From: Lacipirellula parvula
GTDB taxonomy: Bacteria > Planctomycetota > Planctomycetia > Pirellulales > Lacipirellulaceae
DNA length: 64,000 bases
Direction: 5' to 3'
Assembly: GCF_009177095.1 (NCBI RefSeq)
Contig: NZ_AP021861.1
Coordinates: 4,322,501 to 4,386,500 of the forward strand
This document shows positions 1-64,000 of this stretch, one piece after another. The notes beneath the pieces were generated by a model. That model worked only from the letters and a program-made list of their open reading frames with translations. It did not search any database and had not been told where the DNA came from. A program made the position numbers and the translations under genes. Positions within the stretch are counted from its first letter, which is position 1; every line of letters begins with the position of its first letter.

Positions 1-118
1 CGTTCGCGTCAGGGGAGAGTCCTCACCCATTTCCAACAGTTGCCTGATCATTGCTCTTTTCCGATTGGACCTAGAATGACTTGGGGCTCGGTACTCTAAT
101 GCTTTTGTTTGCGTCGTA

Positions 119-592
119 TCATGCCTGAAGTTCAGCATCAGGGCGCAACTCGTGGTCTTCATCTGCAGCGCGACCGAGAGGCTGTTGCGATTCGCTGCCA
201 TGCTCCGTATCCGCGGTCGTCTGCGAGGCCAGCAGGTAGACTTGCACCATGGCGCCCGATGTGAATGCGTGAACAACGGTACCGGTCGACGTTTCGATCT
301 CTGCGGCCGACTCTCGAACTTGTCGTCCAGTGATGCGAGCAATCTCGCGTCGCATCTCATCATTGGAACCGCTAAAAAGTCGACGGTGATACTCTTGCAC
401 CTGCGCCATTCCCTCCGGGCTTCGAACGAGCGCCCGTTCGGCTGGCGAGAGTGCATCAAGTAACGTGACCACGAGCGTATCGTCGCCGAGTACGACCGTG
501 ACCGCCCTGGGGGCGTGGCCGGTACGCTGCTGCTGCATAGCTTTGGCCAGTTGAGCGATTTGCTCAACAGCCGACGGCGCGGAAGATGGCAC
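119..592 (-). CDS. DUF2294 (MpsC-like) protein
   Basis: A 157-aa soluble protein from a GTG start, chosen because an AGGA lies about nine bases upstream. The central part (residues about 65-120) has the DUF2294 pattern: a YHRRLF stretch, an ITGR motif, then ESAAEIETSTGTVVHAFTSG. DUF2294 proteins are small, and some are annotated as MpsC, part of a proposed sodium-linked membrane potential system; the biochemical role is unsettled. It is paralogous to the gene at 978, which lies on the opposite strand. The family call is good; function is unknown. Confidence 0.75.
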   Translation of the reverse strand: MPSSAPSAVEQIAQLAKAMQQQRTGHAPRAVTVVLGDDTLVVTLLDALSPAERALVRSPEGMAQVQEYHRRLFSGSNDEMRREIARITGRQVRESAAEIETSTGTVVHAFTSGAMVQVYLLASQTTADTEHGSESQQPLGRAADEDHELRPDAELQA

Positions 593-635
593 GGTGGGTG
601 GTCCTTTGTCGTCGCCGCATCACTGCGGACAACAA

Positions 636-688
636 CGAAAAAAGCCGACGTGCAAAACGCCTTGATGGCGTTCCAACACGTCGGCTTA
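636..688 (-). terminator. Intrinsic-terminator-like hairpin in the 593-977 gap
   Basis: Reading the minus strand, an 11-bp outer stem (642-652 with 677-687, AAGCCGACGTG) encloses a second stem (AACGCC/GGCGTT) and is followed by a run of six T. It lies 50-95 bases upstream of the GTG of the 119-592 gene, inside its probable leader. It therefore either ends a transcript arriving from the right or acts as an attenuator. No gene is recognisable in the rest of the 593-977 gap. Confidence 0.6.
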
Positions 689-977
689 CTTACTAACGAG
701 CCCTCCAGCGTTGGCTGGACTGCTCCTTATTATGTCTTCCGAATGCTTAAGTCATTCAGCTTGCAGATTACTCGCTTTAAGCGATTTCGCTGCACTTGTG
801 ACTGACTCAGCAGATGAACTGTAGGCTAGCCCCCTGATAATAGATACTCCCTATTTGTTTTACTTCTTCGTAATTTGGCGTTTCGGTTAGGGCGCCTTGG
901 GATGTAGTCTTCAGCAAGCAGACCGTGCTCAAATTCGCTCAATAGACTCGAATCGGCGGTATGATGGGGGTTGAAAC

Positions 978-1358
978 ATGAAGTCGGTCGGCGAGATCGA
1001 AGCAGGAATCTGTGAAGGAGTTTCTCGATTCGAGTTGGAGTACATGGGCCGCGGTCCGAAGGACATTCGCGCTCATCTGCTGGGCGATATGGTTGTTGTT
1101 AGACTCCAAGGAGTGCTCACGGGCGCGGAACAGCATTTAGTTGCGTCCCTTCCGGCCGACAAAGGGCGGGATCTTCTCAAGCAAGTTCGCACCCATTTGA
1201 TCGAGACGGCGCGGCCGCTAATGGAGGCGATGATTGAAGCGGTCACCGAAGTCAAAGTGGTATCTCTCCACCACGATATCAGCACGACAACGGCGGAAGA
1301 GATCCTTGTGTTCACCTTGGCGGCCATCCCCCAGTGTCGTGAGGCGAAAAAGCGATAG
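978..1358 (+). CDS. DUF2294 (MpsC-like) protein
   Basis: A 126-aa protein covering the full DUF2294 domain: GEIEAGICEGVSRFELEYMG near the N terminus, an IRAHLLGDMVVVRLQGVLT core, and the C-terminal HHDISTTTAEEILVFTL motif. This closely matches the family layout (GRGP, then D-hydrophobic-V-V-x-L-x-G-x-LT). It has no signal peptide or membrane segment. It is closer to the family consensus than its paralogue at 119-592. The two are divergent, with about 385 bp between them. Function is not established. Confidence 0.85.
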   Translation: MKSVGEIEAGICEGVSRFELEYMGRGPKDIRAHLLGDMVVVRLQGVLTGAEQHLVASLPADKGRDLLKQVRTHLIETARPLMEAMIEAVTEVKVVSLHHDISTTTAEEILVFTLAAIPQCREAKKR

Positions 1359-1432
1359 CAAATGTGTCTCTCGCCAGCATATTGGGAACGCTAAATGCAA
1401 CGTCGACTTTGAACCACTACGACGTGTGAATC

Positions 1433-1828
1433 ATGCGTGACGTTGATCAGTGTCGCGCAATCTCAGTATTGAGGTTCGTTGGCATGCATCAGTTTCCGGC
1501 AGTTCGCCCCGCCGATCAATTCAACGTCTCCCTGTCCGGCGAAATGGTCGCATGCAGCTGTCGTGAAGACGCCGCGGCGGTGAGAGTAGCAGACGCAATT
1601 CTTTCGGGACACGACAGATCGACGCATCAGCCGATCTATCTAAAACGCCTTGTCCGCCTCCTCCTGAGATATGGCCGTATACGCGCCGCGTGCCTATTAA
1701 GCGGCAGTGTCGTTGGTCTACTTTCTCACTGTCTCGCTTCGTTAGAGGATGATAAAGAGAGCGCCGCCGAGCATCGGCCGTTAAAGGCGCAGATTGTCGA
1801 GTTTCACTTCCATCAATTAAACGATTGA
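1433..1828 (+). CDS. Possible small hypothetical protein
   Basis: An open frame of 131 codons with no recognised domain. It has ordinary composition, a possible leucine/arginine-rich helix in the middle (LKRLVRLLLRYGRIRAACLLSG), and no clear ribosome-binding site. It may be a decayed or spurious gene. The following 1829-2132 stretch is the leader of the DUF4142 gene and shows no other gene. Confidence 0.3.
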   Translation: MRDVDQCRAISVLRFVGMHQFPAVRPADQFNVSLSGEMVACSCREDAAAVRVADAILSGHDRSTHQPIYLKRLVRLLLRYGRIRAACLLSGSVVGLLSHCLASLEDDKESAAEHRPLKAQIVEFHFHQLND

Positions 1829-2132
1829 GCGTTGTGAGTTCAGGCCGACTCGCTTCACATCACATCGCGACGCACAATCACGTCAGTCTCGCTGTTCGTA
1901 TCGTGAAATCGGTTGTCGGCTCCATCTGCGTTGAGAATCCGAGTAGGCACGTGCATTGCACGCGTCTATGCCTCGCGATTGTTCGTCTCGCATCGCAACC
2001 GTCTCGGTAAGGGGGCAGCTTCTTATGCCCTCCTTAGAAAGAACGCGGTGCAACTGGGAAGGAGTGGCTGCAAGGCGTGAGATCGCAGATTGCTACGAAA
2101 CAACCTGTTAAGAAAGCAAAGAGTCATCGAAA

Positions 2133-2771
2133 ATGAAAGTCACCATTAACACAGTGTTAGGATGCTTGCTGTGCCTTGCCGGTGCATCCAGGGTAGCCGG
2201 AGCTGCGGAAGAGGCAGGCCACGAAGGACTGACCCACGAAATTGCCGCTTGCATGTTGCTCGGCAATCAGGAAGAAATTGCCCTTGCACAGTTTGCGGAA
2301 CAGCATGCGGAGCATGCTGATGTGAAGGAATTCGCCAAGGCATTGGTCGCTGCCCACACGAATGCCGTCGCAAGCATTAAGAAGGCAGCCCCAGAAGTCG
2401 CCGATCTTCAGCTGACGGCCGGTAAAGGCGTCACTTCGGATTTAAAATCGCAACACCATCAGGCGCTCGCGATGTTGCAGCAGGTCAAGAGTGAATGCCT
2501 GGCGCTCACCGAGAAGGAACTCGGCGAGTACAAGGGGAATGAATTCGACCAGGCCTTTATCGGCCAACAGGTCGGCGCTCATATTGGAATGCTCGCTCAG
2601 CTGCGGGGGAGCAAGAATTTTGCCTCTCCGGAACTCCAAAAGGTGATTTCCGAAGGCGAGAAGACGACGGAGGCCCACATGGCCGCAGCAAAGAAGATTA
2701 TGAGTCAGCTCAAGACGAACGCATCAACCACGGCTCGCGTGGGACAGCGTCCGGCAGCGGGGACTCGCTAG
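2133..2771 (+). CDS. DUF4142 secreted protein
   Basis: A 212-aa protein with a short Sec signal peptide (residues 1-24, ending AGA-AEEAG). It continues as an all-helical DUF4142 domain, a ferritin-like four-helix fold usually placed in the cell envelope: EIALAQFAEQHAEHADVKEFAKALVAAHTNA, then LKSQHHQALAML and FDQAFIGQQVGAHIGML, ending in a helix with EKTTEAHMAAAKKIM. Many His and Glu residues are consistent with the fold, but metal binding is not proven. It appears monocistronic and is followed at once by a strong terminator. Confidence 0.85.
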   Translation: MKVTINTVLGCLLCLAGASRVAGAAEEAGHEGLTHEIAACMLLGNQEEIALAQFAEQHAEHADVKEFAKALVAAHTNAVASIKKAAPEVADLQLTAGKGVTSDLKSQHHQALAMLQQVKSECLALTEKELGEYKGNEFDQAFIGQQVGAHIGMLAQLRGSKNFASPELQKVISEGEKTTEAHMAAAKKIMSQLKTNASTTARVGQRPAAGTR

Positions 2772-2791
2772 ACTTAAGTGACGGAATTCAG

Positions 2792-2830
2792 TCCCGACGT
2801 GGCGGTTCATCGCCACGTCGGGATTTCCTT
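2792..2830 (+). terminator. Intrinsic terminator after DUF4142 gene
   Basis: A perfect 13-bp stem (2792-2804 with 2811-2823), a 6-nt loop, then a T-rich tail. It lies between convergent genes and could serve both strands. Confidence 0.85.
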
Positions 2831-2834
2831 CACA

Positions 2835-3539
2835 TTATCGATTCTTTCCTCTGCAGAGTTCCGTCATTAATTCGACCTCCATTTGCTGAATCTCCATCAT
2901 TCGCTCCCATTGATGAGACATTAGTTCATCAAGCTTCACGTGAAGGTGTCGAATTTCCAGCTCTGCTTTGAGATTGATGCGGTAGTCGTGTTCAGCACGC
3001 ATCCGATCTCTCGCCTCCAGTCGGTTCTGGCTCATCATGATCACTGGCGCTTGGATCGCGGCGATGAAGGACAAAACAAGGTTTAATAAGATGAACGGGT
3101 AAGCGTCGAATGCCGACGTGCGAAGCACAATTGCATTAACGCCGATCCACATCGCCATGCCGCCAGTAAATAGAATTAAGAACGACCAACTGCCTCCGAA
3201 AGCAGCGAGCCGATCGGAGAGCCTGTCGCCCAGCGTTCGCTGTCCGATAAATTCGTCATCCACGTTCGCTGAAAGCAGTTCATGCTCACGCAGGCTATCG
3301 ACCACCTCCCGTTCCAGCGATGACAATTCGCCCCGTTCCGCGATTAGTGATTTTTCAATGTGCAGCGCTCGGTAAGTATTCAAATCTTCCAGGCAGATGA
3401 ACTGATCGGCACTCCATTGCGGATGCTCGACCTCAATAAGCGACGCAATGGGCGCTCTCACGAGATCTCCAGGCATCATCTGGGAAGACGGTTTCATCAG
3501 GCCGCACACGCCGCATTTCTTAAGCGAAGGGTAAGTCAT
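2835..3539 (-). CDS. DUF1003 membrane protein
   Basis: About 234 aa from the start at MTYPSLKK; an upstream start at 3581 would add 14 residues. The N terminus has a CGVCG pair that may form half a zinc site. The centre holds two transmembrane helices (SWSFLILFTGGMAMWIGVNAIVL and YPFILLNLVLSFIAAIQAPVIMM). The DUF1003 signature follows: MSQNRLEARDRMRAEHDYRINLKAELEI. The C-terminal 50 residues form a helix of the kind seen throughout the family. DUF1003 proteins are inner-membrane proteins of unknown function. It is convergent with the DUF4142 gene. Confidence 0.85.
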   Translation of the reverse strand: MTYPSLKKCGVCGLMKPSSQMMPGDLVRAPIASLIEVEHPQWSADQFICLEDLNTYRALHIEKSLIAERGELSSLEREVVDSLREHELLSANVDDEFIGQRTLGDRLSDRLAAFGGSWSFLILFTGGMAMWIGVNAIVLRTSAFDAYPFILLNLVLSFIAAIQAPVIMMSQNRLEARDRMRAEHDYRINLKAELEIRHLHVKLDELMSHQWERMMEIQQMEVELMTELCRGKNR

Positions 3540-3651
3540 AGCTGAGGCTTTCGGTTCGAGAAAGGAAGCGTGCGGCAGCAACGCAGGAGACTGATATGGT
3601 TAGATGTCCAAGTAGGATGACGGGCCTTCGCACTTTGACGTAACGACGCCA

Positions 3652-4467
3652 ATGAATCACAAATGCGATCAAGCGGGGCCACTTTCAAAGCGTAAGCTTG
3701 CAGTCATTCTGACGAAAGGCACAGTAGCGCTCATCGTAATAATTGTCGGCGAACGCTTTGCATCCGCCGGTGATTCACGTGATCAATTATGTCATTTGTC
3801 GGAGGCGTCCTGGGTTCTTATAACTCCGGCGGGGCGCTCGCTCACGGCCGCGCTCGATCAACTTGATGTCGAACATCGGTGGTTACGAAGCGACTTGCGA
3901 ATCGCTTGGCGCTCGGGCGAGCCAATAACTGGCCCTCTTGAGAAGCGCCGGGCGCCCCGGACGGCAGCTGAAACCCATTGCAGCGCTTTCGCCGCTGCGG
4001 TCGCTAGCCACTTTGGAGTTTATCTCCTTCGCCCGCCTGAGCACTCGCACGTCCTTTTGGCCGATGCTCAATTTGATTGGCTGTCGAGCCCTAGCGGTCG
4101 ACAAGCAGGCTGGAAGTCTGTGAAGGGACCGCTTGATGCACAGAAACGAGCAAATTCTGGTATGCTCGTCGTCGCCGTAGTCAAGAACTCAGACGCCAGA
4201 CTTCCCGGGCACATTGCTGTGGTGAGACCAAGCGATAAGCGTGTCATATGCATCACACGTTGCGGACCGCAGATCCTTCAGGCGGGTTTTACCAACTATC
4301 GCTCCGCCGATCTGATCCTGGGCTTCGAACGTCACTCCGGTGCCTGGCTGCCTGCGGGAAAGGGATCGGTTCGATTCTTCTCACACACGGTTGATTTGTG
4401 TCTGGGGCGCTGTTCAGCTTCGGAGTGCAGCCGATCCAGAAACTTTAACTGCGAGCGGCCAGATTGA
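3652..4467 (+). CDS. Exported protein with possible Cys-His hydrolase core
   Basis: A 271-aa protein with an N-terminal hydrophobic segment ([20 protein letters not shown]) that may be a signal or anchor. The body contains, in order, [32 protein letters not shown] and GHIAVVRPS. That order of a Cys at the start of a helix, then a His in a strand, resembles NlpC/CHAP-type papain-like amidases. This is inference from motif order; I see no exact family match. The stop lies 4 bp before the first plausible xfp start, so co-transcription with xfp is possible. Confidence 0.55.
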
Positions 4468-4471
4468 ATTG

Positions 4472-6898
4472 ATGGTCGTTGCCAGAACGTCAACGAATGT
4501 GCCCCGACTCGACGGCGAAAGGAAACCGGCCATGGGATGCGACGGTCCTACCAACGAGCTACTGCTTAAGTTGGACGCCTACTGGCGCGCCGCAAATTAC
4601 CTTTCGGTGGGCCAAATTTATCTGCGCAGTAACCCGCTATTGCGTGAGCCGCTGGCGCTCAAGCATATCAAAGCGCGACTGCTTGGCCATTGGGGAACAA
4701 CGCCCGGGCAGAACTTTATATACGTCCATCTCAACCGGGTGATCAAGAAGTACGATCTGAACATGATCTACATTTCAGGCCCGGGACATGGCGGGCCTGC
4801 GCTGGTCGCCAACACTTATTTAGAGGGTACCTATTCAGAGTTTTATCCTGACGTGACTCAGGATGAGGCGGGAATGGCGAAGTTATTCAAACAATTCTCG
4901 TTTCCTGGCGGCATTCCTAGTCACGTGGCTCCCGAAACTCCGGGATCGATCCACGAAGGAGGCGAGTTGGGCTACTCGCTGAGCCATGCGTTTGGAGCCG
5001 TGTTCGACAATCCAGAGTTGATCGTGGCCTGCGTAATTGGCGATGGCGAGGCAGAGACTGGCCCGCTGGCCACTGCCTGGCACTCCAACAAATTCCTCAA
5101 CCCCGCGTCTGATGGGGCCGTCTTGCCGATCTTGCATCTTAACGGTTTCAAGATCGCCAATCCCACCGTGCTGGCTCGAATCGGATCTGATCAGTTGGCG
5201 GAGTTAATGAGGGGATACGGCTACGAGCCGTTTTTCGTTGAGGGCGACGATCCGGAGGCGATGCATCTCCTCATGGCAACCACGCTTGATACTGTCGTTG
5301 GCAGGATTAAGGAAATTCAGCACGCGGCGCGAACCCATGGTTTTTCAGGCGTGCCGGTGTGGCCGATGATCATCTTGCGATCTCCCAAAGGTTGGACAGG
5401 TCCCAAGGTAGTCGACGGCGTCCAGATCGAAGGGACCTGTCGATCCCACCAAGTGCCGCTTACCGAAGGGCCCGAGACGCCCAGTCATATACCGCTCCTA
5501 GAAGCATGGATGAAGAGTTATCGACCGGACGAGTTGTTCAACGAATCGGGCTGTCTTGTCGCCGAGTTGGCCGAATTGGCGCCTCACGGTGAGCGGAGAA
5601 TGGGGGCCAATCCCCATGCCAACGGCGGGATCCTCTTGAAGGCGCTGCGGATGCCCGACTTCCGCGAGTATGGCGTTAGCTTTGCGTCGCCCGGCTCCGT
5701 CGATCGGTCAGATACGCAGGTGCTTGGGCAATTTCTAAGGGATGTAATCAAACTAAATCAGTCGCAACGCAATTTTCGCATCTTCTCCCCCGATGAAACT
5801 GCGTCGAACCGGCTTTCCGCCGTCTTCGAGGCTACTTCAAAGCAGTGGCTCGCCCCCATCGAAGCGAATGACGAGCATCTGGCCGCCGAAGGTCGAGTGA
5901 TCGAGATGCTCAGCGAGCACCAGTGCGAGGGATGGCTAGAGGGTTATTTGTTGACTGGTCGGCACGGACTACTTAACTCATACGAGGCCTTCATTCACAT
6001 CGTCGACTCGATGTTCAACCAGCATGCCAAATGGTTGAAGGTAACGCGCGACATCCCCTGGCGGCGGCCAATCGCCTCTCTGAACTATCTGCTCGCCTCG
6101 CACGTCTGGCGCCAGGATCACAACGGGTTTACGCATCAAGATCCCGGGTTCATCGACCACGTCGCTAACAAAAAAGCCGAAATTGTTCGCGTCTACTTGC
6201 CGCCGGATGCAAACAGCCTTCTCTCGGTGATGGACCATTGCTTGCGTAGCACGCACTACGTCAACGTCGTCGTCGCAGGCAAGCATCCGGCTCCGCAATG
6301 GCTTGGCATCGACGCCGCTGTCGCACATTGTTCCGCAGGAATCGGGATGTGGGAGTGGGCCAGCAACGACCAGGATGGTGAGCCTGACGTAGTGATGGCC
6401 TGCGCCGGGGACGTGCCGACGCTCGAAACGCTCGCGGCTGTCCAGTATCTACGACAATCATTGCCCGAACTCAAGATTCGCGTCGTCAATGTCGTCGACC
6501 TCATGAAGCTCCAACCTGCGAGCGAACATCCTCATGGTTTGAGCGATTATGACTTTGATACGCTCTTCACGAAGAACAAGCACGTGATCTTCGCATTCCA
6601 CGGATATCCGTGGCTGATCCACCGACTGACCTACCGTCGTACGAATCACGCTAATTTGCACGTTCGCGGCTATAAAGAAGAAGGGACGATCACGACTCCG
6701 TTCGATATGGCAGTGCTGAATGACTTAGATCGTTTTCACTTAGCGACTGACGTCATCGATCGATTGCCCCAGCTTGGTTCGCGGGGAGCGCACCTGAAGC
6801 AGGCCCTCCGAGACAAGCTCTTTGAGCATCGACAGTACATCAATGAGCAGGGCGAAGACATGCCCGAGATTCTGAATTGGAAGTGGGACCTAAGCTAA
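4472..6898 (+). CDS. xfp: Phosphoketolase (xylulose-5-P/fructose-6-P)
   Basis: An 808-aa TPP enzyme that cleaves xylulose 5-phosphate or fructose 6-phosphate with phosphate to acetyl phosphate plus an aldose phosphate. The family core is intact: [40 protein letters not shown] (about residue 102), [20 protein letters not shown], the TPP motif [19 protein letters not shown] (about 189), [19 protein letters not shown] and [16 protein letters not shown]. An alternative start at 4532 has a good AAGGA site and gives 788 aa. The acetate kinase gene follows 33 bp downstream, completing an acetyl phosphate to acetate plus ATP route. Confidence 0.97.
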
Positions 6899-6931
6899 GC
6901 CTCGATCCATAGCGAGCCGAAGGATTCGAAC

Positions 6932-8131
6932 GTGTCCCAACCATTATCTCCATCGGGCAAGCACAATTTGATCCTTGCCGTCAACGCTGGTTCTTCGAGT
7001 CTCAAGGTCGCCGTATTTAAGGCGAATTCACCTCCCGTTCGAGTTGCATCGGCCAAGGTCGAGCGAATTGGCGCGCGTGACACTCAAATCACCTTTATGG
7101 TCGGCGGTGAGGCGTCTCGCTCAGAAGCAGTGCTCGCCAGCTCTCACGATGACGCACTTGCTGCGATCATGTATCGCGTACAGGAGAGGATATGCGCTTC
7201 CTCTCTAATTGGCGTCGGTCACCGTCTTGTTCATGGCGGGCCTAACCATTCGGCGTCGGAGGTGATCACGCCAGAGTTGCTGGACGATATCCGCCAGCTT
7301 GAAATCTACGACCCAGAGCATTTGCCGTCCGAGTTGCAGGTGATCGAATCGCTGCAACGACGGCTGTCAGGTATCCCTCATGTCGCTTGTTTTGACACAG
7401 CCTTCCATCACGATCTTCCAGCGGTCGCGCGACGGCTACCGCTGCCGCGGCGACTCGACGCACTCGGCATCCGGCGCTATGGATTTCACGGGCTTTCCTA
7501 CGCCTACCTGATGGACCATTTAGCGCGATTAGATTACGGGGAATCACGGGGCCGAATCGTCCTTGCGCACTTGGGGAACGGCGCAAGCTTGGCGGCGGTG
7601 CGAGATGGCAAACCCATCGACACCAGCATGGCGTTCACACCTGCCGCCGGCATTCCCATGAGCACCCGATCGGGAGACATCGATCCCGGATTGATTGAAT
7701 ACCTCCTGCGAGCTGCGGGCATGACGGTTCAAGAATTTAATCGCATAGTCCACCTAGAGTCAGGACTTCTCGGCGTCTCCGAGACTTCTGGCGACATGGA
7801 GCTACTTCTGGAACGCGAACATGAGGACGCGAGGGCAGGGGAGGCAGTGGCAATATTTTGCTACCATGTCCGCAAGTATATTGGCGCGTACGCTGCGGCA
7901 ATGGGAGGACTTGATACGCTCGTCTTTGCCGGAGGAATCGGTGAGCGCGCGGCAGAGGTTCGATTTCAGATCTGTACAGAGCTTCGATTCCTGGGCATTG
8001 AATTGGACGCGACGTCAAACAGGGACAATGCCGATCTAATATCAAGCGGCGTTCTTCCCGTGAATGTGAGAGTCATTGCCACAGACGAGGAACTGATGAT
8101 TGCGAGGGATGTGATCAACGCCATTGGCTGA
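6932..8131 (+). CDS. ackA: Acetate kinase
   Basis: A 399-aa protein from a GTG start with GAAGGA upstream. Its length and motifs match AckA: NAGSSSLK near the N terminus (phosphate binding), HGG, FDTAFH, RRYGFHGLSY, HLGNGAS, TRSGDIDPG and the C-terminal FAGGIGERAAEVR. It converts acetyl phosphate and ADP to acetate and ATP in the cytoplasm. Being directly downstream of xfp, it almost certainly uses the acetyl phosphate made there, giving ATP without pyruvate oxidation. Confidence 0.97.
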   Translation: MSQPLSPSGKHNLILAVNAGSSSLKVAVFKANSPPVRVASAKVERIGARDTQITFMVGGEASRSEAVLASSHDDALAAIMYRVQERICASSLIGVGHRLVHGGPNHSASEVITPELLDDIRQLEIYDPEHLPSELQVIESLQRRLSGIPHVACFDTAFHHDLPAVARRLPLPRRLDALGIRRYGFHGLSYAYLMDHLARLDYGESRGRIVLAHLGNGASLAAVRDGKPIDTSMAFTPAAGIPMSTRSGDIDPGLIEYLLRAAGMTVQEFNRIVHLESGLLGVSETSGDMELLLEREHEDARAGEAVAIFCYHVRKYIGAYAAAMGGLDTLVFAGGIGERAAEVRFQICTELRFLGIELDATSNRDNADLISSGVLPVNVRVIATDEELMIARDVINAIG

Positions 8132-8186
8132 GCAAACACGGCGCTTCTGCTTTCGTGAGGTTGTACAGTCCAGTCTCGATCACGCC

Positions 8187-8228
8187 TGACGTGCCCCTTC
8201 AAAAGAGCCCGCGCTTGGAGCGAGAATC
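8187..8228 (+). mobile_element. Solo IS3-family left end
   Basis: This stretch begins TGACGTGCCCC-TTCAAAAGAGC and continues CGCTTGGAG-AGAATC. It matches the left end of the complete IS at 36,352 with only a few indels or substitutions over about 42 bp. No transposase or right end is nearby, so it is a remnant of a second copy, in the host region between ackA and the DUF2171 gene. Confidence 0.7.
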
Positions 8229-8283
8229 AAATAACGAGCACGCCGTCTTTTAGGAACGCGGCTGTAAAGCGACCAACGAAAGA

Positions 8284-8315
8284 GGCCCGGCCAGAAATTG
8301 ACCGGGCCAATTGAG
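8284..8315 (-). terminator. Terminator for DUF2171 gene
   Basis: A 7-bp GC stem (8284-8290 GGCCCGG with 8302-8308 CCGGGCC). On the minus strand it is followed by a T-rich TCTTTCGTT tail. It sits just past the stop of the minus-strand DUF2171 gene. Confidence 0.6.
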
Positions 8316-8340
8316 GTTACGACAACGCGATTATTCGCGG

Positions 8341-8745
8341 TTAGTTTCCACAACCGCAGGACGCAGCATCTAACTTCCAATTCTGTTCCGTCTCTTTCGA
8401 GTTCTTCGAAAGGTGAACGTGACGATCGACCCGCTCAACCCAAGCTACAGGAACGAAATGATGTTGGCCATCAGGGCTGTCATTCTTCGTGAGCTTGATT
8501 GCTCCACCTTCGACATGATCTACAACGCCCATCTTCTTTCCGCAGGACGCAATGACATCCATGTGGTCTGTGATCGCACCGACTCCACGATCAGTTCCCT
8601 CACCCGGACCACTCATTCCTGTCTTCTCCTTAACGAAGTCGACTGCATCCTCTGCACCAGTCGCGATCCTTTTACTAACGTCTTTCGCAGCATTTGCGAC
8701 TGCATTCCCTGCGTCGGCAACGCCATTCTTCACTGTGCCGGCCAT
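8341..8745 (-). CDS. DUF2171 protein
   Basis: 134 aa. The start at MAGTVKNG is chosen because AAGGAGA lies just upstream. The N-terminal third is a low-complexity amphipathic helix (GVADAGNAVANAAKDVSKRIATGAEDAVDFVKEKTG), like stress-related CsbD/LEA-type tails. The C-terminal DUF2171 domain reads HMDVIASCGKKMGVVDHVEGGAIKLTK, then HFVPVAWVERVDRHVHLSK, a small PRC-barrel-like beta fold. The protein ends with a Cys-rich CGCGN tail. It is probably cytoplasmic; its role is unknown. The following gap 8746-9101 holds no gene that I can recognise. Confidence 0.85.
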   Translation of the reverse strand: MAGTVKNGVADAGNAVANAAKDVSKRIATGAEDAVDFVKEKTGMSGPGEGTDRGVGAITDHMDVIASCGKKMGVVDHVEGGAIKLTKNDSPDGQHHFVPVAWVERVDRHVHLSKNSKETEQNWKLDAASCGCGN

Positions 8746-9101
8746 GATCGTCTCCTTAAAATAAGTTAAGCGGCGGTTCCGCTGCATCCTGTGTAGACAT
8801 CCACACCTCACATACGGTGCAACTGTCATACCGTTGCGGGTTACAGAAACCGGGCGTGGGGGAGGTGATTGGAGCGCGACCACAAGGCGAGAAGGCGAAG
8901 TTAGGTGGTTCGTTCGGTAACGAAGCTTTCGCTTGGTAGGCCGCGATAAGCTGACGCAAATCTGACGCAGATCCGCCAATGCATCCTCTGGATATCGTCC
9001 GGATTTAGCACAGGCGTTATTGGACGAATTAGCCGTGCATTTGCGAGTCATCCGCGAAGTGTCCACCTACCGGTCCGGTACAATCAGGATGGCAGTTGTT
9101 A

Positions 9102-9157
9102 GACTCAAAATCCAGTGCCCGCAAGGGCGTGCCGGTTCAAGTCCGGCCTCCGGTACT
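9102..9157 (+). repeat. Island A left end: tRNA-Leu 3' fragment
   Basis: 56 bp matching the 3' part of a Leu tRNA: CAA anticodon loop (CTCAAAA), variable arm GCCCGCAAGGGC, a T arm with the GGTTCAAGTCC core, and the 3' acceptor strand ending CTCCGGTAC. The 5' acceptor and D arm are absent, so this is not a functional tRNA. An almost identical 56-bp copy lies at 45,646-45,701 in the same orientation. tRNA 3' ends are classic attB targets of tyrosine integrases, and an integrase gene starts 145 bp downstream. Confidence 0.88.
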
Positions 9158-9161
9158 TCTT

Positions 9162-9239
9162 TTGTCCCAACGACTTGCAACAAATAACTGCAAGTCGTCC
9201 TCAGTGGTCCGAACGACCACTGGGGACAATCTGGGGACA
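9162..9239 (+). promoter_or_regulatory. Probable integrase arm-site region
   Basis: Between the tRNA fragment and the integrase lie two perfect inverted repeats (9170-9179 with 9189-9198, and 9202-9209 with 9215-9222), then the direct repeat TGGGGACAATCTGGGGACA at 9221-9239. A 17/19 match to that repeat occurs at 45,496-45,514, just inside the other end of the island. Repeats inside both ends fit binding sites for Int or a directionality factor. Confidence 0.5.
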
Positions 9240-9301
9240 GGATTGCTTTTGCATTGCGATGCGTCGATGGTCTTCTCGCAACTCGCGAGGAAAATCGCAT
9301 C

Positions 9302-10573
9302 ATGGCATCGCTCGAAAAACGCGGAAGCGCTTACCGTGTCGTCTTCCGCTATGCTGGCATCAAGTACGCTCGTTCGCTCGAAACCAAAAGTGAGAAAGCT
9401 GCCCAAGCAGCGTTGGCTCGCCTGGAAGACAATCTCCATCGCCTGCAGCTCGGCACGTTGCAAGCGCCTGATCATGGCGACCTAGCCGGATTCCTGCTGG
9501 CCGACGGTCGCACTCATTCGATCGCTTTCTCAGTAGCCGTTCCATCGCAGACACCTGCTCCTACTGGACTGACGCTGGCTAGTCTCTTAGAACGATTTTG
9601 GACCAATCTTCCCGAAGGGAGCTTGGAGAAGTCAACAATTGCCGGGATGAAGATTCACCAAAGGCAGCTTGAAAAGCATTTTGGAAAAACTCTGTTCATT
9701 CAGTCACTCACCCTTTCGCAGCTCCAAGGCTACATCAAAGAGCGATCAAAAGACAAAGGTCTTCACGGCCGCCGAGTCAAATCTACGACGATTAAGAAAG
9801 CCATCGTCACGCTACGAACCGTCTGGAATTGGGGCCGCCAGCACGAATTGATTGAAAAGGAGTTTCCTTCGAGGGGGCTGAAGTATCCGAAAGGCGAAGA
9901 GAAATTGCCTTTCATGACGTTTGCTGAAGTTCAGAAACGCGTACTCAATGCATCTGTCGCCGAGGCTGCCGAACTTTGGGAATGCGCCTTTCTATCGACA
10001 CGCGAAATCAACGAGCTCTTGGAAAGAGTCAAGGCCTTTGGCAAGCAACCGGCGGTATACCCCATGTTTATGTTTGCGGCCCACACCGGCGCCAGACGAT
10101 CGGAGATGATTCGCTCGAAACTGACGGATATTGATTTTGTAGAAAACGTCATCACGATTCACGAGCGGAAGAGATCGCACGATAAAGTAACGACTCGCCG
10201 CGTTCCGATGTCTCCACCGCTCCGCGACGCTATGAAGAGTCTCGTGTCGTCGCACCCGGGGACAGGTTCGACATTCTGGCATCAGGCGTCGGCAACTCGC
10301 GGACACCGAATGGTCGCTCCCCAGCCGCTCGATGCCGATACCGCGCACGACTACTTTAAGCAAACACTAAGCGATACCAAATGGACTAAGCTGAGAGGTT
10401 GGCACGTTTTTCGCCACTCATTCTGCAGCAATGCAGCCGCAGCTGGCATTGATCAGCGAATCATTAATAGTTGGGTTGGCCACCAGACGGAAGAAATGGT
10501 TCAGCGTTATCGACACATGCTGCCCAACCATGAGCAGGCTGCCATTGCTCTGGTGTTTTCTGCCGCATCGTGA
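9302..10573 (+). CDS. Tyrosine integrase (island A)
   Basis: 423 aa from MASLEKRG. It is a site-specific tyrosine recombinase with an N-terminal AP2-like arm-binding region, a core-binding SAM-like domain (LASLLERFWTNLPEGSLEKSTIAGMKIHQRQLEKHFG), and a catalytic domain with Arg in HTGARRSEMI, the H-x-x-R box in WHVFRHSF, His in VGHQTEEM and the nucleophile Tyr in QRYRHM. All catalytic residues are present, so it is probably active. It sits next to the tRNA-Leu fragment and is the likely enzyme that inserted the 36.6-kb element. Confidence 0.93.
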   Translation: MASLEKRGSAYRVVFRYAGIKYARSLETKSEKAAQAALARLEDNLHRLQLGTLQAPDHGDLAGFLLADGRTHSIAFSVAVPSQTPAPTGLTLASLLERFWTNLPEGSLEKSTIAGMKIHQRQLEKHFGKTLFIQSLTLSQLQGYIKERSKDKGLHGRRVKSTTIKKAIVTLRTVWNWGRQHELIEKEFPSRGLKYPKGEEKLPFMTFAEVQKRVLNASVAEAAELWECAFLSTREINELLERVKAFGKQPAVYPMFMFAAHTGARRSEMIRSKLTDIDFVENVITIHERKRSHDKVTTRRVPMSPPLRDAMKSLVSSHPGTGSTFWHQASATRGHRMVAPQPLDADTAHDYFKQTLSDTKWTKLRGWHVFRHSFCSNAAAAGIDQRIINSWVGHQTEEMVQRYRHMLPNHEQAAIALVFSAAS

Positions 10574-10712
10574 CAGTCACCTCAGCGACTGCTGAGCGAT
10601 ACAAGTCAGTGAGTCTTGTACTGCGCCACGCTCATTCATCACCAGTGATTGCGTAGACAAACACCGGCAGCCTTCAGACCAGCGATACATCGCTTGAATT
10701 GGCGATCGCCCT

Positions 10713-11471
10713 TCACGCATCCAAAGTGCTTCGAATGTAGCGTGCCAAACCGAATGCGAGCACGCGGACCTGTTCTGGCGTCAGCCGCTGAGGTTCCTTC
10801 TGAGCCCAAGAGATGAAAGCCTTCGGGTTCAGAACCCACGTTTGAGCCTTGCCTTTCGACTCAACATACCACCCGGGAAAGAGGACTACGCCGCGCACTT
10901 CCGTTTCAAATCCGGCGTATTCCGTCAATACGTCTCGGATACGCGATGCTCCCGCGCGTGCCTGGACTACTGGGTCTCGGTCCGGTTCCATCCCGTTGAC
11001 TAGCACCCGCTGACCGTCGTAAGTGACGCGAGCGTCACCAAGCGGCTTGGAACGAGTTTTAGTTTCGATAGCAAAAACGCCGCCCGGACCAATTGCCACA
11101 TGATCAACATTGAAACCATCGAAACAACAATCGTGAAAGACTTCGTAGCCCACGGGCAGCAACTCGCTCTGCAACAACTGCCCTGTTGAGCGTTCTCCCT
11201 TGAGACCGGTTTTGATAAGTCTCGCCTCAGCTTTGACAGAGCGCCATTTCCACGACGCGATGCCAACGATAACGACGGCGATGAAGGTCAATGTTTTTGG
11301 AACTGGCGGGGAGACGAACCACCACCGCCACCATTCCATCCCAGCGGTCACGGCAGCCAAAATTGCCGTCATAAACCATGGGTACGCAACATCCAACAGC
11401 AAATCATCAAGCGATTCCCTCAGTGACTGGCCCGGATCTCGTAGTGGCGTATCGCGAATAGGGTCTTTCAC
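10713..11471 (-). CDS. NERD-domain membrane protein
   Basis: 252 aa. Two transmembrane helices near the N terminus (YPWFMTAILAAVTAGM and TLTFIAVVIVGIASW) are followed by a NERD nuclease-related domain: LKGERSTGQLLQSEL, VDHVAIGPGGVFAIETKTR, DGQRVLVNG and DPVVQARAGASRI. The D-x(n)-E-x-K arrangement of the restriction-like nuclease fold is kept. NERD proteins are thought to act on nucleic acids, and some occur in defence loci. It stands alone, convergent with the integrase. Confidence 0.85.
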   Translation of the reverse strand: MKDPIRDTPLRDPGQSLRESLDDLLLDVAYPWFMTAILAAVTAGMEWWRWWFVSPPVPKTLTFIAVVIVGIASWKWRSVKAEARLIKTGLKGERSTGQLLQSELLPVGYEVFHDCCFDGFNVDHVAIGPGGVFAIETKTRSKPLGDARVTYDGQRVLVNGMEPDRDPVVQARAGASRIRDVLTEYAGFETEVRGVVLFPGWYVESKGKAQTWVLNPKAFISWAQKEPQRLTPEQVRVLAFGLARYIRSTLDA

Positions 11472-11897
11472 CAGTCATTCCTTACGTGTGTGCAGGTCTG
11501 CAATCATTCAACCAAACGACGGGGTAGTTTGGGAGATTATTCCGCTCGGCGATTTCACCCAGAGACGACCACAATCCCCAATGCATCGCCACTGTAGCGA
11601 TGATAGTTGCATGGCAGTGACTATCCAAGGCACCGCACGAATGCTGAAGCGAGTTATCGGATGGGAGCTTAGTATGAAAGCCCTATGCGATTTCAACAGT
11701 TAATCGGATCGCGACAATCGAACTGAACCAAGCCCATTAAGGCCACCGCCAAACAACCCAACTTCAGCATATTTATGCCTATTATTGCCGAAACCTGACC
11801 GATACTTTTGCAACTGGCCTTGCTCTGCCCAAACGACACTCGAGCCCTCCCGCCTAATCCCTATTACTTCCATACAGGTCAACGACGAGGCGCAGCT
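11472..11897. other. Intergenic stretch, nothing recognised
   Basis: A spacer between divergent genes (NERD and DUF3800). I see short open frames but no ribosome-binding site, repeat or structured element worth calling. It probably carries the promoters for both sides. Confidence 0.4.
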
Positions 11898-12941
11898 ATG
11901 CAGCAGGCCTTTCTTGACGAATCGGGCTACACCGGACGCGACCTCCTGAACAAGGAACAACGATTCCTTGTGCTGTCAGCACTATTCATCAGCGAAGACG
12001 ACGCGAAAGCCTTAAAAGCCCAATACTTCCCTAGCTTGCAGTCCCCCGAGTTGAAGCACCAGACGCTCACTAGGCGCTCGCAGAATTGGTCGGCAATGCT
12101 GGCAGTACAGCGAGAATGCCTTCAGACTCATCGTGGAATCTCGTTTGTAGCGGACAAGCAGTACCTCTGCGTCTTGAAGTTCCTGGATGATTGCATCGAG
12201 CCCTCTTTTTGCGCGAGAGGATTTGACTTTTATAAGGACGGATTCAACCACGCGATGGCAAGCGTTCTGTGCCGAACTGGGCCAACGATTTTTGGCGCCC
12301 AGGAGTTCGAATCCTTGATGCGTCTCTATATCAGAGCATCTGCAACCAAGGAGTCGGTTGACATTGACGCCCTCTGTAGCCATGCACGCACGCTCAGAAG
12401 CAACGAACATCTTGGCGATCTTTTGACACCGGTAGCGGACAATCACCCCGAATTTCGACGTGAGATATCAAGCCCAAATACAAGTACCAACGTCGCATCC
12501 TCGTTGCTATTCGGCTTAGTGAGCCAGCTGGAATCTCGCTCCGGAGGTGAATATACATTGACGCATGACGCATCGCCCGCGATGCGAAAGTATCATGATG
12601 CAATCGTCAGCATGATGCACACCGATGTCGCCGACTTTCGCATCTCGGATGTAGCCAGCATTTCCTTTCCGCTCCAACTAAAACAGATTGTTGAGGCAGA
12701 CTCGAAAGCCTCGACCTCCCTGCAACTTGCAGACTTATTGGCAGGCGGCGTGCACACAGTGGCAAAATCGCTTTTTGATGCGGCTGCTCAAAGCGATTAC
12801 AGCACTTCGGTGCTCGAACTGTATTCGGACGATAACTTCATGTTCATGTTTCCGAGCAGCGACTGCACTGACATCCGCGATCGCTTCGCCAACACAGAAA
12901 CGGCGCAAATGATCGATTTCATCGGGCGTGTGATTGACTGA
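11898..12941 (+). CDS. DUF3800 protein
   Basis: 347 aa from the start at MQQAFLDESG. The N terminus has the DUF3800 hallmark FLDESGYTG with a following RFLVLSALFI strand. The C terminus has LQLADLLAGGVHT, matching the family's LQLADLxAG box. DUF3800 resembles an RNase H-like fold, with the acidic residues Asp-Glu and the final Asp proposed as a catalytic set, and is frequent in mobile elements and phage-defence neighbourhoods. The HNH-like gene at 13,050 starts 108 bp downstream on the same strand. Confidence 0.85.
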   Translation: MQQAFLDESGYTGRDLLNKEQRFLVLSALFISEDDAKALKAQYFPSLQSPELKHQTLTRRSQNWSAMLAVQRECLQTHRGISFVADKQYLCVLKFLDDCIEPSFCARGFDFYKDGFNHAMASVLCRTGPTIFGAQEFESLMRLYIRASATKESVDIDALCSHARTLRSNEHLGDLLTPVADNHPEFRREISSPNTSTNVASSLLFGLVSQLESRSGGEYTLTHDASPAMRKYHDAIVSMMHTDVADFRISDVASISFPLQLKQIVEADSKASTSLQLADLLAGGVHTVAKSLFDAAAQSDYSTSVLELYSDDNFMFMFPSSDCTDIRDRFANTETAQMIDFIGRVID

Positions 12942-13049
12942 CCCAAGCAGATCAGGCTTGCGAGGGCGGTGCCTTTCTGCTTAAGAGCCTGGCGAGACGC
13001 CATTCCAGAGATGCGATTTGTCGCACATTCTAGTCCACAGGAGATAGTG

Positions 13050-13985
13050 ATGGCCATCAATGCGCAAGAGTTAGCGTGGTTTGTCGCCAACTATACGGCA
13101 GTCACAGGCAAGGCAGTACAGAGGTTCGTTTGCCCAATCACGCTCCGCGATGATGAGAACGCAGAACTCTCCAACGGCCACGTGTTGAATGCAGCTCTGC
13201 ACACTGCCTCACGCAAAACAGTCATTCAGCGCAAAGACGTCGATGGGTATTTCGGAAGAACGATTGAGCCGCTGCTGATCGACCTGCTGAATCTTCCGAT
13301 GACCACTCCGCAAGAACTTCTTCGACGAGTTCGAAATTGGCAACTTACCACCCCGCAAGGCGAACAAGTTGAGTTATTCTTCTCTGACAGGAGAGCTCAG
13401 CAAAGATTTCAGCAGGCCGGTGTTTTCGATGGAAACAGAAATCTCGTCGCCACACCATTTTTGAGAGAGCCAAAGCTCATCCCATCAGATATCCAACCAA
13501 TGCGAGTGAGCGGTTCAACCTTCATACCCGACGGCGTAATCGAAGGCTGCCTACTCAAATCCGCTTATTTGGCGCTATTTCAAAGACTGGGGTACTCTTT
13601 TGTCTTCAATCCCTTAAGTAATGAAGTTCGCGTCGCACTTGCGAAGTTCTACCAAGATGGAGCCCCCCCGGCAGAAGCGAGAGGTTATTTCCAGGCCTTC
13701 AACGGGTGCTGGTCAGTCGCTAACACGGGTGAAGCGATCCCCGATACGCTAGAAGATGGCACGGTGCTCGTTCATACGACCGGCGAGAATACAAGCGAGA
13801 GTTTCCAATTTGCGATCAGTTGCCTTTTTCGAATTAACGGCAAACTGATTTCCGTAGCTTTGCCGCCTTGCCTCTCGCCAACTCCCTCTTCGGAGGCCCT
13901 TGATAGGTATAAGGCATATCTGGGAGATCAAACAATCTCGCAACAAACTCATTTGGTCCAACTGGCAGCCGTTGATTCGAATTAA
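13050..13985 (+). CDS. Hypothetical protein with weak HNH-like N terminus
   Basis: 311 aa. The start is set by AGGAGA just before ATG. Residues about 25-50 read RFVCPITLRDDENAELSNGHVLNAAL, which recalls the C-x-x-C/L-x-x-EH core of HNH endonuclease 5-type proteins, but with the Glu replaced by Gly and a single Cys. The rest (RRVRNWQLTTPQGEQVELFFSDRR, then LIPSDIQPMRVSGSTFIPDGVIEG) is not familiar. Its position directly after DUF3800 suggests a two-gene unit, possibly defence. Function is not established. Confidence 0.6.
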   Translation: MAINAQELAWFVANYTAVTGKAVQRFVCPITLRDDENAELSNGHVLNAALHTASRKTVIQRKDVDGYFGRTIEPLLIDLLNLPMTTPQELLRRVRNWQLTTPQGEQVELFFSDRRAQQRFQQAGVFDGNRNLVATPFLREPKLIPSDIQPMRVSGSTFIPDGVIEGCLLKSAYLALFQRLGYSFVFNPLSNEVRVALAKFYQDGAPPAEARGYFQAFNGCWSVANTGEAIPDTLEDGTVLVHTTGENTSESFQFAISCLFRINGKLISVALPPCLSPTPSSEALDRYKAYLGDQTISQQTHLVQLAAVDSN

Positions 13986-14395
13986 TCGAGATAGCCATAT
14001 TTAGCTAGCCAGTCAGCGAGCGCTTCCTCGGCAATTTCTTGCTGTGTATCAGGCTTGGCGTCTTTCAATCTCTGTTCTAAGTGAGCTCGTCTCAGCGCCT
14101 GAGCAGTCCGGCGTGGGAGCCTAATCGTCACCGGCACAAGCATCTGATCGAGAACCTGAGTGGAACTTGGCGCCTCATGAGTGGAGCGCCTATTCCGCCG
14201 TTGTGGCCGCGGTGACGAGCCTTTATCAGCTTCTCCATTCTCGCTCGAAGGCGAAAGGTCTATCGTTTGGTTGGAAGCATCCTTTGCCGGAACCGGCGTC
14301 ATTGAAACCCCTGGCGGCTTCGATTGCCCACTAATGAACGCCCTCTTCTCCGGCGTCATTTCCATCGCCGCTCCAATTGATCTTCTCTCAGCCAT
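13982..14395 (-). CDS. ParB-like ribbon-helix-helix partition protein
   Basis: 137 aa, overlapping the upstream parA gene by 8 bp, so the two are translationally coupled. The N-terminal 75 residues are disordered and rich in Pro, Ser and Arg. The C terminus carries a ribbon-helix-helix DNA-binding segment: VPVTIRLPRRTAQALRRAHLEQRL, then QQEIAEEALADWLAKYGYL. This matches small centromere-binding partners of type Ib partition ATPases. It should bind a parS/centromere near the operon and stimulate ParA. Confidence 0.75.
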   Translation of the reverse strand: MAERRSIGAAMEMTPEKRAFISGQSKPPGVSMTPVPAKDASNQTIDLSPSSENGEADKGSSPRPQRRNRRSTHEAPSSTQVLDQMLVPVTIRLPRRTAQALRRAHLEQRLKDAKPDTQQEIAEEALADWLAKYGYLD

Positions 14396-15062
14396 TGCCT
14401 ACGCTCTGCCTCCCTGCATGTTGTTTCACTGCTACGATATCTCCCACAAGTTCGCGAAATAGTCCGTCGAGATCGGCGGCTGCCTGCGCACCTTTGCGGC
14501 CAAACCTTGCCACCACCGTCCCTTGTTGCGCCGCATCGCGATACGCTTGCAAATCGCGAACGACGTGCTGAGCGACCTGAAGTCCAAGCTGCGGAGCGCC
14601 CTCCTTCAGTTCTTGGCTAATCGTGTCCCGGGTCTTCATCTTGTTGAGCACAAGGCGTCCGTCGGGTTTGCCGCCGTTGATTCCCTGGGCGTATCGAAGG
14701 ACCGTGGTCGCCCCAGCGACCGACCTCACATCGAGAATCGAAGGCGAAATCGGGAAAATGGCCAGATCCGCGAGGATGAGCAAGGTACGACTCAAATCTT
14801 CCAGCCCACCTGGAGCGTCCCCTATCAAGAAATCGTGGCTAGAAACGAGTTCTTGGACGTTTACAAGGCATTCCTCAGGAGTGTCAGCGACGCGAACCGT
14901 GATTTTGGGCTCCGCTTCGACGATCCATTGCGAACTCGAACGCTGTTTGTCGGTGTCGAGTAACGCCGTTTGAAAGCCAAGGTCGAAGAGCCACACGGCA
15001 AGGTGCGTCGCGAGGGTGCTCTTGCCCACGCCGCCTTTGGAATTTGCGCAAACGATCATCAT
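14388..15062 (-). CDS. parA: ParA partition ATPase
   Basis: 224 aa, the size of a plasmid type Ib ParA without an N-terminal HTH. It has a deviant Walker A SKGGVGKST (residues 8-16), a Walker A' region ALLDTDKQRSSSQW, and Walker B-like FLIGDAPGG. It segregates plasmid copies by forming ATP-dependent gradients on the nucleoid. Being next to the iteron array and the initiator gene, it marks a complete plasmid backbone inside the island. Confidence 0.93.
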   Translation of the reverse strand: MMIVCANSKGGVGKSTLATHLAVWLFDLGFQTALLDTDKQRSSSQWIVEAEPKITVRVADTPEECLVNVQELVSSHDFLIGDAPGGLEDLSRTLLILADLAIFPISPSILDVRSVAGATTVLRYAQGINGGKPDGRLVLNKMKTRDTISQELKEGAPQLGLQVAQHVVRDLQAYRDAAQQGTVVARFGRKGAQAAADLDGLFRELVGDIVAVKQHAGRQSVGNG

Positions 15063-15350
15063 GTTTCGACCCTAGCGCGAAAACATCCTGACTGACAAGC
15101 ATGTTTTTTTGCTGCGATGCTTTATTTCTTCCAGGCATCCAAGCTGACCATTCAGGATGCTTCACAACTGCGCATGAACGATGCAGTAATCACGACTTTA
15201 AATACGGCAAGTCAGCAAGAAAGTCAGCAAGCATGCTTGCATTGAATCAATCTCCGACTCATCTCCGGCGTTAGATCATCATTAAGACTTGCCGAAAACG
15301 TACGTCAATCCCTTAGAGGGAAGGCGTGCAGAAATCCCTTGTGAGGTGCA

Positions 15351-15613
15351 GGGAAATGGAGCAGGGTTTCACCGCCGCGTGATCGTCTGATCCAGCCAAC
15401 TAGAGTGAAGCGAGACAGGAATTGCCTACAAACTCAGGCAATGGACGTTTGGGCACACTACGGTGAAGTGAGACAGGGAGCTACGGTGAATCGAGACAGG
15501 GAATCTCCACTGGCTAGAGGGAAATGAAACAGGGAACTAGCGTGAAATGAAGCAGGGACTGAAGGGAAACGAGACAGGGAATCTTCTCGCTCTAAGGTGA
15601 AATGAGACAGAAA
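15351..15613 (+). repeat. Iteron array, probable plasmid origin (oriV)
   Basis: About eight imperfect direct repeats of the type GTGAAATGAGACAGGGA, starting near 15,351, 15,405, 15,462, 15,485, 15,518, 15,541, 15,563 and 15,597. The ACAGGGA part is the most constant and spacing is mostly 20-24 bp towards the right. An A/T-rich stretch (about 15,614-15,690) separates them from the initiator gene. This is the standard layout of an iteron-controlled theta origin. The whole 15,063-15,726 gap belongs to this region. Confidence 0.85.
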
Positions 15614-15726
15614 AAACGAGCGTAAGTGTTGGATAAAAAAAGGCTTTTCAAGGGTGTAACTCTTGTGTTAATAACTTTAAATAACTTGCAACAACAGAGG
15701 ACTGTTGCTGCTTGCTTTTAAAAGAA

Positions 15727-17163
15727 ATGATGGAAGATGCTCATCGCACTGAATCACTAGTCGCCAAGTCGCCGCTGCCATTCGACCTCGATGATGGACG
15801 TGATGAACTGAATCTCGCTGAATTCCCGCTGGCGGCAATCGCCGACCGCGTTCCCGACAATCAAAAAACGCTCGTCTTCGAAGATCGCATTTTCGATTCT
15901 GGTCGATCAGAAATGATCACGCGGCGGCTCACAATCTCAGCGTCCGACAAGTTCGGACTGCCGACTTCACTCGATGACGAAGTGATCCTCGGGCTCATTC
16001 AACTTACGAAGCAAAATCGCTTCACCGAACGAAAAGTGAACTTCAGTCGCTACCAACTCATCCAAATCTTGGGTTGGCGCCATGAAGGTCGGAGTTACGA
16101 TCGCCTGGAGAAGTCGCTCAAGCGCTGGCTTGGCGTTACGCTCTACTACGACAAGGCATGGTGGGATAAAGACGAGCAAACATGGGTTGACGAAAACTTT
16201 CACATCCTGGAGCAAGTCACGCTCTACGACCAGGAACGAAGGTTGAAGCGCTTACGCAGCAGCAACTCTGAGCCGCCACTTTCCTCATTCGCCTGGAACG
16301 AAGTTGTCTTTCGCAGTTTCAAGTCAGGATACTTGAAGGCGATCGACCTCGGGCTCTTTCGACAGCTTGAATACGCCGCGTCGAAACGGATGTACCGTTT
16401 TCTAGACAAGCGGTTCTATCACAAGTCCCGTTGGGAGTTCGATCTCGCAGAGTTTGCCTGCGAGCACATTGGCGTCAGCCGCAACTACGACACGGGGCAA
16501 CTGAAGCGTCGACTTCAGCCAGCGATCGATGAATTGGAAGCGGTGGGTTTCCTCGAAGCGATGCCGATAGCACAACGATACGTGAAGATCAGTCGCGGCC
16601 AATGGAAGATTGTCTTCATCAAGAAATCAGTTCCGCAAGTTGAGCTACTCGGCAAAGAAGAATCTCAATTGATTAAGAGACTAGCGGATCGCGGCGTGAC
16701 GCCATCCGTCGCGGCTGAACTTGTGCGAGAGTTTCCGGCCGAGTTGATCGAGATGCAGATGGAGGTGCTCGACCGCTTGCTTGAAAAGAAAGACCGCGAT
16801 TCGATCCGAAATCCGGCTGGGTACTTGGTCAAGTCGATTCGAGAAGGGTATGCTCCGCCCAAGAAGCAACTGCAAACGAAGCCTGTTGTCCTCACCGAGA
16901 CACCAAAAAATAGTTCGCCCATTGAGAAGGCGGCGCCTGATCAATCGGCAGTCGATGCTTACCTCATGGCATTAACGCCCACTGAACTCGCCCACCTCGA
17001 AGAGACGATGCTTGAGCATGTCGGAGCAACTCTTGCGGAAGGCTACCTAAGGTCCAAACAAGCGAAGAGCTCTGCCTTCTCGGTCTACCGCCGCATGGTA
17101 TTGGAGCGAGGCGCTAGGCAATTTCTTTCCACTCAGTGCAAAGCAGAAAAGTCCGCTGCATAG
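15727..17163 (+). CDS. repA: Replication initiator protein A
   Basis: About 478 aa from the first ATG pair; a TTG at 15,712 would add five residues. It matches the replication initiator protein A (RPA) family: winged-helix segments around LTKQNRFTERKVNFSRYQLIQILGW, SYDRLEKSLKRWLGVTLYYDKAWW and YLKAIDLGLFRQLEYAASKRMYRFLDKRFY, followed by ISRGQWKIVFIKK. The C-terminal 170 residues are helical and include NPAGYLVKSIREGYAPP, typical of plasmid initiators. It should bind the iterons just upstream. A 5'-truncated paralogue lies at 47,764-48,462. Confidence 0.88.
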   Translation: MMEDAHRTESLVAKSPLPFDLDDGRDELNLAEFPLAAIADRVPDNQKTLVFEDRIFDSGRSEMITRRLTISASDKFGLPTSLDDEVILGLIQLTKQNRFTERKVNFSRYQLIQILGWRHEGRSYDRLEKSLKRWLGVTLYYDKAWWDKDEQTWVDENFHILEQVTLYDQERRLKRLRSSNSEPPLSSFAWNEVVFRSFKSGYLKAIDLGLFRQLEYAASKRMYRFLDKRFYHKSRWEFDLAEFACEHIGVSRNYDTGQLKRRLQPAIDELEAVGFLEAMPIAQRYVKISRGQWKIVFIKKSVPQVELLGKEESQLIKRLADRGVTPSVAAELVREFPAELIEMQMEVLDRLLEKKDRDSIRNPAGYLVKSIREGYAPPKKQLQTKPVVLTETPKNSSPIEKAAPDQSAVDAYLMALTPTELAHLEETMLEHVGATLAEGYLRSKQAKSSAFSVYRRMVLERGARQFLSTQCKAEKSAA

Positions 17164-17446
17164 CCACTTTTTTCTTCCTTCGTCGGCCTATTATCGTTTG
17201 GGGTGTCACCCTACCGGGGCCCTAAATGATGGTAGGTCGCGAGAAGGAAAGCTCTAAAATCCCCGATTCCCTCACAGTCCCAAAATCTTCCTTTGTTGGT
17301 CCGATTCGTCTTGGGGTGTTCTTGTCGCAAAAGTCGACAAAGCATCATTTCCACAAAATGAATGTGGCATTAGGTACTAACATTGCTGGCGCCCAGCTAC
17401 TAAATTGGGAACACGTATCTCAATTGACCAACGTGGCTTCCTGACT

Positions 17447-17770
17447 ATGGAAAAGACACTGCCGGAATTGCTGTCGCGGTCGGAAGCCGACCTCCGAACC
17501 ATTGCCAAGGCTCTCGCTCTCGCGGGATTCCATGCCGATGCCTGCCGGATGTTGGGAATGGCATCCATCGTAACTCACGATGTGCGGGAAAAACTCGCCG
17601 CCGCCGAAGCCGTGTTGCGAGTTGCTCAGTCTGATGCTGTCGACGAATGCCCGATAATTCCAGAAGCTCCGAAGCTGACGCTTCTTGCATCCACCAGCGA
17701 AGATAAGAAAAAGCGGGCGAGGACGAAGCGCCCCGCCCGCCGACCGGCTTACTTGCCGGTATCAGGGTAG
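17447..17770 (+). CDS. Small helical protein of unknown function
   Basis: About 107 aa from MEKTLPELL. The central helix pair reads DLRTIAKALALAGFHADACRMLGMASIVTHDVREKLAAAEAVL. The same pattern (DLR-x-hydrophobic-A-x-AL-x-x-AG, then R-hydrophobic-x-G-x-A-x-VV) appears in the chromosomal protein at 59,912-60,214, so the two may be distant relatives. The basic tail (KKKRARTKRPARRPA) runs through the terminator of the convergent gene. No ribosome-binding site is obvious. Confidence 0.5.
   Translation: MEKTLPELLSRSEADLRTIAKALALAGFHADACRMLGMASIVTHDVREKLAAAEAVLRVAQSDAVDECPIIPEAPKLTLLASTSEDKKKRARTKRPARRPAYLPVSG
17710..17740 (-). terminator. Terminator of the 17,749 gene
   Basis: On the minus strand, GCGGGCG (17,740-17,734) pairs with CGCCCGC (17,719-17,713) and is followed by TTTTT. 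The hairpin lies inside the 3' end of the convergent coding frame at 17,447-17,770. Confidence 0.7.
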
Positions 17771-18006
17771 TTGGCTGCGAACCAAGCCTGAAGACCCGAG
17801 ACGACTGCCGCCAACTCATTAAGATGTCGTCCGCCGTAGCTCGACGAGTCTTTGAAACCGCCCTCGGTCTTGTAAGACCGGCGGATGATTGCCGACGGGA
17901 ACTTCGCGCCGTCCTTCCCATCATTGAGAAACACGCTCGCCGACACAGCTCCGATGCGGACGGTGTGAACGGGTTTGTTCGTTGTCTTGCTGCTTTGCTT
18001 TTTCAT
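17749..18006 (-). CDS. Small beta-rich plasmid protein (copy A)
   Basis: 85 aa. The ATG of MKKQSSKTTNK is preferred over an upstream ATG whose own GGAG serves as the ribosome-binding site. A basic N terminus is followed by VHTVRIGAVSASVFLNDG, KFPSAIIRRSYKTEGGFKDSSSYG and a final helix ELAAVVSGLQAWFAANYP. Its paralogue at 48,537 is about 70 percent identical and also follows a rep gene. More distant relatives are at 22,634, 49,138 and perhaps 38,258. The strand-strand-strand-helix pattern resembles small ssDNA-binding or PC4-like folds, but this is inference. Confidence 0.8.
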   Translation of the reverse strand: MKKQSSKTTNKPVHTVRIGAVSASVFLNDGKDGAKFPSAIIRRSYKTEGGFKDSSSYGGRHLNELAAVVSGLQAWFAANYPDTGK

Positions 18007-18034
18007 TTTTCTTTTCTCCATAAGTTAAAGGTAA

Positions 18035-18068
18035 ATTGCGTTTCCGCACCCGGCGGATGAAATGCAAA
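18035..18068 (-). promoter_or_regulatory. Leader hairpin of the 17,749 gene
   Basis: The motif GCGTTTCCGCAC and its partner GATGAAATGC form a stem-loop about 30-60 bases upstream of the start. The same motif stands upstream of the paralogue at 48,537 and of the gene at 51,935. The rest of the 18,069-18,389 gap shows no gene. Confidence 0.55.
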
Positions 18069-18389
18069 TTGCCTGCGTTGGAGGAGTGACAGTCGCTGCG
18101 GCATCAATAAACGCCGCGCTGCCTCGACCGGCAAAGAGAGTGACAGTTCCGCAAGGTCTGGCCGCGAACTTTGCAGAGCAGCTCCGAGCGTGATGCCTCT
18201 CGACGGGAACTTGAAAAACAAAGCAGATGCAAGGAATCGGTTGTCATCCAGATCGGAAAGAATCCTGTGTCGTCGAAGATGATTCAGTGAATTCCGGCGC
18301 GATACCGTGTGGAAATTGTCGAAAGGCTCACCGCCGACAAGTTGACGCGAGGCGTCGTCGACCTGCATCGGCGAATGAGCCTGTGCGAA

Positions 18390-18980
18390 CTAGTCGCGAG
18401 AACCGGACTGGTCACTCGTCCCCTTGGCGTGTCCGCTCGGAGGCGACGTCGAAAGAACTTTCTTCTGCAGTTCGGGCAATTCGCCAGAGACTAGCTCGGT
18501 AACGTTCTTCCATAGTTCCCGAATCTGGAGAGGTGAAGTACTCAGCCAAACCGTATCCAGGAGCGCTTCTTGCTCGCCGCGAAGCTTGAGAACCTGTTGG
18601 CCCAGAGCGTCTTTGGACAGCAGTTCCCTTTCAGAAATCGCTTGTCGCGTTGCCACAGCTTTCTCCCACGTCTCGATGTTGTCGCGAGAACCGTAGTAGC
18701 GGGCTACAGCTTTGATGCCTGCTCGCTTTGCCAAGTCGGCAAGCTTTTGCTGCGTGTTCTCGATCTCCTTTTGGACGGCGTCTTCCTGCTCACTAAGTGC
18801 GTTGAGATCGCTCAAGAGTTGCGTTCCCCCAAGCGCCTCGATAGCTTTCTCACGCGCCTGGAGCGAGACTTGCTCCATGTACCGCGGGTCGCTCTTTTCA
18901 AGCAGCTCGGTGATGGCTCGCTCAATCTTTTGCGCGATACGTTCTTTCCAATGCTCCTTTTCTTTCACAGTAATGCTCAT
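18390..18980 (-). CDS. Coiled-coil protein of unknown function
   Basis: 196 aa. The start at MSITVKEKEHW is fixed by a perfect GGAGGAA seven bases upstream. Nearly the whole protein is charged helix with heptads: HWKERIAQKIERAITELLEKSDPRYMEQV, then LSDLNALSEQEDAVQKEIENTQQKLADLAKRAG and a C-terminal ELPELQKKV. There is no signal peptide or known domain. It diverges from the giant RNA gene, whose probable promoter is about 210 bp upstream. It could be a structural or regulatory plasmid protein; I do not recognise the family. Confidence 0.8.
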   Translation of the reverse strand: MSITVKEKEHWKERIAQKIERAITELLEKSDPRYMEQVSLQAREKAIEALGGTQLLSDLNALSEQEDAVQKEIENTQQKLADLAKRAGIKAVARYYGSRDNIETWEKAVATRQAISERELLSKDALGQQVLKLRGEQEALLDTVWLSTSPLQIRELWKNVTELVSGELPELQKKVLSTSPPSGHAKGTSDQSGSRD

Positions 18981-19021
18981 TAATTCCTCCACATTATTTA
19001 TACGTTAAATGAACCGAGAAT

Positions 19022-19148
19022 CGGCTCTGCGTGCCGCCATCCGCGGCGAGTCAAGGTGGAGCCTTTGCGCAGCAAAGCAGCAGCGAGACTTCCCGGTGCG
19101 CTCCGACGAGCGGACCTTGACCGCTGCGGCACAATCAAAACAGAGCCG
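19022..19148. other. Nested long-range inverted repeats
   Basis: Three helices nest exactly: 19,022-29 with 19,141-48 (CGGCTCTG), 19,032-37 with 19,126-31 (TGCCGC), and 19,051-57 with 19,114-20 (TCAAGGT). The element lies between the coiled-coil gene (minus) and the promoter of the giant RNA (plus). It could be the leader of the coiled-coil gene or a separate RNA domain; the strand cannot be decided. Confidence 0.55.
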
Positions 19149-19190
19149 AAGAAGGTTTGACTAGCCGGAGAAGCGACTGCCTGGGAGGAT

Positions 19191-19219
19191 TTGATTAGGG
19201 GCAGTTTGCGTGTTATACG
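19191..19219 (+). promoter_or_regulatory. Probable promoter of the giant RNA
   Basis: TTGATT, a 17-bp spacer and TATACG give a good sigma-70-like match. The predicted start (about 19,226) falls just before the first stem (GGGAAACC with GGTTTTCCC) and before the part conserved with copy B. Confidence 0.5.
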
Positions 19220-19225
19220 GACACT

Positions 19226-20710
19226 CAGGGAAACCAGGATAGGTTTTCCCGACTGTCGATGTTCGTAAACGCTTTGGCAGCAGTTATCCGTCTGGAGAAC
19301 GCATCCGTTTAGCCTGGTCACCAACCAGGCCAAGGAGAGGGGATTTACCATCCCTCACGCGTTCTGCCGGTAGCGCTGAGTGCATGGAGACATGCTCGCT
19401 CAGTGCGAAGGAGGCTTGATGAAGTAATCTCGAAATCGCTCGCTGCCTTTGTATGGCAGCGATGACGCTCGAAGTAATCTCATCATTCTATCCTATAGTT
19501 CAATGTTCTTTTCTCGCCCCGATGCGGGGCGATACGGAAATTCTCTGACAGAAGTTCTGGTCAGAGCCGTCAGTATTCAAAGTCGGTGCGGCTGCATTGT
19601 TGCAGCCAAATCCACACGCGGGGTTCGCTTCCTCTAGGAAGGGGCGTTCAACGTTGTCCGGCGTCGGGAGCCACGAGCCTCGCAAGAGGCCGTGTCGGGG
19701 GAGTGACGTCCTTCGAGTACACCAGTAAGTCTGGTGACGTGAAAAGCTCAACGATGAAAGGCGGGTAACCGCTTGCCGGTAAATGTTTCGAAAGTCGATT
19801 GCCGAGATTCTCGGTCACTCGCGATAGCGAAGGGCCGAGGGGGACAAGTGGATGATTCACACGGTAGGGGGAGCTTCTAGACTCGTACCCCGGAAATCGC
19901 CGGGCACGAAAGTGCCAGGTGGAAAGTAGGACGGCCTGGCGGCCGCACCTAGAATCGTTCGCCATGAGGGTCACACCTCTCACCCACGAGATTCGAAACA
20001 TGAAGGTACTGACTAACGTAGGAATCGCCGTCGAGGCCGGTTGGTAACCGGTGCCAAGGCTCGTCGCCTTGGTGCTTCAAATTCGACGGCGAGGGAGCGG
20101 GTCGCAAGTAGAGAGCCGGAGGCTCAAGCACGCGGGAGCGTGCGAGAGGTCCAGGCGGTGGTCGAGACGAAGGTCTCGAGCTGTCAGTCGGTGGAACCGA
20201 CTGGCGGTCATGGCAAGGCAGTCATGACCCGTGCTCGCTTGGGGGTGGTACCCCAAGCATGAGAGCCGACGAAAGCGACGACTGGCTTACTAAGCCAGAC
20301 GGATAACTGTGCCGGAGGACCTCCATGTGGAGGCCTCCGGCGGTCCTTGGTTGGAAGCATGGTGGTCAAACGAGTTCTCTTCGGGAGAAGAGAAGTCTTT
20401 TGGCAGCGAATTGGCGGTGGACAGGCGACGTGTGCTTTGCACACGACGGTTTTTCACCGAGGTGTTTAGCAACACGGTTAGCATGAAATTGGGCGGGCTG
20501 CTGCTAAGAGTTTAGTAGCAGCCCGCGAATCGAATGCGGCTGCGTGGCATGGAAGGTTCGCAAAAATCGAAGGCAAGGTTTTAGCTTCGAGGTTTTGCGA
20601 AGTCACCTACTTGGCGTGAGGCGAGAACGATGGACAGTTCCGCAGCATTCGCCAAGCTGATTTTCGCATGAGTGTTTTTCTCCGGGCAAGCAAGAAGCTT
20701 GCCCCTTTTT
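19226..20710 (+). ncRNA. Giant structured RNA, copy A
   Basis: About 1.48 kb without a credible gene but packed with stem-loops, several capped by GNRA loops on this strand (GCAA, GAAA, GTAA, GGGA). A second copy at about 50,471 keeps loop sequences while helices covary. Examples are 19,312-19,330 (loop TCACCA), 19,514-19,532, 19,543-19,566 (loop AGAAGTTCT, all seven pairs changed), 20,054-20,072 and 20,206-20,229 (loop GCAAGGCAGT). It starts after a promoter-like site, ends at an intrinsic terminator, and is followed by a basic protein gene. Size and complexity recall GOLLD, ROOL or OLE RNAs, but I cannot assign it to any of them. The ends are approximate. Confidence 0.88.
20684..20710 (+). 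terminator. Intrinsic terminator of the giant RNA
   Basis: GGGCAAGC (20,684-20,691), loop AAGAA, GCTTGCCC (20,697-20,704), then C and five T. It is a strong terminator placed 45 bp before the next start codon. Confidence 0.85.
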
Positions 20711-20746
20711 ATGACGGCTTGCAGTTTGAGTCGTCATGAAAAGGGG
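20702..20746 (+). promoter_or_regulatory. RBS-sequestering hairpin overlapping the terminator
   Basis: A continuous 15-bp helix pairs 20,702-20,716 with 20,732-20,746 (one G-U pair). Its 5' arm uses the last bases and T-run of the terminator; its 3' arm contains the AAGGGG ribosome-binding site of the next gene. Terminator and hairpin cannot both form completely. Readthrough transcripts would hide the ribosome-binding site unless something opens the helix. Confidence 0.65.
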
Positions 20747-20754
20747 GACTAGAA

Positions 20755-21453
20755 ATGAGGAAGGAACCATACAAGTACGAGACGACTTCGGTCACGGGAT
20801 TCGTGCAACGAATCGCGACGTGCCTGCTGAGGCATGGATACGTTCACTACGTTCAAGGGACGGTCGGCGAAGGGAAGGATTCTCGGGCAATCGACAAGAA
20901 GCTGCTTGAGAAGTACGACGTCATACAGAGCGAGTGGACTCGAGCCCGCCGCAAAGAGAGGGGGCTCGCAAACCTTCAGTACGTCAGGTTCGACCGAACT
21001 TGGGTGCTGATGGCCACCGAGGGGAGTCACCCAATGAAGTCGGCTGAGCAGTCTCAGCTTCGCGACATCCGCGAAGCTCCGATTCAGATTGAGGGATATT
21101 CCATCTATCTGAAGAGGGGGGATTTCAAAAAGAGAAGGTCGAAGGACGACGCTCCGGTGCGTGACGACAAGTTTCACGCCCGCGTGCTCATCTCCCGGGA
21201 GCGGTACGCAGAACTGCGGGCTTACTTTCTGTCCATTGCGTGTCACCGGACAGCCGCGCGGCTGGCAGTAGAAATAAACGGCTTGCCGTTTGAACCTTAC
21301 AAGCCGGTCTGGCGTCAGCTCAGAAAGATTGTTCGCTTGGTAAATAAGAGGCGAAAGGCAGCCGGTTTCGACCAGGTGCTGATGGACTCGGTCCGCTGGA
21401 GGAGGAATATCGTGAAGGCGTTTGAACCACTAGAGGTTGACCGGGCGGCTTAG
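20755..21453 (+). CDS. Basic protein associated with the giant RNA
   Basis: 232 aa, start fixed by AAGGGGG seven bases upstream. It is strongly basic (RARRKERGL, KRGDFKKRRSK, RQLRKIVRLVNKRRKAAG), with no membrane segment. Landmarks are GYVHYVQG, DKKLLEKYDV, ANLQYVRFDRTWVLMATEGSH, IRDIREAPIQIEGYSIYLKRG and LPFEPYKPVWRQLRKIVRLVNKRRKAAGF. A homologue follows RNA copy B (51,423-51,890), sharing ATxGxH, GYS and LPFEPYxPVxxQL. The linkage and charge suggest that it binds the RNA. I know no functional assignment. Confidence 0.85.
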   Translation: MRKEPYKYETTSVTGFVQRIATCLLRHGYVHYVQGTVGEGKDSRAIDKKLLEKYDVIQSEWTRARRKERGLANLQYVRFDRTWVLMATEGSHPMKSAEQSQLRDIREAPIQIEGYSIYLKRGDFKKRRSKDDAPVRDDKFHARVLISRERYAELRAYFLSIACHRTAARLAVEINGLPFEPYKPVWRQLRKIVRLVNKRRKAAGFDQVLMDSVRWRRNIVKAFEPLEVDRAA

Positions 21454-21456
21454 CAT

Positions 21457-21693
21457 CTAGTCTGGTCGACTCCGGTGAATTTTCAGAATCAACTTTGAGT
21501 GATCAATCATTCTTTTTGCCAGTTCAGGCATGTCGCTAGGGACTGGTTGACCACAATACTCCTTCACAGCGTCAAAGATTTCACGAGAGTGAGTTCCATG
21601 GCAGCGAAGTTGGTGGTCTGTCCACGCTTGATTTGCAGATTCTGTAATGTCTTTCCATTCTTCCTTCACGAACTTAAAGAACATCGCGTCCAT
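21457..21693 (-). CDS. Possible small protein
   Basis: A 78-codon frame (MDAMFFKFVKEEWKDITESANQAW) convergent with the RNA-associated gene. Composition is protein-like and mostly helical, but there is no ribosome-binding site or relative in the window, so it may be spurious. Confidence 0.3.
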   Translation of the reverse strand: MDAMFFKFVKEEWKDITESANQAWTDHQLRCHGTHSREIFDAVKEYCGQPVPSDMPELAKRMIDHSKLILKIHRSRPD

Positions 21694-21778
21694 AGCAAGA
21701 TCCGTAATTGTGAACGGTTGGCAATCAATGCACCAAAGTATACCGAAGACGGTAGTGCCTGCGAGTATGGTCTCGCTT

Positions 21779-22234
21779 CTATGCGAACGATTCCGCTAAG
21801 AAGTTCTCCGGCGTGCCGATGCGCAGGCGGGGGTAGAGGGCCTTGAACTCCTGGCCGACGGCAGAATCAGAACGGCTCAGTTCGAGCAGATCTTTGTCCC
21901 ATGTGACCAACCAATCCGCTCCTGACGCGAGAGCGAGATTTATGTACTTACTGTCTTTAGGATCTCGCTTCAATTCGTATTGCTCCGGCACAGCGTCAAT
22001 CCAGAAGCTGGTGCGGAGGAAGTGCTGCAGAAAGAGAGTGACCGCCTCAGGCGTCAGGGCAGGGAATTTGCTCTGGTGTTCGGTGCGATTTAGCACGTCA
22101 TGGATTTCGGCAAGTACTTCAGCCCCTAGGGCGAGCGTTACTTTCCCGGAATCGACCAATTCAAAAAGCCTGGAAACTCGCTCGGGACGAGCGGCAGAGC
22201 GAAAGAAAAGCATGCAATCGTAAACGACTATCAC
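21779..22234 (-). CDS. PIN-domain toxin (COG1569 type)
   Basis: 151 aa, with the PIN fold pattern of the putative toxin family of type II systems. It has MIVVYDCMLFFRS with the first acidic residue, EVLAEIHDVLNR with the conserved Glu, RDPKDSKYINLALASGADWLVTWDKDLL with the Asp cluster, and the PENFL end. Such enzymes are Mg-dependent RNases that block translation. Its start overlaps the antitoxin stop by four bases (ATGA), so the two are translated as a pair. Confidence 0.88.
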   Translation of the reverse strand: MIVVYDCMLFFRSAARPERVSRLFELVDSGKVTLALGAEVLAEIHDVLNRTEHQSKFPALTPEAVTLFLQHFLRTSFWIDAVPEQYELKRDPKDSKYINLALASGADWLVTWDKDLLELSRSDSAVGQEFKALYPRLRIGTPENFLAESFA

Positions 22235-22494
22235 GCACTCGTCTTCGGCTTGCGGTCATTGAACACTTGGTCCCGCAAACTTTCGTAGAAGGAGTCGAGG
22301 CCATCGTCAGAGGTGCCACTTGCGGCAACCTCTTTGCGGAAGGAAGCGAGAACCTCATCCAGTGACGGCGCTAATACAGTTCCGCTTAAGACACGCTCAG
22401 CGTGACGCTCCAACTCTTCGCCGCAGGCAGTAGCCTGGGCCCGCAGGCGGGCTTCTACGTCAGGAGAAAGTGAGATCTGAAGTTGAGTTGACAT
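22231..22494 (-). CDS. Antitoxin of the PIN toxin
   Basis: 87 aa. The N terminus (MSTQLQISLSPDVEARLRAQATACGEELERHAERVLSG) has the ribbon-helix-helix look of DNA-binding antitoxins. The C-terminal half (SLDEVLASFRKEVAASGTSDDGLDSFYESLRDQVF) is the probable toxin-binding region. It lies first in the two-gene unit and probably represses its own promoter. The pair would stabilise the element. Confidence 0.82.
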   Translation of the reverse strand: MSTQLQISLSPDVEARLRAQATACGEELERHAERVLSGTVLAPSLDEVLASFRKEVAASGTSDDGLDSFYESLRDQVFNDRKPKTSA

Positions 22495-22575
22495 AGTATC
22501 ATTTTACTACATTCCGCACGGTAACGCCAGAAATATCAGACCACGCAAATGGCTGAATCTAGACGGGAGAAGGGA

Positions 22576-22604
22576 AAACCTCTGCGGCCACTTTCGGCCG
22601 CAGA
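22576..22604 (-). terminator. Terminator of the 22,634 gene
   Basis: A perfect 9-bp stem (22,581-22,589 with 22,596-22,604) around a 6-nt loop. On the minus strand it is followed by GGTTTTCCC. It lies just past the stop codon. Confidence 0.65.
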
Positions 22605-22633
22605 CCTGCAAGCTTAGAGTCTTCCCCCTTCAA

Positions 22634-22945
22634 CTACGCGGCCAAAGGCTCGGCTTGAACTAGCTGAGCTTCATTCTCGGCAATCCAAGTACACGCTTGC
22701 TGAATCACGTTCAACAGCTGGGCTTGGTTTTTTGCGAAGTAGTTAGACGAGTAGCCGGTTTTTCCGGTAGATGCTTTCCACGAGCGACTGATTGAGTACT
22801 CGTAGTAGGGGAAGCCGGTTGATGATTCCCGTTTCCAAATCATCGCGGAAATTCCGCCGTCACGAAATGATTTGACGGGCTTTGTTTCCCCTTTGCCGCT
22901 GCCGACTTTCTGCTTCTTAGTTTCTGTTTCTAATTCATTGGTCAT
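22634..22945 (-). CDS. Small beta-rich plasmid protein
   Basis: 103 aa from MTNELETE, with GGAGG eight bases upstream. A charged, Lys-rich N terminus precedes a compact domain: GGISAMIWKRESSTGFPYYEYSISRSWK, then GKTGYSSNYFAKNQAQLLNVIQQACTWIAENE. The pattern (three strands with SRSW/Y, then a final helix with a Trp) is shared with 17,749, 48,537 and 49,138. It is probably a nucleic-acid-binding accessory protein of the plasmid, which is inference from pattern only. Confidence 0.75.
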   Translation of the reverse strand: MTNELETETKKQKVGSGKGETKPVKSFRDGGISAMIWKRESSTGFPYYEYSISRSWKASTGKTGYSSNYFAKNQAQLLNVIQQACTWIAENEAQLVQAEPLAA

Positions 22946-22995
22946 ACATCCTCCAAATAAACGTTTCTGGAGAAATAATGCGGCCAAATTGATTC

Positions 22996-23211
22996 TTAAG
23001 CAAATTTATTTTGATTCTTGCCGGGCACTGAGTTAGCAGTAAGCATATCGTGAGAGATTTTCGGAAGATAGATGAGGAGCTGCACTCGGCCGCTCGTGAC
23101 AGTCTGCCGACCAATACGGACAAGACAATCCTGCACTGTGTCGATTCGTGGTCCCATATCATCGGCTAGTTCTTGGTCGCCGCGGTCATGTAGGACTAAT
23201 TCAAAGATCAA
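22996..23211 (-). other. Uncertain frame in the 22,946-23,348 gap
   Basis: A 71-codon frame from TTG (IFELVLHDRGDQELADDMGP, then RIDTVQDCLVRIGRQTVTSG) looks protein-like but has no ribosome-binding site or known domain. It may be a fragment of a decayed gene. Nothing else is visible in this gap. Confidence 0.2.
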
Positions 23212-23348
23212 GGCAGAGACGGATCCAGTGTCAGGAATAGGTCACTTCCGCGTAGTCACTTCCGGACCTCGAGTCCAGGGGCCTAAAATCGGTAAACCCC
23301 GCGACTTAGAAAATGGAGGCCAGTGGCGTGCGTGCTACGAACCTCAAT

Positions 23349-24203
23349 CTAAGCGATCGCCAGCACAACAGAGCGGACGCAATTCATGTCAGGCTCATCG
23401 ATGTCCGTCGACGCGACGACAGAGATGATCTGCATGGAAACCCGCTGAATGTGATCGAGCGATTGCATGAGTAGTTCCCTATCACCGGAGTAGAGCTGGA
23501 TGTAGTCGGCCGAATGGCTGACGGCATCAAGCCCTGCAGTGCGGCAGACGATGAATGCGACTGCTTCTGCTTCCAGTTCACGAACCTTCCGAGTCGTTTC
23601 CTTTCGTCGTTCGCCGCGGTGGAGCAGTTCGTGAGCGAGTTCGTGGGCAGTGACCAAGAATTCTTCGGCTGGTTCCAGACCGTTTAGAATTTCAATCTTG
23701 CCTCCATGGGAAGCGCCGTGAGCCCCGCCGAGTGAATCGGCGAACTCCAAGGCGATCTCCAAGTCACTTACGTAGCGCTGGAGCCTCCTGAGCTTTTCAC
23801 CGGGCTGGCCGTGAATTCGGCTAAACTCCGGCAACTCAGCTCCCTCTGTTTGAGCCACGTCAAAGACGTGTGCGACCCGAAAGCCGCGAACGATAGGGGA
23901 TGATTGCTCGTCGTCGTTGTCAACATCTTTCTTTTGCCGATAGACAAGCGGAGCCAAAATCATCAGCCCTTTTTCGCCCTTTTTGACGTACCTGCCGAGC
24001 TGCTTCCAGCGAGCGAAGCCAGCAACTATTCTTGCCGTGGGTTTTTGCATCGCAATTAATAAGCAGTTCCGAAAGCTGTAGTGGTAAAAGCGGGCTTGAA
24101 ATTCAAGGAACTGAATCAACGTGTCGCTGCGACCTTGTTCAAGGGCCTTGATCAACTCGTCGATCCCCACCTCTACATGTTTCAACGCTTCATCACTTTT
24201 CAT
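23349..24203 (-). CDS. ArdC-like antirestriction protein
   Basis: 284 aa; GGAGGAAG lies just upstream of the start. The N-terminal ArdC ssDNA-binding domain reads FLEFQARFYHYSFRNCLLIAMQKPTARIVAGFARWKQLGRYVKKGEKGLMILAP. The C-terminal zinc metallopeptidase domain has TAHELAHELLHRGERR with the HExxH-type motif (HELAH) and a downstream Glu in ELEAEAVAFIVCR. ArdC-type proteins protect incoming plasmid DNA from host restriction and occur on conjugative elements. This supports mobility of island A, although no relaxase is in the window. Confidence 0.9.
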   Translation of the reverse strand: MKSDEALKHVEVGIDELIKALEQGRSDTLIQFLEFQARFYHYSFRNCLLIAMQKPTARIVAGFARWKQLGRYVKKGEKGLMILAPLVYRQKKDVDNDDEQSSPIVRGFRVAHVFDVAQTEGAELPEFSRIHGQPGEKLRRLQRYVSDLEIALEFADSLGGAHGASHGGKIEILNGLEPAEEFLVTAHELAHELLHRGERRKETTRKVRELEAEAVAFIVCRTAGLDAVSHSADYIQLYSGDRELLMQSLDHIQRVSMQIISVVASTDIDEPDMNCVRSVVLAIA

Positions 24204-24226
24204 TTGATACTTCCTCCATCAGTTAG

Positions 24227-24399
24227 GGTTTGCCTGTGTTCGCTCGCAAGAAGGCGAACCAGCAAATCCTGCCGGTCATGGGAAAATCGCGTCCAAGAAG
24301 CGGATGCGACCGTAAGGAATGCAGCCGAAAAGGCTGCGGTAAAAAACCGTGATTGCACGCCACCGGTCTCGCGACGCAGCCTGATGGCTAAGTCGCGAG
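24227..24399. other. Cluster of four stem-loops upstream of ardC-like gene
   Basis: Consecutive hairpins: 24,227-24,269 (two stacked stems), 24,287-24,309 (TCGCGTCC with GGATGCGA), 24,321-24,337 (GCAGCC, loop GAAAA, GGCTGC) and 24,368-24,399 (CTCGCGAC plus inner AGCC/GGCT). It is either the 5' leader of the minus-strand ArdC gene or a small RNA. No gene is seen in the rest of 24,204-24,666. Confidence 0.5.
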
Positions 24400-24666
24400 A
24401 AGGTGGTTGCGTTTGCGTCTACCCAGATGAGGTTCTTGAAGAGAACAGCAGAGAATACTGCAGAAATAGTTCTTACTCAAATCCTGTAACGGGAGCTTCG
24501 CGAAGTGTAAACGAGCCCAATACCTTGCCGCGATTTGCAGCGAAGGGAGGCTGAATGTGAATCCTACGGTTCTAGTTGCGAATTCGTAGAGGCCGCAGCG
24601 TTGGGAGGGCAGGGCAGGGAAGGGGGTGCGTGTCGCTGAGGGCGCGGCAGACAAGATGCGAGTGGA

Positions 24667-25296
24667 TCATTCATTGCTTCCGACGCCACCGACTTGGTTA
24701 TTGCTTTGTCGCGACCTGCTTCGAATCGCCTGAAACAGCTGCACCGTGGCGAGCGCATCGGCCAGCGCTTCGTGCGCTTCAGCTGCATGAAAGGGAATGC
24801 CGAAGAACTGACAAAGCGTAGCTAATCGATAATTTGTCGGCGAATCAGCATTGGCGAGCGCACAGTGCCAAAGTGACATCTGCAGCGTGCACAGAATTTG
24901 GCGGCGAGCAGGCAGGTACAAGCCGAGCTTGTCATACCAAGCGGTTAAGAAGGGACCGTCGAATGCGGCGTTATGAGCCGCCAACTGAGCTACGTGAAAT
25001 GATTCGCCTTCCGCGGACACTACCGGCGTGGTTGCATGTTTCCGTAGAAAGGAAGCGAAATCCTTCGCTGCCATGACTGGTTCGCGCGCCAAGTTGGCCC
25101 ACAGTCCGGGATGGTAATGATTCTTCCTAAGAGATAGAGACTTTGCTTTTCTGAAGTCGAACTTGAGCTTGACCTCGAACGTATCCAGGACGCCCCCAGC
25201 GGCATCAACTGCGACGGCTGCAAGTTGAATAATTGGATGTCGCTTTGGGTCGCCGCCTCCTGTTTCCAAGTCAATAAATACGAATCGCTGTCTCAT
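24667..25296 (-). CDS. DnaQ-like 3'-5' exonuclease
   Basis: 209 aa from MRQRFVFID; five more residues are possible from an upstream ATG at 25,311. DEDDh motifs are in order: DLETGGGD (Exo I, Asp and Glu), AAHNAAFDGPFL (Exo II, Asp), and AHEALADALAT (Exo III, His and Asp). It is a stand-alone proofreading-type exonuclease acting on DNA or RNA 3' ends. It is not fused to a polymerase or helicase. It is probably a plasmid maintenance or repair gene. Confidence 0.88.
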   Translation of the reverse strand: MRQRFVFIDLETGGGDPKRHPIIQLAAVAVDAAGGVLDTFEVKLKFDFRKAKSLSLRKNHYHPGLWANLAREPVMAAKDFASFLRKHATTPVVSAEGESFHVAQLAAHNAAFDGPFLTAWYDKLGLYLPARRQILCTLQMSLWHCALANADSPTNYRLATLCQFFGIPFHAAEAHEALADALATVQLFQAIRSRSRQSNNQVGGVGSNE

Positions 25297-25576
25297 AGCA
25301 CACTGTGCCACAACACAGAGTCTTACTCAAATTGCCCATCTCAAGCATTCGCCGCTAGACGAGTGCGGCATTGCGTTGGTTGTCGCTCGTCTTGATTGAC
25401 AGACTCTCGCTGTAACGAAGCTTCGACAAACGGCCGCTTCCCCTGCCCGAAAATGCCTTGTTGCTCGTTAATGATAAAATCTGTTATCCTCGGCAAAAAG
25501 GGGATTGAGATGGAGTTTGAATAAGGCTCACCCGGACCGACTTTTGCCTGGTCCGGTGCAAGTTGCCACGGGGCGC

Positions 25577-26674
25577 ATGACGAAGGAGAAAGAGGAACTC
25601 ATCAGATTGATCGACGCCGGAACGCTGGTCGTTCCCGGCAGTGAGTTGGATCCTGAGCGGCTGCCGCCGATTCTCATTGGCCAGTTGACTCCGGCGACGC
25701 AGCGACGCGTCGAACAATTTTATTTTTCGGTGGCGTCGATCCTGGAGGCATGGATCAAGCGCCGCACAAGTCGGCATACGCAGCGGGCTTACCGGCAAGA
25801 TCTCGATGCTTTTATTGAGCGTCTGAAACTTGACTGGCCACGGCACGCCACAGAGCTGCTGACTGTCTCGGTCGCAGATGTCCGCGCGTGGCGAGATGAT
25901 CTTATGACGCAAGGCATGGCGCCCAAAACGCTCAATCGGCGTATCTCGTCGGTTTCAAGCTTCTACAGGTACCTCCAAGCGGTCGCCGCCGAAATGCGTC
26001 TGCCCATCGTTGTTCCTAATCCGGCGCATGCTCAGTTCATTGGCCGCGGCTCACAGGATCCGGTCGATGAGACCAAAGCCCTTACGGCGACGCGAGCCAG
26101 GCAGTTGATGGGGCTGCCGCAGGGCGACGAGGTCATCGCTTATCGCGACCGGGCGATTTTGAGGTTTTGTCTTTATGCGGGCGTTCGCATCGGGACGGTG
26201 TGCCGGGTACGGGCTCAGGACTTTCAGATTGAGGGCGATGAGGCGACGATTCGGATTGCCGAGAAAGGCGACAAGCGCCGGACGATCGGGATTCACTTTG
26301 CTGCAGCAGAGGCGATTGGCGAGTACATGAAGAAAGCCGGTATCGAATCGGGGCCCCTCTTTCGACCCCGTAATGGCCCGACAAGCTTGACTCTAGCGAC
26401 TCGGTCGATGAACGAATCGTCAATGTATCTGCTCATCAGGAGTTACCTAGAGCGGCTGCCGGGCGCGATGCGCACCGAAGCTGACGGCAAGAAACATTGT
26501 CTTTACTCCCCTCACTCGCTCAGGGCAACGACTGCCACGCTGCTGCTAGAAGCAGGCGTCGACATTCGCAAGGTTCAAGAGTTGCTTGGGCATCGGCATG
26601 TGACGACGACTCAGGTTTACGACAAACGACGCCGGACGACGAAGGAGTCTGCGAGCCATGACGTGCCGATTTAG
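25577..26674 (+). CDS. XerC/D-like tyrosine recombinase
   Basis: About 365 aa from MTKEKEELIR. It has a core-binding domain (RRTSRHTQRAYRQDLDAFIERL, TLNRRISSVSSFYRYLQ) and a catalytic domain with Arg in CLYAGVRIGTV, Lys in AEKGDKRRTIGI, H-x-x-R in SPHSLRATTATLLLEAG, and LGHRHVTTTQVYDK with the final Tyr. The organisation is closer to XerC/D than to island integrases, so it may resolve plasmid dimers or move a sub-element. It marks the border between the plasmid backbone (9-26 kb) and the cargo region (26-45 kb). Confidence 0.9.
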   Translation: MTKEKEELIRLIDAGTLVVPGSELDPERLPPILIGQLTPATQRRVEQFYFSVASILEAWIKRRTSRHTQRAYRQDLDAFIERLKLDWPRHATELLTVSVADVRAWRDDLMTQGMAPKTLNRRISSVSSFYRYLQAVAAEMRLPIVVPNPAHAQFIGRGSQDPVDETKALTATRARQLMGLPQGDEVIAYRDRAILRFCLYAGVRIGTVCRVRAQDFQIEGDEATIRIAEKGDKRRTIGIHFAAAEAIGEYMKKAGIESGPLFRPRNGPTSLTLATRSMNESSMYLLIRSYLERLPGAMRTEADGKKHCLYSPHSLRATTATLLLEAGVDIRKVQELLGHRHVTTTQVYDKRRRTTKESASHDVPI

Positions 26675-26841
26675 ATCTTCAGGGTAGGACGGAATGCGCA
26701 GCTCTCTTCCCTCACCTACCCTCTGGGCTGCAATCTCGCACTGGCGCGGAGCGATTAGAAAGTTGGGCGCAAAGTTCAATCGCGGTATACTCATTTCCAG
26801 CCTTGCATCTCTTACCCCTCCTCTCCGTTCAAGCTAAAAAC

Positions 26842-27813
26842 ATGCCTAAAGTCGACGCAACGAATGACGACCCACCGCTACAACGGCGTAGCGTCTTCTT
26901 CGTTCGCCTACTCCTTACAGGCCTTCTCCTGACGACGGCTGCGCTCAAAGTCCTCTCGCCCGCCGAATCGGCAGCGATGGCCATCGCCTACAATATTCCT
27001 CCCTTCTTGACGGCCATGGTCGTGCAAGCGGAATTGGCGCTCGCTGCGCTCCTGCTCTTCGGCTGTCGGCCGAGGCAGACGCTGTTTGCCGCCGCCGTTA
27101 TGTTCGCTCTCTTCGGAGCATTCTCGAGTTATCGAGGCTGGGCTGGCTACGAATCGTGCGGCTGCTTTGGATCGTTTCAAGTAAATCCCTGGATCACCGC
27201 CGCTTTGGACGGGGCGATGTTCCTTCTCGCCGCCTGGGGGGCCTGGAAATCCCCCGTCGACCAGCATCATGAGCTAAAGCGATTTTACTATGCTGGCGGC
27301 CTTTACGCTGTGGCCGGTCTCTGGGCTGCGGCGGGAATGATTTCGAGTGCATCTTCGTCGCATGAAGACGCTACTATCGGTGACACTAGTGGGTTGGTCG
27401 TTCTGGAACCAGGAACGTGGATAGGAAAGCCGTTTCCGCTCATGTCGCATCTGTCGCCCGTAGTCCCGCTCCACGAAGGTCGCTGGACGATCCTCATTCA
27501 CCATCACGATTGTCCTCGCTGCCAAGAGGCGGTTCCGCAATACGAACGGCTGGCAGAAGCAGGGAACGATCGTCGCATCGCCCTCGTCGAGACGCCGCCG
27601 TACGGGGAGATCGCCTTATCGGAGCAAGGAGCGCTGCGAACTCGGCTCTCAGAAGACCACGAGTGGTTCGTCCAGACGCCAGTCGAGATTCAAATCGACG
27701 CTGGCGTCGTCGTCGGCGCATCGCTTGATCTGCCGGCAATTGCCGCCGAGCCGTTGCTTGTTTCCCAGCGAGGTTCAGGCAGCGAATCGTCAAGTTCCCT
27801 GTCCACTGATTGA
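26842..27813 (+). CDS. MauE/DoxX-like membrane protein fused to a thioredoxin-like domain
   Basis: 323 aa from MPKVDATND. Four transmembrane helices form a MauE-type domain (RSVFFVRLLLTGLLLTTAALKVL, LTAMVVQAELALAALLLFG, LFAAAVMFALFGAFSSY, then CGCFG and a further helix). The periplasmic C terminus has a thioredoxin-like segment with a CPRC pair (ILIHHHDCPRCQEAVPQYERL). MauE proteins help disulfide formation in methylamine dehydrogenase, and the CGCFG motif fits a VKOR/DoxX-like redox role. The 3' end overlaps the convergent glycosyltransferase gene by 124 bp. Confidence 0.82.
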   Translation: MPKVDATNDDPPLQRRSVFFVRLLLTGLLLTTAALKVLSPAESAAMAIAYNIPPFLTAMVVQAELALAALLLFGCRPRQTLFAAAVMFALFGAFSSYRGWAGYESCGCFGSFQVNPWITAALDGAMFLLAAWGAWKSPVDQHHELKRFYYAGGLYAVAGLWAAAGMISSASSSHEDATIGDTSGLVVLEPGTWIGKPFPLMSHLSPVVPLHEGRWTILIHHHDCPRCQEAVPQYERLAEAGNDRRIALVETPPYGEIALSEQGALRTRLSEDHEWFVQTPVEIQIDAGVVVGASLDLPAIAAEPLLVSQRGSGSESSSSLSTD

Positions 27814-28574
27814 ACGTACTGGCGCGAATGGCGGGACCAAACAGCGAGCAGGTTGTAACGCAAGATGTAGTAGATCGCCCACAGGCCGTCCGTGAAACGG
27901 ATCTTCTTCCCCTCGCTCACATCTCGGGGCGCGTAGCTGATCGGCAGTTCCAAAAAGCGGCCCTTAGTGCGACTCGCCATCGCCGTGATTTCGATTTCCA
28001 TGCCAAAACGCTTACTGGTGAGCGAGAGTTCTTTGAGGATCGGCGCTCGGAAGGCTTTGTAGCAAGTTTCAACGTCGGTTAGCTTCCAATGCATGAAGCA
28101 ATTGCTGAGCGCCGTGACGACGCGATTTCCCCAGTAGTGCCAGAATGGCCAACTCCCCCGAGTCGGCCGTCCGAGCAGGCGGCTGCCGTAGACGATGTCC
28201 GCACTGCCGTTGAAGATCGGCTCGATGAGACGAGTAATCTCCGACGCGTCGTATTCGAGATCGGCGTCTTGAATAATTATTGCGTCGCCCTGGACCGCTT
28301 CCACGCCTCGACGCACAGCCGCTGTTTTTCCGGCGTTAGCGTTCAAGCGAATCATGCGAATTCGCTGGTCGGCGCGGGCCGCTTCGGCGATAATACTCGG
28401 CGTTCGGTCGGTCGAGCCGTCGTCGACGACGATCACCTCCAATCGCTCGATCGGCAGCGATAAGAGCTCTTTCAGCACGACGCCAAGGGTCGCTTCTTCA
28501 TTGTAGACTGGAACGATGACCGATAACTCGATCGAGCCGCACGCGGAACCGGACGTTGTGGAATCAAATGGCAT
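27690..28574 (-). CDS. Family 2 glycosyltransferase
   Basis: About 294 aa from MPFDSTTSG; a TTG start would add 32 residues. GT-A motifs are LSVIVPVYNEEATLG, EVIVVDDGSTDRTPSII, NAGKTAAVRRGVEAVQGDAIIIQDADLEYD (the DxD-equivalent) and IVYGSRL. The C-terminal half has a hydrophobic stretch near WAIYYILRYNLLAVW but no clear multi-pass anchor. It resembles dolichol/polyprenyl-phosphate mannosyl- or glucosyltransferases, which load lipid carriers for PMT-type enzymes such as the broken gene at 35,724. Confidence 0.9.
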   Translation of the reverse strand: MPFDSTTSGSACGSIELSVIVPVYNEEATLGVVLKELLSLPIERLEVIVVDDGSTDRTPSIIAEAARADQRIRMIRLNANAGKTAAVRRGVEAVQGDAIIIQDADLEYDASEITRLIEPIFNGSADIVYGSRLLGRPTRGSWPFWHYWGNRVVTALSNCFMHWKLTDVETCYKAFRAPILKELSLTSKRFGMEIEITAMASRTKGRFLELPISYAPRDVSEGKKIRFTDGLWAIYYILRYNLLAVWSRHSRQYVQSVDRELDDSLPEPRWETSNGSAAIAGRSSDAPTTTPASI

Positions 28575-28785
28575 GAAGAACGAAACCGTCGACTGGCGCG
28601 AGACACTGCCGGCGGCGGAGTTTTGCTGCTGGGTCGTCGTGCTGCTGGCACCGCTACTGCGTTGGATCAACGGGGCCGCGGTGACGGACGACCAGTTCCT
28701 AATTCACGTTGCCATCGTCACGGTAGCGGTAGCGGGAGCTCTCGTACTACGCATTTGGAATTGGAAACAGCCAAGGAACCTTTAG
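28573..28785 (+). CDS. Possible small two-helix membrane protein
   Basis: 70 aa from MKNETVDWRE. It has two transmembrane helices (FCCWVVVLLAPLLRWING and FLIHVAIVTVAVAGALVLRIW) and a short basic tail. Its ATG overlaps the start of the divergent glycosyltransferase by two bases (28,572-28,575), which is unusual. It has no recognised family. Confidence 0.4.
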   Translation: MKNETVDWRETLPAAEFCCWVVVLLAPLLRWINGAAVTDDQFLIHVAIVTVAVAGALVLRIWNWKQPRNL

Positions 28786-28927
28786 CACACAGCTAGACCC
28801 AGTGCCCTGAAAGCGGTGAGCGCATCACATTCGCTTGCACCAATACTTTCTCAGGCGTCCCATATTTAGCTCGCCTTAAACACATTGCGCAATCGCATCA
28901 CGAGTGTTACCGCCCCGAGGCCCAGTT

Positions 28928-29710
28928 CTATCTCTCGACTGTAGGCTCACCGCCATTTGTAGTGCAAAGAGCCAAAAACGTAACCGGATCGATGTTCTCG
29001 CTGATAAACCGAACAGACGCGTCACAGAACACAAAATTCGCGCCGCCCGGGTGCCGACTCCCGAAAGTACTATCATCTCCTGGAGGAATTGCTTCAGCGG
29101 TGCCGGGAAGTATCCAAGCCTGCTCTGCCAGCGTCTCTCCCATTGCGATAGTTTCGCTCTTACTATCGCGTATCACTGTCTGAGGAAGATTCCATGGAAA
29201 CAGGTCCCTATTTCCCAGATAACTGGCACGACCAAGTTTAAGAACTGTTTGCCTTCGACTCTCCATCGTCGGACAGAGAAACGTTGCGATGGCCGTGCCA
29301 CCTAAGCTGGCATTGGATGCTATGGCTGGCCGCTCCGATTCCGTTGGCTTCAATTGCGCATACAAAGCCTGCTGTTCCACATAGGGCAAGAGAAATGCAC
29401 ACGCCCCATATCCGTTTTTACCATCAACAGGATAGCGCCCCAGATGGCCTAAGTGCTCCTCCAATCCAATTCCGATTTGCCTCAAATTGTTTTTGCAGGT
29501 AACTCCCTTGCTCGATGCACGCGCAGCGCGGACGGCGGGGATCAGCAATCCCATCAACGTGCCAATAATCGCAATGACAACCAGTAGCTCTACCAGCGTC
29601 ATCGCACGACGAAGTATTGGCTGGCCACAAGCCGAACCGCGGTGAAATCCTGCACGATGAGGGCTAACATGATTAACTACGCGTTTGATCTCAACTAAAC
29701 AATCCATCAT
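28928..29710 (-). CDS. DUF1559 pseudopilin-like protein
   Basis: 260 aa. A 36-residue leader precedes the type IV pilin-like cleavage/methylation helix (MTLVELLVVIAIIGTLMGLLIPAVRAARASSK), then CKNNLRQIGIGLEEH. The C terminus carries the family's HPGGANFVFCDASVRFISENIDP segment (H-X9-DG type, with DA instead of DG). DUF1559 proteins are massively expanded in planctomycetes and are thought to be surface or pseudopilus components. It is last in a minus-strand gene run starting at 35,688. Confidence 0.9.
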   Translation of the reverse strand: MMDCLVEIKRVVNHVSPHRAGFHRGSACGQPILRRAMTLVELLVVIAIIGTLMGLLIPAVRAARASSKGVTCKNNLRQIGIGLEEHLGHLGRYPVDGKNGYGACAFLLPYVEQQALYAQLKPTESERPAIASNASLGGTAIATFLCPTMESRRQTVLKLGRASYLGNRDLFPWNLPQTVIRDSKSETIAMGETLAEQAWILPGTAEAIPPGDDSTFGSRHPGGANFVFCDASVRFISENIDPVTFLALCTTNGGEPTVER

Positions 29711-29734
29711 GCAGCCAGTTGCGGTAGCAACCCC

Positions 29735-30520
29735 TCACCACTCCCCGATGGCCTCACGGCCGTCGATCGTACTGAGTGCAGTGAAAACGTTAGGATCAAC
29801 GTCTTCCTGAATAAAATGAACTGAACCATCGCAAAAGACGAAGTTCGCGCCCCCCCCATGCCGACTGCTGTATGCTCCGGCTTCGCTCGGTGGTGACGAG
29901 CCTGCGAGCCCCGGCTTGGCCCAAGCATGGTTATTAACCGTTTCCCCCATGGCAATGGTATTGCTTTCGCCATCAACGATGTCGTCATAGATCGTCACCT
30001 TGGAGAACACGAAGCTGTTACCGATATAATTGCTTGGTCCGAGGGACGAACTCTCGCCCTTTTGAGGCCTCAAGAATGATGGGCAAACAAACACTTCAAT
30101 CGTTGAGTTGATGAGATTGTCGCCAATTGAGCCGACATTCGCAGTCTTTTTTTCGCGAGGTTTCAATTGATCGTAAAGCGCTTTCTGCTCAAGGTATGGC
30201 AGCAGGAATGCGCCTACGCCAAATCCGTTTTCTCCATCTACGGGATAACAACCGTGCGTCCCATTGTGAAGGTCAAGTGCGATTCCCATCTGTCGGAGAT
30301 TATTCTTACACGCTGCGTTCTTGCTTGACGCCCTGGCGGCCCGAACCGCGGGAACCAATAGGCCAGCTAGCGCACCAATAATGGCGATTACTACGAGTAG
30401 TTCAACTAAGGTGAACCCCCATGCCTTGGACCGGGGTGCTTCGCCAGGCATTCCCTGAAGAGTTCTACCGGTCAAGCGACAACTTAGACTGGGTTCGTGA
30501 GATGCAATTGGATGTAGCAT
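29735..30520 (-). CDS. DUF1559 pseudopilin-like protein
   Basis: 261 aa, paralogue of the next gene (24 bp apart). The prepilin-type helix reads FTLVELLVVIAIIGALAGLLVPAVRAARASSK, preceded by a 35-residue leader, followed by ACKNNLRQMGIALDLHNGTHGCYPVDGENG. The C terminus has the complete H-X9-DG signature (RHGGGANFVFCDGSVHFIQEDVDP). It should be processed by a prepilin peptidase and sit at the membrane with its beta domain outside. Confidence 0.92.
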   Translation of the reverse strand: MLHPIASHEPSLSCRLTGRTLQGMPGEAPRSKAWGFTLVELLVVIAIIGALAGLLVPAVRAARASSKNAACKNNLRQMGIALDLHNGTHGCYPVDGENGFGVGAFLLPYLEQKALYDQLKPREKKTANVGSIGDNLINSTIEVFVCPSFLRPQKGESSSLGPSNYIGNSFVFSKVTIYDDIVDGESNTIAMGETVNNHAWAKPGLAGSSPPSEAGAYSSRHGGGANFVFCDGSVHFIQEDVDPNVFTALSTIDGREAIGEW

Positions 30521-30539
30521 ATAACATAAACTGCTTTCT

Positions 30540-31487
30540 CTAGGCCGGCCCTGCGGGCCGTAACAATCGCTTCCTCAGTATGATCGCGCACAGGACGACC
30601 ACCGCCAGAAGGTTTCCAAATATCATTACTGTACGGGCAGAGCCCCTTTTCGACGTGAGCAGTTCGGCGCCTTCTGGAGAAGTATTTCCCATATCGTCAA
30701 TGCGTACGCGAGCTTGCCGAATCGGCTCCCCCAGCCACTCATGCCCAGGATGCTTTTTCTCAAATTGCTCTACCCAGGCGGCTTTACCCTCTCGTGTGCC
30801 GGGCCCGCAAGACACTTTATGCATCAAAAGGTCTACGGATCGCGATTGAAGCGACTTCAGCATCTTCTCTTCCAAGGGATTCATCGCAGGAAGAGTCTGC
30901 CGGTCGTCATAGCCTAAAAGCCTGCTGCAGTGTCTTTCTGCTCCGGTAGAATTGTCTTCCACGATGCATTGCATCATCAATTCAAACTCAACGCTGACCA
31001 GGACAGCAATTTGATTTGTATTATTCGCGGCGACCTCTTCAACCAGAACACGTGCCTCACGAACTGCTTGAGGGTTATCAGTCATCCATCGCAATTGACC
31101 TGCCAAACCGATTCTGGCCTTACTCCACACCCAGCTATTCTCTGCGCTCCTCGCAATTGCTTCACGAAACCAATAAATCGCCTTTTGCTTACTAATGCCC
31201 TTTGACCGGTAGTAGCGGGCAAGGTGGTACATCGCCTCGGTGACTTCTGGAGCTTCCGAGAAATTTGCGATGAGCTGCTCATAGCGTTTGATGGTGTGCG
31301 TGGGATTCGAGTCTTGGTAATGCAACTCCTTTAACTCTTGAAGCTGCGAACGGAAGATCACGAGTTCTCGTGAGGGCCGTTGGCCACACGCTGATTGTGC
31401 GAACACACCAGCCATCACAAAGATGAAAGTCACCGCCAGCGATGCCCTAGAGACACCTTGGTGCCGGCAATTGCGGTGGGATATCAT
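30540..31487 (-). CDS. Secreted TPR-like protein with C-terminal membrane anchor
   Basis: 315 aa. An N-terminal signal peptide (ASLAVTFIFVMAGVFAQSACG) is followed by helical TPR-like repeats (IKRYEQLIANFSEAPEVTEAMYHLARYYRSKGISKQKAIYWFREAIARS). The C-terminal part ends in a transmembrane helix (TVMIFGNLLAVVVLCAIILRKRLL). It probably scaffolds other envelope proteins of this run. Spacing to both neighbours is under 40 bp, so it is in one operon with the redox protein at 31,522 and the two pseudopilins. Confidence 0.75.
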   Translation of the reverse strand: MISHRNCRHQGVSRASLAVTFIFVMAGVFAQSACGQRPSRELVIFRSQLQELKELHYQDSNPTHTIKRYEQLIANFSEAPEVTEAMYHLARYYRSKGISKQKAIYWFREAIARSAENSWVWSKARIGLAGQLRWMTDNPQAVREARVLVEEVAANNTNQIAVLVSVEFELMMQCIVEDNSTGAERHCSRLLGYDDRQTLPAMNPLEEKMLKSLQSRSVDLLMHKVSCGPGTREGKAAWVEQFEKKHPGHEWLGEPIRQARVRIDDMGNTSPEGAELLTSKRGSARTVMIFGNLLAVVVLCAIILRKRLLRPAGPA

Positions 31488-31521
31488 CTTCGTTTGCTCG
31501 TCTCTAAAGGCGATTGAAGCG

Positions 31522-32859
31522 TCAGGTGCCGCCGGCGGAACTTAGCAACTCCGACACAGCTTGGCGAAGTGCGGGGCCTCGTTTGTCAATGGCGACTACC
31601 TTACCCGAGCCGTCGATAAGAACTACGCTGGGTATCGCTCTAACCTTATATCGCTTGGCGAATGCCAACCCCATTCCATCATCTTTGGAGACAATGGTGT
31701 CCCAGGGAAGCGACATCTCATTTAGATATTGCTGCCGATTCTCCACAGACTTATCGAGACTGACCCCCAGAACCTGAAATCCTGCTTCGTGATAATCGGC
31801 GTGCAATTGCTTCAGCTGACTCAGTTCCCCCTTGCAAGCGTTACATGTGCTTGCCCAAAAAATCACCGCAGTTGGCTTGCCAGTGAACTTGGTCAAGGAT
31901 ATTGGAGCTCCGGCTAAGTCGACCCCCTCGAGTTCCAGCGTCTCACCAACTTTCGCGTCTAAGGTGGGCCCCGCCATGCCTGGCGGCAAGGCAGACGAAC
32001 CGACGCCATTACTGCTTGCCAATTGCGCGGATGTTAGAATGGGGATATTGATTTCCTTGTACTCGCCCGGATGATCCGTCATAAGCTTCACCCAGCGCTG
32101 CGATTCCGCGGCTTCCTGCTGAGGCTTAACTTTCACCTTTACCAAATAACGCTTACCCTCCTCCACGGCTTCTAGCTCGGCTTCGACGTTGTCGCCGCTC
32201 GTTCGCGTCTGCTCCACATTCAGCGCATCGATTCCTTTGCCGGCGGTGACAGTCACTATGCCGGAAAATGGCTCGCTGCCTTTAGTATCGCCAAGCGCCA
32301 AGTGAGGAGGACTCAAGTCGACGTGGTAAATCGAATTGCCCTTCAGATCAAGCTGAAGAGCCGGCGTGCGAGGGTCGTTGCTTTGTACCAACACGGATCG
32401 ATTCTGCGGTCCTCGCAGTAAATGTAGGTCCAGCTTCACATTTAGTGTAGTCGAACCGCCTGGCGGGATGCTCTTCGACCCGACTTCTGCCGTTGTGCAA
32501 CTGCAGCTTGTTAGGACACGGTTGATCAAGAGCGTCTCTTGACCACTATTGGTCAACTTAAACGCGTGCTCGACAACATCCCCGGCATCACGCTCGCCGA
32601 AATCGAAAATCCGATCATCGATTTCGACTCGCGGCGAAGAAGGCAATGATCGCGAGTTTTCTTGCCTGCGAACGTTGTCCAATTCAGAATCTTCGATGGT
32701 TGATCCGGCTGCATCGCTTCGGCGTCCAGCGTGATCGTCCGTCGCATTTACAGAAGCCATCGCAGACTGCTTAAAGTGGCTCAGCATATGCGACTCGACG
32801 AAAACACCGGCCAAAAGGCCAGCAGCAAATAGCAGAGCAAACTGTGCCTTTAGCGACAT
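31522..32859 (-). CDS. DUF1573 domain fused to thioredoxin (TlpA/AhpC-TSA type)
   Basis: 445 aa. An N-terminal signal anchor precedes a DUF1573 immunoglobulin-like domain (FDFGERDAGDVVEHAFKLTNSG, LLINRVLTSCSCTTAEV, IPPGGSTTLNVKLDL, VLVQSNDPRTPALQL). A C-terminal redoxin has the active site FWASTCNACKGELSQLKQ, the ligand loop IPSVVLIDGSGKVV and GVSLDKS. This layout occurs repeatedly in planctomycetes. The CNAC pair suggests a periplasmic thiol-disulfide oxidoreductase, a plausible helper of the very Cys-rich protein at 33,919. Confidence 0.9.
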   Translation of the reverse strand: MSLKAQFALLFAAGLLAGVFVESHMLSHFKQSAMASVNATDDHAGRRSDAAGSTIEDSELDNVRRQENSRSLPSSPRVEIDDRIFDFGERDAGDVVEHAFKLTNSGQETLLINRVLTSCSCTTAEVGSKSIPPGGSTTLNVKLDLHLLRGPQNRSVLVQSNDPRTPALQLDLKGNSIYHVDLSPPHLALGDTKGSEPFSGIVTVTAGKGIDALNVEQTRTSGDNVEAELEAVEEGKRYLVKVKVKPQQEAAESQRWVKLMTDHPGEYKEINIPILTSAQLASSNGVGSSALPPGMAGPTLDAKVGETLELEGVDLAGAPISLTKFTGKPTAVIFWASTCNACKGELSQLKQLHADYHEAGFQVLGVSLDKSVENRQQYLNEMSLPWDTIVSKDDGMGLAFAKRYKVRAIPSVVLIDGSGKVVAIDKRGPALRQAVSELLSSAGGT

Positions 32860-33216
32860 GACTTAAAATTCCTTTCGTTGCTTACCCGGGAAAGGTAAAC
32901 CATCAGCAAACTGATGGCACTAGGAAAACCCTCCAGAGATCGCATGGGTACGGATCGCTTATGTACGCACGAACGGCCTCGTCCGTTGCTTTCCTAACTT
33001 TAAATGCCCAAGCTGATCTGCCCTCGACGTCTAACACTTCACGTGCGATTGATTTTTTCGACCCCTCGGCGATAGCTTCCTACGTCCCCTGCGAAAACTG
33101 TCTTCAGAAAGAATGTGTTTACGCGCTCACGAAACGGCGAATGATGGCTCACCCTCCAGGATCGCACCGCAGGTACTAAGCCTTGCGCCGCAGCCTGATC
33201 GAGCACATCCCCAGCC
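32860..33216. other. Intergenic stretch within the minus-strand run
   Basis: 357 bp with no convincing gene. Its right part lies just past the 33,217 gene; its left part is the leader of the 31,522 gene and may contain a promoter. No clear hairpin or repeat was found. Confidence 0.35.
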
Positions 33217-33888
33217 CTATTGCTTGCCTTCGGTAGGCGACACAAGCAATTTCATCAACTGCTTCCTTAAGGTCGCATCCTTTATTTCCTCTTCCACGGA
33301 TCTTTTTATACCCTCCCGCTCCCCTGCAATATCGGTAAAGTTTGCACTCGCATATTTGGAGATTTTGCTGCGTAGTACCTCGCCAGACTTCTGGAGTTCC
33401 CTTTGCAGGATATGCCGTTCGGCTTTTTCTGAATTGGCGAGAATCGCTTCTTCGTACTGCTTACGAAGCTTTGGGTCCTCAATCGCAGATGGGTCAACAC
33501 CAGAAAAGCTTTGGCTATCTGGAGGAGGCATCACGTTCAATTCCGGAGAATCCTTCGGGTCCCATTCGGGGTCGATGCTTTGGTTCACTGCATCTATCAA
33601 TCGCAACCATAATCGCAGCTTCTGAGTTCTCTGTTGGCTCCAGGCGGCAGGGTCTTGTTGTTTCGAGGCAATTTCTATCTGACTAACTTCCTGGCTGATT
33701 TTCCTAAATCGCGCCAACTCGCCCTTGTTCTCGACAGGCTTGATTTGCTCAGCAAGTTCTTTGAATGTTTTGTCCGTCAGCATTTTCTTATCGTTAGGCG
33801 CGCCGGCTCCATTAAGGCGATGTGGCCCGCAAGTGAATAAGGCCACGATCAAAATCAGCCATGCAGGTTTAACTCGCCTTGAAGTCAT
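33217..33888 (-). CDS. Secreted hypothetical helical protein
   Basis: 223 aa with an N-terminal signal peptide (PAWLILIVALFTCGPHRLNGAGA; the Cys could make it a lipoprotein). The rest is charged helix (LTDKTFKELAEQIKPVENKGELARFRKISQEVSQIEIASKQQ, then PKLRKQYEEAILANSEKAERHILQRELQKSGEVLRSKI). There is no known domain. It follows the Cys-rich protein gene by 30 bp and is probably co-transcribed with it. Confidence 0.7.
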   Translation of the reverse strand: MTSRRVKPAWLILIVALFTCGPHRLNGAGAPNDKKMLTDKTFKELAEQIKPVENKGELARFRKISQEVSQIEIASKQQDPAAWSQQRTQKLRLWLRLIDAVNQSIDPEWDPKDSPELNVMPPPDSQSFSGVDPSAIEDPKLRKQYEEAILANSEKAERHILQRELQKSGEVLRSKISKYASANFTDIAGEREGIKRSVEEEIKDATLRKQLMKLLVSPTEGKQ

Positions 33889-33918
33889 ATTGATCCTCCT
33901 ATTAAACGAAGCTAGATG

Positions 33919-35688
33919 CTAGTAGCTCGATGCGGCATCGCCGTAACTCTTGGTTTCCGTATGGCCCCCCTTACTCTGAGTGCATCGCCCATCGTTGCCG
34001 TTTACGGGATTTGCACCATCTCCTTCAATAACCGAAAGGTGAGTAACCACCGCAAACTGCTTTGGAGTACCAGTTCCTACTCTAAACTCCCAAGGAATTG
34101 GCCAGCTTAAGCTGCCTGCAGAAAATGGAGTTGTCGTAAATGCTCCCATCGAAATCGTATCGACGCCGTCGACTTTACTGCCTTTTCCGACAACTACAGG
34201 CAGGACGTTAACCCATCCGCCAACAGCGTGCATCAAACCGTTGTACGAGGCAAAATATCCATTGGCAACAGCCGCAACAGCACCTTCGCGAACTTCGATG
34301 TTTGCGAATGATACATTCGCAGCTGTTATATACGGCCTTCCTTTGAACCCCACACTACCCGTGTTGTGAACGTGCCAAACACCAGTACCAGCTTCCTTTT
34401 CAATCGTTACGCCGCTGGGTTCGACAATTTTCAGCGTCTTACACTGCTTACAGCCATTAGCCTCCGCACACAATTGCGCCGAGCAGGCTCGGTCGCCTGC
34501 AGTCCAGTCATCACCACTTACGGCGACGCAGGTGGCATCGCTGGTGGTATAGGTGACAGCGCCCATAGTCTGCCCATCCGCTTGAATTGCTACAATTTCA
34601 CCCGATTCACCTACTCCTGCGCTACTCCTACTTCTTCCCTGAAAATCGTTATCAAATTCCAGTTCCAACCGGAACGTCGGACAGCAGCTGTCTTTCGTGC
34701 CGTCGCTATCGGTGTCGTACCCGTAACAGTCGTCATTCTTTCCATCCTTACCCGGTGTGCCATCGGCCTTTTTGACATCGCAGCGATAGCAGTCATCGTT
34801 TTGGGTTCCAGCAATCTTGTTCATGCAAAGATAGCAGGAATTGTTCTTGCCCTCTTGGTTTGTCGGATCCGTTGCATGGTACGGATCGTCACATAGCATG
34901 CAGCTATCGTTTACATTGTGGGCACCATCGGGAGTGCTGTCGCACAGGTAGCAGGAATTTGTATCGTTGTCGTCGTCATCCGGGTCGCTTGAGTGCGTCG
35001 GGTCGTCGCACAGCCAGCACGCATCGTTGACGTTGTTGGCGTCTGTAGGCGTGGAGTCGCATAGATAGCAGGAATCGCTCGTTCCATCTCCATCGGAATC
35101 ACAAAGCAAGCACGAGTCGTTTTGCCCATTACCGTCAGTAGGCGTGCTGTCACACAGACTGCAAAACAGATAGCCTGACCAACCAGGGTATTCACACCGT
35201 CCGCAATCGTTGTACTCTTGGTCGTCGTCCTCGTCGCAGCACCAATAGCTCTCCGGATCGCAGCAATTACCGTTACAGCCGACTTCGCCCGGATCGCAGC
35301 ATGTGCCTCCCGTCGCAACTTTCCCGTCGGTGCAGCACTGGTAGACGTAGCTATCTCCATCCCAACGCGTAGCGCACTGATTGCTCTCGCAGCACGCGCC
35401 GTCGCAGCATCCGGCACCCACGCCGCATGAAGTGTAGCTCCAGCTGCTGCCGTTCCAGCGCGCACAGCAGGTGCGGTTGGCTGCGATGCAGGAATTACCA
35501 CAGCACTGCCCCGTGCAGGGATTCTCGGGGTTGGTGCAAGACCCCGATTGCCCTTGGGCCTCCTGCACGAGCGCGGGCGCGATCAGCAAGCCAACTGACA
35601 TGACCACCAATAGGCTCACTGAGGTGATGGCGCTCCCCATCCGGCTAAGCATCGTCACCAGTTTCGAACGGACATCGCGAGCGTCCAT
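33919..35688 (-). CDS. Exported Cys- and Asp-rich repeat protein
   Basis: 589 aa with a long signal sequence (residues about 1-46, ending AQG-QSG). Residues 50-175 contain CC pairs spaced like knottin or granulin modules (GQCCGNSC, GAGCCDGACC, GNCCDPESYWCCDED). Residues 175-330 hold at least six repeats of the form C-x-LCDSTPTD-x-N-x-x-ND-x-C, rich in Asp like calcium-binding loops. The last 250 residues are an ordinary beta-like domain with few Cys. About 49 Cys in total. It starts the run that includes two thioredoxin-like genes. Function is unknown; it could be a surface structural protein. Confidence 0.82.
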   Translation of the reverse strand: MDARDVRSKLVTMLSRMGSAITSVSLLVVMSVGLLIAPALVQEAQGQSGSCTNPENPCTGQCCGNSCIAANRTCCARWNGSSWSYTSCGVGAGCCDGACCESNQCATRWDGDSYVYQCCTDGKVATGGTCCDPGEVGCNGNCCDPESYWCCDEDDDQEYNDCGRCEYPGWSGYLFCSLCDSTPTDGNGQNDSCLLCDSDGDGTSDSCYLCDSTPTDANNVNDACWLCDDPTHSSDPDDDDNDTNSCYLCDSTPDGAHNVNDSCMLCDDPYHATDPTNQEGKNNSCYLCMNKIAGTQNDDCYRCDVKKADGTPGKDGKNDDCYGYDTDSDGTKDSCCPTFRLELEFDNDFQGRSRSSAGVGESGEIVAIQADGQTMGAVTYTTSDATCVAVSGDDWTAGDRACSAQLCAEANGCKQCKTLKIVEPSGVTIEKEAGTGVWHVHNTGSVGFKGRPYITAANVSFANIEVREGAVAAVANGYFASYNGLMHAVGGWVNVLPVVVGKGSKVDGVDTISMGAFTTTPFSAGSLSWPIPWEFRVGTGTPKQFAVVTHLSVIEGDGANPVNGNDGRCTQSKGGHTETKSYGDAASSY

Positions 35689-35723
35689 ACGCCGAGTTCC
35701 TGTAGTTGAAATGAGTGAGTGAT

Positions 35724-36351
35724 TCAGCGGAAAACCCAGAGCGAATAGCCCGCAAAGGCTGTCGGTTTTAGGCCGCGAGCTTGGTGGAAGCTCGGATGGG
35801 AATTGCTGTCAAGCGATGCAGACCCGTCGCGCGCCGCCCAGCTAGCCCCGTGCAAAAAGTTCACGCTGAGGACGTAACAAGCGGGATTTAACTTCGGATT
35901 TTCGCCTTGCTCGCCATTCGCAGCACTGTTAGCCGATGGCAATTGTTCCGGCCAGGGAAGCGTCTTATCGAGGCCAAAGTAAGTGGGATCTAAATTGCCA
36001 TGAAATGCCAGATGAACCGGTTCACTAGTCGGACGCTTATTCAGCCAATCTCTGAGGTACAAGAAATCTTGCCCCCAATCGACATTACTTCCGAGCAAGT
36101 ACTTCGGTCCGTTCAACGGTCCTCCGATCAACTCATTGAAGTAACTTAAGCTGTGTGGATAAATCCATAGGCTGCTTATACCGGACCAAATAAGCAGTGT
36201 TAGCGCGGACGCAGCGACGATCGTTCGCAACGACTGTCGCTGGAGTTGTGGGAAACCTATCGCGGCATGATGCTCCCTGTCAAGAAAATTCCTAAATATT
36301 CCAGATAACCATACAAACAAAAAAGGAAAGCAGGGCAGTGCATAACGAAAG
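35724..36351 (-). pseudogene. 3' remnant of a PMT/ArnT-type glycosyltransferase
   Basis: About 209 codons of the C-terminal part: ARHFRYALPCFPFLFVWLSG (a polytopic helix), LIWSGISSLWIYPHSLSYFNELIGGP and YLLGSNVDWGQDFLYLRDWL. The last two match the end of dolichyl-phosphate-mannose-type protein glycosyltransferases. The 5' part is cut by the IS at 36,352, and no continuation is found beyond 37,639, so the upstream half was deleted as well. Confidence 0.75.
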
Positions 36352-36426
36352 TGACGTGCCCCCTTCAAAAGAGCCCACGCTTGGAGAGAATCTAGGCTGT
36401 GGGCGAAGTCGAAGGAGAGCATTCCG

Positions 36427-36708
36427 ATGCCGCGAGGAACGAAGTTCAAGCCGGAAGAGATCATTTCGAAGCTGCGCGAGGCGGAAGTCGAACTGGCTCG
36501 TGGGAAGAAGATTCCCGAAGTCTGTAAGCAGATCGGCGTGACGGAGCAGACGTACTACCGCTGGAAGAAGGAGTACGGCGGCTTGCGGATGGACCAAGCG
36601 AAGCGTCTCAAAGAGCTTGAGAAAGAGAACGCTCGACTGAAGCGATTGCTCGCCGACGCGGAGCTTGATAAGGCGATCTTGAAGGAAGCCGCGTCGGGAA
36701 ACTTCTGA
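36427..36708 (+). CDS. IS3-family OrfA (HTH protein)
   Basis: 93 aa. An N-terminal helix-turn-helix (FKPEEIISKLREAEVELARGKKIPEVCKQIGVTEQTYYRWKKEYGG) binds the IS ends. A leucine-zipper-like coiled coil (AKRLKELEKENARLKRLLADAELDKAILKEA) mediates assembly. Its stop TGA comes two codons after the slippery heptamer, as in IS3 elements that make an OrfAB transposase by -1 frameshifting. Confidence 0.92.
   Translation: MPRGTKFKPEEIISKLREAEVELARGKKIPEVCKQIGVTEQTYYRWKKEYGGLRMDQAKRLKELEKENARLKRLLADAELDKAILKEAASGNF
36696..36702 (+). promoter_or_regulatory. Programmed -1 frameshift site
   Basis: G GGA AAC in the orfA frame is a canonical X-XXY-YYZ heptamer. After slipping, the -1 frame reads through without stops into orfB (LLSPTKRRCAVEYVRDSLG). 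Confidence 0.82.
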
Positions 36709-36767
36709 GCCCGACGAAACGACGCTGTGCGGTCGAGTACGTTCGAGATTCTCTCGGACGCGCCCGA

Positions 36768-37610
36768 GTGTCGGAGCGTCGGGCTTGCCAGGTGCTGAGC
36801 CAACATCGCAGCACACAGCGGCGGAAGCAGCGCGTTCCCAGCGACGAGCCGCGGTTACTCAAGCGGATCGTGGAACTGGCAAGCGACTACGGCCGCTACG
36901 GCTATCGCCGGGTGACTGCCTTGTTGCGGCGCGACGGCTGGACGGTCAATCACAAACGCGTCGAGCGTCTTTGGCGTCAGGAGGGCCTGAAAGTGCCGCA
37001 GAAGCAACCAAAACGGAGGCGACTGTGGCTCGCCGACGGCTCGTGCGTGCGGCTGCGCCCATCCTACAAAGATCACGTCTGGAGCTACGACTTCGTCGCC
37101 GATCGCACGAGCGACGGCCGGGCGATTCGGATGCTCACCCTAATCGACGAGCATACCCGCGAGTGCTTGGCGATCGACGTGGCCCGAAGCCTCAAGAGCG
37201 AGGACGTGCTGGAGCGCTTGAGCGACCTGTTCGTCCGTCGCGGCGTGCCGACCTACATCCGCAGCGACAACGGCGCCGAGTTCACGGCGACGAAGGTGCG
37301 CGAGTGGCTGGCTCGGGTCGGCGTTAAGACGCTGTTCATCGAGCCGGGCAGCCCTTGGGAGAACGGCTACGTTGAAAGCTTCAACGGCAAGCTGCGCGAC
37401 GAGCTGCTCGCGCGAGAGCAGTTCGATACGCTGCTGGAGGCCAAGGTTCTCATCGAGCGCTGGCGCCGGCACTTCAACGCCGTCCGACCGCACAGTTCGT
37501 TGGGCTACCGGGCTCCGGCGCCGGAAGCGATTCAGCCTGCTTCGCTTGCTTCGGCTACGCCTCAGCAAGCGAAGCAGGCTGGCGTTGGGGCAACGCCAAC
37601 TCTAACTTAA
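36768..37610 (+). CDS. IS3-family OrfB (DDE transposase)
   Basis: 280 aa from the first in-frame GTG; the natural product is probably the OrfAB fusion beginning at the heptamer. An HTH_21 segment (GRYGYRRVTALLRRDGWTVNHKRVERLWRQEGL) precedes an rve integrase core: Asp in WSYDFVADRTSDGR, Asp in IRSDNGAEFTA and Glu in SPWENGYVESFNGKLRDELL, with the C-terminal HFNAVRPHSSLGYRAPAP typical of IS3. All catalytic residues are present, so the element may be active. Confidence 0.93.
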   Translation: MSERRACQVLSQHRSTQRRKQRVPSDEPRLLKRIVELASDYGRYGYRRVTALLRRDGWTVNHKRVERLWRQEGLKVPQKQPKRRRLWLADGSCVRLRPSYKDHVWSYDFVADRTSDGRAIRMLTLIDEHTRECLAIDVARSLKSEDVLERLSDLFVRRGVPTYIRSDNGAEFTATKVREWLARVGVKTLFIEPGSPWENGYVESFNGKLRDELLAREQFDTLLEAKVLIERWRRHFNAVRPHSSLGYRAPAPEAIQPASLASATPQQAKQAGVGATPTLT

Positions 37611-37639
37611 CGATTGGTTCACTAACCGGGGGCAGGTCA

Positions 37640-38257
37640 CGAGGCGCCGCCAAAGAATGGATTGTTAGCCACGAGGAATTACTGCGATTACAGGCAGAGG
37701 GCCTGCTGGCGGACTCGGTGCGATATCGCCATCTTCGCTGAAACCATAGAAACGCTAATCGCACTTACTCCAGCGTCGACTCGCTCACTTCGAGCGATTG
37801 CAGCACTGCCGACAAATCCTTCCCAGCGGTCAGCATCGCATCCGCGTCACGCGACTTACGGACAATCTGCTTCGGCGAATGACGACGACGTTTCGTACTC
37901 ATCTGCGGGTCTCCTCGCCCCAAGGGCTGATTCGACCTTCACAACGCATGGATCAGGAAATCGATAGCAGGGCAGGATCAGGTAGCCATGACATGCCGAA
38001 TATGACTAGTCCCGTAGGGCGTGTATCGCAGTGAATCTAGCTGCGATTCGCCGGTCGAAGTCAGGCTACTGATTACGCGCAAGACACCCGGCACTCAGCG
38101 ATCCGCGCCGTTTGCTTAGCGTATAGGAGCGTGCTAACATGCACTCAACTGCTGGCAGTCGCGGTTCAGCGAGCGGTCCTCAGGTACGCTGGCTGAACCC
38201 TAACGGTGCATCCCGTAAGGTTTTATTTTCTTTGGATGCGTCTAGGAGACTCCAGTC
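37640..38257. other. Spacer with leader hairpin at 38,163-38,199
   Basis: No gene is recognised between the IS and the 102-aa gene. At 38,163-38,199 a stem GGTTCAGC/GCTGAACC stacks on AGCG/CGCT around an 11-nt loop. It lies about 60 bp before the next start codon and resembles the structured leaders before other genes of the islands. Confidence 0.45.
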
Positions 38258-38566
38258 ATGGCTAGGAAGATCGACAGTGCAGTCGACATGATGCGGAAAG
38301 AAATTTTCCAAATCTACGATTACGCAGTTCACAGTGAGAGAGTTGGCCGTCTTGATGTTGTTGTCTATCAATGGGCTGATGCAAAAGATGGAAAGCCCCA
38401 ATTTGCATGCTCGCTCAAAATGGCCACCGACCGCCGAGTTCTACCTCCATGCGCATATAAAGGTAGCTACATTCCTTTCGGTCAGCACATGAGAGATGCA
38501 AAGCGTGCTCTCACCGTTGCGCACGAATGGATCAGTAGCCGAAGGAAAGAACTAGGTTTGGACTAG
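38258..38566 (+). CDS. Small hypothetical protein
   Basis: 102 aa; the start is supported by AGGAGA ten bases upstream. Sequence landmarks are GRLDVVVYQWADAKDGKPQFACSLKM and a last helix DAKRALTVAHEWISSRRKELG. The strand-strand-helix order and the terminal A-x-x-W helix recall the small beta-rich proteins at 17,749, 22,634, 48,537 and 49,138, at lower similarity. Function is unknown. Confidence 0.7.
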   Translation: MARKIDSAVDMMRKEIFQIYDYAVHSERVGRLDVVVYQWADAKDGKPQFACSLKMATDRRVLPPCAYKGSYIPFGQHMRDAKRALTVAHEWISSRRKELGLD

Positions 38567-38651
38567 GGTTATCAATTCCCGGGTTAATGGTCGTGCACCG
38601 TTCCCGGGTTCTTTCACTTGTCGCAATGATCTACTACGTTTAAGTGAATCG

Positions 38652-41600
38652 CTAGACTTGACTGCTGGTCCGAGAACTGCTTGGCCGCCAACGCCAGTCA
38701 ACACGATCGAGCTGTCCTCGTACCGCATCAGATGACTCCGGAAGACCACACCGGAGGCGTATAGCATGCCACTGAGATGTTTCGATTTCATACTTGACTA
38801 CATCGGCCTCGATCTTATCGAAAAGTCGGCGCAGAATAAGCCGAATGTCAGAATCGTATCCACTGTTAGTCAAACCTTCAGTTGCATGTGATACCGCCGC
38901 CTCCAGGACCCCCAGAGACACAGCACTTTTCCCCTTCGCGTCATAGTTGAGAACAAATTTCTGGTAATGAGCAGCAGCTGATAGGTAATAAAAGTAAACT
39001 CGCCATTTACTCTCGACCCTTCCCCTCGCAAGAATTGATTCCGCTTGCTCCAGATAGCGTATGATCTCTGTAAGGGATGCGTATGCCGCGTCGTCAACGC
39101 CACCATCCAGGAACTTATCTCTGGAATTCATCCACTTAAGCAATCTCCACTCAGCGTCCATTAACATTGCAGTGGACTCCAGCGTCATGTCGTCCGGACA
39201 GAACGGTTGATGTAAGCAAGCCCTGGCCCTGGAAAATTCGACAGCCGAAAAGCATCCGACGTCACCGCCACCTCCGCTAAGTTCACGAGAATTCTGATGC
39301 CTCGTGGGAGAAACGAAGTCGTCGGCACCGTCGAGCTCGAGATAAGCAATCGCGACGCCATGCAAAGTGTGTAAATAGCTACGGACTCGCCTGGCACGCT
39401 GCTGTGATGAGAAAGTGCCTAGCAAACGTCCTAACTCATCGCAATCCCTTGCAATTCTCACCACCTCCCTCTGTGAGCTAAGCGATTTTGACTGCAATGG
39501 GGTACCGCAAAGCCAACCATAACGCGGATTTGCCACATGGACTTCTAATGCCAAGTGTAATTCCCTGGCTTTTATGTACATGCCAGCTAAGTCCATATCG
39601 CGTGATCCATTACGCGATTCGCGACCGACTGCCCCTTTGGCAGCATTGAGCACTACTTTCTCTGCAGCTCGTCGTCTGCGACGACACTCAATGCTATTAA
39701 TCCAGACATACTTGGATCTCTTTTTGATCCAACAATTTTCAACCGCACCTGCTAGAAGAAACGGCTCGTGTAATGCGACTGTCGACTTGACCAAGCACCA
39801 CAGTGTGCGCTCTGCAGTTTTGCGATTCGCCGCATCGCCAGAACTCAATCCATCGCGCACCAGCTGTATTAGTTGCTTTGCAACCTTTTTGTGTGCGGCA
39901 GACATCGTGCACGAGTGGCATGCACAAGTACGGCGGTTATTCGCAGGCCGCGCGTCCTCCAGCTTGAGCGTTGTTATAAACAACTCATCAAACGTGCTTA
40001 AATTCCCGCTTAGTTCCGAGCACGCTGAACTGAGTTCCACAAAAAGGTAGCGGAGAGCGTAGCGAGAGTGCCCCGCTGTTAGGAGCATTTGTGAATAATG
40101 TGCTAGTAAATCCCTCAGGGATTCTCTCACTTCAACATGCAGCGGCTGAAGGTCGCCTAAATCTTTGAACCGATTATATAGACTACTGTCGATGGTTCTA
40201 AGAATTCTTATTGCTTGCCCCAATTCGCAGAGCAACTCGGCAACTTTTCCATGTGAATGTAAGTGGTCGCTTTCCGCCTTCAGAGAACTAAGCAGTGCTC
40301 GCAGCGGACCGAGATAGTTCGTTTCCGGCGCCTCCTCGACTTCTTCAATATCCCACTCTTCTTTTTCCTTAGCACGCTCGAACGCCCAAGCAATCGAAGC
40401 TACGCTGTAGTATACAAACTCGCAAAACGCCGCGGTATCACGTGACTTATCGTAGACGTCTTCTTTTGCAAAACGTGCTATCTCGAGCGCGAGGCGAATT
40501 TTCTGCGGCGCTAACAGATCCCTCACAGCTTTCGCTTTTGAGAGTGCCGCCTTCTCAGAGGTATGATTTGTTGCCCCAAAGAAATAGTTGTAGATGCTCG
40601 CCTTCGTGCTCGCATGCATCCAATAAAATCCGCCTTCCAGTCGCGACAAAAGATGCCAGTCATTGTGCATACAACCTTCGGCTACGCTTAGGCCCATCGC
40701 TGCACTTGCGAAATACCTCTGCCCGAAAGTCGCTTCTAGCTGACGGTCTCCGTCTGCTCTCACGTCCCTACATGCTCTGCCACCAGCAAAGTCCTGCCAA
40801 TCCGCTTGCCGCAACACTGTGACGGCAACTACTAGCAACGCGGTACGGCTACGCGGCCTGCGAAACAAACTGGCAAGGACGAGAATAAGCCCTGCAACAG
40901 GGCAATCTGACTCAAGCTGTTCATTTACAATTTTTAGTGCCGTTTCTCCCCGCGATTCCTCCTCGCGATCCCTGTCTGAGATCATGGTGACATGTGTAGA
41001 AAGGGACGGACCACAGATGCGACTGAGCATTGCGTACAGGGCTGATGGATCTGCGCTTGGATCGTCGCTACGAATCAGATTAGTATCACTCGAACTACCA
41101 CCCTGGCCGGTGGAATTGCTTGCCTTGGTGAACGGCGTAATTGCACAAGCAACAATTGACGTACCGAACGTATGCGACTCTTGCCTGATGCGGCTAAGTA
41201 GATTCAGAAGCCGCGATCGCTGTACGTCAATGCGACATTCACTTACCCTCATTAACGGCAGGTAGCGAGGAAAGGCGAACTCACCGATCGAATCAATGCT
41301 CAGCAGCACATTACTTCGGCGTAGTGCTCGTGCTAGCCACCGAACGGCTATTGTGCTTTCCCACCCCTCCTCTTCCTCCAAAAGCTTTTCATGGTCTACG
41401 GTAACATGCGTCCACTCCTCCTCCACTGCGCTCGCTTCGTCCAACGCGCGCTCCTTACAAACCATTTCTTTTCTTTCGATCGCCTCGATTTCAAACATGT
41501 CAACGTCACGCAGCATAAGCGGTCGGTGAAGAGAGTGTATCCCTCTGTCTGTTCGGGATAGATCGTCGACAATCCGCGATAGCAACGCGGCCCGAGTAGC

Positions 41601-42974
41601 TATATCTGACGCATCAATCCATACGCTTTCGTGCGATTTAAACTCGTCTGTATCATTAGCGTTCACATTCAAAGCAGTGGATGTCCCCCGACCTTCCTGC
41701 ACAGCTGCGAAAATTCTAAAGCGTGATAGGAGGATGGTCTTGAACGATCTGTTCTTGATGTCTTCTACAATGTGACGCTCTAGGGAACGCGGGGCGGTAG
41801 GTAGTGCTCTGTACGAAGTGCGGCTAACGGCATACTCATGTGAGAGATACTGATACAATTCTTGAAAGAATAACTGAGCATCACGATACTGAACGCTAGC
41901 CGCTGGTTTTGGAGCGGTCGCATTATCGCTATGCCCTGTCGACATTAGCGGTTGCACGGCGTCCCGCAGCTGATTGGGAATGCTTCCGCTTCGAGTAACC
42001 CATAAAACCCTGGTAGGATCGCCCAATGGGCTATCCCGCCAGCGGGAGATATGATCTGAAATGACGTCCATTACGCGCCGATCACTTCCACTGTAGCCAA
42101 CGACGACTACCAATGCCCCAGTCTCGCCGCCCTTAACACCATCAATAAAACGATCTTCCAAGCATCCTCTCATCGTATCCATTGCCGCGATAGGAAGCGG
42201 TTCATCGAGGTCATACCCGGTTCGGAGGCCGTGTGTCCCACCGTGCAGTTTCATTAGTGAGAGCGCTTGACTTCGCACTAATCGCGGGCTCGGCAATGAG
42301 CCTTCCCTGCTAACCTCGTAAACAGTTGGTGACAGGCCCTCCGCGCGTAACGCTTCTTCAATTAGCGGATCGAAGTTCGTCGTAAGGATCAGATCGATGC
42401 CGAGCTTCTCAACAACGAAGCAGATAAACTGGTGAGTCGCTGACGGGCGGCGCCCCCTTACAAAATGGTCGAAGAAAGCGTCGACAAGTGAATCATCATA
42501 ACTGGCTGCTGAGTTGAGAAGAGAGCGGTAGTCGGTGTAACTAACTTTGGAGAAATCCAAGCCTTTTATGTAAGCTTCGGACATCCGTGCATATAATGGC
42601 GCCACGCGAACCAACTCTGCGCCGATACCCTCGGCATACGCCTTTGCCCGTTCCTCATTCATGGCCAATCGCATCGACTCGAGACCTCCGCCCGCCTGCT
42701 GCGAGATCCACTCTGCCCATACATCATGGCGATGCGGCCATCCAAACGTACGTACGAATTCTCGTAGGTTTTCGAACCCCCTACGCCGTGATACAACTCG
42801 CAAAGCGACAAGATAGTCGCAAAGAGTTATCGAAATTGGTATGCCGGCGTCAATCGAGATCCCCGATCCAAGGAGAAGTACGACTCGCTGCTTGCGGGCT
42901 CTAGCATTCTCGATCATCCTAAATGCTTCTTCGGGAGTATACGATATGACCGTTTCCATATTGCCATCCTGCAT
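38652..42974 (-). CDS. Giant SIR2-domain protein, STAND-like defence candidate
   Basis: 1,440 aa. The N-terminal SIR2-type NADase domain has LLGSGISIDAGIP (residues 34-46), TTNFDPLIE (198-206), the catalytic His region LMKLHGGTHG (240-249) and VVVVGYSGSD (289-298). The next 250 residues sit where a STAND NTPase would be, but the P-loop is only a remnant (EGRGTST, 427-433, no Lys), with a Walker B-like LLSIDSIGEF (557-566). Residues about 650-1,400 are helical and TPR-like, with a possible zinc knuckle CACHSC. The build recalls SIR2 Avs/NLR-like antiphage proteins that deplete NAD on sensing phage. Confidence 0.82.
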   Translation of the reverse strand: MQDGNMETVISYTPEEAFRMIENARARKQRVVLLLGSGISIDAGIPISITLCDYLVALRVVSRRRGFENLREFVRTFGWPHRHDVWAEWISQQAGGGLESMRLAMNEERAKAYAEGIGAELVRVAPLYARMSEAYIKGLDFSKVSYTDYRSLLNSAASYDDSLVDAFFDHFVRGRRPSATHQFICFVVEKLGIDLILTTNFDPLIEEALRAEGLSPTVYEVSREGSLPSPRLVRSQALSLMKLHGGTHGLRTGYDLDEPLPIAAMDTMRGCLEDRFIDGVKGGETGALVVVVGYSGSDRRVMDVISDHISRWRDSPLGDPTRVLWVTRSGSIPNQLRDAVQPLMSTGHSDNATAPKPAASVQYRDAQLFFQELYQYLSHEYAVSRTSYRALPTAPRSLERHIVEDIKNRSFKTILLSRFRIFAAVQEGRGTSTALNVNANDTDEFKSHESVWIDASDIATRAALLSRIVDDLSRTDRGIHSLHRPLMLRDVDMFEIEAIERKEMVCKERALDEASAVEEEWTHVTVDHEKLLEEEEGWESTIAVRWLARALRRSNVLLSIDSIGEFAFPRYLPLMRVSECRIDVQRSRLLNLLSRIRQESHTFGTSIVACAITPFTKASNSTGQGGSSSDTNLIRSDDPSADPSALYAMLSRICGPSLSTHVTMISDRDREEESRGETALKIVNEQLESDCPVAGLILVLASLFRRPRSRTALLVVAVTVLRQADWQDFAGGRACRDVRADGDRQLEATFGQRYFASAAMGLSVAEGCMHNDWHLLSRLEGGFYWMHASTKASIYNYFFGATNHTSEKAALSKAKAVRDLLAPQKIRLALEIARFAKEDVYDKSRDTAAFCEFVYYSVASIAWAFERAKEKEEWDIEEVEEAPETNYLGPLRALLSSLKAESDHLHSHGKVAELLCELGQAIRILRTIDSSLYNRFKDLGDLQPLHVEVRESLRDLLAHYSQMLLTAGHSRYALRYLFVELSSACSELSGNLSTFDELFITTLKLEDARPANNRRTCACHSCTMSAAHKKVAKQLIQLVRDGLSSGDAANRKTAERTLWCLVKSTVALHEPFLLAGAVENCWIKKRSKYVWINSIECRRRRRAAEKVVLNAAKGAVGRESRNGSRDMDLAGMYIKARELHLALEVHVANPRYGWLCGTPLQSKSLSSQREVVRIARDCDELGRLLGTFSSQQRARRVRSYLHTLHGVAIAYLELDGADDFVSPTRHQNSRELSGGGGDVGCFSAVEFSRARACLHQPFCPDDMTLESTAMLMDAEWRLLKWMNSRDKFLDGGVDDAAYASLTEIIRYLEQAESILARGRVESKWRVYFYYLSAAAHYQKFVLNYDAKGKSAVSLGVLEAAVSHATEGLTNSGYDSDIRLILRRLFDKIEADVVKYEIETSQWHAIRLRCGLPESSDAVRGQLDRVDWRWRPSSSRTSSQV

Positions 42975-43436
42975 CGCGCGTCAACAGCCCCTCTTCCCTT
43001 CGGGCCTTCAATCGCACGAACGCTTCTAAAGTGCAAATTTGCGCGACGTTCCGGGATCTAGATGTGTGGGAAAAGTAAAGGCGGACCAGCGTGGAGCAAT
43101 GTGTAGCGTTTGCACGTCAAGCCTGTAAACCCAAGCACTTCCTCAAATGCACTTTTTATGACACTACTGTACGCTGTTGCCTAAAGAGACCTCCGGCTCA
43201 CCGCCTTATATCGACACTACAGTCGTGTTTTTCAGTGAGTGCATTTTTTCGCGGGATTTCTAGTTCGGTGGCAACAACCCTACGGCTATCGATCCTAAAA
43301 CTCCTGGCACTGCACTGGTGTACAGCGGGGTGCCGCGCGCTAGTAGAAAAGTATCGTTGAACAATTGAAGTAGGGGCACCCATTCATGCTAATGCCGCCC
43401 GCTTCAAACTACGCGCCACACTGTGACTGATACCAG
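42975..43436. other. Intergenic spacer, nothing recognised
   Basis: Between the divergent SIR2 gene and the cytochrome gene. It is A/T-richer than its surroundings. I see no gene, long repeat or convincing hairpin. It should contain the SIR2 gene promoter. Confidence 0.35.
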
Positions 43437-45167
43437 GTGGTTCACTTGGAAGCGAACGGCTGGACTGCAAACGAGCGGCTAGATTTTTATTTCTCGCGAC
43501 AAGGTTCTCAGCTAGTTCCCTACAGTTGGTTTCTCAGCCTTGAAAAAGCTGACAGTGAGGAACTATTTTCGGGTGACGCTCACATACGAAAACTTGGCTT
43601 CATTCCACATGAGCGCCATCCTGTCCGCAACCCTGATGGTCTGCCGATCGGATTTGTACTCGACTCAAGCGCGCCGCCCGTCGAAGTCAAGAAGGGATTT
43701 CTTGGTCCCGACTATTCGATGGACCACTATCCGACGGGCGACTGGCTCGGCCTCACCTGCGCCGCTTGCCACACATCAGAGCTGACCTTCAAAGGAGAGA
43801 CCTACCGCATCGATGGCGGTGCCGCGATGGCGGATGTGGAGTCGTTGCTAAGCGAGCTGGCGAGGGCACTGCGAGCAACCGCCGAGGATGACAACAAATA
43901 CGGTCGCTTCGAGCAACGAATCCGACAGGCTGCGGCGGGAGACATCGACACCACGGGGCTGCGCGAAGAATTGACGGCATACACACCCGTAATGGAGAAA
44001 TTGGTGGCGCGCAATAAAGCGACCCACCCTTACGGACTGGGCCGTCTGGATGCATTCGGAGCAATATTGAATCAGATTTGTGAGGCGTCTCTCGGGATTC
44101 CTGAAAATCACCGCGAAGCCAATGCACCGGTCAGTTATCCCTTCCTTTGGGATACGCCCATGCTTGATTGGGTGCAATGGAACAGTAGCGTGGAGAAGCC
44201 CATTTTTCGCAACGTTGGCGAGGTGCTTGGGGTCTTCGCTCACGCGCAACTCACCGGAAAGCCGGAGAGCGGCCAGTTCGAATCGTCCGCGCGCCTCAAC
44301 TATCTGCATCGCTTGGAATTGCAAATGCGCCGCTTGCAATCTCCCAAATGGCCGTCACCCCTTGGAGAAATTGACATCACAAAGGCAGCACGTGGTAGAG
44401 AACTATTTGCGCAAAACTGCGCGCAGTGCCACAACATGCGAGATGACCAAGGCCAATTTGAAATGACATCCCCTAACAGCCTTGGTCACACCTTTATACG
44501 AACTACGGCTGTTCCGTTTCAGAAAATCGGAACGGACCAACAAATGATAGTTAATTTCATTACGCGAACCGCCAAGCCTGGCGATCTTGCTGGAGTACTT
44601 GCGCTGGACTCGAATGAGACAAAAGCAAAGCTCAGCGCGTTTCAGGACACCGTGAGCAAATTTGGCTTGCCCCCCTTGGAAATAGAGGGAAAGGTCCCAG
44701 CGGCCATGCTATTGGGAGCTGCCGTCAGCGGCGTGATTGAGAGAGACTTGGCAGGGGAGCTGCGAAACCGAAGCGAAGCGGAAAAACGGGAAATTCGCGA
44801 AGATCTCGAAGGTCATCGTGACGGCGGCTTCCCGCCGCTATTAGGAGCGGGGTATAAAGCCCGTCCTTTGAATGGTGTGTGGGCGACCGCTCCATATGGT
44901 CATGCGGGCGCCGTACCCAATCTTTATCAATGGCTCCTGCCTGAAGAGAAACGTGCCGACAATTTCTTTGTCGGCAGTCGGGAATTCGATCCTATTCATG
45001 TGGGCTTCTCAACAGAGCCACACGGGGACGCATTCCATTTTCGCACACACGACGATCAAGGTAACCCAATCCCAGGCAATTCCAACCGAGGGCACTCGGG
45101 GCCAGGCAAAACAGATTTTAGTGACGAGCAGCGGTGGCAAATTATTGAGTACTTAAAATCCCAGTGA
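43437..45167 (+). CDS. RoxA-like di-heme cytochrome c, 5' end probably lost
   Basis: 576 aa from GTG. It has two heme-binding CxxCH sites: CAACH (about residue 110) and CAQCH in LFAQNCAQCHNM (about 330). The conserved ending of RoxA/cytochrome peroxidase-like proteins is present (RPLNGVWATAPYGHAGAVPNLYQWLLP). It starts at WTANERLDFYFSRQGSQLVPYSWFLSLE, which is normally preceded by a signal peptide; an in-frame stop lies only three codons upstream of the GTG. Without export the hemes cannot be attached, so this copy is probably truncated. The family includes rubber oxygenases and many unassigned planctomycete cytochromes. Confidence 0.78.
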   Translation: MVHLEANGWTANERLDFYFSRQGSQLVPYSWFLSLEKADSEELFSGDAHIRKLGFIPHERHPVRNPDGLPIGFVLDSSAPPVEVKKGFLGPDYSMDHYPTGDWLGLTCAACHTSELTFKGETYRIDGGAAMADVESLLSELARALRATAEDDNKYGRFEQRIRQAAAGDIDTTGLREELTAYTPVMEKLVARNKATHPYGLGRLDAFGAILNQICEASLGIPENHREANAPVSYPFLWDTPMLDWVQWNSSVEKPIFRNVGEVLGVFAHAQLTGKPESGQFESSARLNYLHRLELQMRRLQSPKWPSPLGEIDITKAARGRELFAQNCAQCHNMRDDQGQFEMTSPNSLGHTFIRTTAVPFQKIGTDQQMIVNFITRTAKPGDLAGVLALDSNETKAKLSAFQDTVSKFGLPPLEIEGKVPAAMLLGAAVSGVIERDLAGELRNRSEAEKREIREDLEGHRDGGFPPLLGAGYKARPLNGVWATAPYGHAGAVPNLYQWLLPEEKRADNFFVGSREFDPIHVGFSTEPHGDAFHFRTHDDQGNPIPGNSNRGHSGPGKTDFSDEQRWQIIEYLKSQ

Positions 45168-45645
45168 GCCAAGAATTAGCCAATTCAAAAAAGCGCCGTG
45201 TCGCTTTACTGAACCGCTTCGAATAGCGCCCGCTCGCTACTGTGGATGAGCTCAGTGACCCAAGGCCTGTTACGATATTACTTAAATCCTTTAACTATTC
45301 GATGGACTTTCCGAATATCGACTTTGGGGCGAATTGCAGTATGGGTGGCAGTAACCCACCTAAGGTCGAAACGACCTAGGTACGCGACTGCCCCTCGCTG
45401 CGCTGAGGTGAGACACACCGAAGCTACGAAACCGTCAGAAGATGCCCCCATGAACAATTGAGCCCCCCGTCATCGACTGAACCGGGCAGCAAAAGTGGGG
45501 ACAAAATGGGGACAATGTTGGCGATGCGACACAACATGGGTACAATGCAATCGCAACATCACCCCCTTCATCATCTCTGTTACTGAGAAGACTTTACGAC
45601 TCATTTGCAACGCAGGACAATTCAATAGAAGCTTCCGGCGAGCGC
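45168..45645. other. Right inner border of island A
   Basis: No gene is seen. It contains TGGGGACAAAATGGGGACA at 45,496-45,514, a 17/19 match to the repeat beside the left end (9221-9239), same orientation, and a weaker TGGGTACAAT nearby. This fits integrase arm sites at the second end of the element. Confidence 0.5.
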
Positions 45646-45701
45646 GACTCAAAATCCAGTGCCCGCAAGGGCGTGTCGGTTCAAGTCCGACCTCCGGTAC
45701 T
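45646..45701 (+). repeat. Island A/B junction: second tRNA-Leu 3' fragment
   Basis: 54 of 56 bases are identical to 9102-9157. The two differences pair with each other in the T stem (GCCGG/CCGGC there, GTCGG/CCGAC here), so the stem is preserved. The 5' half of a tRNA is absent. It is the right attachment site of island A and the left site of island B, whose integrase gene starts 111 bp downstream. Confidence 0.88.
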
Positions 45702-45812
45702 CTTCAAATTTGCCTTGTTTTCTAGGGTTTTTCAAGCTAGTTCGGATCGAATCGGTTGTGCTGCCGGCGATGACATACACGCCTGGTACCACGCCTCCTA
45801 CCCGACCTAGAC

Positions 45813-46790
45813 TTGAACATGGCAAAGGCAAAACCCAAGAAGCCGTATGCTGCTTTCCCTCTCTACGCGCACTCCCGCGGATCGTGGGCCGCGCGAATCG
45901 GCGGCAAGGTCCGCTACTTCGGCCCCTGGCGCGATCCCAAAGCCGCGCTCGACAAGTACCTCGCGTACATGAACGGCTCGGCCGTCGTCGACCGGAAGAC
46001 TGTTGGCAGCCTGACCGACGCCTTCCTCGCCGATAAACAGGCCCAACTAGCCACTGGGGACATCACCCCAATCACCTACGCCGAGTACCGGCGGACGTGC
46101 GAAGTCATCGAATCGCACTACGGCCGGGGGCGATGCGTCGAATCGCTCGAATTCAACAGCCTGAGAATCGCGCTGGCGAAGGGCAAAAAGGTACCAACGC
46201 TCGGACCGGTGACTTTGAAGCGCCGGCTGGTCATCGCCCGGATGATCTTCCCCAATGCCGGCAAGCCGCTGAAGTCGCCCGCGCAACGGCTCTTACGCGC
46301 GGCGAAGGAAGCCGCAGGCATTCGCCTCTACGAAGCCGCCGACCTCCGCCAGCTGGTGAAGGCGGCCGGCGACGATTTCAAGTGGCTGTTGTTGCTGGGA
46401 ATCAACTGCGCATTCGGACCGAAAGATTGCTCGCTCTTCCCCGGCCCTGATGGCGAATGGCACAACTTCGCACGGCCGAAGACGGGCATCTCGCGCCGCT
46501 GCTGGCTCTGGCCGGAGACGGTCGAGGCACTGGAGCACCATAGCAGCGGGTGGAATCGGCACAACGTTGCCCACACGTTCGTGGAGCTTTGCGAGCAATG
46601 CGGCGTCACGAACCATGGCTTCTACTCGCTCCGCCGGACGTTTGTCACGGTGGCGGAAGGCTCGCAAGCTGTCATCGATCGCATCTGCGGCTGGTCGCGC
46701 AATGACATGGCGACTCAGTACCGCCAGAAGACATTCGACGACAAGCTACGGGCGTGCTCGGAAGGCGTTCGCGCGTGGTACTTGGCGTGA
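45813..46790 (+). CDS. Planctomycete-type tyrosine integrase (island B)
   Basis: 325 aa. A short N-terminal domain (FPLYAHSRGSWAARIGGKVRYFGPW) is followed by a core-binding region and a catalytic domain with LLLGINCAFGPKDCSLF in place of the usual first Arg box, FARPKTGISRRCWLWPET, FYSLRRTFVTVAE and CGWSRNDMATQYRQ with the putative Tyr. This subgroup is common in planctomycetes. The missing first Arg may be a subgroup feature or a loss of activity. It differs clearly from the island A integrase but uses the same tRNA end. Confidence 0.82.
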   Translation: MNMAKAKPKKPYAAFPLYAHSRGSWAARIGGKVRYFGPWRDPKAALDKYLAYMNGSAVVDRKTVGSLTDAFLADKQAQLATGDITPITYAEYRRTCEVIESHYGRGRCVESLEFNSLRIALAKGKKVPTLGPVTLKRRLVIARMIFPNAGKPLKSPAQRLLRAAKEAAGIRLYEAADLRQLVKAAGDDFKWLLLLGINCAFGPKDCSLFPGPDGEWHNFARPKTGISRRCWLWPETVEALEHHSSGWNRHNVAHTFVELCEQCGVTNHGFYSLRRTFVTVAEGSQAVIDRICGWSRNDMATQYRQKTFDDKLRACSEGVRAWYLA

Positions 46791-47183
46791 CGCGAGGAAG
46801 TCGTCTAGATCGGCTGGCTTCACCATGTAGCGCGGGCGTTGCCCTGTCGCGAGGTTCGACGCCTTCAGGAAGCCGGTCTTGATCCATTCGATGACCGTTT
46901 CCGGCGCTGAGCCGGTCAGCTCGGCAACTTTCGGCGGCGACAACAGCGGCTCCGGTCCTGGCTCCGGCGGCGGTGTTGTCGCCGCGATGCATTCAGCCAA
47001 GTAGCGGCGCACTTCAACTACCTGGGCGGCGGGAGTCCATTCCCGCACCAGGGTAGGGTGGCCATTCTTAGCCGCCCACTCGCTGACCTCGTTGACGATG
47101 CCGGCGGCGACGGTCTCCGCTACGCGATCGTCGAGGTCTTCGAGTTTGGCTAGAAGCTTCTGGAAGTTCATTCGGAGGCTCAT
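46746..47183 (-). CDS. Excisionase-like HTH protein
   Basis: 145 aa, overlapping the integrase 3' end by 45 bp tail to tail. The N-terminal 65 residues are helical. The C-terminal half is a MerR/excisionase-type winged helix (LLSPPKVAELTGSAPETVIEWIKTGFLKASNLATGQRPRYMVKPADLDDFLASRQ). Pairing with an integrase suggests a directionality factor or regulator of the island. Confidence 0.78.
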   Translation of the reverse strand: MSLRMNFQKLLAKLEDLDDRVAETVAAGIVNEVSEWAAKNGHPTLVREWTPAAQVVEVRRYLAECIAATTPPPEPGPEPLLSPPKVAELTGSAPETVIEWIKTGFLKASNLATGQRPRYMVKPADLDDFLASRQVPRANAFRARP

Positions 47184-47231
47184 TTGTAGTAATGTGGCCC
47201 GGTCAACTGAGTGCTGACCGGGCCACGATTT

Positions 47232-47513
47232 CTAAGCGGCGACATCGTCGAACACGAAGTCGTCTTCCTCGTCGTCGTAGTATCCATCCTCGCCCAACTC
47301 CGCCTTGATGTACGTTGCCGTCTCCCTCAACTCTGCCGGCTCCATCTTATCGACGAGCAAGAATAGCTCGTCCGTTTCATGCCCGATGGGCTTGAACGCG
47401 ACGCCCCGGACGTTGTGAAATACGGCGACGCCGCGGAAGCCAGCGTAGACGCCGGCCGTCCATACTTCCTCGAAGTGGCCGGCTTGAATCAGACGATCGA
47501 CTAACGCTTTCAT
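47232..47513 (-). CDS. Small acidic hypothetical protein
   Basis: 93 aa; GGAG lies about 11 bases before ATG. A mixed alpha/beta body (MKALVDRLIQAGHFEEVWTAGVYAGFRGVAVFHN) is followed by an acidic tail (YYDDEEDDFVFDD). It has no known domain. It probably lies in one transcript with the HTH gene 48 bp downstream. Confidence 0.65.
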   Translation of the reverse strand: MKALVDRLIQAGHFEEVWTAGVYAGFRGVAVFHNVRGVAFKPIGHETDELFLLVDKMEPAELRETATYIKAELGEDGYYDDEEDDFVFDDVAA

Positions 47514-47763
47514 GACGAGACTCCAAAGGGTGAAAAATCGGACATATTTTCATCCTTTACGGCGTCAGCGAACCGTCAATGGAATTGTTAAAGGCCCACG
47601 CTGATTTCGTCCGTTGCATAACCTCCAACGTGGCGGCACGATCGGGCGAAGCCTTACAGGGCGACACGGTTTTTGGGCAGTAGACGGGGCGAATACCTCG
47701 TGGCACACTATTGATTCCAAGTTCCCGCACCACTCTACCGCGATGCCCATCTTCAAATACCTT

Positions 47764-48462
47764 ATCGGCCTCAGTCGCAACTACGACACGGGACAGCTGA
47801 AGCGGCGATTACAACCGGCGATCGAAGAGTTGGAGGCAGCGGGTTACCTGAAACCTCTCTCCTCGGCGGAACGGTATGTCAAGGTTTCCCGAGGACACTG
47901 GGAAATCGTCTTCGTGCGTCAAGCTGACGCGTCGGCCGCAAAACTCCTCGGCAGTGCAGCAACATTAGCTGACCGCCTGGTGAACGCTGGCGTCACTCGC
48001 TCGGTCGCCATGGAGCTCGCTCGCGACTATCCGCAAGAAGTTATCGAACTGCAGCTGGAGGTGCTCGACCGCTTGCTACGAAACAAGGGACAGAAACAGC
48101 TTCGAAATCCGGCAGGCTATCTAGTGAAGGCAATTCGGGAAGGCTATGCGGCTCCGCAACAGGAGGCTGCTCCCCGCAACAGATCCTATTCCGCCGCAGC
48201 TCGCCACCTCAACAAAGAACCTCTTACTGACCCGCTGAAAGTTCAACTTGAGAAGTACCTCAAGTCACTCTCCTCCGTAGAAACAAAGGAGCTTGAGAGG
48301 CTCGCCCTCGCGACCGCGACCGCGACTCTTGCCAACGGCTATCATCGTTCGCAGCTTACAGGAGGTCCGGCGTTCGCCTTCTACAAGCGTATGGTGTTGG
48401 AGCATGGAGCGCGGCTGCGGTTGCACGAACTTTCATCTGCAGACGAAAGACAAGTCGCTTAA
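47764..48462 (+). pseudogene. 5'-truncated replication initiator gene
   Basis: About 232 codons align with the C-terminal half of the island A initiator, starting IGLSRNYDTGQLKRRLQPAI (there IGVSRNYDTGQLKRRLQPAI) and continuing through VSRGHWEIVFVRQ, NPAGYLVKAIREGYAAPQ and FAFYKRMVLEHGARL. The N-terminal winged-helix half and the iterons are missing. The frame is open upstream to 47,614, but that part is unrelated. Island B therefore lost its own replication function. Confidence 0.85.
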
Positions 48463-48498
48463 TTCTTCGTACTCCCAGTCGATACTTCTTCGCCGAAT

Positions 48499-48526
48499 GC
48501 GGGAGGAGCCTCATCGCTCCTCCCGC
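48499..48526. terminator. Hairpin between convergent genes
   Basis: A perfect 11-bp stem (48,499-48,509 with 48,516-48,526) between the rep remnant and the convergent small gene. There is no T-run on either side, so termination is probable but weak. Confidence 0.5.
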
Positions 48527-48536
48527 AGACGTCCGA

Positions 48537-48794
48537 TCACTTGGCAGCATCCGGATAGTTAGAACTGATCCAGGCTCGCACATCTGCGATGACGGCTGCC
48601 AGCTCACCGAGGTGTCTGGAGCCATAGCTAGACGTGTCCTTGAAGCCGCCCTCCGTCTTGTACGATCTACGGATCACAGCCGACGGAAACTTAACGCCGT
48701 CGTTGCCTTCATTGAGAAACACGCTCGCCGACACCATGCCGATGCGAACGGTGTGAACGGGCTTGTTAGCGGGTTGGTTGCTTTGCTTTTTCAT
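48537..48794 (-). CDS. Small beta-rich plasmid protein (copy B)
   Basis: 85 aa, close paralogue of the 17,749 protein: VHTVRIGMVSASVFLNEGNDG, KFPSAVIRRSYKTEGGFKDTSSYG, and final helix ELAAVIADVRAWISSNYP. The second ATG is preferred because the GGAGAAAAAT before it is the ribosome-binding site. Conservation of the protein while the neighbouring rep gene decayed suggests selection. Its leader carries the same hairpin as copy A. Confidence 0.82.
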   Translation of the reverse strand: MKKQSNQPANKPVHTVRIGMVSASVFLNEGNDGVKFPSAVIRRSYKTEGGFKDTSSYGSRHLGELAAVIADVRAWISSNYPDAAK

Positions 48795-48822
48795 ATTTTT
48801 CTCCATTGGTTAAAGGTAAAGT

Positions 48823-48850
48823 GCGTTTCCGCACCCAGCGGACGAAACGC
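48823..48850 (-). promoter_or_regulatory. Leader hairpin of the 48,537 gene
   Basis: GCGTTTC (48,823-48,829) pairs with GAAACGC (48,844-48,850). It is the counterpart of 18,035-18,068 and 52,360-52,382. Confidence 0.55.
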
Positions 48851-48874
48851 ATTTTGCCGATCAATGGAGGCGTG

Positions 48875-49129
48875 ATGGTCGACCGTGAAAAATCAACGCA
48901 GCCACTCAAGCACGTTCTCCAGGCCAACGAAAATGGGGGATGTCGTCGATGCTTCGACGAAGGAACGGCAGGCGAAGATTTTTTGCTTAGCAATGCGGAC
49001 GTGATACTATCGACGCATCTGGCCTCGACGCTGGCCTTGCGGCTCGCCACTGGCATGGCGGACGGCAAGCCCAATGCGATGCACGCGGCGAAGGGTTTTA
49101 CGATTGGTTTTGCGTGCGCTCAAATTTGA
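48875..49129 (+). CDS. Small hypothetical protein
   Basis: 84 aa from MVDREKSTQP; GGAGG lies five bases upstream. Landmarks are NGGCRRCFDEGTAGEDFLLSNADVILSTHLAST and MHAAKGFTIGFACAQ. It has no known family. Its stop is nine bases before the next start, so it is in an operon with the 49,138 gene. Confidence 0.6.
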   Translation: MVDREKSTQPLKHVLQANENGGCRRCFDEGTAGEDFLLSNADVILSTHLASTLALRLATGMADGKPNAMHAAKGFTIGFACAQI

Positions 49130-49137
49130 AGGAGTCG

Positions 49138-49467
49138 ATGATGACGACTGCTGCAAAAAGTCAGGAGAGTTCGAACCGCGGAAATGAACAAGGCCGTCGC
49201 CAACGACCGGCGTGGAGCAAGACGAGCTTCCCGCTGACGGTGGCGGTCTTCGAGTTCCCCAACGATAACGGCTCGCCCAACTTCAGCGTGAAGTTAACGC
49301 GAGCGTTTCGACGTGACGAGAGCTCCGAATGGGAGAACACGGAATATCTCGGCGGCGGCGGCGATTTGCTGAGAGCGGCCAAGATGCTTGAATCGGCTGA
49401 TGCCTTTGTGCAGAGCCGATTGCAAGCCGACTACCGCGCACGAAAGGAGGATGGAGACGGATTCTAA
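49138..49467 (+). CDS. Small beta-rich protein
   Basis: 109 aa; GAAGGAG ends two to three bases before the first of two adjacent ATG codons. A disordered basic N terminus is followed by FPLTVAVFEFPNDNGSPNFSVKLTRAFRRDESSEWENTEYLGGGG and a helix DLLRAAKMLESADAFVQSRL. This is the same order as the 17,749, 22,634 and 48,537 proteins (strands ending in L-[ST]-R-A/S-F/Y, then W-x-NT/SS, then a helix). It is probably a nucleic-acid-binding accessory protein; function is unproven. Confidence 0.75.
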   Translation: MMTTAAKSQESSNRGNEQGRRQRPAWSKTSFPLTVAVFEFPNDNGSPNFSVKLTRAFRRDESSEWENTEYLGGGGDLLRAAKMLESADAFVQSRLQADYRARKEDGDGF

Positions 49468-49546
49468 TCCGCCTGGTTTCGCCCCACGATTGCTGTGCAT
49501 CGCTGGGGCTCTTTTTTTATGCAGCCGTCTGTGCGCACTTTCTCAG

Positions 49547-50092
49547 TTATTTTTTCTTTTTCCCGCCATTCTTCGATCCTTTCGTCGGCGGTGAATTCTT
49601 GTCGGGCAGCAACGTCACCTGCCCGCGTAGATCCATCATGAACTTGTGGATCGTTAGCGGCCAGTTGTTCGCCTGCGACCATTGGTTGATATCCTTTTCC
49701 AGTAGGGTCGCGTAGTAGGCGTGCCAGTCGAGCTCAACCTCCGGTGAAGCGTCTAAGTCGTGAATATGGAATTTCTTCGTGTAGGCTCCACAAGCCCGGT
49801 GCTCCAAAATGTACACATCCTTTACTTCGTGCAATTCCTTGGCGGCGTCGAGGTGAGCGATAAAGGTTTTGTACCATTCATCCAATGTTCGGGCGCTACC
49901 CTTCTTCACTCCCGTGGCGCCTAGAGCAGCGCCTGCAAACACTAGGTGATCGTAGCGATTGCAGAGGTTGTCGCCGTTCATAAACGTGACGATGTCGTCA
50001 AGCAATCGCAGGTCCATGCAAGAGATGAGCAGAACGTTTTCATGCGGCGGTTCGTAATCTAGCATCGTTTTGCTCTTCGATGATGAAGCCAT
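49547..50092 (-). CDS. Beta-carbonic-anhydrase-like protein
   Basis: 181 aa. The beta-carbonic anhydrase zinc motifs are present: C-x-D-x-R in LLISCMDLRLLDDIV (Cys and the Asp-Arg dyad) and H-x-x-C in YILEHRACGAYTKK. The region between has VFAGAALGATG. The fold and ligands fit the superfamily, but length and surrounding residues differ from classic enzymes, as in the many uncharacterised mini-members. The Lys-rich tail (GSKNGGKKKK) is unusual. It is probably cargo of island B. Confidence 0.75.
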   Translation of the reverse strand: MASSSKSKTMLDYEPPHENVLLISCMDLRLLDDIVTFMNGDNLCNRYDHLVFAGAALGATGVKKGSARTLDEWYKTFIAHLDAAKELHEVKDVYILEHRACGAYTKKFHIHDLDASPEVELDWHAYYATLLEKDINQWSQANNWPLTIHKFMMDLRGQVTLLPDKNSPPTKGSKNGGKKKK

Positions 50093-50470
50093 AGCGGGCG
50101 TCTCCGGAGCGGAATGGAAAAGATGGAGTCGCGGTCACTATAGCGATGCGCGAAACGAATAGCGATATTTTCCCCATCGAAATGTCTCAAACGATCTTTA
50201 CTTAGCCGAACGCCTCCTCTATTTCCCAGGATAGCCTCCGATTAGCCCCTTCCGCCGTCGCCGTCGCATCGGCCCTCACCCTGGCTGGGGCCGATGCGAT
50301 GGCAGAGGCGGCAGGGGCGCGCCCCTTTTGTCGAACCCGAGTGGAGGTTCTCAGCACGTCAAACTGCATTTGTTTAGTGCGTAAAACCATGATATAGATC
50401 CGCTCTTAGAGAAGCGGTCGGATCGCTTCCCGGTCGTTAAACGTTCATGTAGCTTTGATTGCCCCTTCCG
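50093..50470. other. Spacer with perfect hairpin 50,266-50,297
   Basis: No gene is recognised. A perfect 10-bp inverted repeat (GCATCGGCCC/GGGCCGATGC) with a 12-nt loop lies in the middle, followed at about 50,313 by GGGGC/GCCCC and TTTT, which could stop plus-strand transcription before the RNA copy. Confidence 0.4.
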
Positions 50471-51419
50471 TTTTGCAGACGCTCCCGTTTAATCAGCCTC
50501 ACCAGCTGATTAAGGAGACGGACCTTACCAGTCGTCGCGAGTCTGAGCTGTAGAGCTGGGTTGCATCGAGAGGTGCTCGCCCTGTTCGACGGAGGCTCCT
50601 CCGAGTAATCTCGAATTGTCGACGCTGCCTTTGTATGGCAGCGACCGACGTCGAAGTAATCCGGTAGGTTCTATCCGATAGAGACGAAAGTCTTATCTTT
50701 CTGTCGCCCAAACTGTGGGCGATGCGGAAAACCCTTGGAAGAAGTTCTGTCCAAGGCCGTCATGTTTCAAAGTCGGTGCGGTTGCAGTCTCCTGCGTAGG
50801 AGACTTGCGACTTAATCCGCCCACGGGGTTCGGGCCTCTCTTGAGGTTCGCTCAACGTGCGCCGCCGTAGGGAGCCGGCATGTCCGCGAGGGCAGCCGCC
50901 GGTCGGTGACTCGACCGGGGACTTGGGGCAAATCCTCAAGCCGCGAATAGCTCAACTACGAAAGGCCCATCAGAAGGGCTTGGCGGTCAGTCGATGAGGG
51001 AGTCGTTGCCAAGCATGTCAGCAAGTTTCGATAGAAACTCGCTTATGACGAACGATCCTGGCTTATGGGTAAGGGGAAGTTTCTACGTTTTGTCCCCTGA
51101 AATGAGGAACGACGAGTTCCTTGAAACTATGCTCGCCTGACGGCGAGACATAAAGCCTTTGTTGATCTAGCAGGCTAATCCCTGCTAGTCACGAGACCCT
51201 CGTTGAAGAGGAACATGGCTAACGCAGGATCTGCTCTGGCCGCCGGGTTGGTATCCGGTGCGCAGCTTCGTCGGCTGCGTGATTGAAACGCCAGTGCAGG
51301 GGAGTGTGGCCTCAGTAGGAGTTTGCAACGCTAGTCGCGGGAGCGACCAGCGGAGCAGAGCGAGTGTTCGGGCAAGGCAGTCCGAGCTCGTTCAAGCGCA
51401 TCCGGGTGGTGCCGAGCGC
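50471..51419 (+). ncRNA. Giant structured RNA, copy B (3' truncated)
   Basis: Homologous to copy A from ACGC-CCGTTTA (50,479 here, 19,299 there) to the GGCAAGGCAGT loop and GTGGT loop (about 51,371-51,410). Helices with changed pairs but kept loops include 50,491-50,511, 50,704-50,722, 50,733-50,756 (loop AGAAGTTCT), 51,260-51,280 and 51,367-51,386. The last 450 nt of copy A, including terminator and RBS hairpin, are missing: the RNA sequence runs directly into the interior of the associated protein gene. Confidence 0.82.
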
Positions 51420-51422
51420 GAT

Positions 51423-51890
51423 GACTTTGAGCGAGACTGGCTGATCGTGGCGACTCACGGGACGCATCGATTCTTCCTGGAAGAAGGAACAGCAGTGAAG
51501 GATGTGCGGAAGCACCCCATCCACTTTGCCGGTTACTCGCTGACTATGAGGCGAGGGGAGTTCTTGAAGAAGGAGTCGGGAGCTGCCGAGGCTGAGCCTG
51601 ACGGTAGGTATCGCGTTCGAGTTCAAATCGCTCGCGAACAACTGCGAATGCTGAAGCCCTATCTCATCGAGCTCTCGACAAGACGAAGCGCTGAATGGAT
51701 TGCCAGGGGGCTTTGGAATCTCCCCTTTGAACCCTACGCGCCTGTTAGGAAGCAACTATTGGCGTTGTTGCGGATGATCAATTCACGGCGTCAGGCAGCA
51801 GGTCAGTCAAAACTGCCGGCGAGCGTTCTTCGCATGAAGCGGGACATCGTCAAGCCGTTCGGGGAAGGTGATGAGGCTTTGGCCGCCTGA
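51423..51890 (+). pseudogene. 5'-truncated RNA-associated basic protein gene
   Basis: About 155 codons align with residues about 78-232 of the 20,755 protein: FERDWLIVATHGTHRFF, VKDVRKHPIHFAGYSLTMRRGEF, YRVRVQIAREQLRMLKPYLIELSTRRSAEWI, LPFEPYAPVRKQLLALLRMINSRRQAAG and MKRDIVKPF. The first third of the gene and its start are lost in the deletion that also removed the RNA 3' end. The frame is open upstream through RNA sequence, but that part is not protein-like. Confidence 0.78.
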
Positions 51891-51934
51891 AGATCGAAGA
51901 AGAAATGGCGGAGTGGGCGCTGCGGGGACGAGGC

Positions 51935-52330
51935 CTAGTCGCTAGTTCTGAGACGGGCAATGAGAATGTTGGGTGGCTGTGGATTGTACCGCGAGTGTTC
52001 GCAATCAGAGAAATCCGCGTAGAAGTCTTCGGAGGCCATCAATGGGACGTCCGTTATCAACGAACTCAGGCCGGCTATTTCTATGTGCCCTGGAAGCATT
52101 TGGTAGAAGAACGAAAGATCGTGGGTGCAGAGATTCCAAACGGGATGTTGCATCCCGTCGAAGTCGCACCGCGTCGCCTCTTCGTGCCGATCCCGTATTG
52201 CTTCGTGAATTGTGTCGAACAAGTCCGTCTCGCAGCGGTCAAGGCGGTCCGCGAATGCGTCAAACTGAGGCTCTGTAATTATATGGACCCATTCAGAGTC
52301 CGTTCGCAGCGTGCTGATTCGCTTAATCAT
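51935..52330 (-). CDS. Hypothetical acidic protein
   Basis: 131 aa from MIKRISTLR; AGGAGGAA lies six bases upstream. Content is acidic and His/Trp-rich: EWVHIITEPQFDAFADRLDRCETDLFDTIHEAIRDRHEEATRCDFDGMQHPVW, then LSFFYQMLPGHIEIAG. There is no known domain. An overlapping plus-strand frame lacks a start signal and is judged a shadow. It is the last plasmid-like gene of island B, and its leader has the same hairpin motif as the small beta-rich genes. Confidence 0.7.
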   Translation of the reverse strand: MIKRISTLRTDSEWVHIITEPQFDAFADRLDRCETDLFDTIHEAIRDRHEEATRCDFDGMQHPVWNLCTHDLSFFYQMLPGHIEIAGLSSLITDVPLMASEDFYADFSDCEHSRYNPQPPNILIARLRTSD

Positions 52331-52359
52331 CTTTTCCTCCTGAAATAGTCGTCTGTTGC

Positions 52360-52382
52360 GTTTCCGCACAAAAAGTGGAAAC
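52360..52382 (-). promoter_or_regulatory. Leader hairpin of the 51,935 gene
   Basis: GTTTCCGCAC (52,360-52,369) pairs with GTGGAAAC (52,375-52,382, one bulge). It shares GCGTTTCCGCAC with the leaders at 18,035 and 48,823. Confidence 0.55.
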
Positions 52383-52575
52383 CAACAAACGGCATTTTTC
52401 AGGAAGGCGTTCGCAGAAGGATCAAGTTTTGATCCAAGTGGTCTGACGGAGAGGCCAGTTATGTCATTTGCTAGCCGCGATCGATGGAGGTGCGAGTACT
52501 CGATTCGATGGGCGCGTACAGGAGCTATTTATTATTCCCGGCGTTAAACAACAGAATCGCAAGGAGGACTCCACA

Positions 52576-52698
52576 ATGGCGGCGCAGTTAAGATTCGGAC
52601 CTGCGGCGAGTTGTCGTTCGATCGCTCGTACCCTGACGTACGCGGGTCATGAACCCTTCCGCCGCCGGCCCAACGGGCCGACGAGCATCAGCGGATAG
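52576..52698 (+). pseudogene. Gene start stub at the island B/host border
   Basis: 40 codons (MAAQLRFGPAASCRSIARTL) behind an excellent AAGGAGGA ribosome-binding site, then reading antisense into the methyltransferase gene. It is probably the beginning of an island gene whose rest was lost, so the right border of island B is near 52.6 kb. No third tRNA fragment is present here. Confidence 0.35.
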
Positions 52699-53420
52699 CC
52701 TGGCACTTGCTGCTGGTATTGCCGATACTCCTCCCCCATGTAGTAAGCCAAGCGTTCGTCTTTCAAATAACTGCCGATAGCGAGGTACAGGGTCCACACC
52801 CCGGTGAGTATGGCGTGGTCGAACGTCATCCTGGGCGTAAACCAGATCAACCCGGCAAAACTGAGGTAAACGGGATGTCGCAGCCAAAGATAAGCGCCCG
52901 TCGGCGTGAACCGACGGCGCGGCAGCGGCTGCCGCCGAGCCCAGCGGCTCCACTCGGTGTATCCCGTTTGATAGCCCAGGCCGGTGAGCAGCAGACTGTA
53001 GCCGAGAGCGATCCATGAGAGGTGGAACGCCGAGACGACGAGCCTGCGAGGCCAACCATGAAGTTCCCAAATGACGTTGTCGCTTCCTCGCCAACCCAAG
53101 AACACGCACCACAGCGAGAGGCAAGTGACGATGCAGTAAAAGACGCCGAAAAACTCTCGACCAATCGCGCGACCAATCGCCGATTGCACCTGCGGAAGAC
53201 GAAGGAGGCTGTGCGGAATGGCGAAGAGAAGCGCCAGACCAATGTTCCCCAATAGCATCATGAGGAACGCCGACGGCACGACAAGACTGCCGGCCGTATT
53301 GGAAAGAAACGCATAGAGCCACACGACGGTGATCGCGAACATCAATTGCGCCGTCGCGCCGACGACGAGTCCGACGGCGCGGCGCCAGACTGAGGTCGAA
53401 TCAGAGCAGGCTGCGTCCAT
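52647..53420 (-). CDS. ICMT/NnrU-like membrane methyltransferase
   Basis: 257 aa with five to six transmembrane helices (AVGLVVGATAQLMFAITVVWLYAFL, FLMMLLGNIGLALLFAIP, FFGVFYCIVTCLSLWCVFLGW and others). The C-terminal isoprenylcysteine carboxyl methyltransferase-type core reads FTPTGAYLWLRHPVYLSFAGLIWF, then LKDERLAYYMGEEYRQYQQQVPGY. Relatives methylate lipid carboxyl or hydroxyl groups with SAM. In Streptomyces, SrsB, encoded beside a type III PKS, methylates phenolic lipids. The divergent PKS operon 1 kb away suggests the same here. Confidence 0.85.
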   Translation of the reverse strand: MDAACSDSTSVWRRAVGLVVGATAQLMFAITVVWLYAFLSNTAGSLVVPSAFLMMLLGNIGLALLFAIPHSLLRLPQVQSAIGRAIGREFFGVFYCIVTCLSLWCVFLGWRGSDNVIWELHGWPRRLVVSAFHLSWIALGYSLLLTGLGYQTGYTEWSRWARRQPLPRRRFTPTGAYLWLRHPVYLSFAGLIWFTPRMTFDHAILTGVWTLYLAIGSYLKDERLAYYMGEEYRQYQQQVPGYPLMLVGPLGRRRKGS

Positions 53421-53498
53421 GCCGGAGTTCCGCGAGAGTGTGATCGTATCGTTAGGCGACGTTTCTAATCGATTGGGCGCAAGTGCGAGCGTTGAACG

Positions 53499-54203
53499 TT
53501 ACTTCACCGCGTTGGCCACGATAATGTCGCCGTGCACGGCTAGTTCGTCGGCCACGCCGACGGCGCCGAGTGCTTTGCGGAGCGGTTTGATGCCGTACTC
53601 CGATTGTCGGAGCGGAAACTGGCCGCGGATGCGGAGGAATTCGCCGCGGTTCTGGACCTCGGCCTGAAACCTTAGCGGTCGCTTCACGCCATGCAGGGTG
53701 AATTCGCCGATGAATTCGTAGACCGGCAGTCCCTGGCGACTTGGCTGAGGCGTCTTGCGCGTCGAAGCGATATCGAACGTGGCGGTCGGAAATTGCTTCA
53801 CGTCGAGCACTTCGGCGCTAAGCATGTTGGCAGTTACTTCGCGTTGCGTCTCGCCGGGAACTTCGCCTTCGACGGCGAGATACTTACGGGCATACGCGAC
53901 GTCGACTAGAAAGCTGGTGGTATCGAATACGAGTTGCCCTGCTCCCTGGTCGGCATCAAGCGTGACGCGTCCCGAACGCAGCATGCCGACGACGCCGTGA
54001 ACGTGCCCGAAGCCTGTCTTTTCGACGCGGATGTAAACGCGAGAATTCGTCGCATCAACTTCGCCGGGCGCTAGAGGCTTTGGGGGAACATCAGCGGCGC
54101 CAGCGACCTCGCCGACGATGACACTGAGACACATTATCAGTAAAGCGAAAACAGCGCAGAGGCGTATCGATTCAGCACACTTTTGAGCGTTCTCGTCCAT
54201 CAT
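53499..54203 (-). CDS. YceI-like periplasmic lipid-binding protein
   Basis: 234 aa from MMDENAQK (GAAAGGAAA upstream). A signal peptide (LCAVFALLIMCLSVIVGEVAGAA) is followed by a YceI lipocalin-like barrel: RVYIRVEKTGFGHVHGVVGML, VTLDADQGAGQLVFDTTSF, ANMLSAEVLDVKQFPTATFDIAS, YEFIGEFTLHGVKRPLRF and the C-terminal GIKPLRKALGAVGVADELAVHGDIIVAN. YceI proteins bind polyisoprenoid chains such as ubiquinone-like lipids. It lies 78 bp upstream of the methyltransferase gene in the same direction and probably carries the lipid product of this locus. Confidence 0.9.
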   Translation of the reverse strand: MMDENAQKCAESIRLCAVFALLIMCLSVIVGEVAGAADVPPKPLAPGEVDATNSRVYIRVEKTGFGHVHGVVGMLRSGRVTLDADQGAGQLVFDTTSFLVDVAYARKYLAVEGEVPGETQREVTANMLSAEVLDVKQFPTATFDIASTRKTPQPSRQGLPVYEFIGEFTLHGVKRPLRFQAEVQNRGEFLRIRGQFPLRQSEYGIKPLRKALGAVGVADELAVHGDIIVANAVK

Positions 54204-54481
54204 CGACCTGGTTTCCTTTCGATGTCGTAAGAGTTCTAGTGAGCGTGGTTGATGCAATTGACACGCACGTCCTACTCGTCGCACCATAGCCTCTCGCTCG
54301 ACGCCGACATGGTATAAATCGCTGCGTCGATAAGAGTCGAGAGCAACTTGCGAACTTCCCGCAAGACCGCCCCGCGACTTACGGACAACCACGTCATCAA
54401 TTTCGGACGACGGCGCTTCGCGAAGAGGCGACGCGCGTCGCGCACCTTGCTGTCGCGGCGCGAAGCTGAAAGGAATCAGCG

Positions 54482-55252
54482 ATGATGCGAAGCACGGCAA
54501 CGGCCGCTACCTACGGTCCGAATCTCGGCGCTCGCCAGCGCGTGCCGGAGCTAATGGACGAACCGGGGATCGCCCCCGCCGCGCTCGAAGATGCGCTCCG
54601 CGGGATCGCGCGAATCAATGCGTTCAGCCTCACCGCCGGTCATTTGTGGCGACGGTTGCAACGGATCGCTCGAGAACGAAAGCTCGATCGGCTTCGCATT
54701 CTCCACGTCGGCTGCGGCAACGCCGACGTCACGCTGGGCGTCGCGCGACGGGCACGGCGCTCGGGCGTTAAGGCGGAGCTATTCGGCTGCGATCGAACCG
54801 CGGTGGCCGTCGAGGCGGCGCGAGAACGCGCGCGACGCCTCGGGCTGCAAGAAGTGCTGTTCTTTCAAGCCGACGCGTTGACCGACGATTTGCACGGCAG
54901 GTACGACGTCATCGTCAGCTCGCTTTTTCTGCATCATCTCGACGAAGCAGAAGCGGTCGTCCTTCTCCGTCGCCTGAGCCGCATGACGCGACACGCGATC
55001 GTAATGGACGACCTCCGCCGTTCGGCTTTCGGCTACTGGCTCGCATGTTGGGGTTGTCGATTGCTGACGCGCTCGCCTGTGGTCCGCTTCGACGGCCCCG
55101 CGTCGGTGCGGAGCGCTCTGACTGCCGCCGAATTTCTGAAGCTAGCGCACGCCGCCGGACTGGAGGGAGTGACGATCGAGCGACGCTGGCCGGAGCGATT
55201 GACGCTGGTTTGGGAGAATTGCGCCGTCTCCGTTCCGGAGTTCGTACGATGA
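54482..55252 (+). CDS. SAM-dependent methyltransferase (T3PKS operon)
   Basis: 256 aa class I methyltransferase: SAM-binding motif I ILHVGCGNADVTLGVA (residues 73-88), the acidic end of strand 2 in LFGCDRTAVAVEAA, motif III-like YDVIVSSLFLHHLDEAEAVVLLRRL, and IVMDDLRRS. It is first in a three-gene operon with ATGA overlaps to the flavoprotein and the polyketide synthase. It probably modifies the polyketide phenol. This part of the window is clearly GC-richer than the islands. Confidence 0.9.
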   Translation: MMRSTATAATYGPNLGARQRVPELMDEPGIAPAALEDALRGIARINAFSLTAGHLWRRLQRIARERKLDRLRILHVGCGNADVTLGVARRARRSGVKAELFGCDRTAVAVEAARERARRLGLQEVLFFQADALTDDLHGRYDVIVSSLFLHHLDEAEAVVLLRRLSRMTRHAIVMDDLRRSAFGYWLACWGCRLLTRSPVVRFDGPASVRSALTAAEFLKLAHAAGLEGVTIERRWPERLTLVWENCAVSVPEFVR

Positions 55253-56424
55253 GCGCTCCCACGCCCTGGAATGTGGCCGTCATCGGCGCCGGACCGGCCG
55301 GATCGGTGGCAGCCTCTCAGCTGGCTCGCGCGGGGCTGCGGGTCGCGCTCCTCGAGCGCACCGTCGGACCGCGCTACAAAGTTTGCGGCGGCTGCCTCAA
55401 CGAGCGCGGCCTTTCGGTGCTTCGGCACTGTGGTCTCGACGTCGCCCTGCGTGACGAACTTTCGGCGCCGTTAAGGCAGATCACGTTCCATCGCGACGCC
55501 CGGCAAGTGACCATCAACGACCAAGCCGGAACCATCGTCAATCGCGCGACGTTCGACGCCGCGCTGGCCGTAGCGGCCGTGCAGGTTGGCGTCGAACTTT
55601 TCGCCGGCGTGAAAGCAACCGTCGAACCGCTCGACGCTGCCAGCGCTGCGCGCGAAATAGCGACGCGAACGATTTCTCTGCAACGGGCCGATGGAACTGC
55701 CGACCGCTTGAGGGCGGAGCTTGTCGTCGTCGCCGACGGATTGGGTCGACCTTCGCTGCAGCGTCTTTCAGAGTTCGCCGCGATCGCGGCCCCGAACTCG
55801 CGGCTCGGCCTGGGCATTGCTCCGAGCGAGACGCTGACGAGCGCCGGCTACGAGCCAGCGACGCTTAGCATGGCGATTGTCGATGACGGTTATCTTGGCG
55901 TCGCCCGACTTGTCGACAGGCGGCTCTGCATTGGCGCCGCCTTCGACGCCGCTGTCGCTCGTCGCGGGGCCTTCGACCGTTGGATCGGCGAAGCGCTTAC
56001 CCGCTGCGGGCTGCCCGCGATCGACGGTCTCTCGACGGCGTCGATCCGCGGCACGCGTCCCCTTACGCAACGCCCAGCGTGCGTCGCTAGTCACCGCATA
56101 ATCCTCATTGGCGACGCCGCCGGATACACCGAACCCATCACGGGCGAAGGAATGGCATGGGGACTAGCCGCGGCGGCGGCCGTGCCGTCCTTCGCGCTGC
56201 AGGCATGCCATGAGTGGCATTCCGAGCTTCCCGCCGCCTGGGAACGAACGCTTCGCCGCGATGTTCACGGCGGCCAGTTCTTCAACCGGATCCTCGCCGC
56301 TGCGCTTCGCCAGCCGCGTTACGCCCGCCGTGTGTTCGCCGTCGCGGCGGCGCTGCCGAGTTTCGCCGCCCCGATTGTTCGCCGCCTGAACCGACCTCAA
56401 GCCGTTGCAAGGATCGCCGCATGA
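55249..56424 (+). CDS. FAD-dependent oxidoreductase (geranylgeranyl-reductase-like)
   Basis: 391 aa; the start overlaps the previous stop (ATGA). An N-terminal Rossmann FAD motif (VAVIGAGPAGSVAASQLARAGLRVALLER) is followed by YKVCGGCLNERGL, which is typical of the geranylgeranyl reductase/flavin hydroxylase group. The middle has LVVVADGLGRPSLQRL, and the C-terminal GD motif reads RIILIGDAAGYTEPITGEGMAWGL. In Streptomyces srs operons a flavoprotein (SrsC) hydroxylates the resorcinol ring to give a quinone. The same step is plausible here. Confidence 0.9.
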   Translation: MSAPTPWNVAVIGAGPAGSVAASQLARAGLRVALLERTVGPRYKVCGGCLNERGLSVLRHCGLDVALRDELSAPLRQITFHRDARQVTINDQAGTIVNRATFDAALAVAAVQVGVELFAGVKATVEPLDAASAAREIATRTISLQRADGTADRLRAELVVVADGLGRPSLQRLSEFAAIAAPNSRLGLGIAPSETLTSAGYEPATLSMAIVDDGYLGVARLVDRRLCIGAAFDAAVARRGAFDRWIGEALTRCGLPAIDGLSTASIRGTRPLTQRPACVASHRIILIGDAAGYTEPITGEGMAWGLAAAAAVPSFALQACHEWHSELPAAWERTLRRDVHGGQFFNRILAAALRQPRYARRVFAVAAALPSFAAPIVRRLNRPQAVARIAA

Positions 56425-57617
56425 GCCCTCTGACGAAAACCTCCGCTCGCATCACGCCGGTTGGCGCCCCTGTGCGCACGATGACGCATCGCATCACGCG
56501 GACGCCGTCCGCCCCCGTCATTCGCGGCCTCGGCGTCGCCGTGCCGGAGCACTCAATCCGGCAGCATGAAGCCGCCGAGATCGCCGCTGACCTGATCGCG
56601 TCGGAAGAACGCAGTAAGCGAGCAATCGCCACCCTGTATCGGCGTTCCGGCGTTGCCTCGCGGCATTGCGCGATCCTCGAAGCGCCCGTTGACGGCCCGC
56701 CGGCTACGCAAGACTTCTTTCGACCTCGGACCTCGCCTGCCGACGGCGGCCCATCGACCGGTCGGCGAATGGCGCTCTATGAGCAATCGGCGACGCGACT
56801 GGCCGTCGCAGCGGCGCGCCGCGCCCTCGCCGAGTCGGACCTCGCCGTGGATCGGATCACTCACATCGTGACGGCAACTTGCACCGGCTTCTCGGCGCCA
56901 GGGTTCGACCTAGGCCTCATCGAGCAGCTCCCTCTCCCGCGCGGCGTGCAGCGAACGCAGGTCGGTTTCATGGGGTGTCACGCAGCGCTGAATGCGTTGC
57001 GCGTCGCTCAGGCGTACTGCAAAGCCGACCCCCGCGCGAATGTACTCGTTTGCGTGACCGAAATCTGCAGCCTGCACTTTCAATACAACGAACAACCGCA
57101 GACGATTGTCTCTAACGCCCTCTTCGCCGATGGCGCCGCGGCCGCTGTGGTATCGTCCGATCACAGTGAACGTTCGAGTTGCGTTAACGGCGACGCCTGG
57201 AGACTCGGTGATCACGCTTCATTCGTCGTACCGAATTCGGCCGACTTGATGAGTTGGCGGATCGGCGACCACGGTTTTGAGATGACTCTTTCGCCGCGGT
57301 TGCCCGATCTGATTGCAGAGCGGCTGGCGCCTTGGGTCGACGCTTGGCTCGCCCGCCAAGGCCTCGCTCGCCAGGAAGTGCGTTCGTGGGCGATCCATCC
57401 CGGCGGCCGCCGCATCCTTGCCGCCGCCGCGGAATCGCTGGCGCTCACTTCAGAGCAAATGGCTCCGTCCGAACAAATTTTGCGAGACTTTGGCAACATG
57501 TCGTCGCCGACGGTGCTGTTTATCTTGCGCGAACTGCAGCGGCGCCGCGCGGGACTGCCGGCCGTGATGCTGGCGTTCGGGCCCGGCGTCACAATTGAAG
57601 CGGCGCTCGTCCGGTGA
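56421..57617 (+). CDS. Type III polyketide synthase
   Basis: 398 aa, ATGA overlap with the flavoprotein gene. It is a chalcone/stilbene synthase-like homodimeric enzyme with the catalytic triad Cys186 (VGFMGCHAALNAL), His326 (SWAIHPGGRRIL) and Asn359 (RDFGNMSSPTVLF). It condenses a starter, probably a fatty acyl chain, with malonyl-CoA to a resorcinol or pyrone. A long Ser/Thr/Pro-rich N terminus precedes the domain. With a methyltransferase and flavin hydroxylase in the operon and an ICMT-like methyltransferase nearby, methylated phenolic lipids or quinones are the likely products. Confidence 0.93.
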   Translation: MSPLTKTSARITPVGAPVRTMTHRITRTPSAPVIRGLGVAVPEHSIRQHEAAEIAADLIASEERSKRAIATLYRRSGVASRHCAILEAPVDGPPATQDFFRPRTSPADGGPSTGRRMALYEQSATRLAVAAARRALAESDLAVDRITHIVTATCTGFSAPGFDLGLIEQLPLPRGVQRTQVGFMGCHAALNALRVAQAYCKADPRANVLVCVTEICSLHFQYNEQPQTIVSNALFADGAAAAVVSSDHSERSSCVNGDAWRLGDHASFVVPNSADLMSWRIGDHGFEMTLSPRLPDLIAERLAPWVDAWLARQGLARQEVRSWAIHPGGRRILAAAAESLALTSEQMAPSEQILRDFGNMSSPTVLFILRELQRRRAGLPAVMLAFGPGVTIEAALVR

Positions 57618-57629
57618 CGTGTTGATGGG

Positions 57630-57663
57630 ACCTTCCCATGGGAAGGTGTGAAGAATTCACACC
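57630..57663. terminator. Two overlapping palindromes between convergent genes
   Basis: ACCTTCCC/GGGAAGGT (57,630-57,647) and GGTGTGAA/TTCACACC (57,645-57,663) share three bases, so only one can form fully. They could terminate both strands; there is no T-run. Confidence 0.45.
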
Positions 57664-57678
57664 GGCGTGACGTAGCTA

Positions 57679-57867
57679 CTACCGTTTCCCGGGAGGGAGC
57701 AAGAATAGCGAGAGAATGCCGCCGCAAATAAGGAATATCGCGAAGCCAACGATGAACGCTTCGTATCCGCTACCTAAAAGGAGCGTCCTGCTGAGAAGAA
57801 AGCTCGCCGCCGCCGCGATCACCGAAGAAATGCCGGTAATCAGAATGATTTTGGAAGCGATGCGCAT
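57679..57867 (-). CDS. Small two-helix membrane protein
   Basis: 62 aa, essentially two transmembrane helices (IILITGISSVIAAAASFLLS and AFIVGFAIFLICGGILSLFLL) and a short basic end. GGAAA lies upstream of the ATG. It has no family name. It lies next to the P-type ATPase region but is separated from it by a divergent gap of about 60 bp on the same strand. Confidence 0.65.
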   Translation of the reverse strand: MRIASKIILITGISSVIAAAASFLLSRTLLLGSGYEAFIVGFAIFLICGGILSLFLLPPGKR

Positions 57868-57927
57868 AGTTTCCAGCCGGTTTAAAGAACGACCGCGTGG
57901 CGATTGGCGTTAACCGCCCGATAGGGA

Positions 57928-59943
57928 TCAACGGTTCGTTGGCGGCTCTACTTGAGCTTTTGAGAAATCCGAGAGCTTTTTCGGCGGAAGTGCAGCACGT
58001 AAGGCGTTCAGTATTGCGAGCACATCAATGATCTCTTGGGTCACCGCGCCAGCCACCGGAAGTAGCAGACCGCCGCTAGCCAACGCCATTCCCGCGACGC
58101 TCAGTGACATCCCGCCAATCGCGCTCTGAAGCGCGATGCGTCTCATGCGACTGCTGATGTGCATGAACTCGTCGACCTTTTCCAGCGAACTGTCCATGAC
58201 GACGACGCCCGCTGATTCAGTGGTAATGTCACTGTTTTGACCAATAGCTATTCCCACCGTCGCGGAGAGAAGTGCGGGCGCATCGTTGATGCCATCCCCG
58301 ACATACAACGTTCTGGCTTTCAGCGTTTCCGCACGTACTATGGCGACTTTTTCCTCCGGCGTCTTCTCAGCGTAGACTTCGCGGATGCCTATCTGCTCGG
58401 CTAAGTAGCGCACCTCGGATTCACGATCTCCTGAAACAATCAGAAGCCTCGTGAAGCCATGGTAGGGATGTAAGTGCTTGACGAACGAAGCGCCCTCGCT
58501 GCGAGGTTCGTCGCGAAACCTGTAGGTCGCTGTATAACACTGGTCAATAACTACGCAACACTCAAGGCCGCCGGCGTGGGGTGGTAACTGGTCTCCTCGA
58601 TCGAGTTGATCTCTAGCAATCACGCCACGGCTTGTAATCTGCACCGTATGTCCGGCGACAATGCCGCGCAGGCCTTGGCCGGGCGGTTCGCTTATCTCGC
58701 TCACTTCTTGCAAAGCGACTCCAGCTGACTTGGCAGCGGCGAGAACTGCACGGGCAAGCGGATGTTTTGAATAGCGCTCAAGGCTTGCCACTAAAGTCAG
58801 CACTTCTGCGGCTTCAGCATCTGAGACCACAAGTTGGTCCGTCAATCGTGGACGTCCATAGGTCAGCGTGCCCGTTTTATCGAAAATCGCCGTGGTGCAC
58901 GTAGCAATCGTTTCGAGAACAACCGTATCTTTTACGATGATGCCGCGGCGAGCGCACAAAGAAATCGCGCCGATAATGGCGACGGGAATTGCAATTAGAA
59001 GCGGGCAAGGCGTTGCGACTACGAGCACCGCTAAAAATCGGTGCGGTTGTCCGCTGATCCACCAAGCAAGTGAAGCGATTGCAAGCGCCAGGGGGGTGTA
59101 GTAAGCGCCAAGAGTGTCTCCCAACCGTCGCATTCGAGGGCGATGCTGCTCAGCAGATAGCATGATTTGCATGATCTTCGAATACCGAGAGTCAGCTGCG
59201 GGGCGACTTGCACGAATGACGATCGCCGATTCGCCGTTAATTGCTCCAGAGATGACTTCTGAGCCAGGCGTCTTTGACATCTGAAAAGGTTCGCCGGTCA
59301 GAAACGACTCGTCCATTGAGCCGCGGCCCTCGATCACGACGCCATCGACCGGACAAATGTCATGCGGAAAGATGACGAGCACATCGTCAACGGCTACATC
59401 GCTCAGCGGTACGTCCACTACCACGCCACCTCGCCGTTGATGCGCTAACGATGGCATTCGCTTCGCGAGCGCGCTTAGAACTGACGAGGCGCTTCGAATA
59501 GCGTAACTCTCCAGTGCCTCTCCCCCCGAAAGCATCAGCACCACAAGGGCTCCGGCGAGATACTCGCCTAAGATAATCGCCGTCACGATGGAGATGCCGG
59601 CCAGTAGATCGGATCCAAATTCGGCCCTTAAAACTTTCGCGGACAATTCGAAAACAAGGGGAACTCCGCCCAACAATAGGACGGACCAGAGCGGCAACTC
59701 AATGATGAATATGGAAGTGCTGGTGGCATACCGAAGCACCAAATGTAGGGTGATGCCGGCGATCGCTGCGGCGGCAATTGCTGTCATTCGGCGGTTGGAC
59801 CAGAATTCAACGAACGACGATTTTTCTGGAGCTGGAGTTTCCAAGCTAATCCACCTGAACGAAGCCGACAGAGCGAGGCCCTCAAGAGTATCGCGGACTG
59901 TAGCTTGTCCCTCAACGATAGCTTGGCGTCGGACGCCGCGCAT
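57928..59943 (-). CDS. P1B-type heavy-metal ATPase
   Basis: 671 aa. Motifs in order are TGEP in SFLTGEPFQMSK, ATPCPLLIA (the metal-site helix, TPC rather than the CPC of copper/zinc pumps), phosphorylation DKTGTLT, SKHPLA and GDGINDAPAL. Eight transmembrane helices are expected. There is no N-terminal HMA metal-binding domain, only a 50-residue extension. A TPC/SPC/APC-type motif leaves the substrate open (Co, Fe or another divalent ion). The start overlaps the preceding gene by 32 bp, implying coupling or a start slightly further in. Confidence 0.92.
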   Translation of the reverse strand: MRGVRRQAIVEGQATVRDTLEGLALSASFRWISLETPAPEKSSFVEFWSNRRMTAIAAAAIAGITLHLVLRYATSTSIFIIELPLWSVLLLGGVPLVFELSAKVLRAEFGSDLLAGISIVTAIILGEYLAGALVVLMLSGGEALESYAIRSASSVLSALAKRMPSLAHQRRGGVVVDVPLSDVAVDDVLVIFPHDICPVDGVVIEGRGSMDESFLTGEPFQMSKTPGSEVISGAINGESAIVIRASRPAADSRYSKIMQIMLSAEQHRPRMRRLGDTLGAYYTPLALAIASLAWWISGQPHRFLAVLVVATPCPLLIAIPVAIIGAISLCARRGIIVKDTVVLETIATCTTAIFDKTGTLTYGRPRLTDQLVVSDAEAAEVLTLVASLERYSKHPLARAVLAAAKSAGVALQEVSEISEPPGQGLRGIVAGHTVQITSRGVIARDQLDRGDQLPPHAGGLECCVVIDQCYTATYRFRDEPRSEGASFVKHLHPYHGFTRLLIVSGDRESEVRYLAEQIGIREVYAEKTPEEKVAIVRAETLKARTLYVGDGINDAPALLSATVGIAIGQNSDITTESAGVVVMDSSLEKVDEFMHISSRMRRIALQSAIGGMSLSVAGMALASGGLLLPVAGAVTQEIIDVLAILNALRAALPPKKLSDFSKAQVEPPTNR

Positions 59944-60214
59944 ACACGCCAGGGCAGTGGTTTAACTGAGGCCCGGTAATGTAAGGTTGCGTGGAATGGA
60001 CAGAGACTTCTTTGGTAATCATACGTTGTGCCTCGACTAACTCGTTCTCTAGACTTTTCACCACCGCCGCATAACCCTGTAGGCGAATTGAGTGGCCGGG
60101 GTAGCCGGCGGTTGTCAGTGCAACGGCCAACTTGCGAAGGTCAGTAATGGCCCGAGCGGCGCGGAGTATTAATTCGTTGTCCGATGGACTCTTAGGGTTC
60201 GATGGATTGCTCAT
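59912..60214 (-). CDS. Small helical protein
   Basis: 100 aa from MSNPSNPKS. A helical core (NELILRAARAITDLRKLAVALTTAGYPGHSIRLQGYAAVVKSLENELVEAQRMI) shares a spaced pattern with the 17,447 protein of island A. The tail is unstructured. The 3' end overlaps the ATPase start. It may be a regulator; there is no known family. Confidence 0.6.
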   Translation of the reverse strand: MSNPSNPKSPSDNELILRAARAITDLRKLAVALTTAGYPGHSIRLQGYAAVVKSLENELVEAQRMITKEVSVHSTQPYITGPQLNHCPGVYARRPTPSYR

Positions 60215-60284
60215 GGGAGGCGATTGAATAGCGATAACGGTACACTGCAGGGGCCTGGGGGGTATGATGTGACGCAAGTGGCGT

Positions 60285-60920
60285 TTAGATCAGCAATTGC
60301 ATAATGGTCGGCGCAATCTCGTGCAGCGGCAGCCCCAGACTGACGGAGCCCGTCGCTATCGCCGACTTCGGCATGGAAAAGCTCTCGCTGGACTTCATGT
60401 CTTGAGCGATCACAACTCCCCCAGCCTGGTAGACAGATTGAACGCCGTCCGTCGCATCTTGGCCGCCGCCAGTCAGCACTGCTGCGAGCACGTCACCGCC
60501 TAAATGTTCTGCTGCAGAGACTAGCAGGGGATTTGCAGAGGATAAGACGTAACGTATCCTTTGCCCGTCGCTGAATTGGAGACGGTGATGTGCATCGACG
60601 ACGAGATGCAGGTCCGAGGGTGCGACATACACACAGCCAGGCACCATTTTCTCTCCCGCTTCGGCGTCTTTCACCGTCAGCGATGTTCGTCGCTGTAGGA
60701 CCCGGGCGAGGTAGTTGGGAAAGTGCTTTGTTCGATGTTGCACCACTGCGATTGGGACCGGGAAATCTCCCGGTAAGCCAGCGAGGACATTGCCGACTGC
60801 CTCAACGCCGCCTAAGGACGCTGCCATAACGACTAATTTGAAGCGTCTGCGGGGCTCGCCTGACGAGTTGGACGATCCATTGGCGATATCGTGCGTGAGT
60901 GGAGTAGCGCTGAAATGCAT
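60285..60920 (-). CDS. CheB-type methylesterase domain protein
   Basis: 211 aa consisting of only the CheB catalytic domain: catalytic Ser in VMAASLGGVEAV, His in AVVQHRTKHFPNYLARVL, and Asp in LTGGGQDATDGVQ. The receiver domain of chemotaxis CheB is missing. Stand-alone CheB domains occur in signalling clusters with hybrid kinases and in PAS-methyltransferase systems. Its position beside the globin-coupled kinase suggests a signalling role, but no chemoreceptor is in the window. Confidence 0.88.
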   Translation of the reverse strand: MHFSATPLTHDIANGSSNSSGEPRRRFKLVVMAASLGGVEAVGNVLAGLPGDFPVPIAVVQHRTKHFPNYLARVLQRRTSLTVKDAEAGEKMVPGCVYVAPSDLHLVVDAHHRLQFSDGQRIRYVLSSANPLLVSAAEHLGGDVLAAVLTGGGQDATDGVQSVYQAGGVVIAQDMKSSESFSMPKSAIATGSVSLGLPLHEIAPTIMQLLI

Positions 60921-61337
60921 TCGAATTCCCTATTTAAAGCATCGCACTCTCTGAGCGTCCAGGATTGCATTCACGCATTTGGTGCGCCTATTGAAATGCT
61001 ATTCAGTATGCGGCGAAAAACGCCAATCTCGACCGCCGGCAACGATGAAGCGTTGGTTCACGTGCGATTCACGCGCGCCGTAACGCACACGAATGGGCGA
61101 AACCGCATTTAAGCAAACCGTACCGAATCAATTCGAACGCTCCGCCTGTCCGGTTGCAGGCGGCGAATTGCGAGAAAGTGCTGGCCAAAAGCGCAACAGA
61201 GCACGCTGGATGGCCGCGAGCCGGCAGTATTGTGCCAAAAACGCGCAACGGAAGTGCGGATTGTCTTTATTTTCCGCTCAGATGATGTTACCAGGAACGC
61301 GTTAGCCAAAAACTTGTCCGCCGTGTGGAGAGGCCAT
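60921..61337. other. Divergent intergenic region
   Basis: A leader between the CheB-like gene and the kinase gene. No gene or clear repeat. It should hold both promoters; I found no convincing sigma-54 -24/-12 pair by eye. Confidence 0.35.
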
Positions 61338-62912
61338 ATGGAACAGATCAAGCTTCGCTATCGTGAAATGCAACGCTACGTCGAGTGGTCCGAAAACGAT
61401 GCGGCGAGAATGGCAGAGATAGAGCCGCTGTTAGCTCCCCATGCCCAGGAGTTGATCGATGACTTCTATGCAGAGATCCAACGCCATTCTGAAGCCTTGA
61501 GTGTCATCACGGGAGGCGTTACTCAGATCGCAAGGCTCTCCAGAACGCTCCTGGAGTGGCTTGCACAGCTTCTGGGGGGCTGTTACGACGATGTCTACAT
61601 GGAACCGCGCTGGCGTGTTGGCCGCCGGCACGTGGAAATTGGTCTGCCTCAGCGTTTCACGAGCCTCGCGCTTGGAAGATTGCGCGCCGGATTGACTCGC
61701 ATCTTGTGTGACAAATGGGCTCGCCCCCCCCGCGAGCTAACGCAAGCGTTAGTCTCGCTCAACAAGCTGCTAGATCTCGATCATGCACTGATTCAAGATG
61801 CCTATGAGACCCAGTACGTCGAGCGAGAACGAATGCTCGAACGCGAACGAGGCGAAAAGAAGTTCAGACATCTGGTCGAGAATGCGAGCTGCTTAATCGC
61901 GATCGTCGCCTCCGACGATTCAATCGCTTATTTCAATCCCTTCGCCCAGAGGTTCACGGGCTACTCTGCGGCCGAGCTTTCGGCGTCTCCTGAGAAGATG
62001 TGCGACGTCTTTGGAGGAGATCGTGAGAATATTGAGCGCCGGCTGTCTTCGGTACGCAATCTCCACGAAACTTCCTGCTGTGACGTGCAAATGTTTAAAT
62101 CGGGGTCGCCTCCTCGCTGGATTTCCTGGACGTTTAGCGCCATTGAGAACATCGGAGTAGACACGCTAGTACTAGCGGTAGGCCAGGACGTCACTGAACA
62201 GAAAAGGGCTGTCGAACAGCAACTGAAGTCTAGCCGCCTCGAGGCTATCGGTGAAATGTACGCCCGGATCGCACATGAGAGTCGCAATTCTCTCCAGCGA
62301 CTCCAGGTTTGCTCGGAGCTACTGGCGGAAGAGCTTGCGGGCAATGAAGCTTGCATGCGGCTTGTGGAACGCTCAGCCCAAGCGCAAGGCGATTTGCACC
62401 GGCTTCTCGACGAGGTTCGTAGCTACGCTTCTCCAATTGCATTGGAAAAAACTGAATGCCGTGTTTCAGCACTCTGGCAGGAGGCCTGGACGCTGCTTGA
62501 GACGGCGAGAAAAGGTCGCGATGCAGTCCTTGTTGAGGACATGACCTTGGCCACAAACCGCCCACTGCTGCTCGATCGCTTCCGCACAGTACAGGTCTTT
62601 CGAAACATATTCGAAAACTGCTTGATCGCGGGAGCCGATCCGCTGAAGATTCAAATAGTGTGTCAGGAATGTCGCTACAACGAGGTCTCGATGCTGCAAA
62701 TTCGCGTGTCGGATAACGGACCTGGATTCAGCCCGGGGGCGGCCGACCAGGCTTTCCAACCTTTCTTTACCACTCGAAGTCGTGGAAGCGGCCTCGGGTT
62801 GGCGATCGTTCGACGAATCATTGAGGCCCACGGGGGTAGCGTTGCAGCGACTAACGTGACCGACCGCGGCGCGGAAGTGACAATTACGCTTCCTCTCGAT
62901 TCCTCGACCTAA
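61338..62912 (+). CDS. Globin-coupled sensor histidine kinase
   Basis: 524 aa from MEQIKLRY. The N-terminal protoglobin domain (residues about 1-160) has the proximal His98 in RWRVGRRHVEIGLPQRF. Next come a linker coiled coil, a PAS domain (FRHLVENASCLIAIVASDDSIAYFNPFAQRFTGYS), a HisKA region with the phospho-His in RIAHESRNSLQRL, and an ATPase domain (FRNIFENCLIAGADP, VSDNGPGFSPG, GSGLGLAIVRRIIEAHGG). It is soluble. Globin-coupled kinases sense oxygen or other gases through heme. The response regulator gene follows 71 bp downstream. Confidence 0.9.
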   Translation: MEQIKLRYREMQRYVEWSENDAARMAEIEPLLAPHAQELIDDFYAEIQRHSEALSVITGGVTQIARLSRTLLEWLAQLLGGCYDDVYMEPRWRVGRRHVEIGLPQRFTSLALGRLRAGLTRILCDKWARPPRELTQALVSLNKLLDLDHALIQDAYETQYVERERMLERERGEKKFRHLVENASCLIAIVASDDSIAYFNPFAQRFTGYSAAELSASPEKMCDVFGGDRENIERRLSSVRNLHETSCCDVQMFKSGSPPRWISWTFSAIENIGVDTLVLAVGQDVTEQKRAVEQQLKSSRLEAIGEMYARIAHESRNSLQRLQVCSELLAEELAGNEACMRLVERSAQAQGDLHRLLDEVRSYASPIALEKTECRVSALWQEAWTLLETARKGRDAVLVEDMTLATNRPLLLDRFRTVQVFRNIFENCLIAGADPLKIQIVCQECRYNEVSMLQIRVSDNGPGFSPGAADQAFQPFFTTRSRGSGLGLAIVRRIIEAHGGSVAATNVTDRGAEVTITLPLDSST

Positions 62913-62983
62913 GCAATCGGCACGTGGAATGCAAGATTACGGATAAATTGCGCCCCCAATCGTCACCGCCCAGTTACCATACT

Positions 62984-64000
62984 ATGCACGAATGCCCTGA
63001 TTTTTCCGAGTGCGACCTATTGCTTGTGGATGATGATCGCGAGTTGCGCGGCGATATGGCCCAGTACTTCGCCTCGAAGGGCTACCGCGTCCGCGAAGCT
63101 GCTAACGGGACCGATGCGCTAGTAGAAACGGAGCGACAGTCGTTCGACGTAGCTGTAATCGACTTTGCGATGCCTGAAATGACGGGGATCGCACTGTTGG
63201 AGCAGTTTAAGGCTCGCGGGGCAGATATGCCCGTGGTGATGCTCACCGGCGAGGCGACGGTTAGTTTAGCCGTCGAGGCGATGAAGCTCGGAGCTAGCGA
63301 ATTCTTAAGTAAGCCAATCAGTCTTCGCGAGCTGGAGCGCCTCGTAAAAAAGGCCGCAGCCGCGGGACGGTTGCGTCGAGAAAATCAGCAATTAAAAGCA
63401 GTGCTGCGACAGCAACGCTCAGGTGCACCTCAATTGGTGGGCGGTTCCTCGGCCATGGAAGAGGTGTTCCGCCTCATCAGCCGGACTGCAGGCTCCGTCA
63501 GACCGATTCTAATCCAAGGGGAAAGTGGAACTGGGAAAGAGCTCGTCGCCCGAGCCTTGCATGAGGCGAGCGGCTTGGCCGACAAGCCGTTGGTCATTAT
63601 CAATTGTGCTGCGCTTCCCGAGGCCCTACTTGAGAGCGAATTGTTTGGCCACGAAAAGGGCGCCTTCACGGGCGCCGTGGCCGCGAAGGAAGGACTATTC
63701 GAAGTAGCTGACGGCGGCACCCTATTCGTCGACGAAATTGGTGAACTAGCAGCTAGTTTACAGGCAAAGTTGCTCCGAGTTTTGGAAGACGGGTCGCTAC
63801 GTCGAGTAGGCTCCGTCAAGGAGCGCCGCGTGCGCGTGCGGTTAATCGCCGCGACGAATCGAGATTTAGCGAAAGAAGTGCAGGCCGGCCGCTTCCGGGA
63901 GGACCTCTTCTACCGGATCAACGTTCTGACGATTGCACTACCTGCGCTGCGTGACCGTGAAGGCGACATAGAACGTCTCGTTCGTCACTTTCTTGGCTTC
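62984..64000 (+). CDS. NtrC-family sigma-54 response regulator (cut by window end)
   Basis: 339 codons present, 3' end outside the window. The receiver domain (LLLVDDDRELRGDMAQYF, phospho-acceptor Asp in VAVIDFAMPEMTG, Lys in FLSKPISLREL) is followed by a sigma-54-interaction AAA+ domain: Walker A GESGTGKELVARALHE, the GAFTGA loop in GHEKGAFTGAVAAKEG, Walker B GGTLFVDEIGEL and RRVGSVKERRVRVRLIAATNRDL. It activates sigma-54 promoters on phosphorylation by the neighbouring kinase. The DNA-binding Fis-type domain would lie beyond the window. Confidence 0.95.
   Translation, partial: MHECPDFSECDLLLVDDDRELRGDMAQYFASKGYRVREAANGTDALVETERQSFDVAVIDFAMPEMTGIALLEQFKARGADMPVVMLTGEATVSLAVEAMKLGASEFLSKPISLRELERLVKKAAAAGRLRRENQQLKAVLRQQRSGAPQLVGGSSAMEEVFRLISRTAGSVRPILIQGESGTGKELVARALHEASGLADKPLVIINCAALPEALLESELFGHEKGAFTGAVAAKEGLFEVADGGTLFVDEIGELAASLQAKLLRVLEDGSLRRVGSVKERRVRVRLIAATNRDLAKEVQAGRFREDLFYRINVLTIALPALRDREGDIERLVRHFLGF

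Follow-up and report, generated by a model that had tools for sequence, protein, structure and literature searches.

A probable circularly permuted group II ribozyme of a planctomycete branch, encoded upstream of acpG in Lacipirellula parvula

Introduction

What is the long, highly structured stretch that occupies positions 19,226-20,710 of the DNA analyzed here, where no convincing gene is found and open reading frames of 117 aa occur on the minus strand only? The window, a stretch of 64,000 nucleotides, covers bases 4,322,501-4,386,500 of the 6.92-Mb single-contig genome of Lacipirellula parvula. A first-pass annotation made from the letters had described the region as a giant structured RNA with a second copy near 50.5 kb and had been unable to match it to GOLLD, ROOL, OLE or an intron. 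Our analysis indicates that the element at 19,297-20,407 (copy A) is very probably a circularly permuted (CP) group II ribozyme with the domain order D5-D6-linker-D1-D2-D3-D4, followed by the partner gene acpG. The sequence-based case for this identity is made by the domain order, the splice-site motifs, covariation, an EBS1-IBS1 pairing, a P2-D2 pseudoknot and membership of the downstream protein in the AcpG family. Copy A thus represents a planctomycete branch of a known class and not a new class of RNA.

According to the main text of Roth et al. 2021 (PMC8637638), CP group II ribozymes are RNAs of ~900 nt with this same domain order, in which a 3′ splice site NU is followed 15-86 nt later by a 5′ splice site GGGCG; they share a P2-D2 pseudoknot, frequently neighbor acpG, and in vitro release a small RNA circle, with a branched RNA as the other product. 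That text reports same-strand, divergent and convergent arrangements of acpG relative to the RNA, as well as CP RNAs that lack acpG, and cautions that being neighbors need not imply that RNA and protein physically interact. It also gives D4 as the site of the genes for intron-encoded proteins (IEPs) in ordinary group II introns. No role is given there for the CP ribozymes, and no homology of AcpG to any known class was detected (PMC8637638).

Results

Domain layout of copy A

At curated cut-offs the sole Rfam match in the whole window was RF00029, the group II intron family, whose model covers D5-D6; it aligned to 19,371-19,496 with 44.1 bits against a cut-off of 40, and the same family was found at the corresponding place in three of seven related loci scanned. 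Rfam includes GOLLD, ROOL and OLE families, and none of these matched, either in the window at gathering thresholds or at E ≤ 5 within 19,000-21,000 and 50,200-52,000. The earlier failure to find a counterpart therefore holds for the three large RNAs and fails for introns: the first-pass annotation had proposed an Rfam search and had named a hit to a known family as evidence against its reading, and RF00029 is such a hit. Together with the domain order and the splice-site signals described below, this match replaces the picture of an unassigned giant RNA.

The RF00029 match sits at the 5′ end of the copy A RNA. In ordinary group II introns, D5 and D6 lie at the 3′ end. The canonical intron layout, D1 to D6 in order with splice sites at the ends, is absent from copy A, and D5 and D6 are found upstream of D1-D4, the arrangement that defines the CP class (Table 1). 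The D5 triad reads CGC in copy A and in four other rows of a 24-row alignment and AGC in the remaining 19, including copy B and a third copy, C. The putative branch-point adenosine of D6, A19,490, is unpaired in the Rfam alignment, lies 7 nt from the 3′ splice site and is invariant across the 24 rows. The exact limits of D1-D4 are inferred, as are expression, catalysis and circle release for copy A. The terminator-like hairpin that precedes acpG is a consensus match only, with four such sites found against 1.8 expected.

Table 1. Coordinates of the RNA copies, their parts and neighboring genes within the window
Feature	Coordinates	Strand	Remarks
Tyrosine recombinase	9,254-10,573	+	beside copy A
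ParA-like ATPase	14,388-15,062	-	beside copy A
RepA replication initiator	15,712-17,163	+	PF10134; beside copy A
5′ hairpin domain (P1/P2 region)	19,297-19,364	+	helix 19,297-19,302/19,359-19,364, by eye
P2 hairpin	19,340-19,354	+	loop TTACC, 19,345-19,349, complementary to D2 loop GGTAA, 20,043-20,047
Domain 5, catalytic hairpin	19,373-19,406	+	GAGA loop, TCG bulge; RF00029 44.1 bits, covariation
Domain 6	19,409-19,496	+	paired AGTAATC internal loop; putative branch A19,490
Linker between splice sites	19,497-19,526	+	predicted 30-nt RNA circle; IBS1 is last 7 nt, 19,520-19,526
Domain 1 (putative limits)	19,527-20,020	+	opens with 5′ splice-site motif GGGCGA; covarying helices
EBS1	19,879-19,885	+	loop of D1 hairpin 19,867-19,871/19,887-19,892
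Domain 2 (putative assignment)	20,025-20,092	+	helices including 20,025-20,034/20,083-20,092; P2-pairing loop 20,041-20,047
Domain 3 (putative assignment)	20,101-20,279	+	helix 20,101-20,105/20,275-20,279, 180/180 cells paired
Domain 4-like 17-bp hairpin (putative assignment)	20,362-20,407	+	3′ end of conserved core
Terminator-like hairpin with T run	20,684-20,710	+	hairpin 20,684-20,704; between RNA and acpG
acpG, 232 aa	20,755-21,453	+	AcpG family; group II RT-like predicted fold
ArdC-type anti-restriction domain	23,349-24,203	-	beside copy A
Tyrosine recombinase	25,505-26,674	+	beside copy A
Copy B of the RNA	50,472-51,420	+	truncated inside D3; D5 from 50,553, putative branch A50,673
Copy B linker, putative circle	50,680-50,716	+	5′ splice site 50,717, EBS1 51,085-51,091
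ORF with acpG remnant	51,258-51,890	+	homology starts near its residue 56; N-terminus lost

Covariation and extent of the core

In the 24-row alignment, whose structure was written by hand from those rows and the Rfam D5-D6 model, 97.8% of 647 cells over the 27 pairs of D5-D6 are paired. Double-sided changes occur at 21 of the 27 pairs, in 159 cells compared with 36 in shuffles; none of 500 shuffles reached the observed value, and every slid version scored far lower. A second alignment of 36 longer rows, with a mean pairwise identity of 56%, was drawn from 47 matches to a covariance model (R1, below) after omission of near-duplicates, copy B, loci with short flanks, one long locus and the cyanobacterial rows. 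It contains 187 core pairs that are 95.2% paired, a percentage favored because the consensus was predicted from the same alignment; the contrast with shuffles is nonetheless large, with double changes at 157 of the 187 pairs and 1,620 double-change cells compared with 445 (0/200 shuffles). The D4-like hairpin alone contributes double changes at 16 pairs, with 526 of 597 cells paired.

These data bear out the central observation of the first-pass annotation, that a long structured RNA is encoded on the plus strand, is related to the copy near 50.5 kb and has compensated helices. Several particulars need revision. For the stem at 19,543-19,566, all seven pairs had been said to differ between copies A and B; compensated double changes were found at four, and three are identical. 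The proposed helix at 19,514 consists of linker bases that pair with the 5′ splice site GGGCGA itself. The size of ~1.4-1.5 kb was overstated, the conserved core measuring ~1.1 kb (19,297-20,407, with the 5′ limit set by eye). Conservation across the 36 rows is clear to ~20,410 only, with means of 0.51 for 20,411-20,540 and 0.33 for 20,541-20,683.

Splice sites and long-range pairings

The splice sites of copy A are inverted, with ...CTATCCTAT preceding the linker and GGGCGA following it; across the linker the sequence reads ...TCTATCCTAT / AGTTCAATGTTCTTTTCTCGCCCCGATGCG (19,497-19,526) / GGGCGATACGG.... The motifs are CTATCC-AT at the 3′ splice site and GGGCGA at the 5′ splice site, the latter present in 36/36 aligned rows, which were picked by a model that includes it. 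Linkers measure 30, 37 and 19 nt in copies A, B and C, respectively, and that of Leptolyngbya, at 12 nt, falls just under the published range of 15-86 nt. A GUGYG-like alternative for the 5′ splice site, GTGCGG at ~19,585, is absent in some relatives (copy C, for example, has GGTGAGCGG) and was rejected because GGGCGA occurs in every aligned row and is the published CP motif.

A single-pair scan followed by a 7-nt diagonal test located EBS1 at 19,879-19,885. The 7 nt preceding GGGCGA (IBS1) pair with it at 74.6% of positions, compared with 61.8% (sd 2.2) in permuted controls; of 910 positions this one scores highest (z 6.7, runner-up 4.4), and none of 2000 permutations reached the observed value, a count uncorrected for the 910 positions because the site was chosen after the scan. 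Four of the seven pairs form in copy A and one of seven in each of two other loci (L051 and L061). An EBS search that required complete 4-6-nt matches in 60% or more of the loci gave no candidate. The loops of P2 and D2 offer at least four Watson-Crick bases in 31/36 loci, with a mean pairing of 4.72 compared with 3.81 after permutation (maximum of 100 permutations, 4.11).

As a separate observation, the linker of copy A contains TCGCCC (19,514-19,519), complementary to the 5′ splice site GGGCGA. The pairing spans 19,514-19,532 in copy A and 50,704-50,722 in copy B and is lacking in copy C; it might possibly act as an on/off control that masks the 5′ splice site.

Copies and genomic setting

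The relationship between copies A and B stands, but copy B is incomplete: it ends within D3, joining acpG directly at about codon 78, and so lacks the 3′ strand of D3, D4 and the N-terminus of AcpG. The loss is a deletion that fused the RNA with the gene. Copy C is full-length with a full acpG and lies on the minus strand ~60 kb before the window (G000:C1:4262473). The three copies of this genome fall within 111 kb; two genomes of the genus have three copies each. Upstream of copy B, at 50,244-50,319, is a long inverted repeat (GCCCCTTCCGCC...GGCGGCAGGGGC) with Rfam matches below cut-off only.

The genes around copy A (Table 1) give its neighborhood the look of an integrated plasmid or similar element, a setting that agrees with the plasmid association of the CP class. 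Elsewhere in the window, 38,652-42,974 on the minus strand encodes a possible defense protein of 1440 aa, in which a SIR2-like domain was recognized (PF13289, E 7e-7).

Relatives and distribution

Model R1, a covariance model of D5-D6-linker-5′ splice site built from the 24 rows, was trained on no proteobacterial or Thermus sequences. It scores 128.7 bits on copy A and 115.0 bits on copy B, finds three places in its own genome and gives 71-140 bits on planctomycete rows. Of 15 proteobacterial or Thermus plasmid loci outside the training set, R1 matched nine, among them the published pPNAP05 RNA (48.6 bits, E 2.8e-11); the others include plasmids of Azotobacter, Burkholderia, Sulfuriferula, Paraburkholderia, E. 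coli, Gluconacetobacter and Pandoraea. Scores on the proteobacterial plasmids were 28.9-52.1 bits, and the Thermus brockianus relative reached only 20.6 bits. At E up to 10 the model did not report the remaining six loci, namely the published pTT8 RNA (L004) and L011, L012, L014, L016 and L017, these being two other Thermus loci, Gluconobacter, Novacetimonas and a second stretch of pPNAP05. The pTT8 RNA, matched by motifs only, has the same splice-site signals as copy A, as do the proteobacterial RNAs including that of pPNAP05; by eye, the blocks ATAGCTCAAGCGTGTAA, CTTTGGAATCTCG, CTAACGTGGGAATC and GGGAGAGTGGATCAGTAG are common to copy A and at least one proteobacterial RNA.

A tblastn search with the downstream protein returned nine plasmid records, and the first four plasmid loci opened had 1.4-1.8 kb without a listed gene upstream of the homologue. 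An acpG homologue is present on E. coli plasmids of 28-36 kb (10 records); in one (L020) a CP group II-like RNA at 2477-2589 on the minus strand lies divergently beside the homologue at 2887-3579 on the plus strand.

Scanning of 84,980 species genomes revealed 46 acpG loci, mostly in Planctomycetota; in seven of them the DNA upstream of the gene is shorter than 1.2 kb. At 34 of the other 39, R1 finds the RNA just upstream of acpG on the same strand; 15 of these were in the training set, and therefore 19/24 untrained loci match, some of them (e.g., L067 and L038) near-duplicates of trained rows. Five loci with enough upstream DNA (L035, L039, L042, L054 and L060) gave no R1 match upstream of acpG. 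In a sample of 392 genomes of the phylum, acpG was found in eight, all with the RNA upstream and co-oriented, and R1 reached at least 71 bits in nine, including all eight. Eleven genomes of the phylum gave weak R1 matches only, at 30-43 bits, which may be either CP or canonical introns. No relative was found in phages, nor among 54 pattern matches in the viral_contigs set.

Three further loci merit description. A CP group II match of 117.8 bits (G278:C18:43894-44046, L105) lies in a genome with no match to the AcpG profile. Seven weak R1 matches of 30-41 bits in another genome (G389; L112, L121-L126) are canonical introns or divergent CP copies. In plasmid5 of Calothrix sp. NIES-4101 (L007), two CP group II copies lie on the same strand at 636-769 and 2787-2911, ~2.1 kb apart, the second directly before acpG.

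Could the RNA be a cis-regulatory leader that controls AcpG expression together with the terminator-like hairpin, its ribozyme activity being incidental or a switch? The position of that hairpin at 20,684 and the co-oriented RNA directly upstream of acpG at 34/39 loci are as such a leader would have them. However, wherever R1 matched a proteobacterial plasmid or Thermus brockianus, the RNA lies on the opposite strand, divergent from acpG, many loci have no T runs before acpG, and the splice-site pairing is conserved. We consider such a leader improbable and favor the CP ribozyme.

Far less probable still, and in our judgment barely tenable, is that copy A is an ordinary group II intron or the degenerate remnant of one, its domain order having arisen by chance. 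Its D5-D6 do match the group II family model, and related genomes hold canonical group II introns, the GIIM domain occurring in 18/59. Against this, no GIIM domain was found in the genome of L. parvula, and D5-D6 precede the GGGCGA/D1 part in 36/36 aligned rows, with inverted and conserved splice sites. At 12 loci with canonical group II intron proteins, R1 scored 15.0-24.3 bits in seven and gave no match in five, well apart from its planctomycete scores; none of these stretches, taken from related genomes, exceeded 3.2 kb, and some may stop short of D5-D6. Compensated changes that persist across 36 divergent rows argue against a decaying fragment.

The AcpG protein

Sequence-profile comparison places the ORF at 20,755-21,453 in the AcpG family. 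The planctomycete/cyanobacterial set aligned with a proteobacterial set that includes the pPNAP05 protein (hhalign, 99.0%, E 3.8e-18), and the latter with Thermus TTHC007 and its relatives (98.6%, E 8.9e-16); the direct profile comparison of planctomycete/cyanobacterial with Thermus sequences gave 75.6% and E 2.4e-5, and direct BLASTP to TTHC007 was not significant (E 0.082). No Pfam or NCBIfam family matched AcpG above cut-off.

Confident AlphaFold2 models were obtained for AcpG (P0001; 40 sequences, pLDDT 92.2) and for a Fimbriimonadaceae AcpG that is 37% identical (L066; 31 sequences, pLDDT 96.5); the two are not independent because the alignment for L066 is a subset of that for P0001. The top VIA-align 2 row for both was the group II reverse transcriptase (RT) 8h2h_D, with Z 9.9 over 206 residues (rmsd 5.0) for P0001 and Z 9.6 over 181/201 residues (rmsd 3.9) for L066. 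Other group II RTs, G2L4, DRT9, Prp8 (Z up to 8.5), retrons and telomerase came next, and in the best 50 rows for L066 the first protein outside RT-type proteins, telomerases and RdRps was a GGDEF domain at Z 4.9. These Z values are to be read against a caution given with the tool: where Foldseek has no clear match, the best Z of a model is typically 7 to 8. The order of secondary structure in AcpG (strand, two helices, beta hairpin, strands, three helices) is one that we take to fit a palm followed by a thumb.

The same resemblance might instead reflect a common alpha/beta arrangement in a protein that does not derive from an RT, a reading we hold to be somewhat unlikely. The sequence and fold searches leave room for it: hhalign of AcpG against 11 group II RTs gave E 0.12 and a probability of 0.5%, with 2/100 column-shuffled controls as high; Foldseek alone returned nothing at E ≤ 0.001 (best E 4.5e-3), nor did it against viral models; a PDB sequence search yielded two proteins, both weakly matched (E 0.097 and 0.54) and neither of them an RT; and VIA-align 2 only re-ranks the 1000 best chains of Foldseek. 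What counts against it is that the top rows of both models are group II RTs, RT-like DRT9/G2L4 and Prp8, that nearly the whole of L066 aligns to the top row, with a wide gap to the first protein of another kind among the best 50, and that the order of strands and helices presumably matches palm and thumb. The weak hhalign alignment also covers the part expected from the fold, namely the FLGF strand and the first helix of the thumb.

At the putative motif C (YLRYERFFLLLAT in the copy C protein, compared with VRYADDF), no conserved acidic pair was found in 58 AcpG sequences; with the register placed by prediction, D or E occurs at residues 78-82 in 1, 0, 19, 1 and 2 of them, and the catalytic YxDD of IEPs is absent. 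Because the predicted fold is RT-like and the acidic pair is not conserved, we propose, at about even odds, that AcpG is a fingerless, catalytically dead relative of group II RTs/maturases that forms a permuted intron RNP with the CP ribozyme.

Discussion

By analogy with the reactions of the class in vitro described by Roth et al., the bulged A19,490 would attack the phosphate before G19,527, and the linker, its 3′ end now free but kept in place by IBS1-EBS1 pairing, would use that end to attack after T19,496, releasing 19,497-19,526 as a 30-nt RNA circle and leaving a T-shaped branched RNA in which A19,490 is joined 2′-5′ to G19,527. AcpG may be a reduced, catalytically dead group II RT serving as maturase of the CP RNA, and the RNA-AcpG RNP may belong to elements of the plasmid type, in this case to an integrated element that has RepA and ParA. 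The permutation break would fall in D4, exactly where an ordinary intron has its protein gene, and the RNA-then-acpG order of planctomycetes and cyanobacteria would preserve the relation between D4 and that gene. In a manner like that of Prp8, AcpG could scaffold a group II core no longer serving mobility, with plasmids retaining the RNP to make branched RNA and tiny circles. Our best guess is that the functional product is an AcpG-bound branched RNP acting for the plasmid-like element.

If AcpG is indeed a shrunken, dead maturase, the spliceosome would no longer be the sole natural instance of a group II core kept together with an inactive RT in a role other than retro-mobility; the CP ribozyme with AcpG would be the second. 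What helps CP ribozymes in cells would then become directly testable, and the 36-row alignment, the EBS1-IBS1 pairing and the co-oriented arrangement lead to concrete constructs and mutations. A search of titles and abstract starts, with subscription journals outside its coverage, found no later literature on AcpG among the entries listed.

Copy A resembles the published CP class, the "T-large" RNA (PMC8637638), in its domain order, GGGCG and NU motifs, linker range, P2-D2 pseudoknot and EBS/IBS pairing, as well as in its acpG neighbor and plasmid association. It departs from the class in having a CGC instead of an AGC triad, in ~350 variable nt between its core and acpG and, by eye, in a D6 longer than that of pPNAP05. 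Planctomycetota and Cyanobacteria, the hosts found here, are not named in the main text of Roth et al. (PMC8637638), so the members in these phyla are apparently new relative to that text. The constancy with which acpG is co-oriented and directly downstream in these two phyla, wherever both are found, is apparently new as well; co-orientation as such is not, because same-strand orders are among those that Roth et al. report.

The downstream protein and the AcpG/TTHC007 family of Roth et al. are the same family by profile-profile comparison and have the same RNA partner; unlike that study, whose main text detected no homology, we find two predicted structures that resemble group II intron RTs (PMC8637638). 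AcpG shares with group II IEPs a predicted palm-plus-thumb order and fold, a group II ribozyme as partner and a gene placed after D4. It differs from them in length (232 aa, compared with 387-599 residues in the top group II chains of VIA-align), in the absence of evident fingers or a DNA-binding part as separate units, in lacking a conserved catalytic Asp pair and in having no Pfam match. Prp8 is an inactive RT-like protein that lies beside the group II-like RNA core of the spliceosome. Prp8 is eukaryotic and far larger than AcpG, whose predicted fold it resembles.
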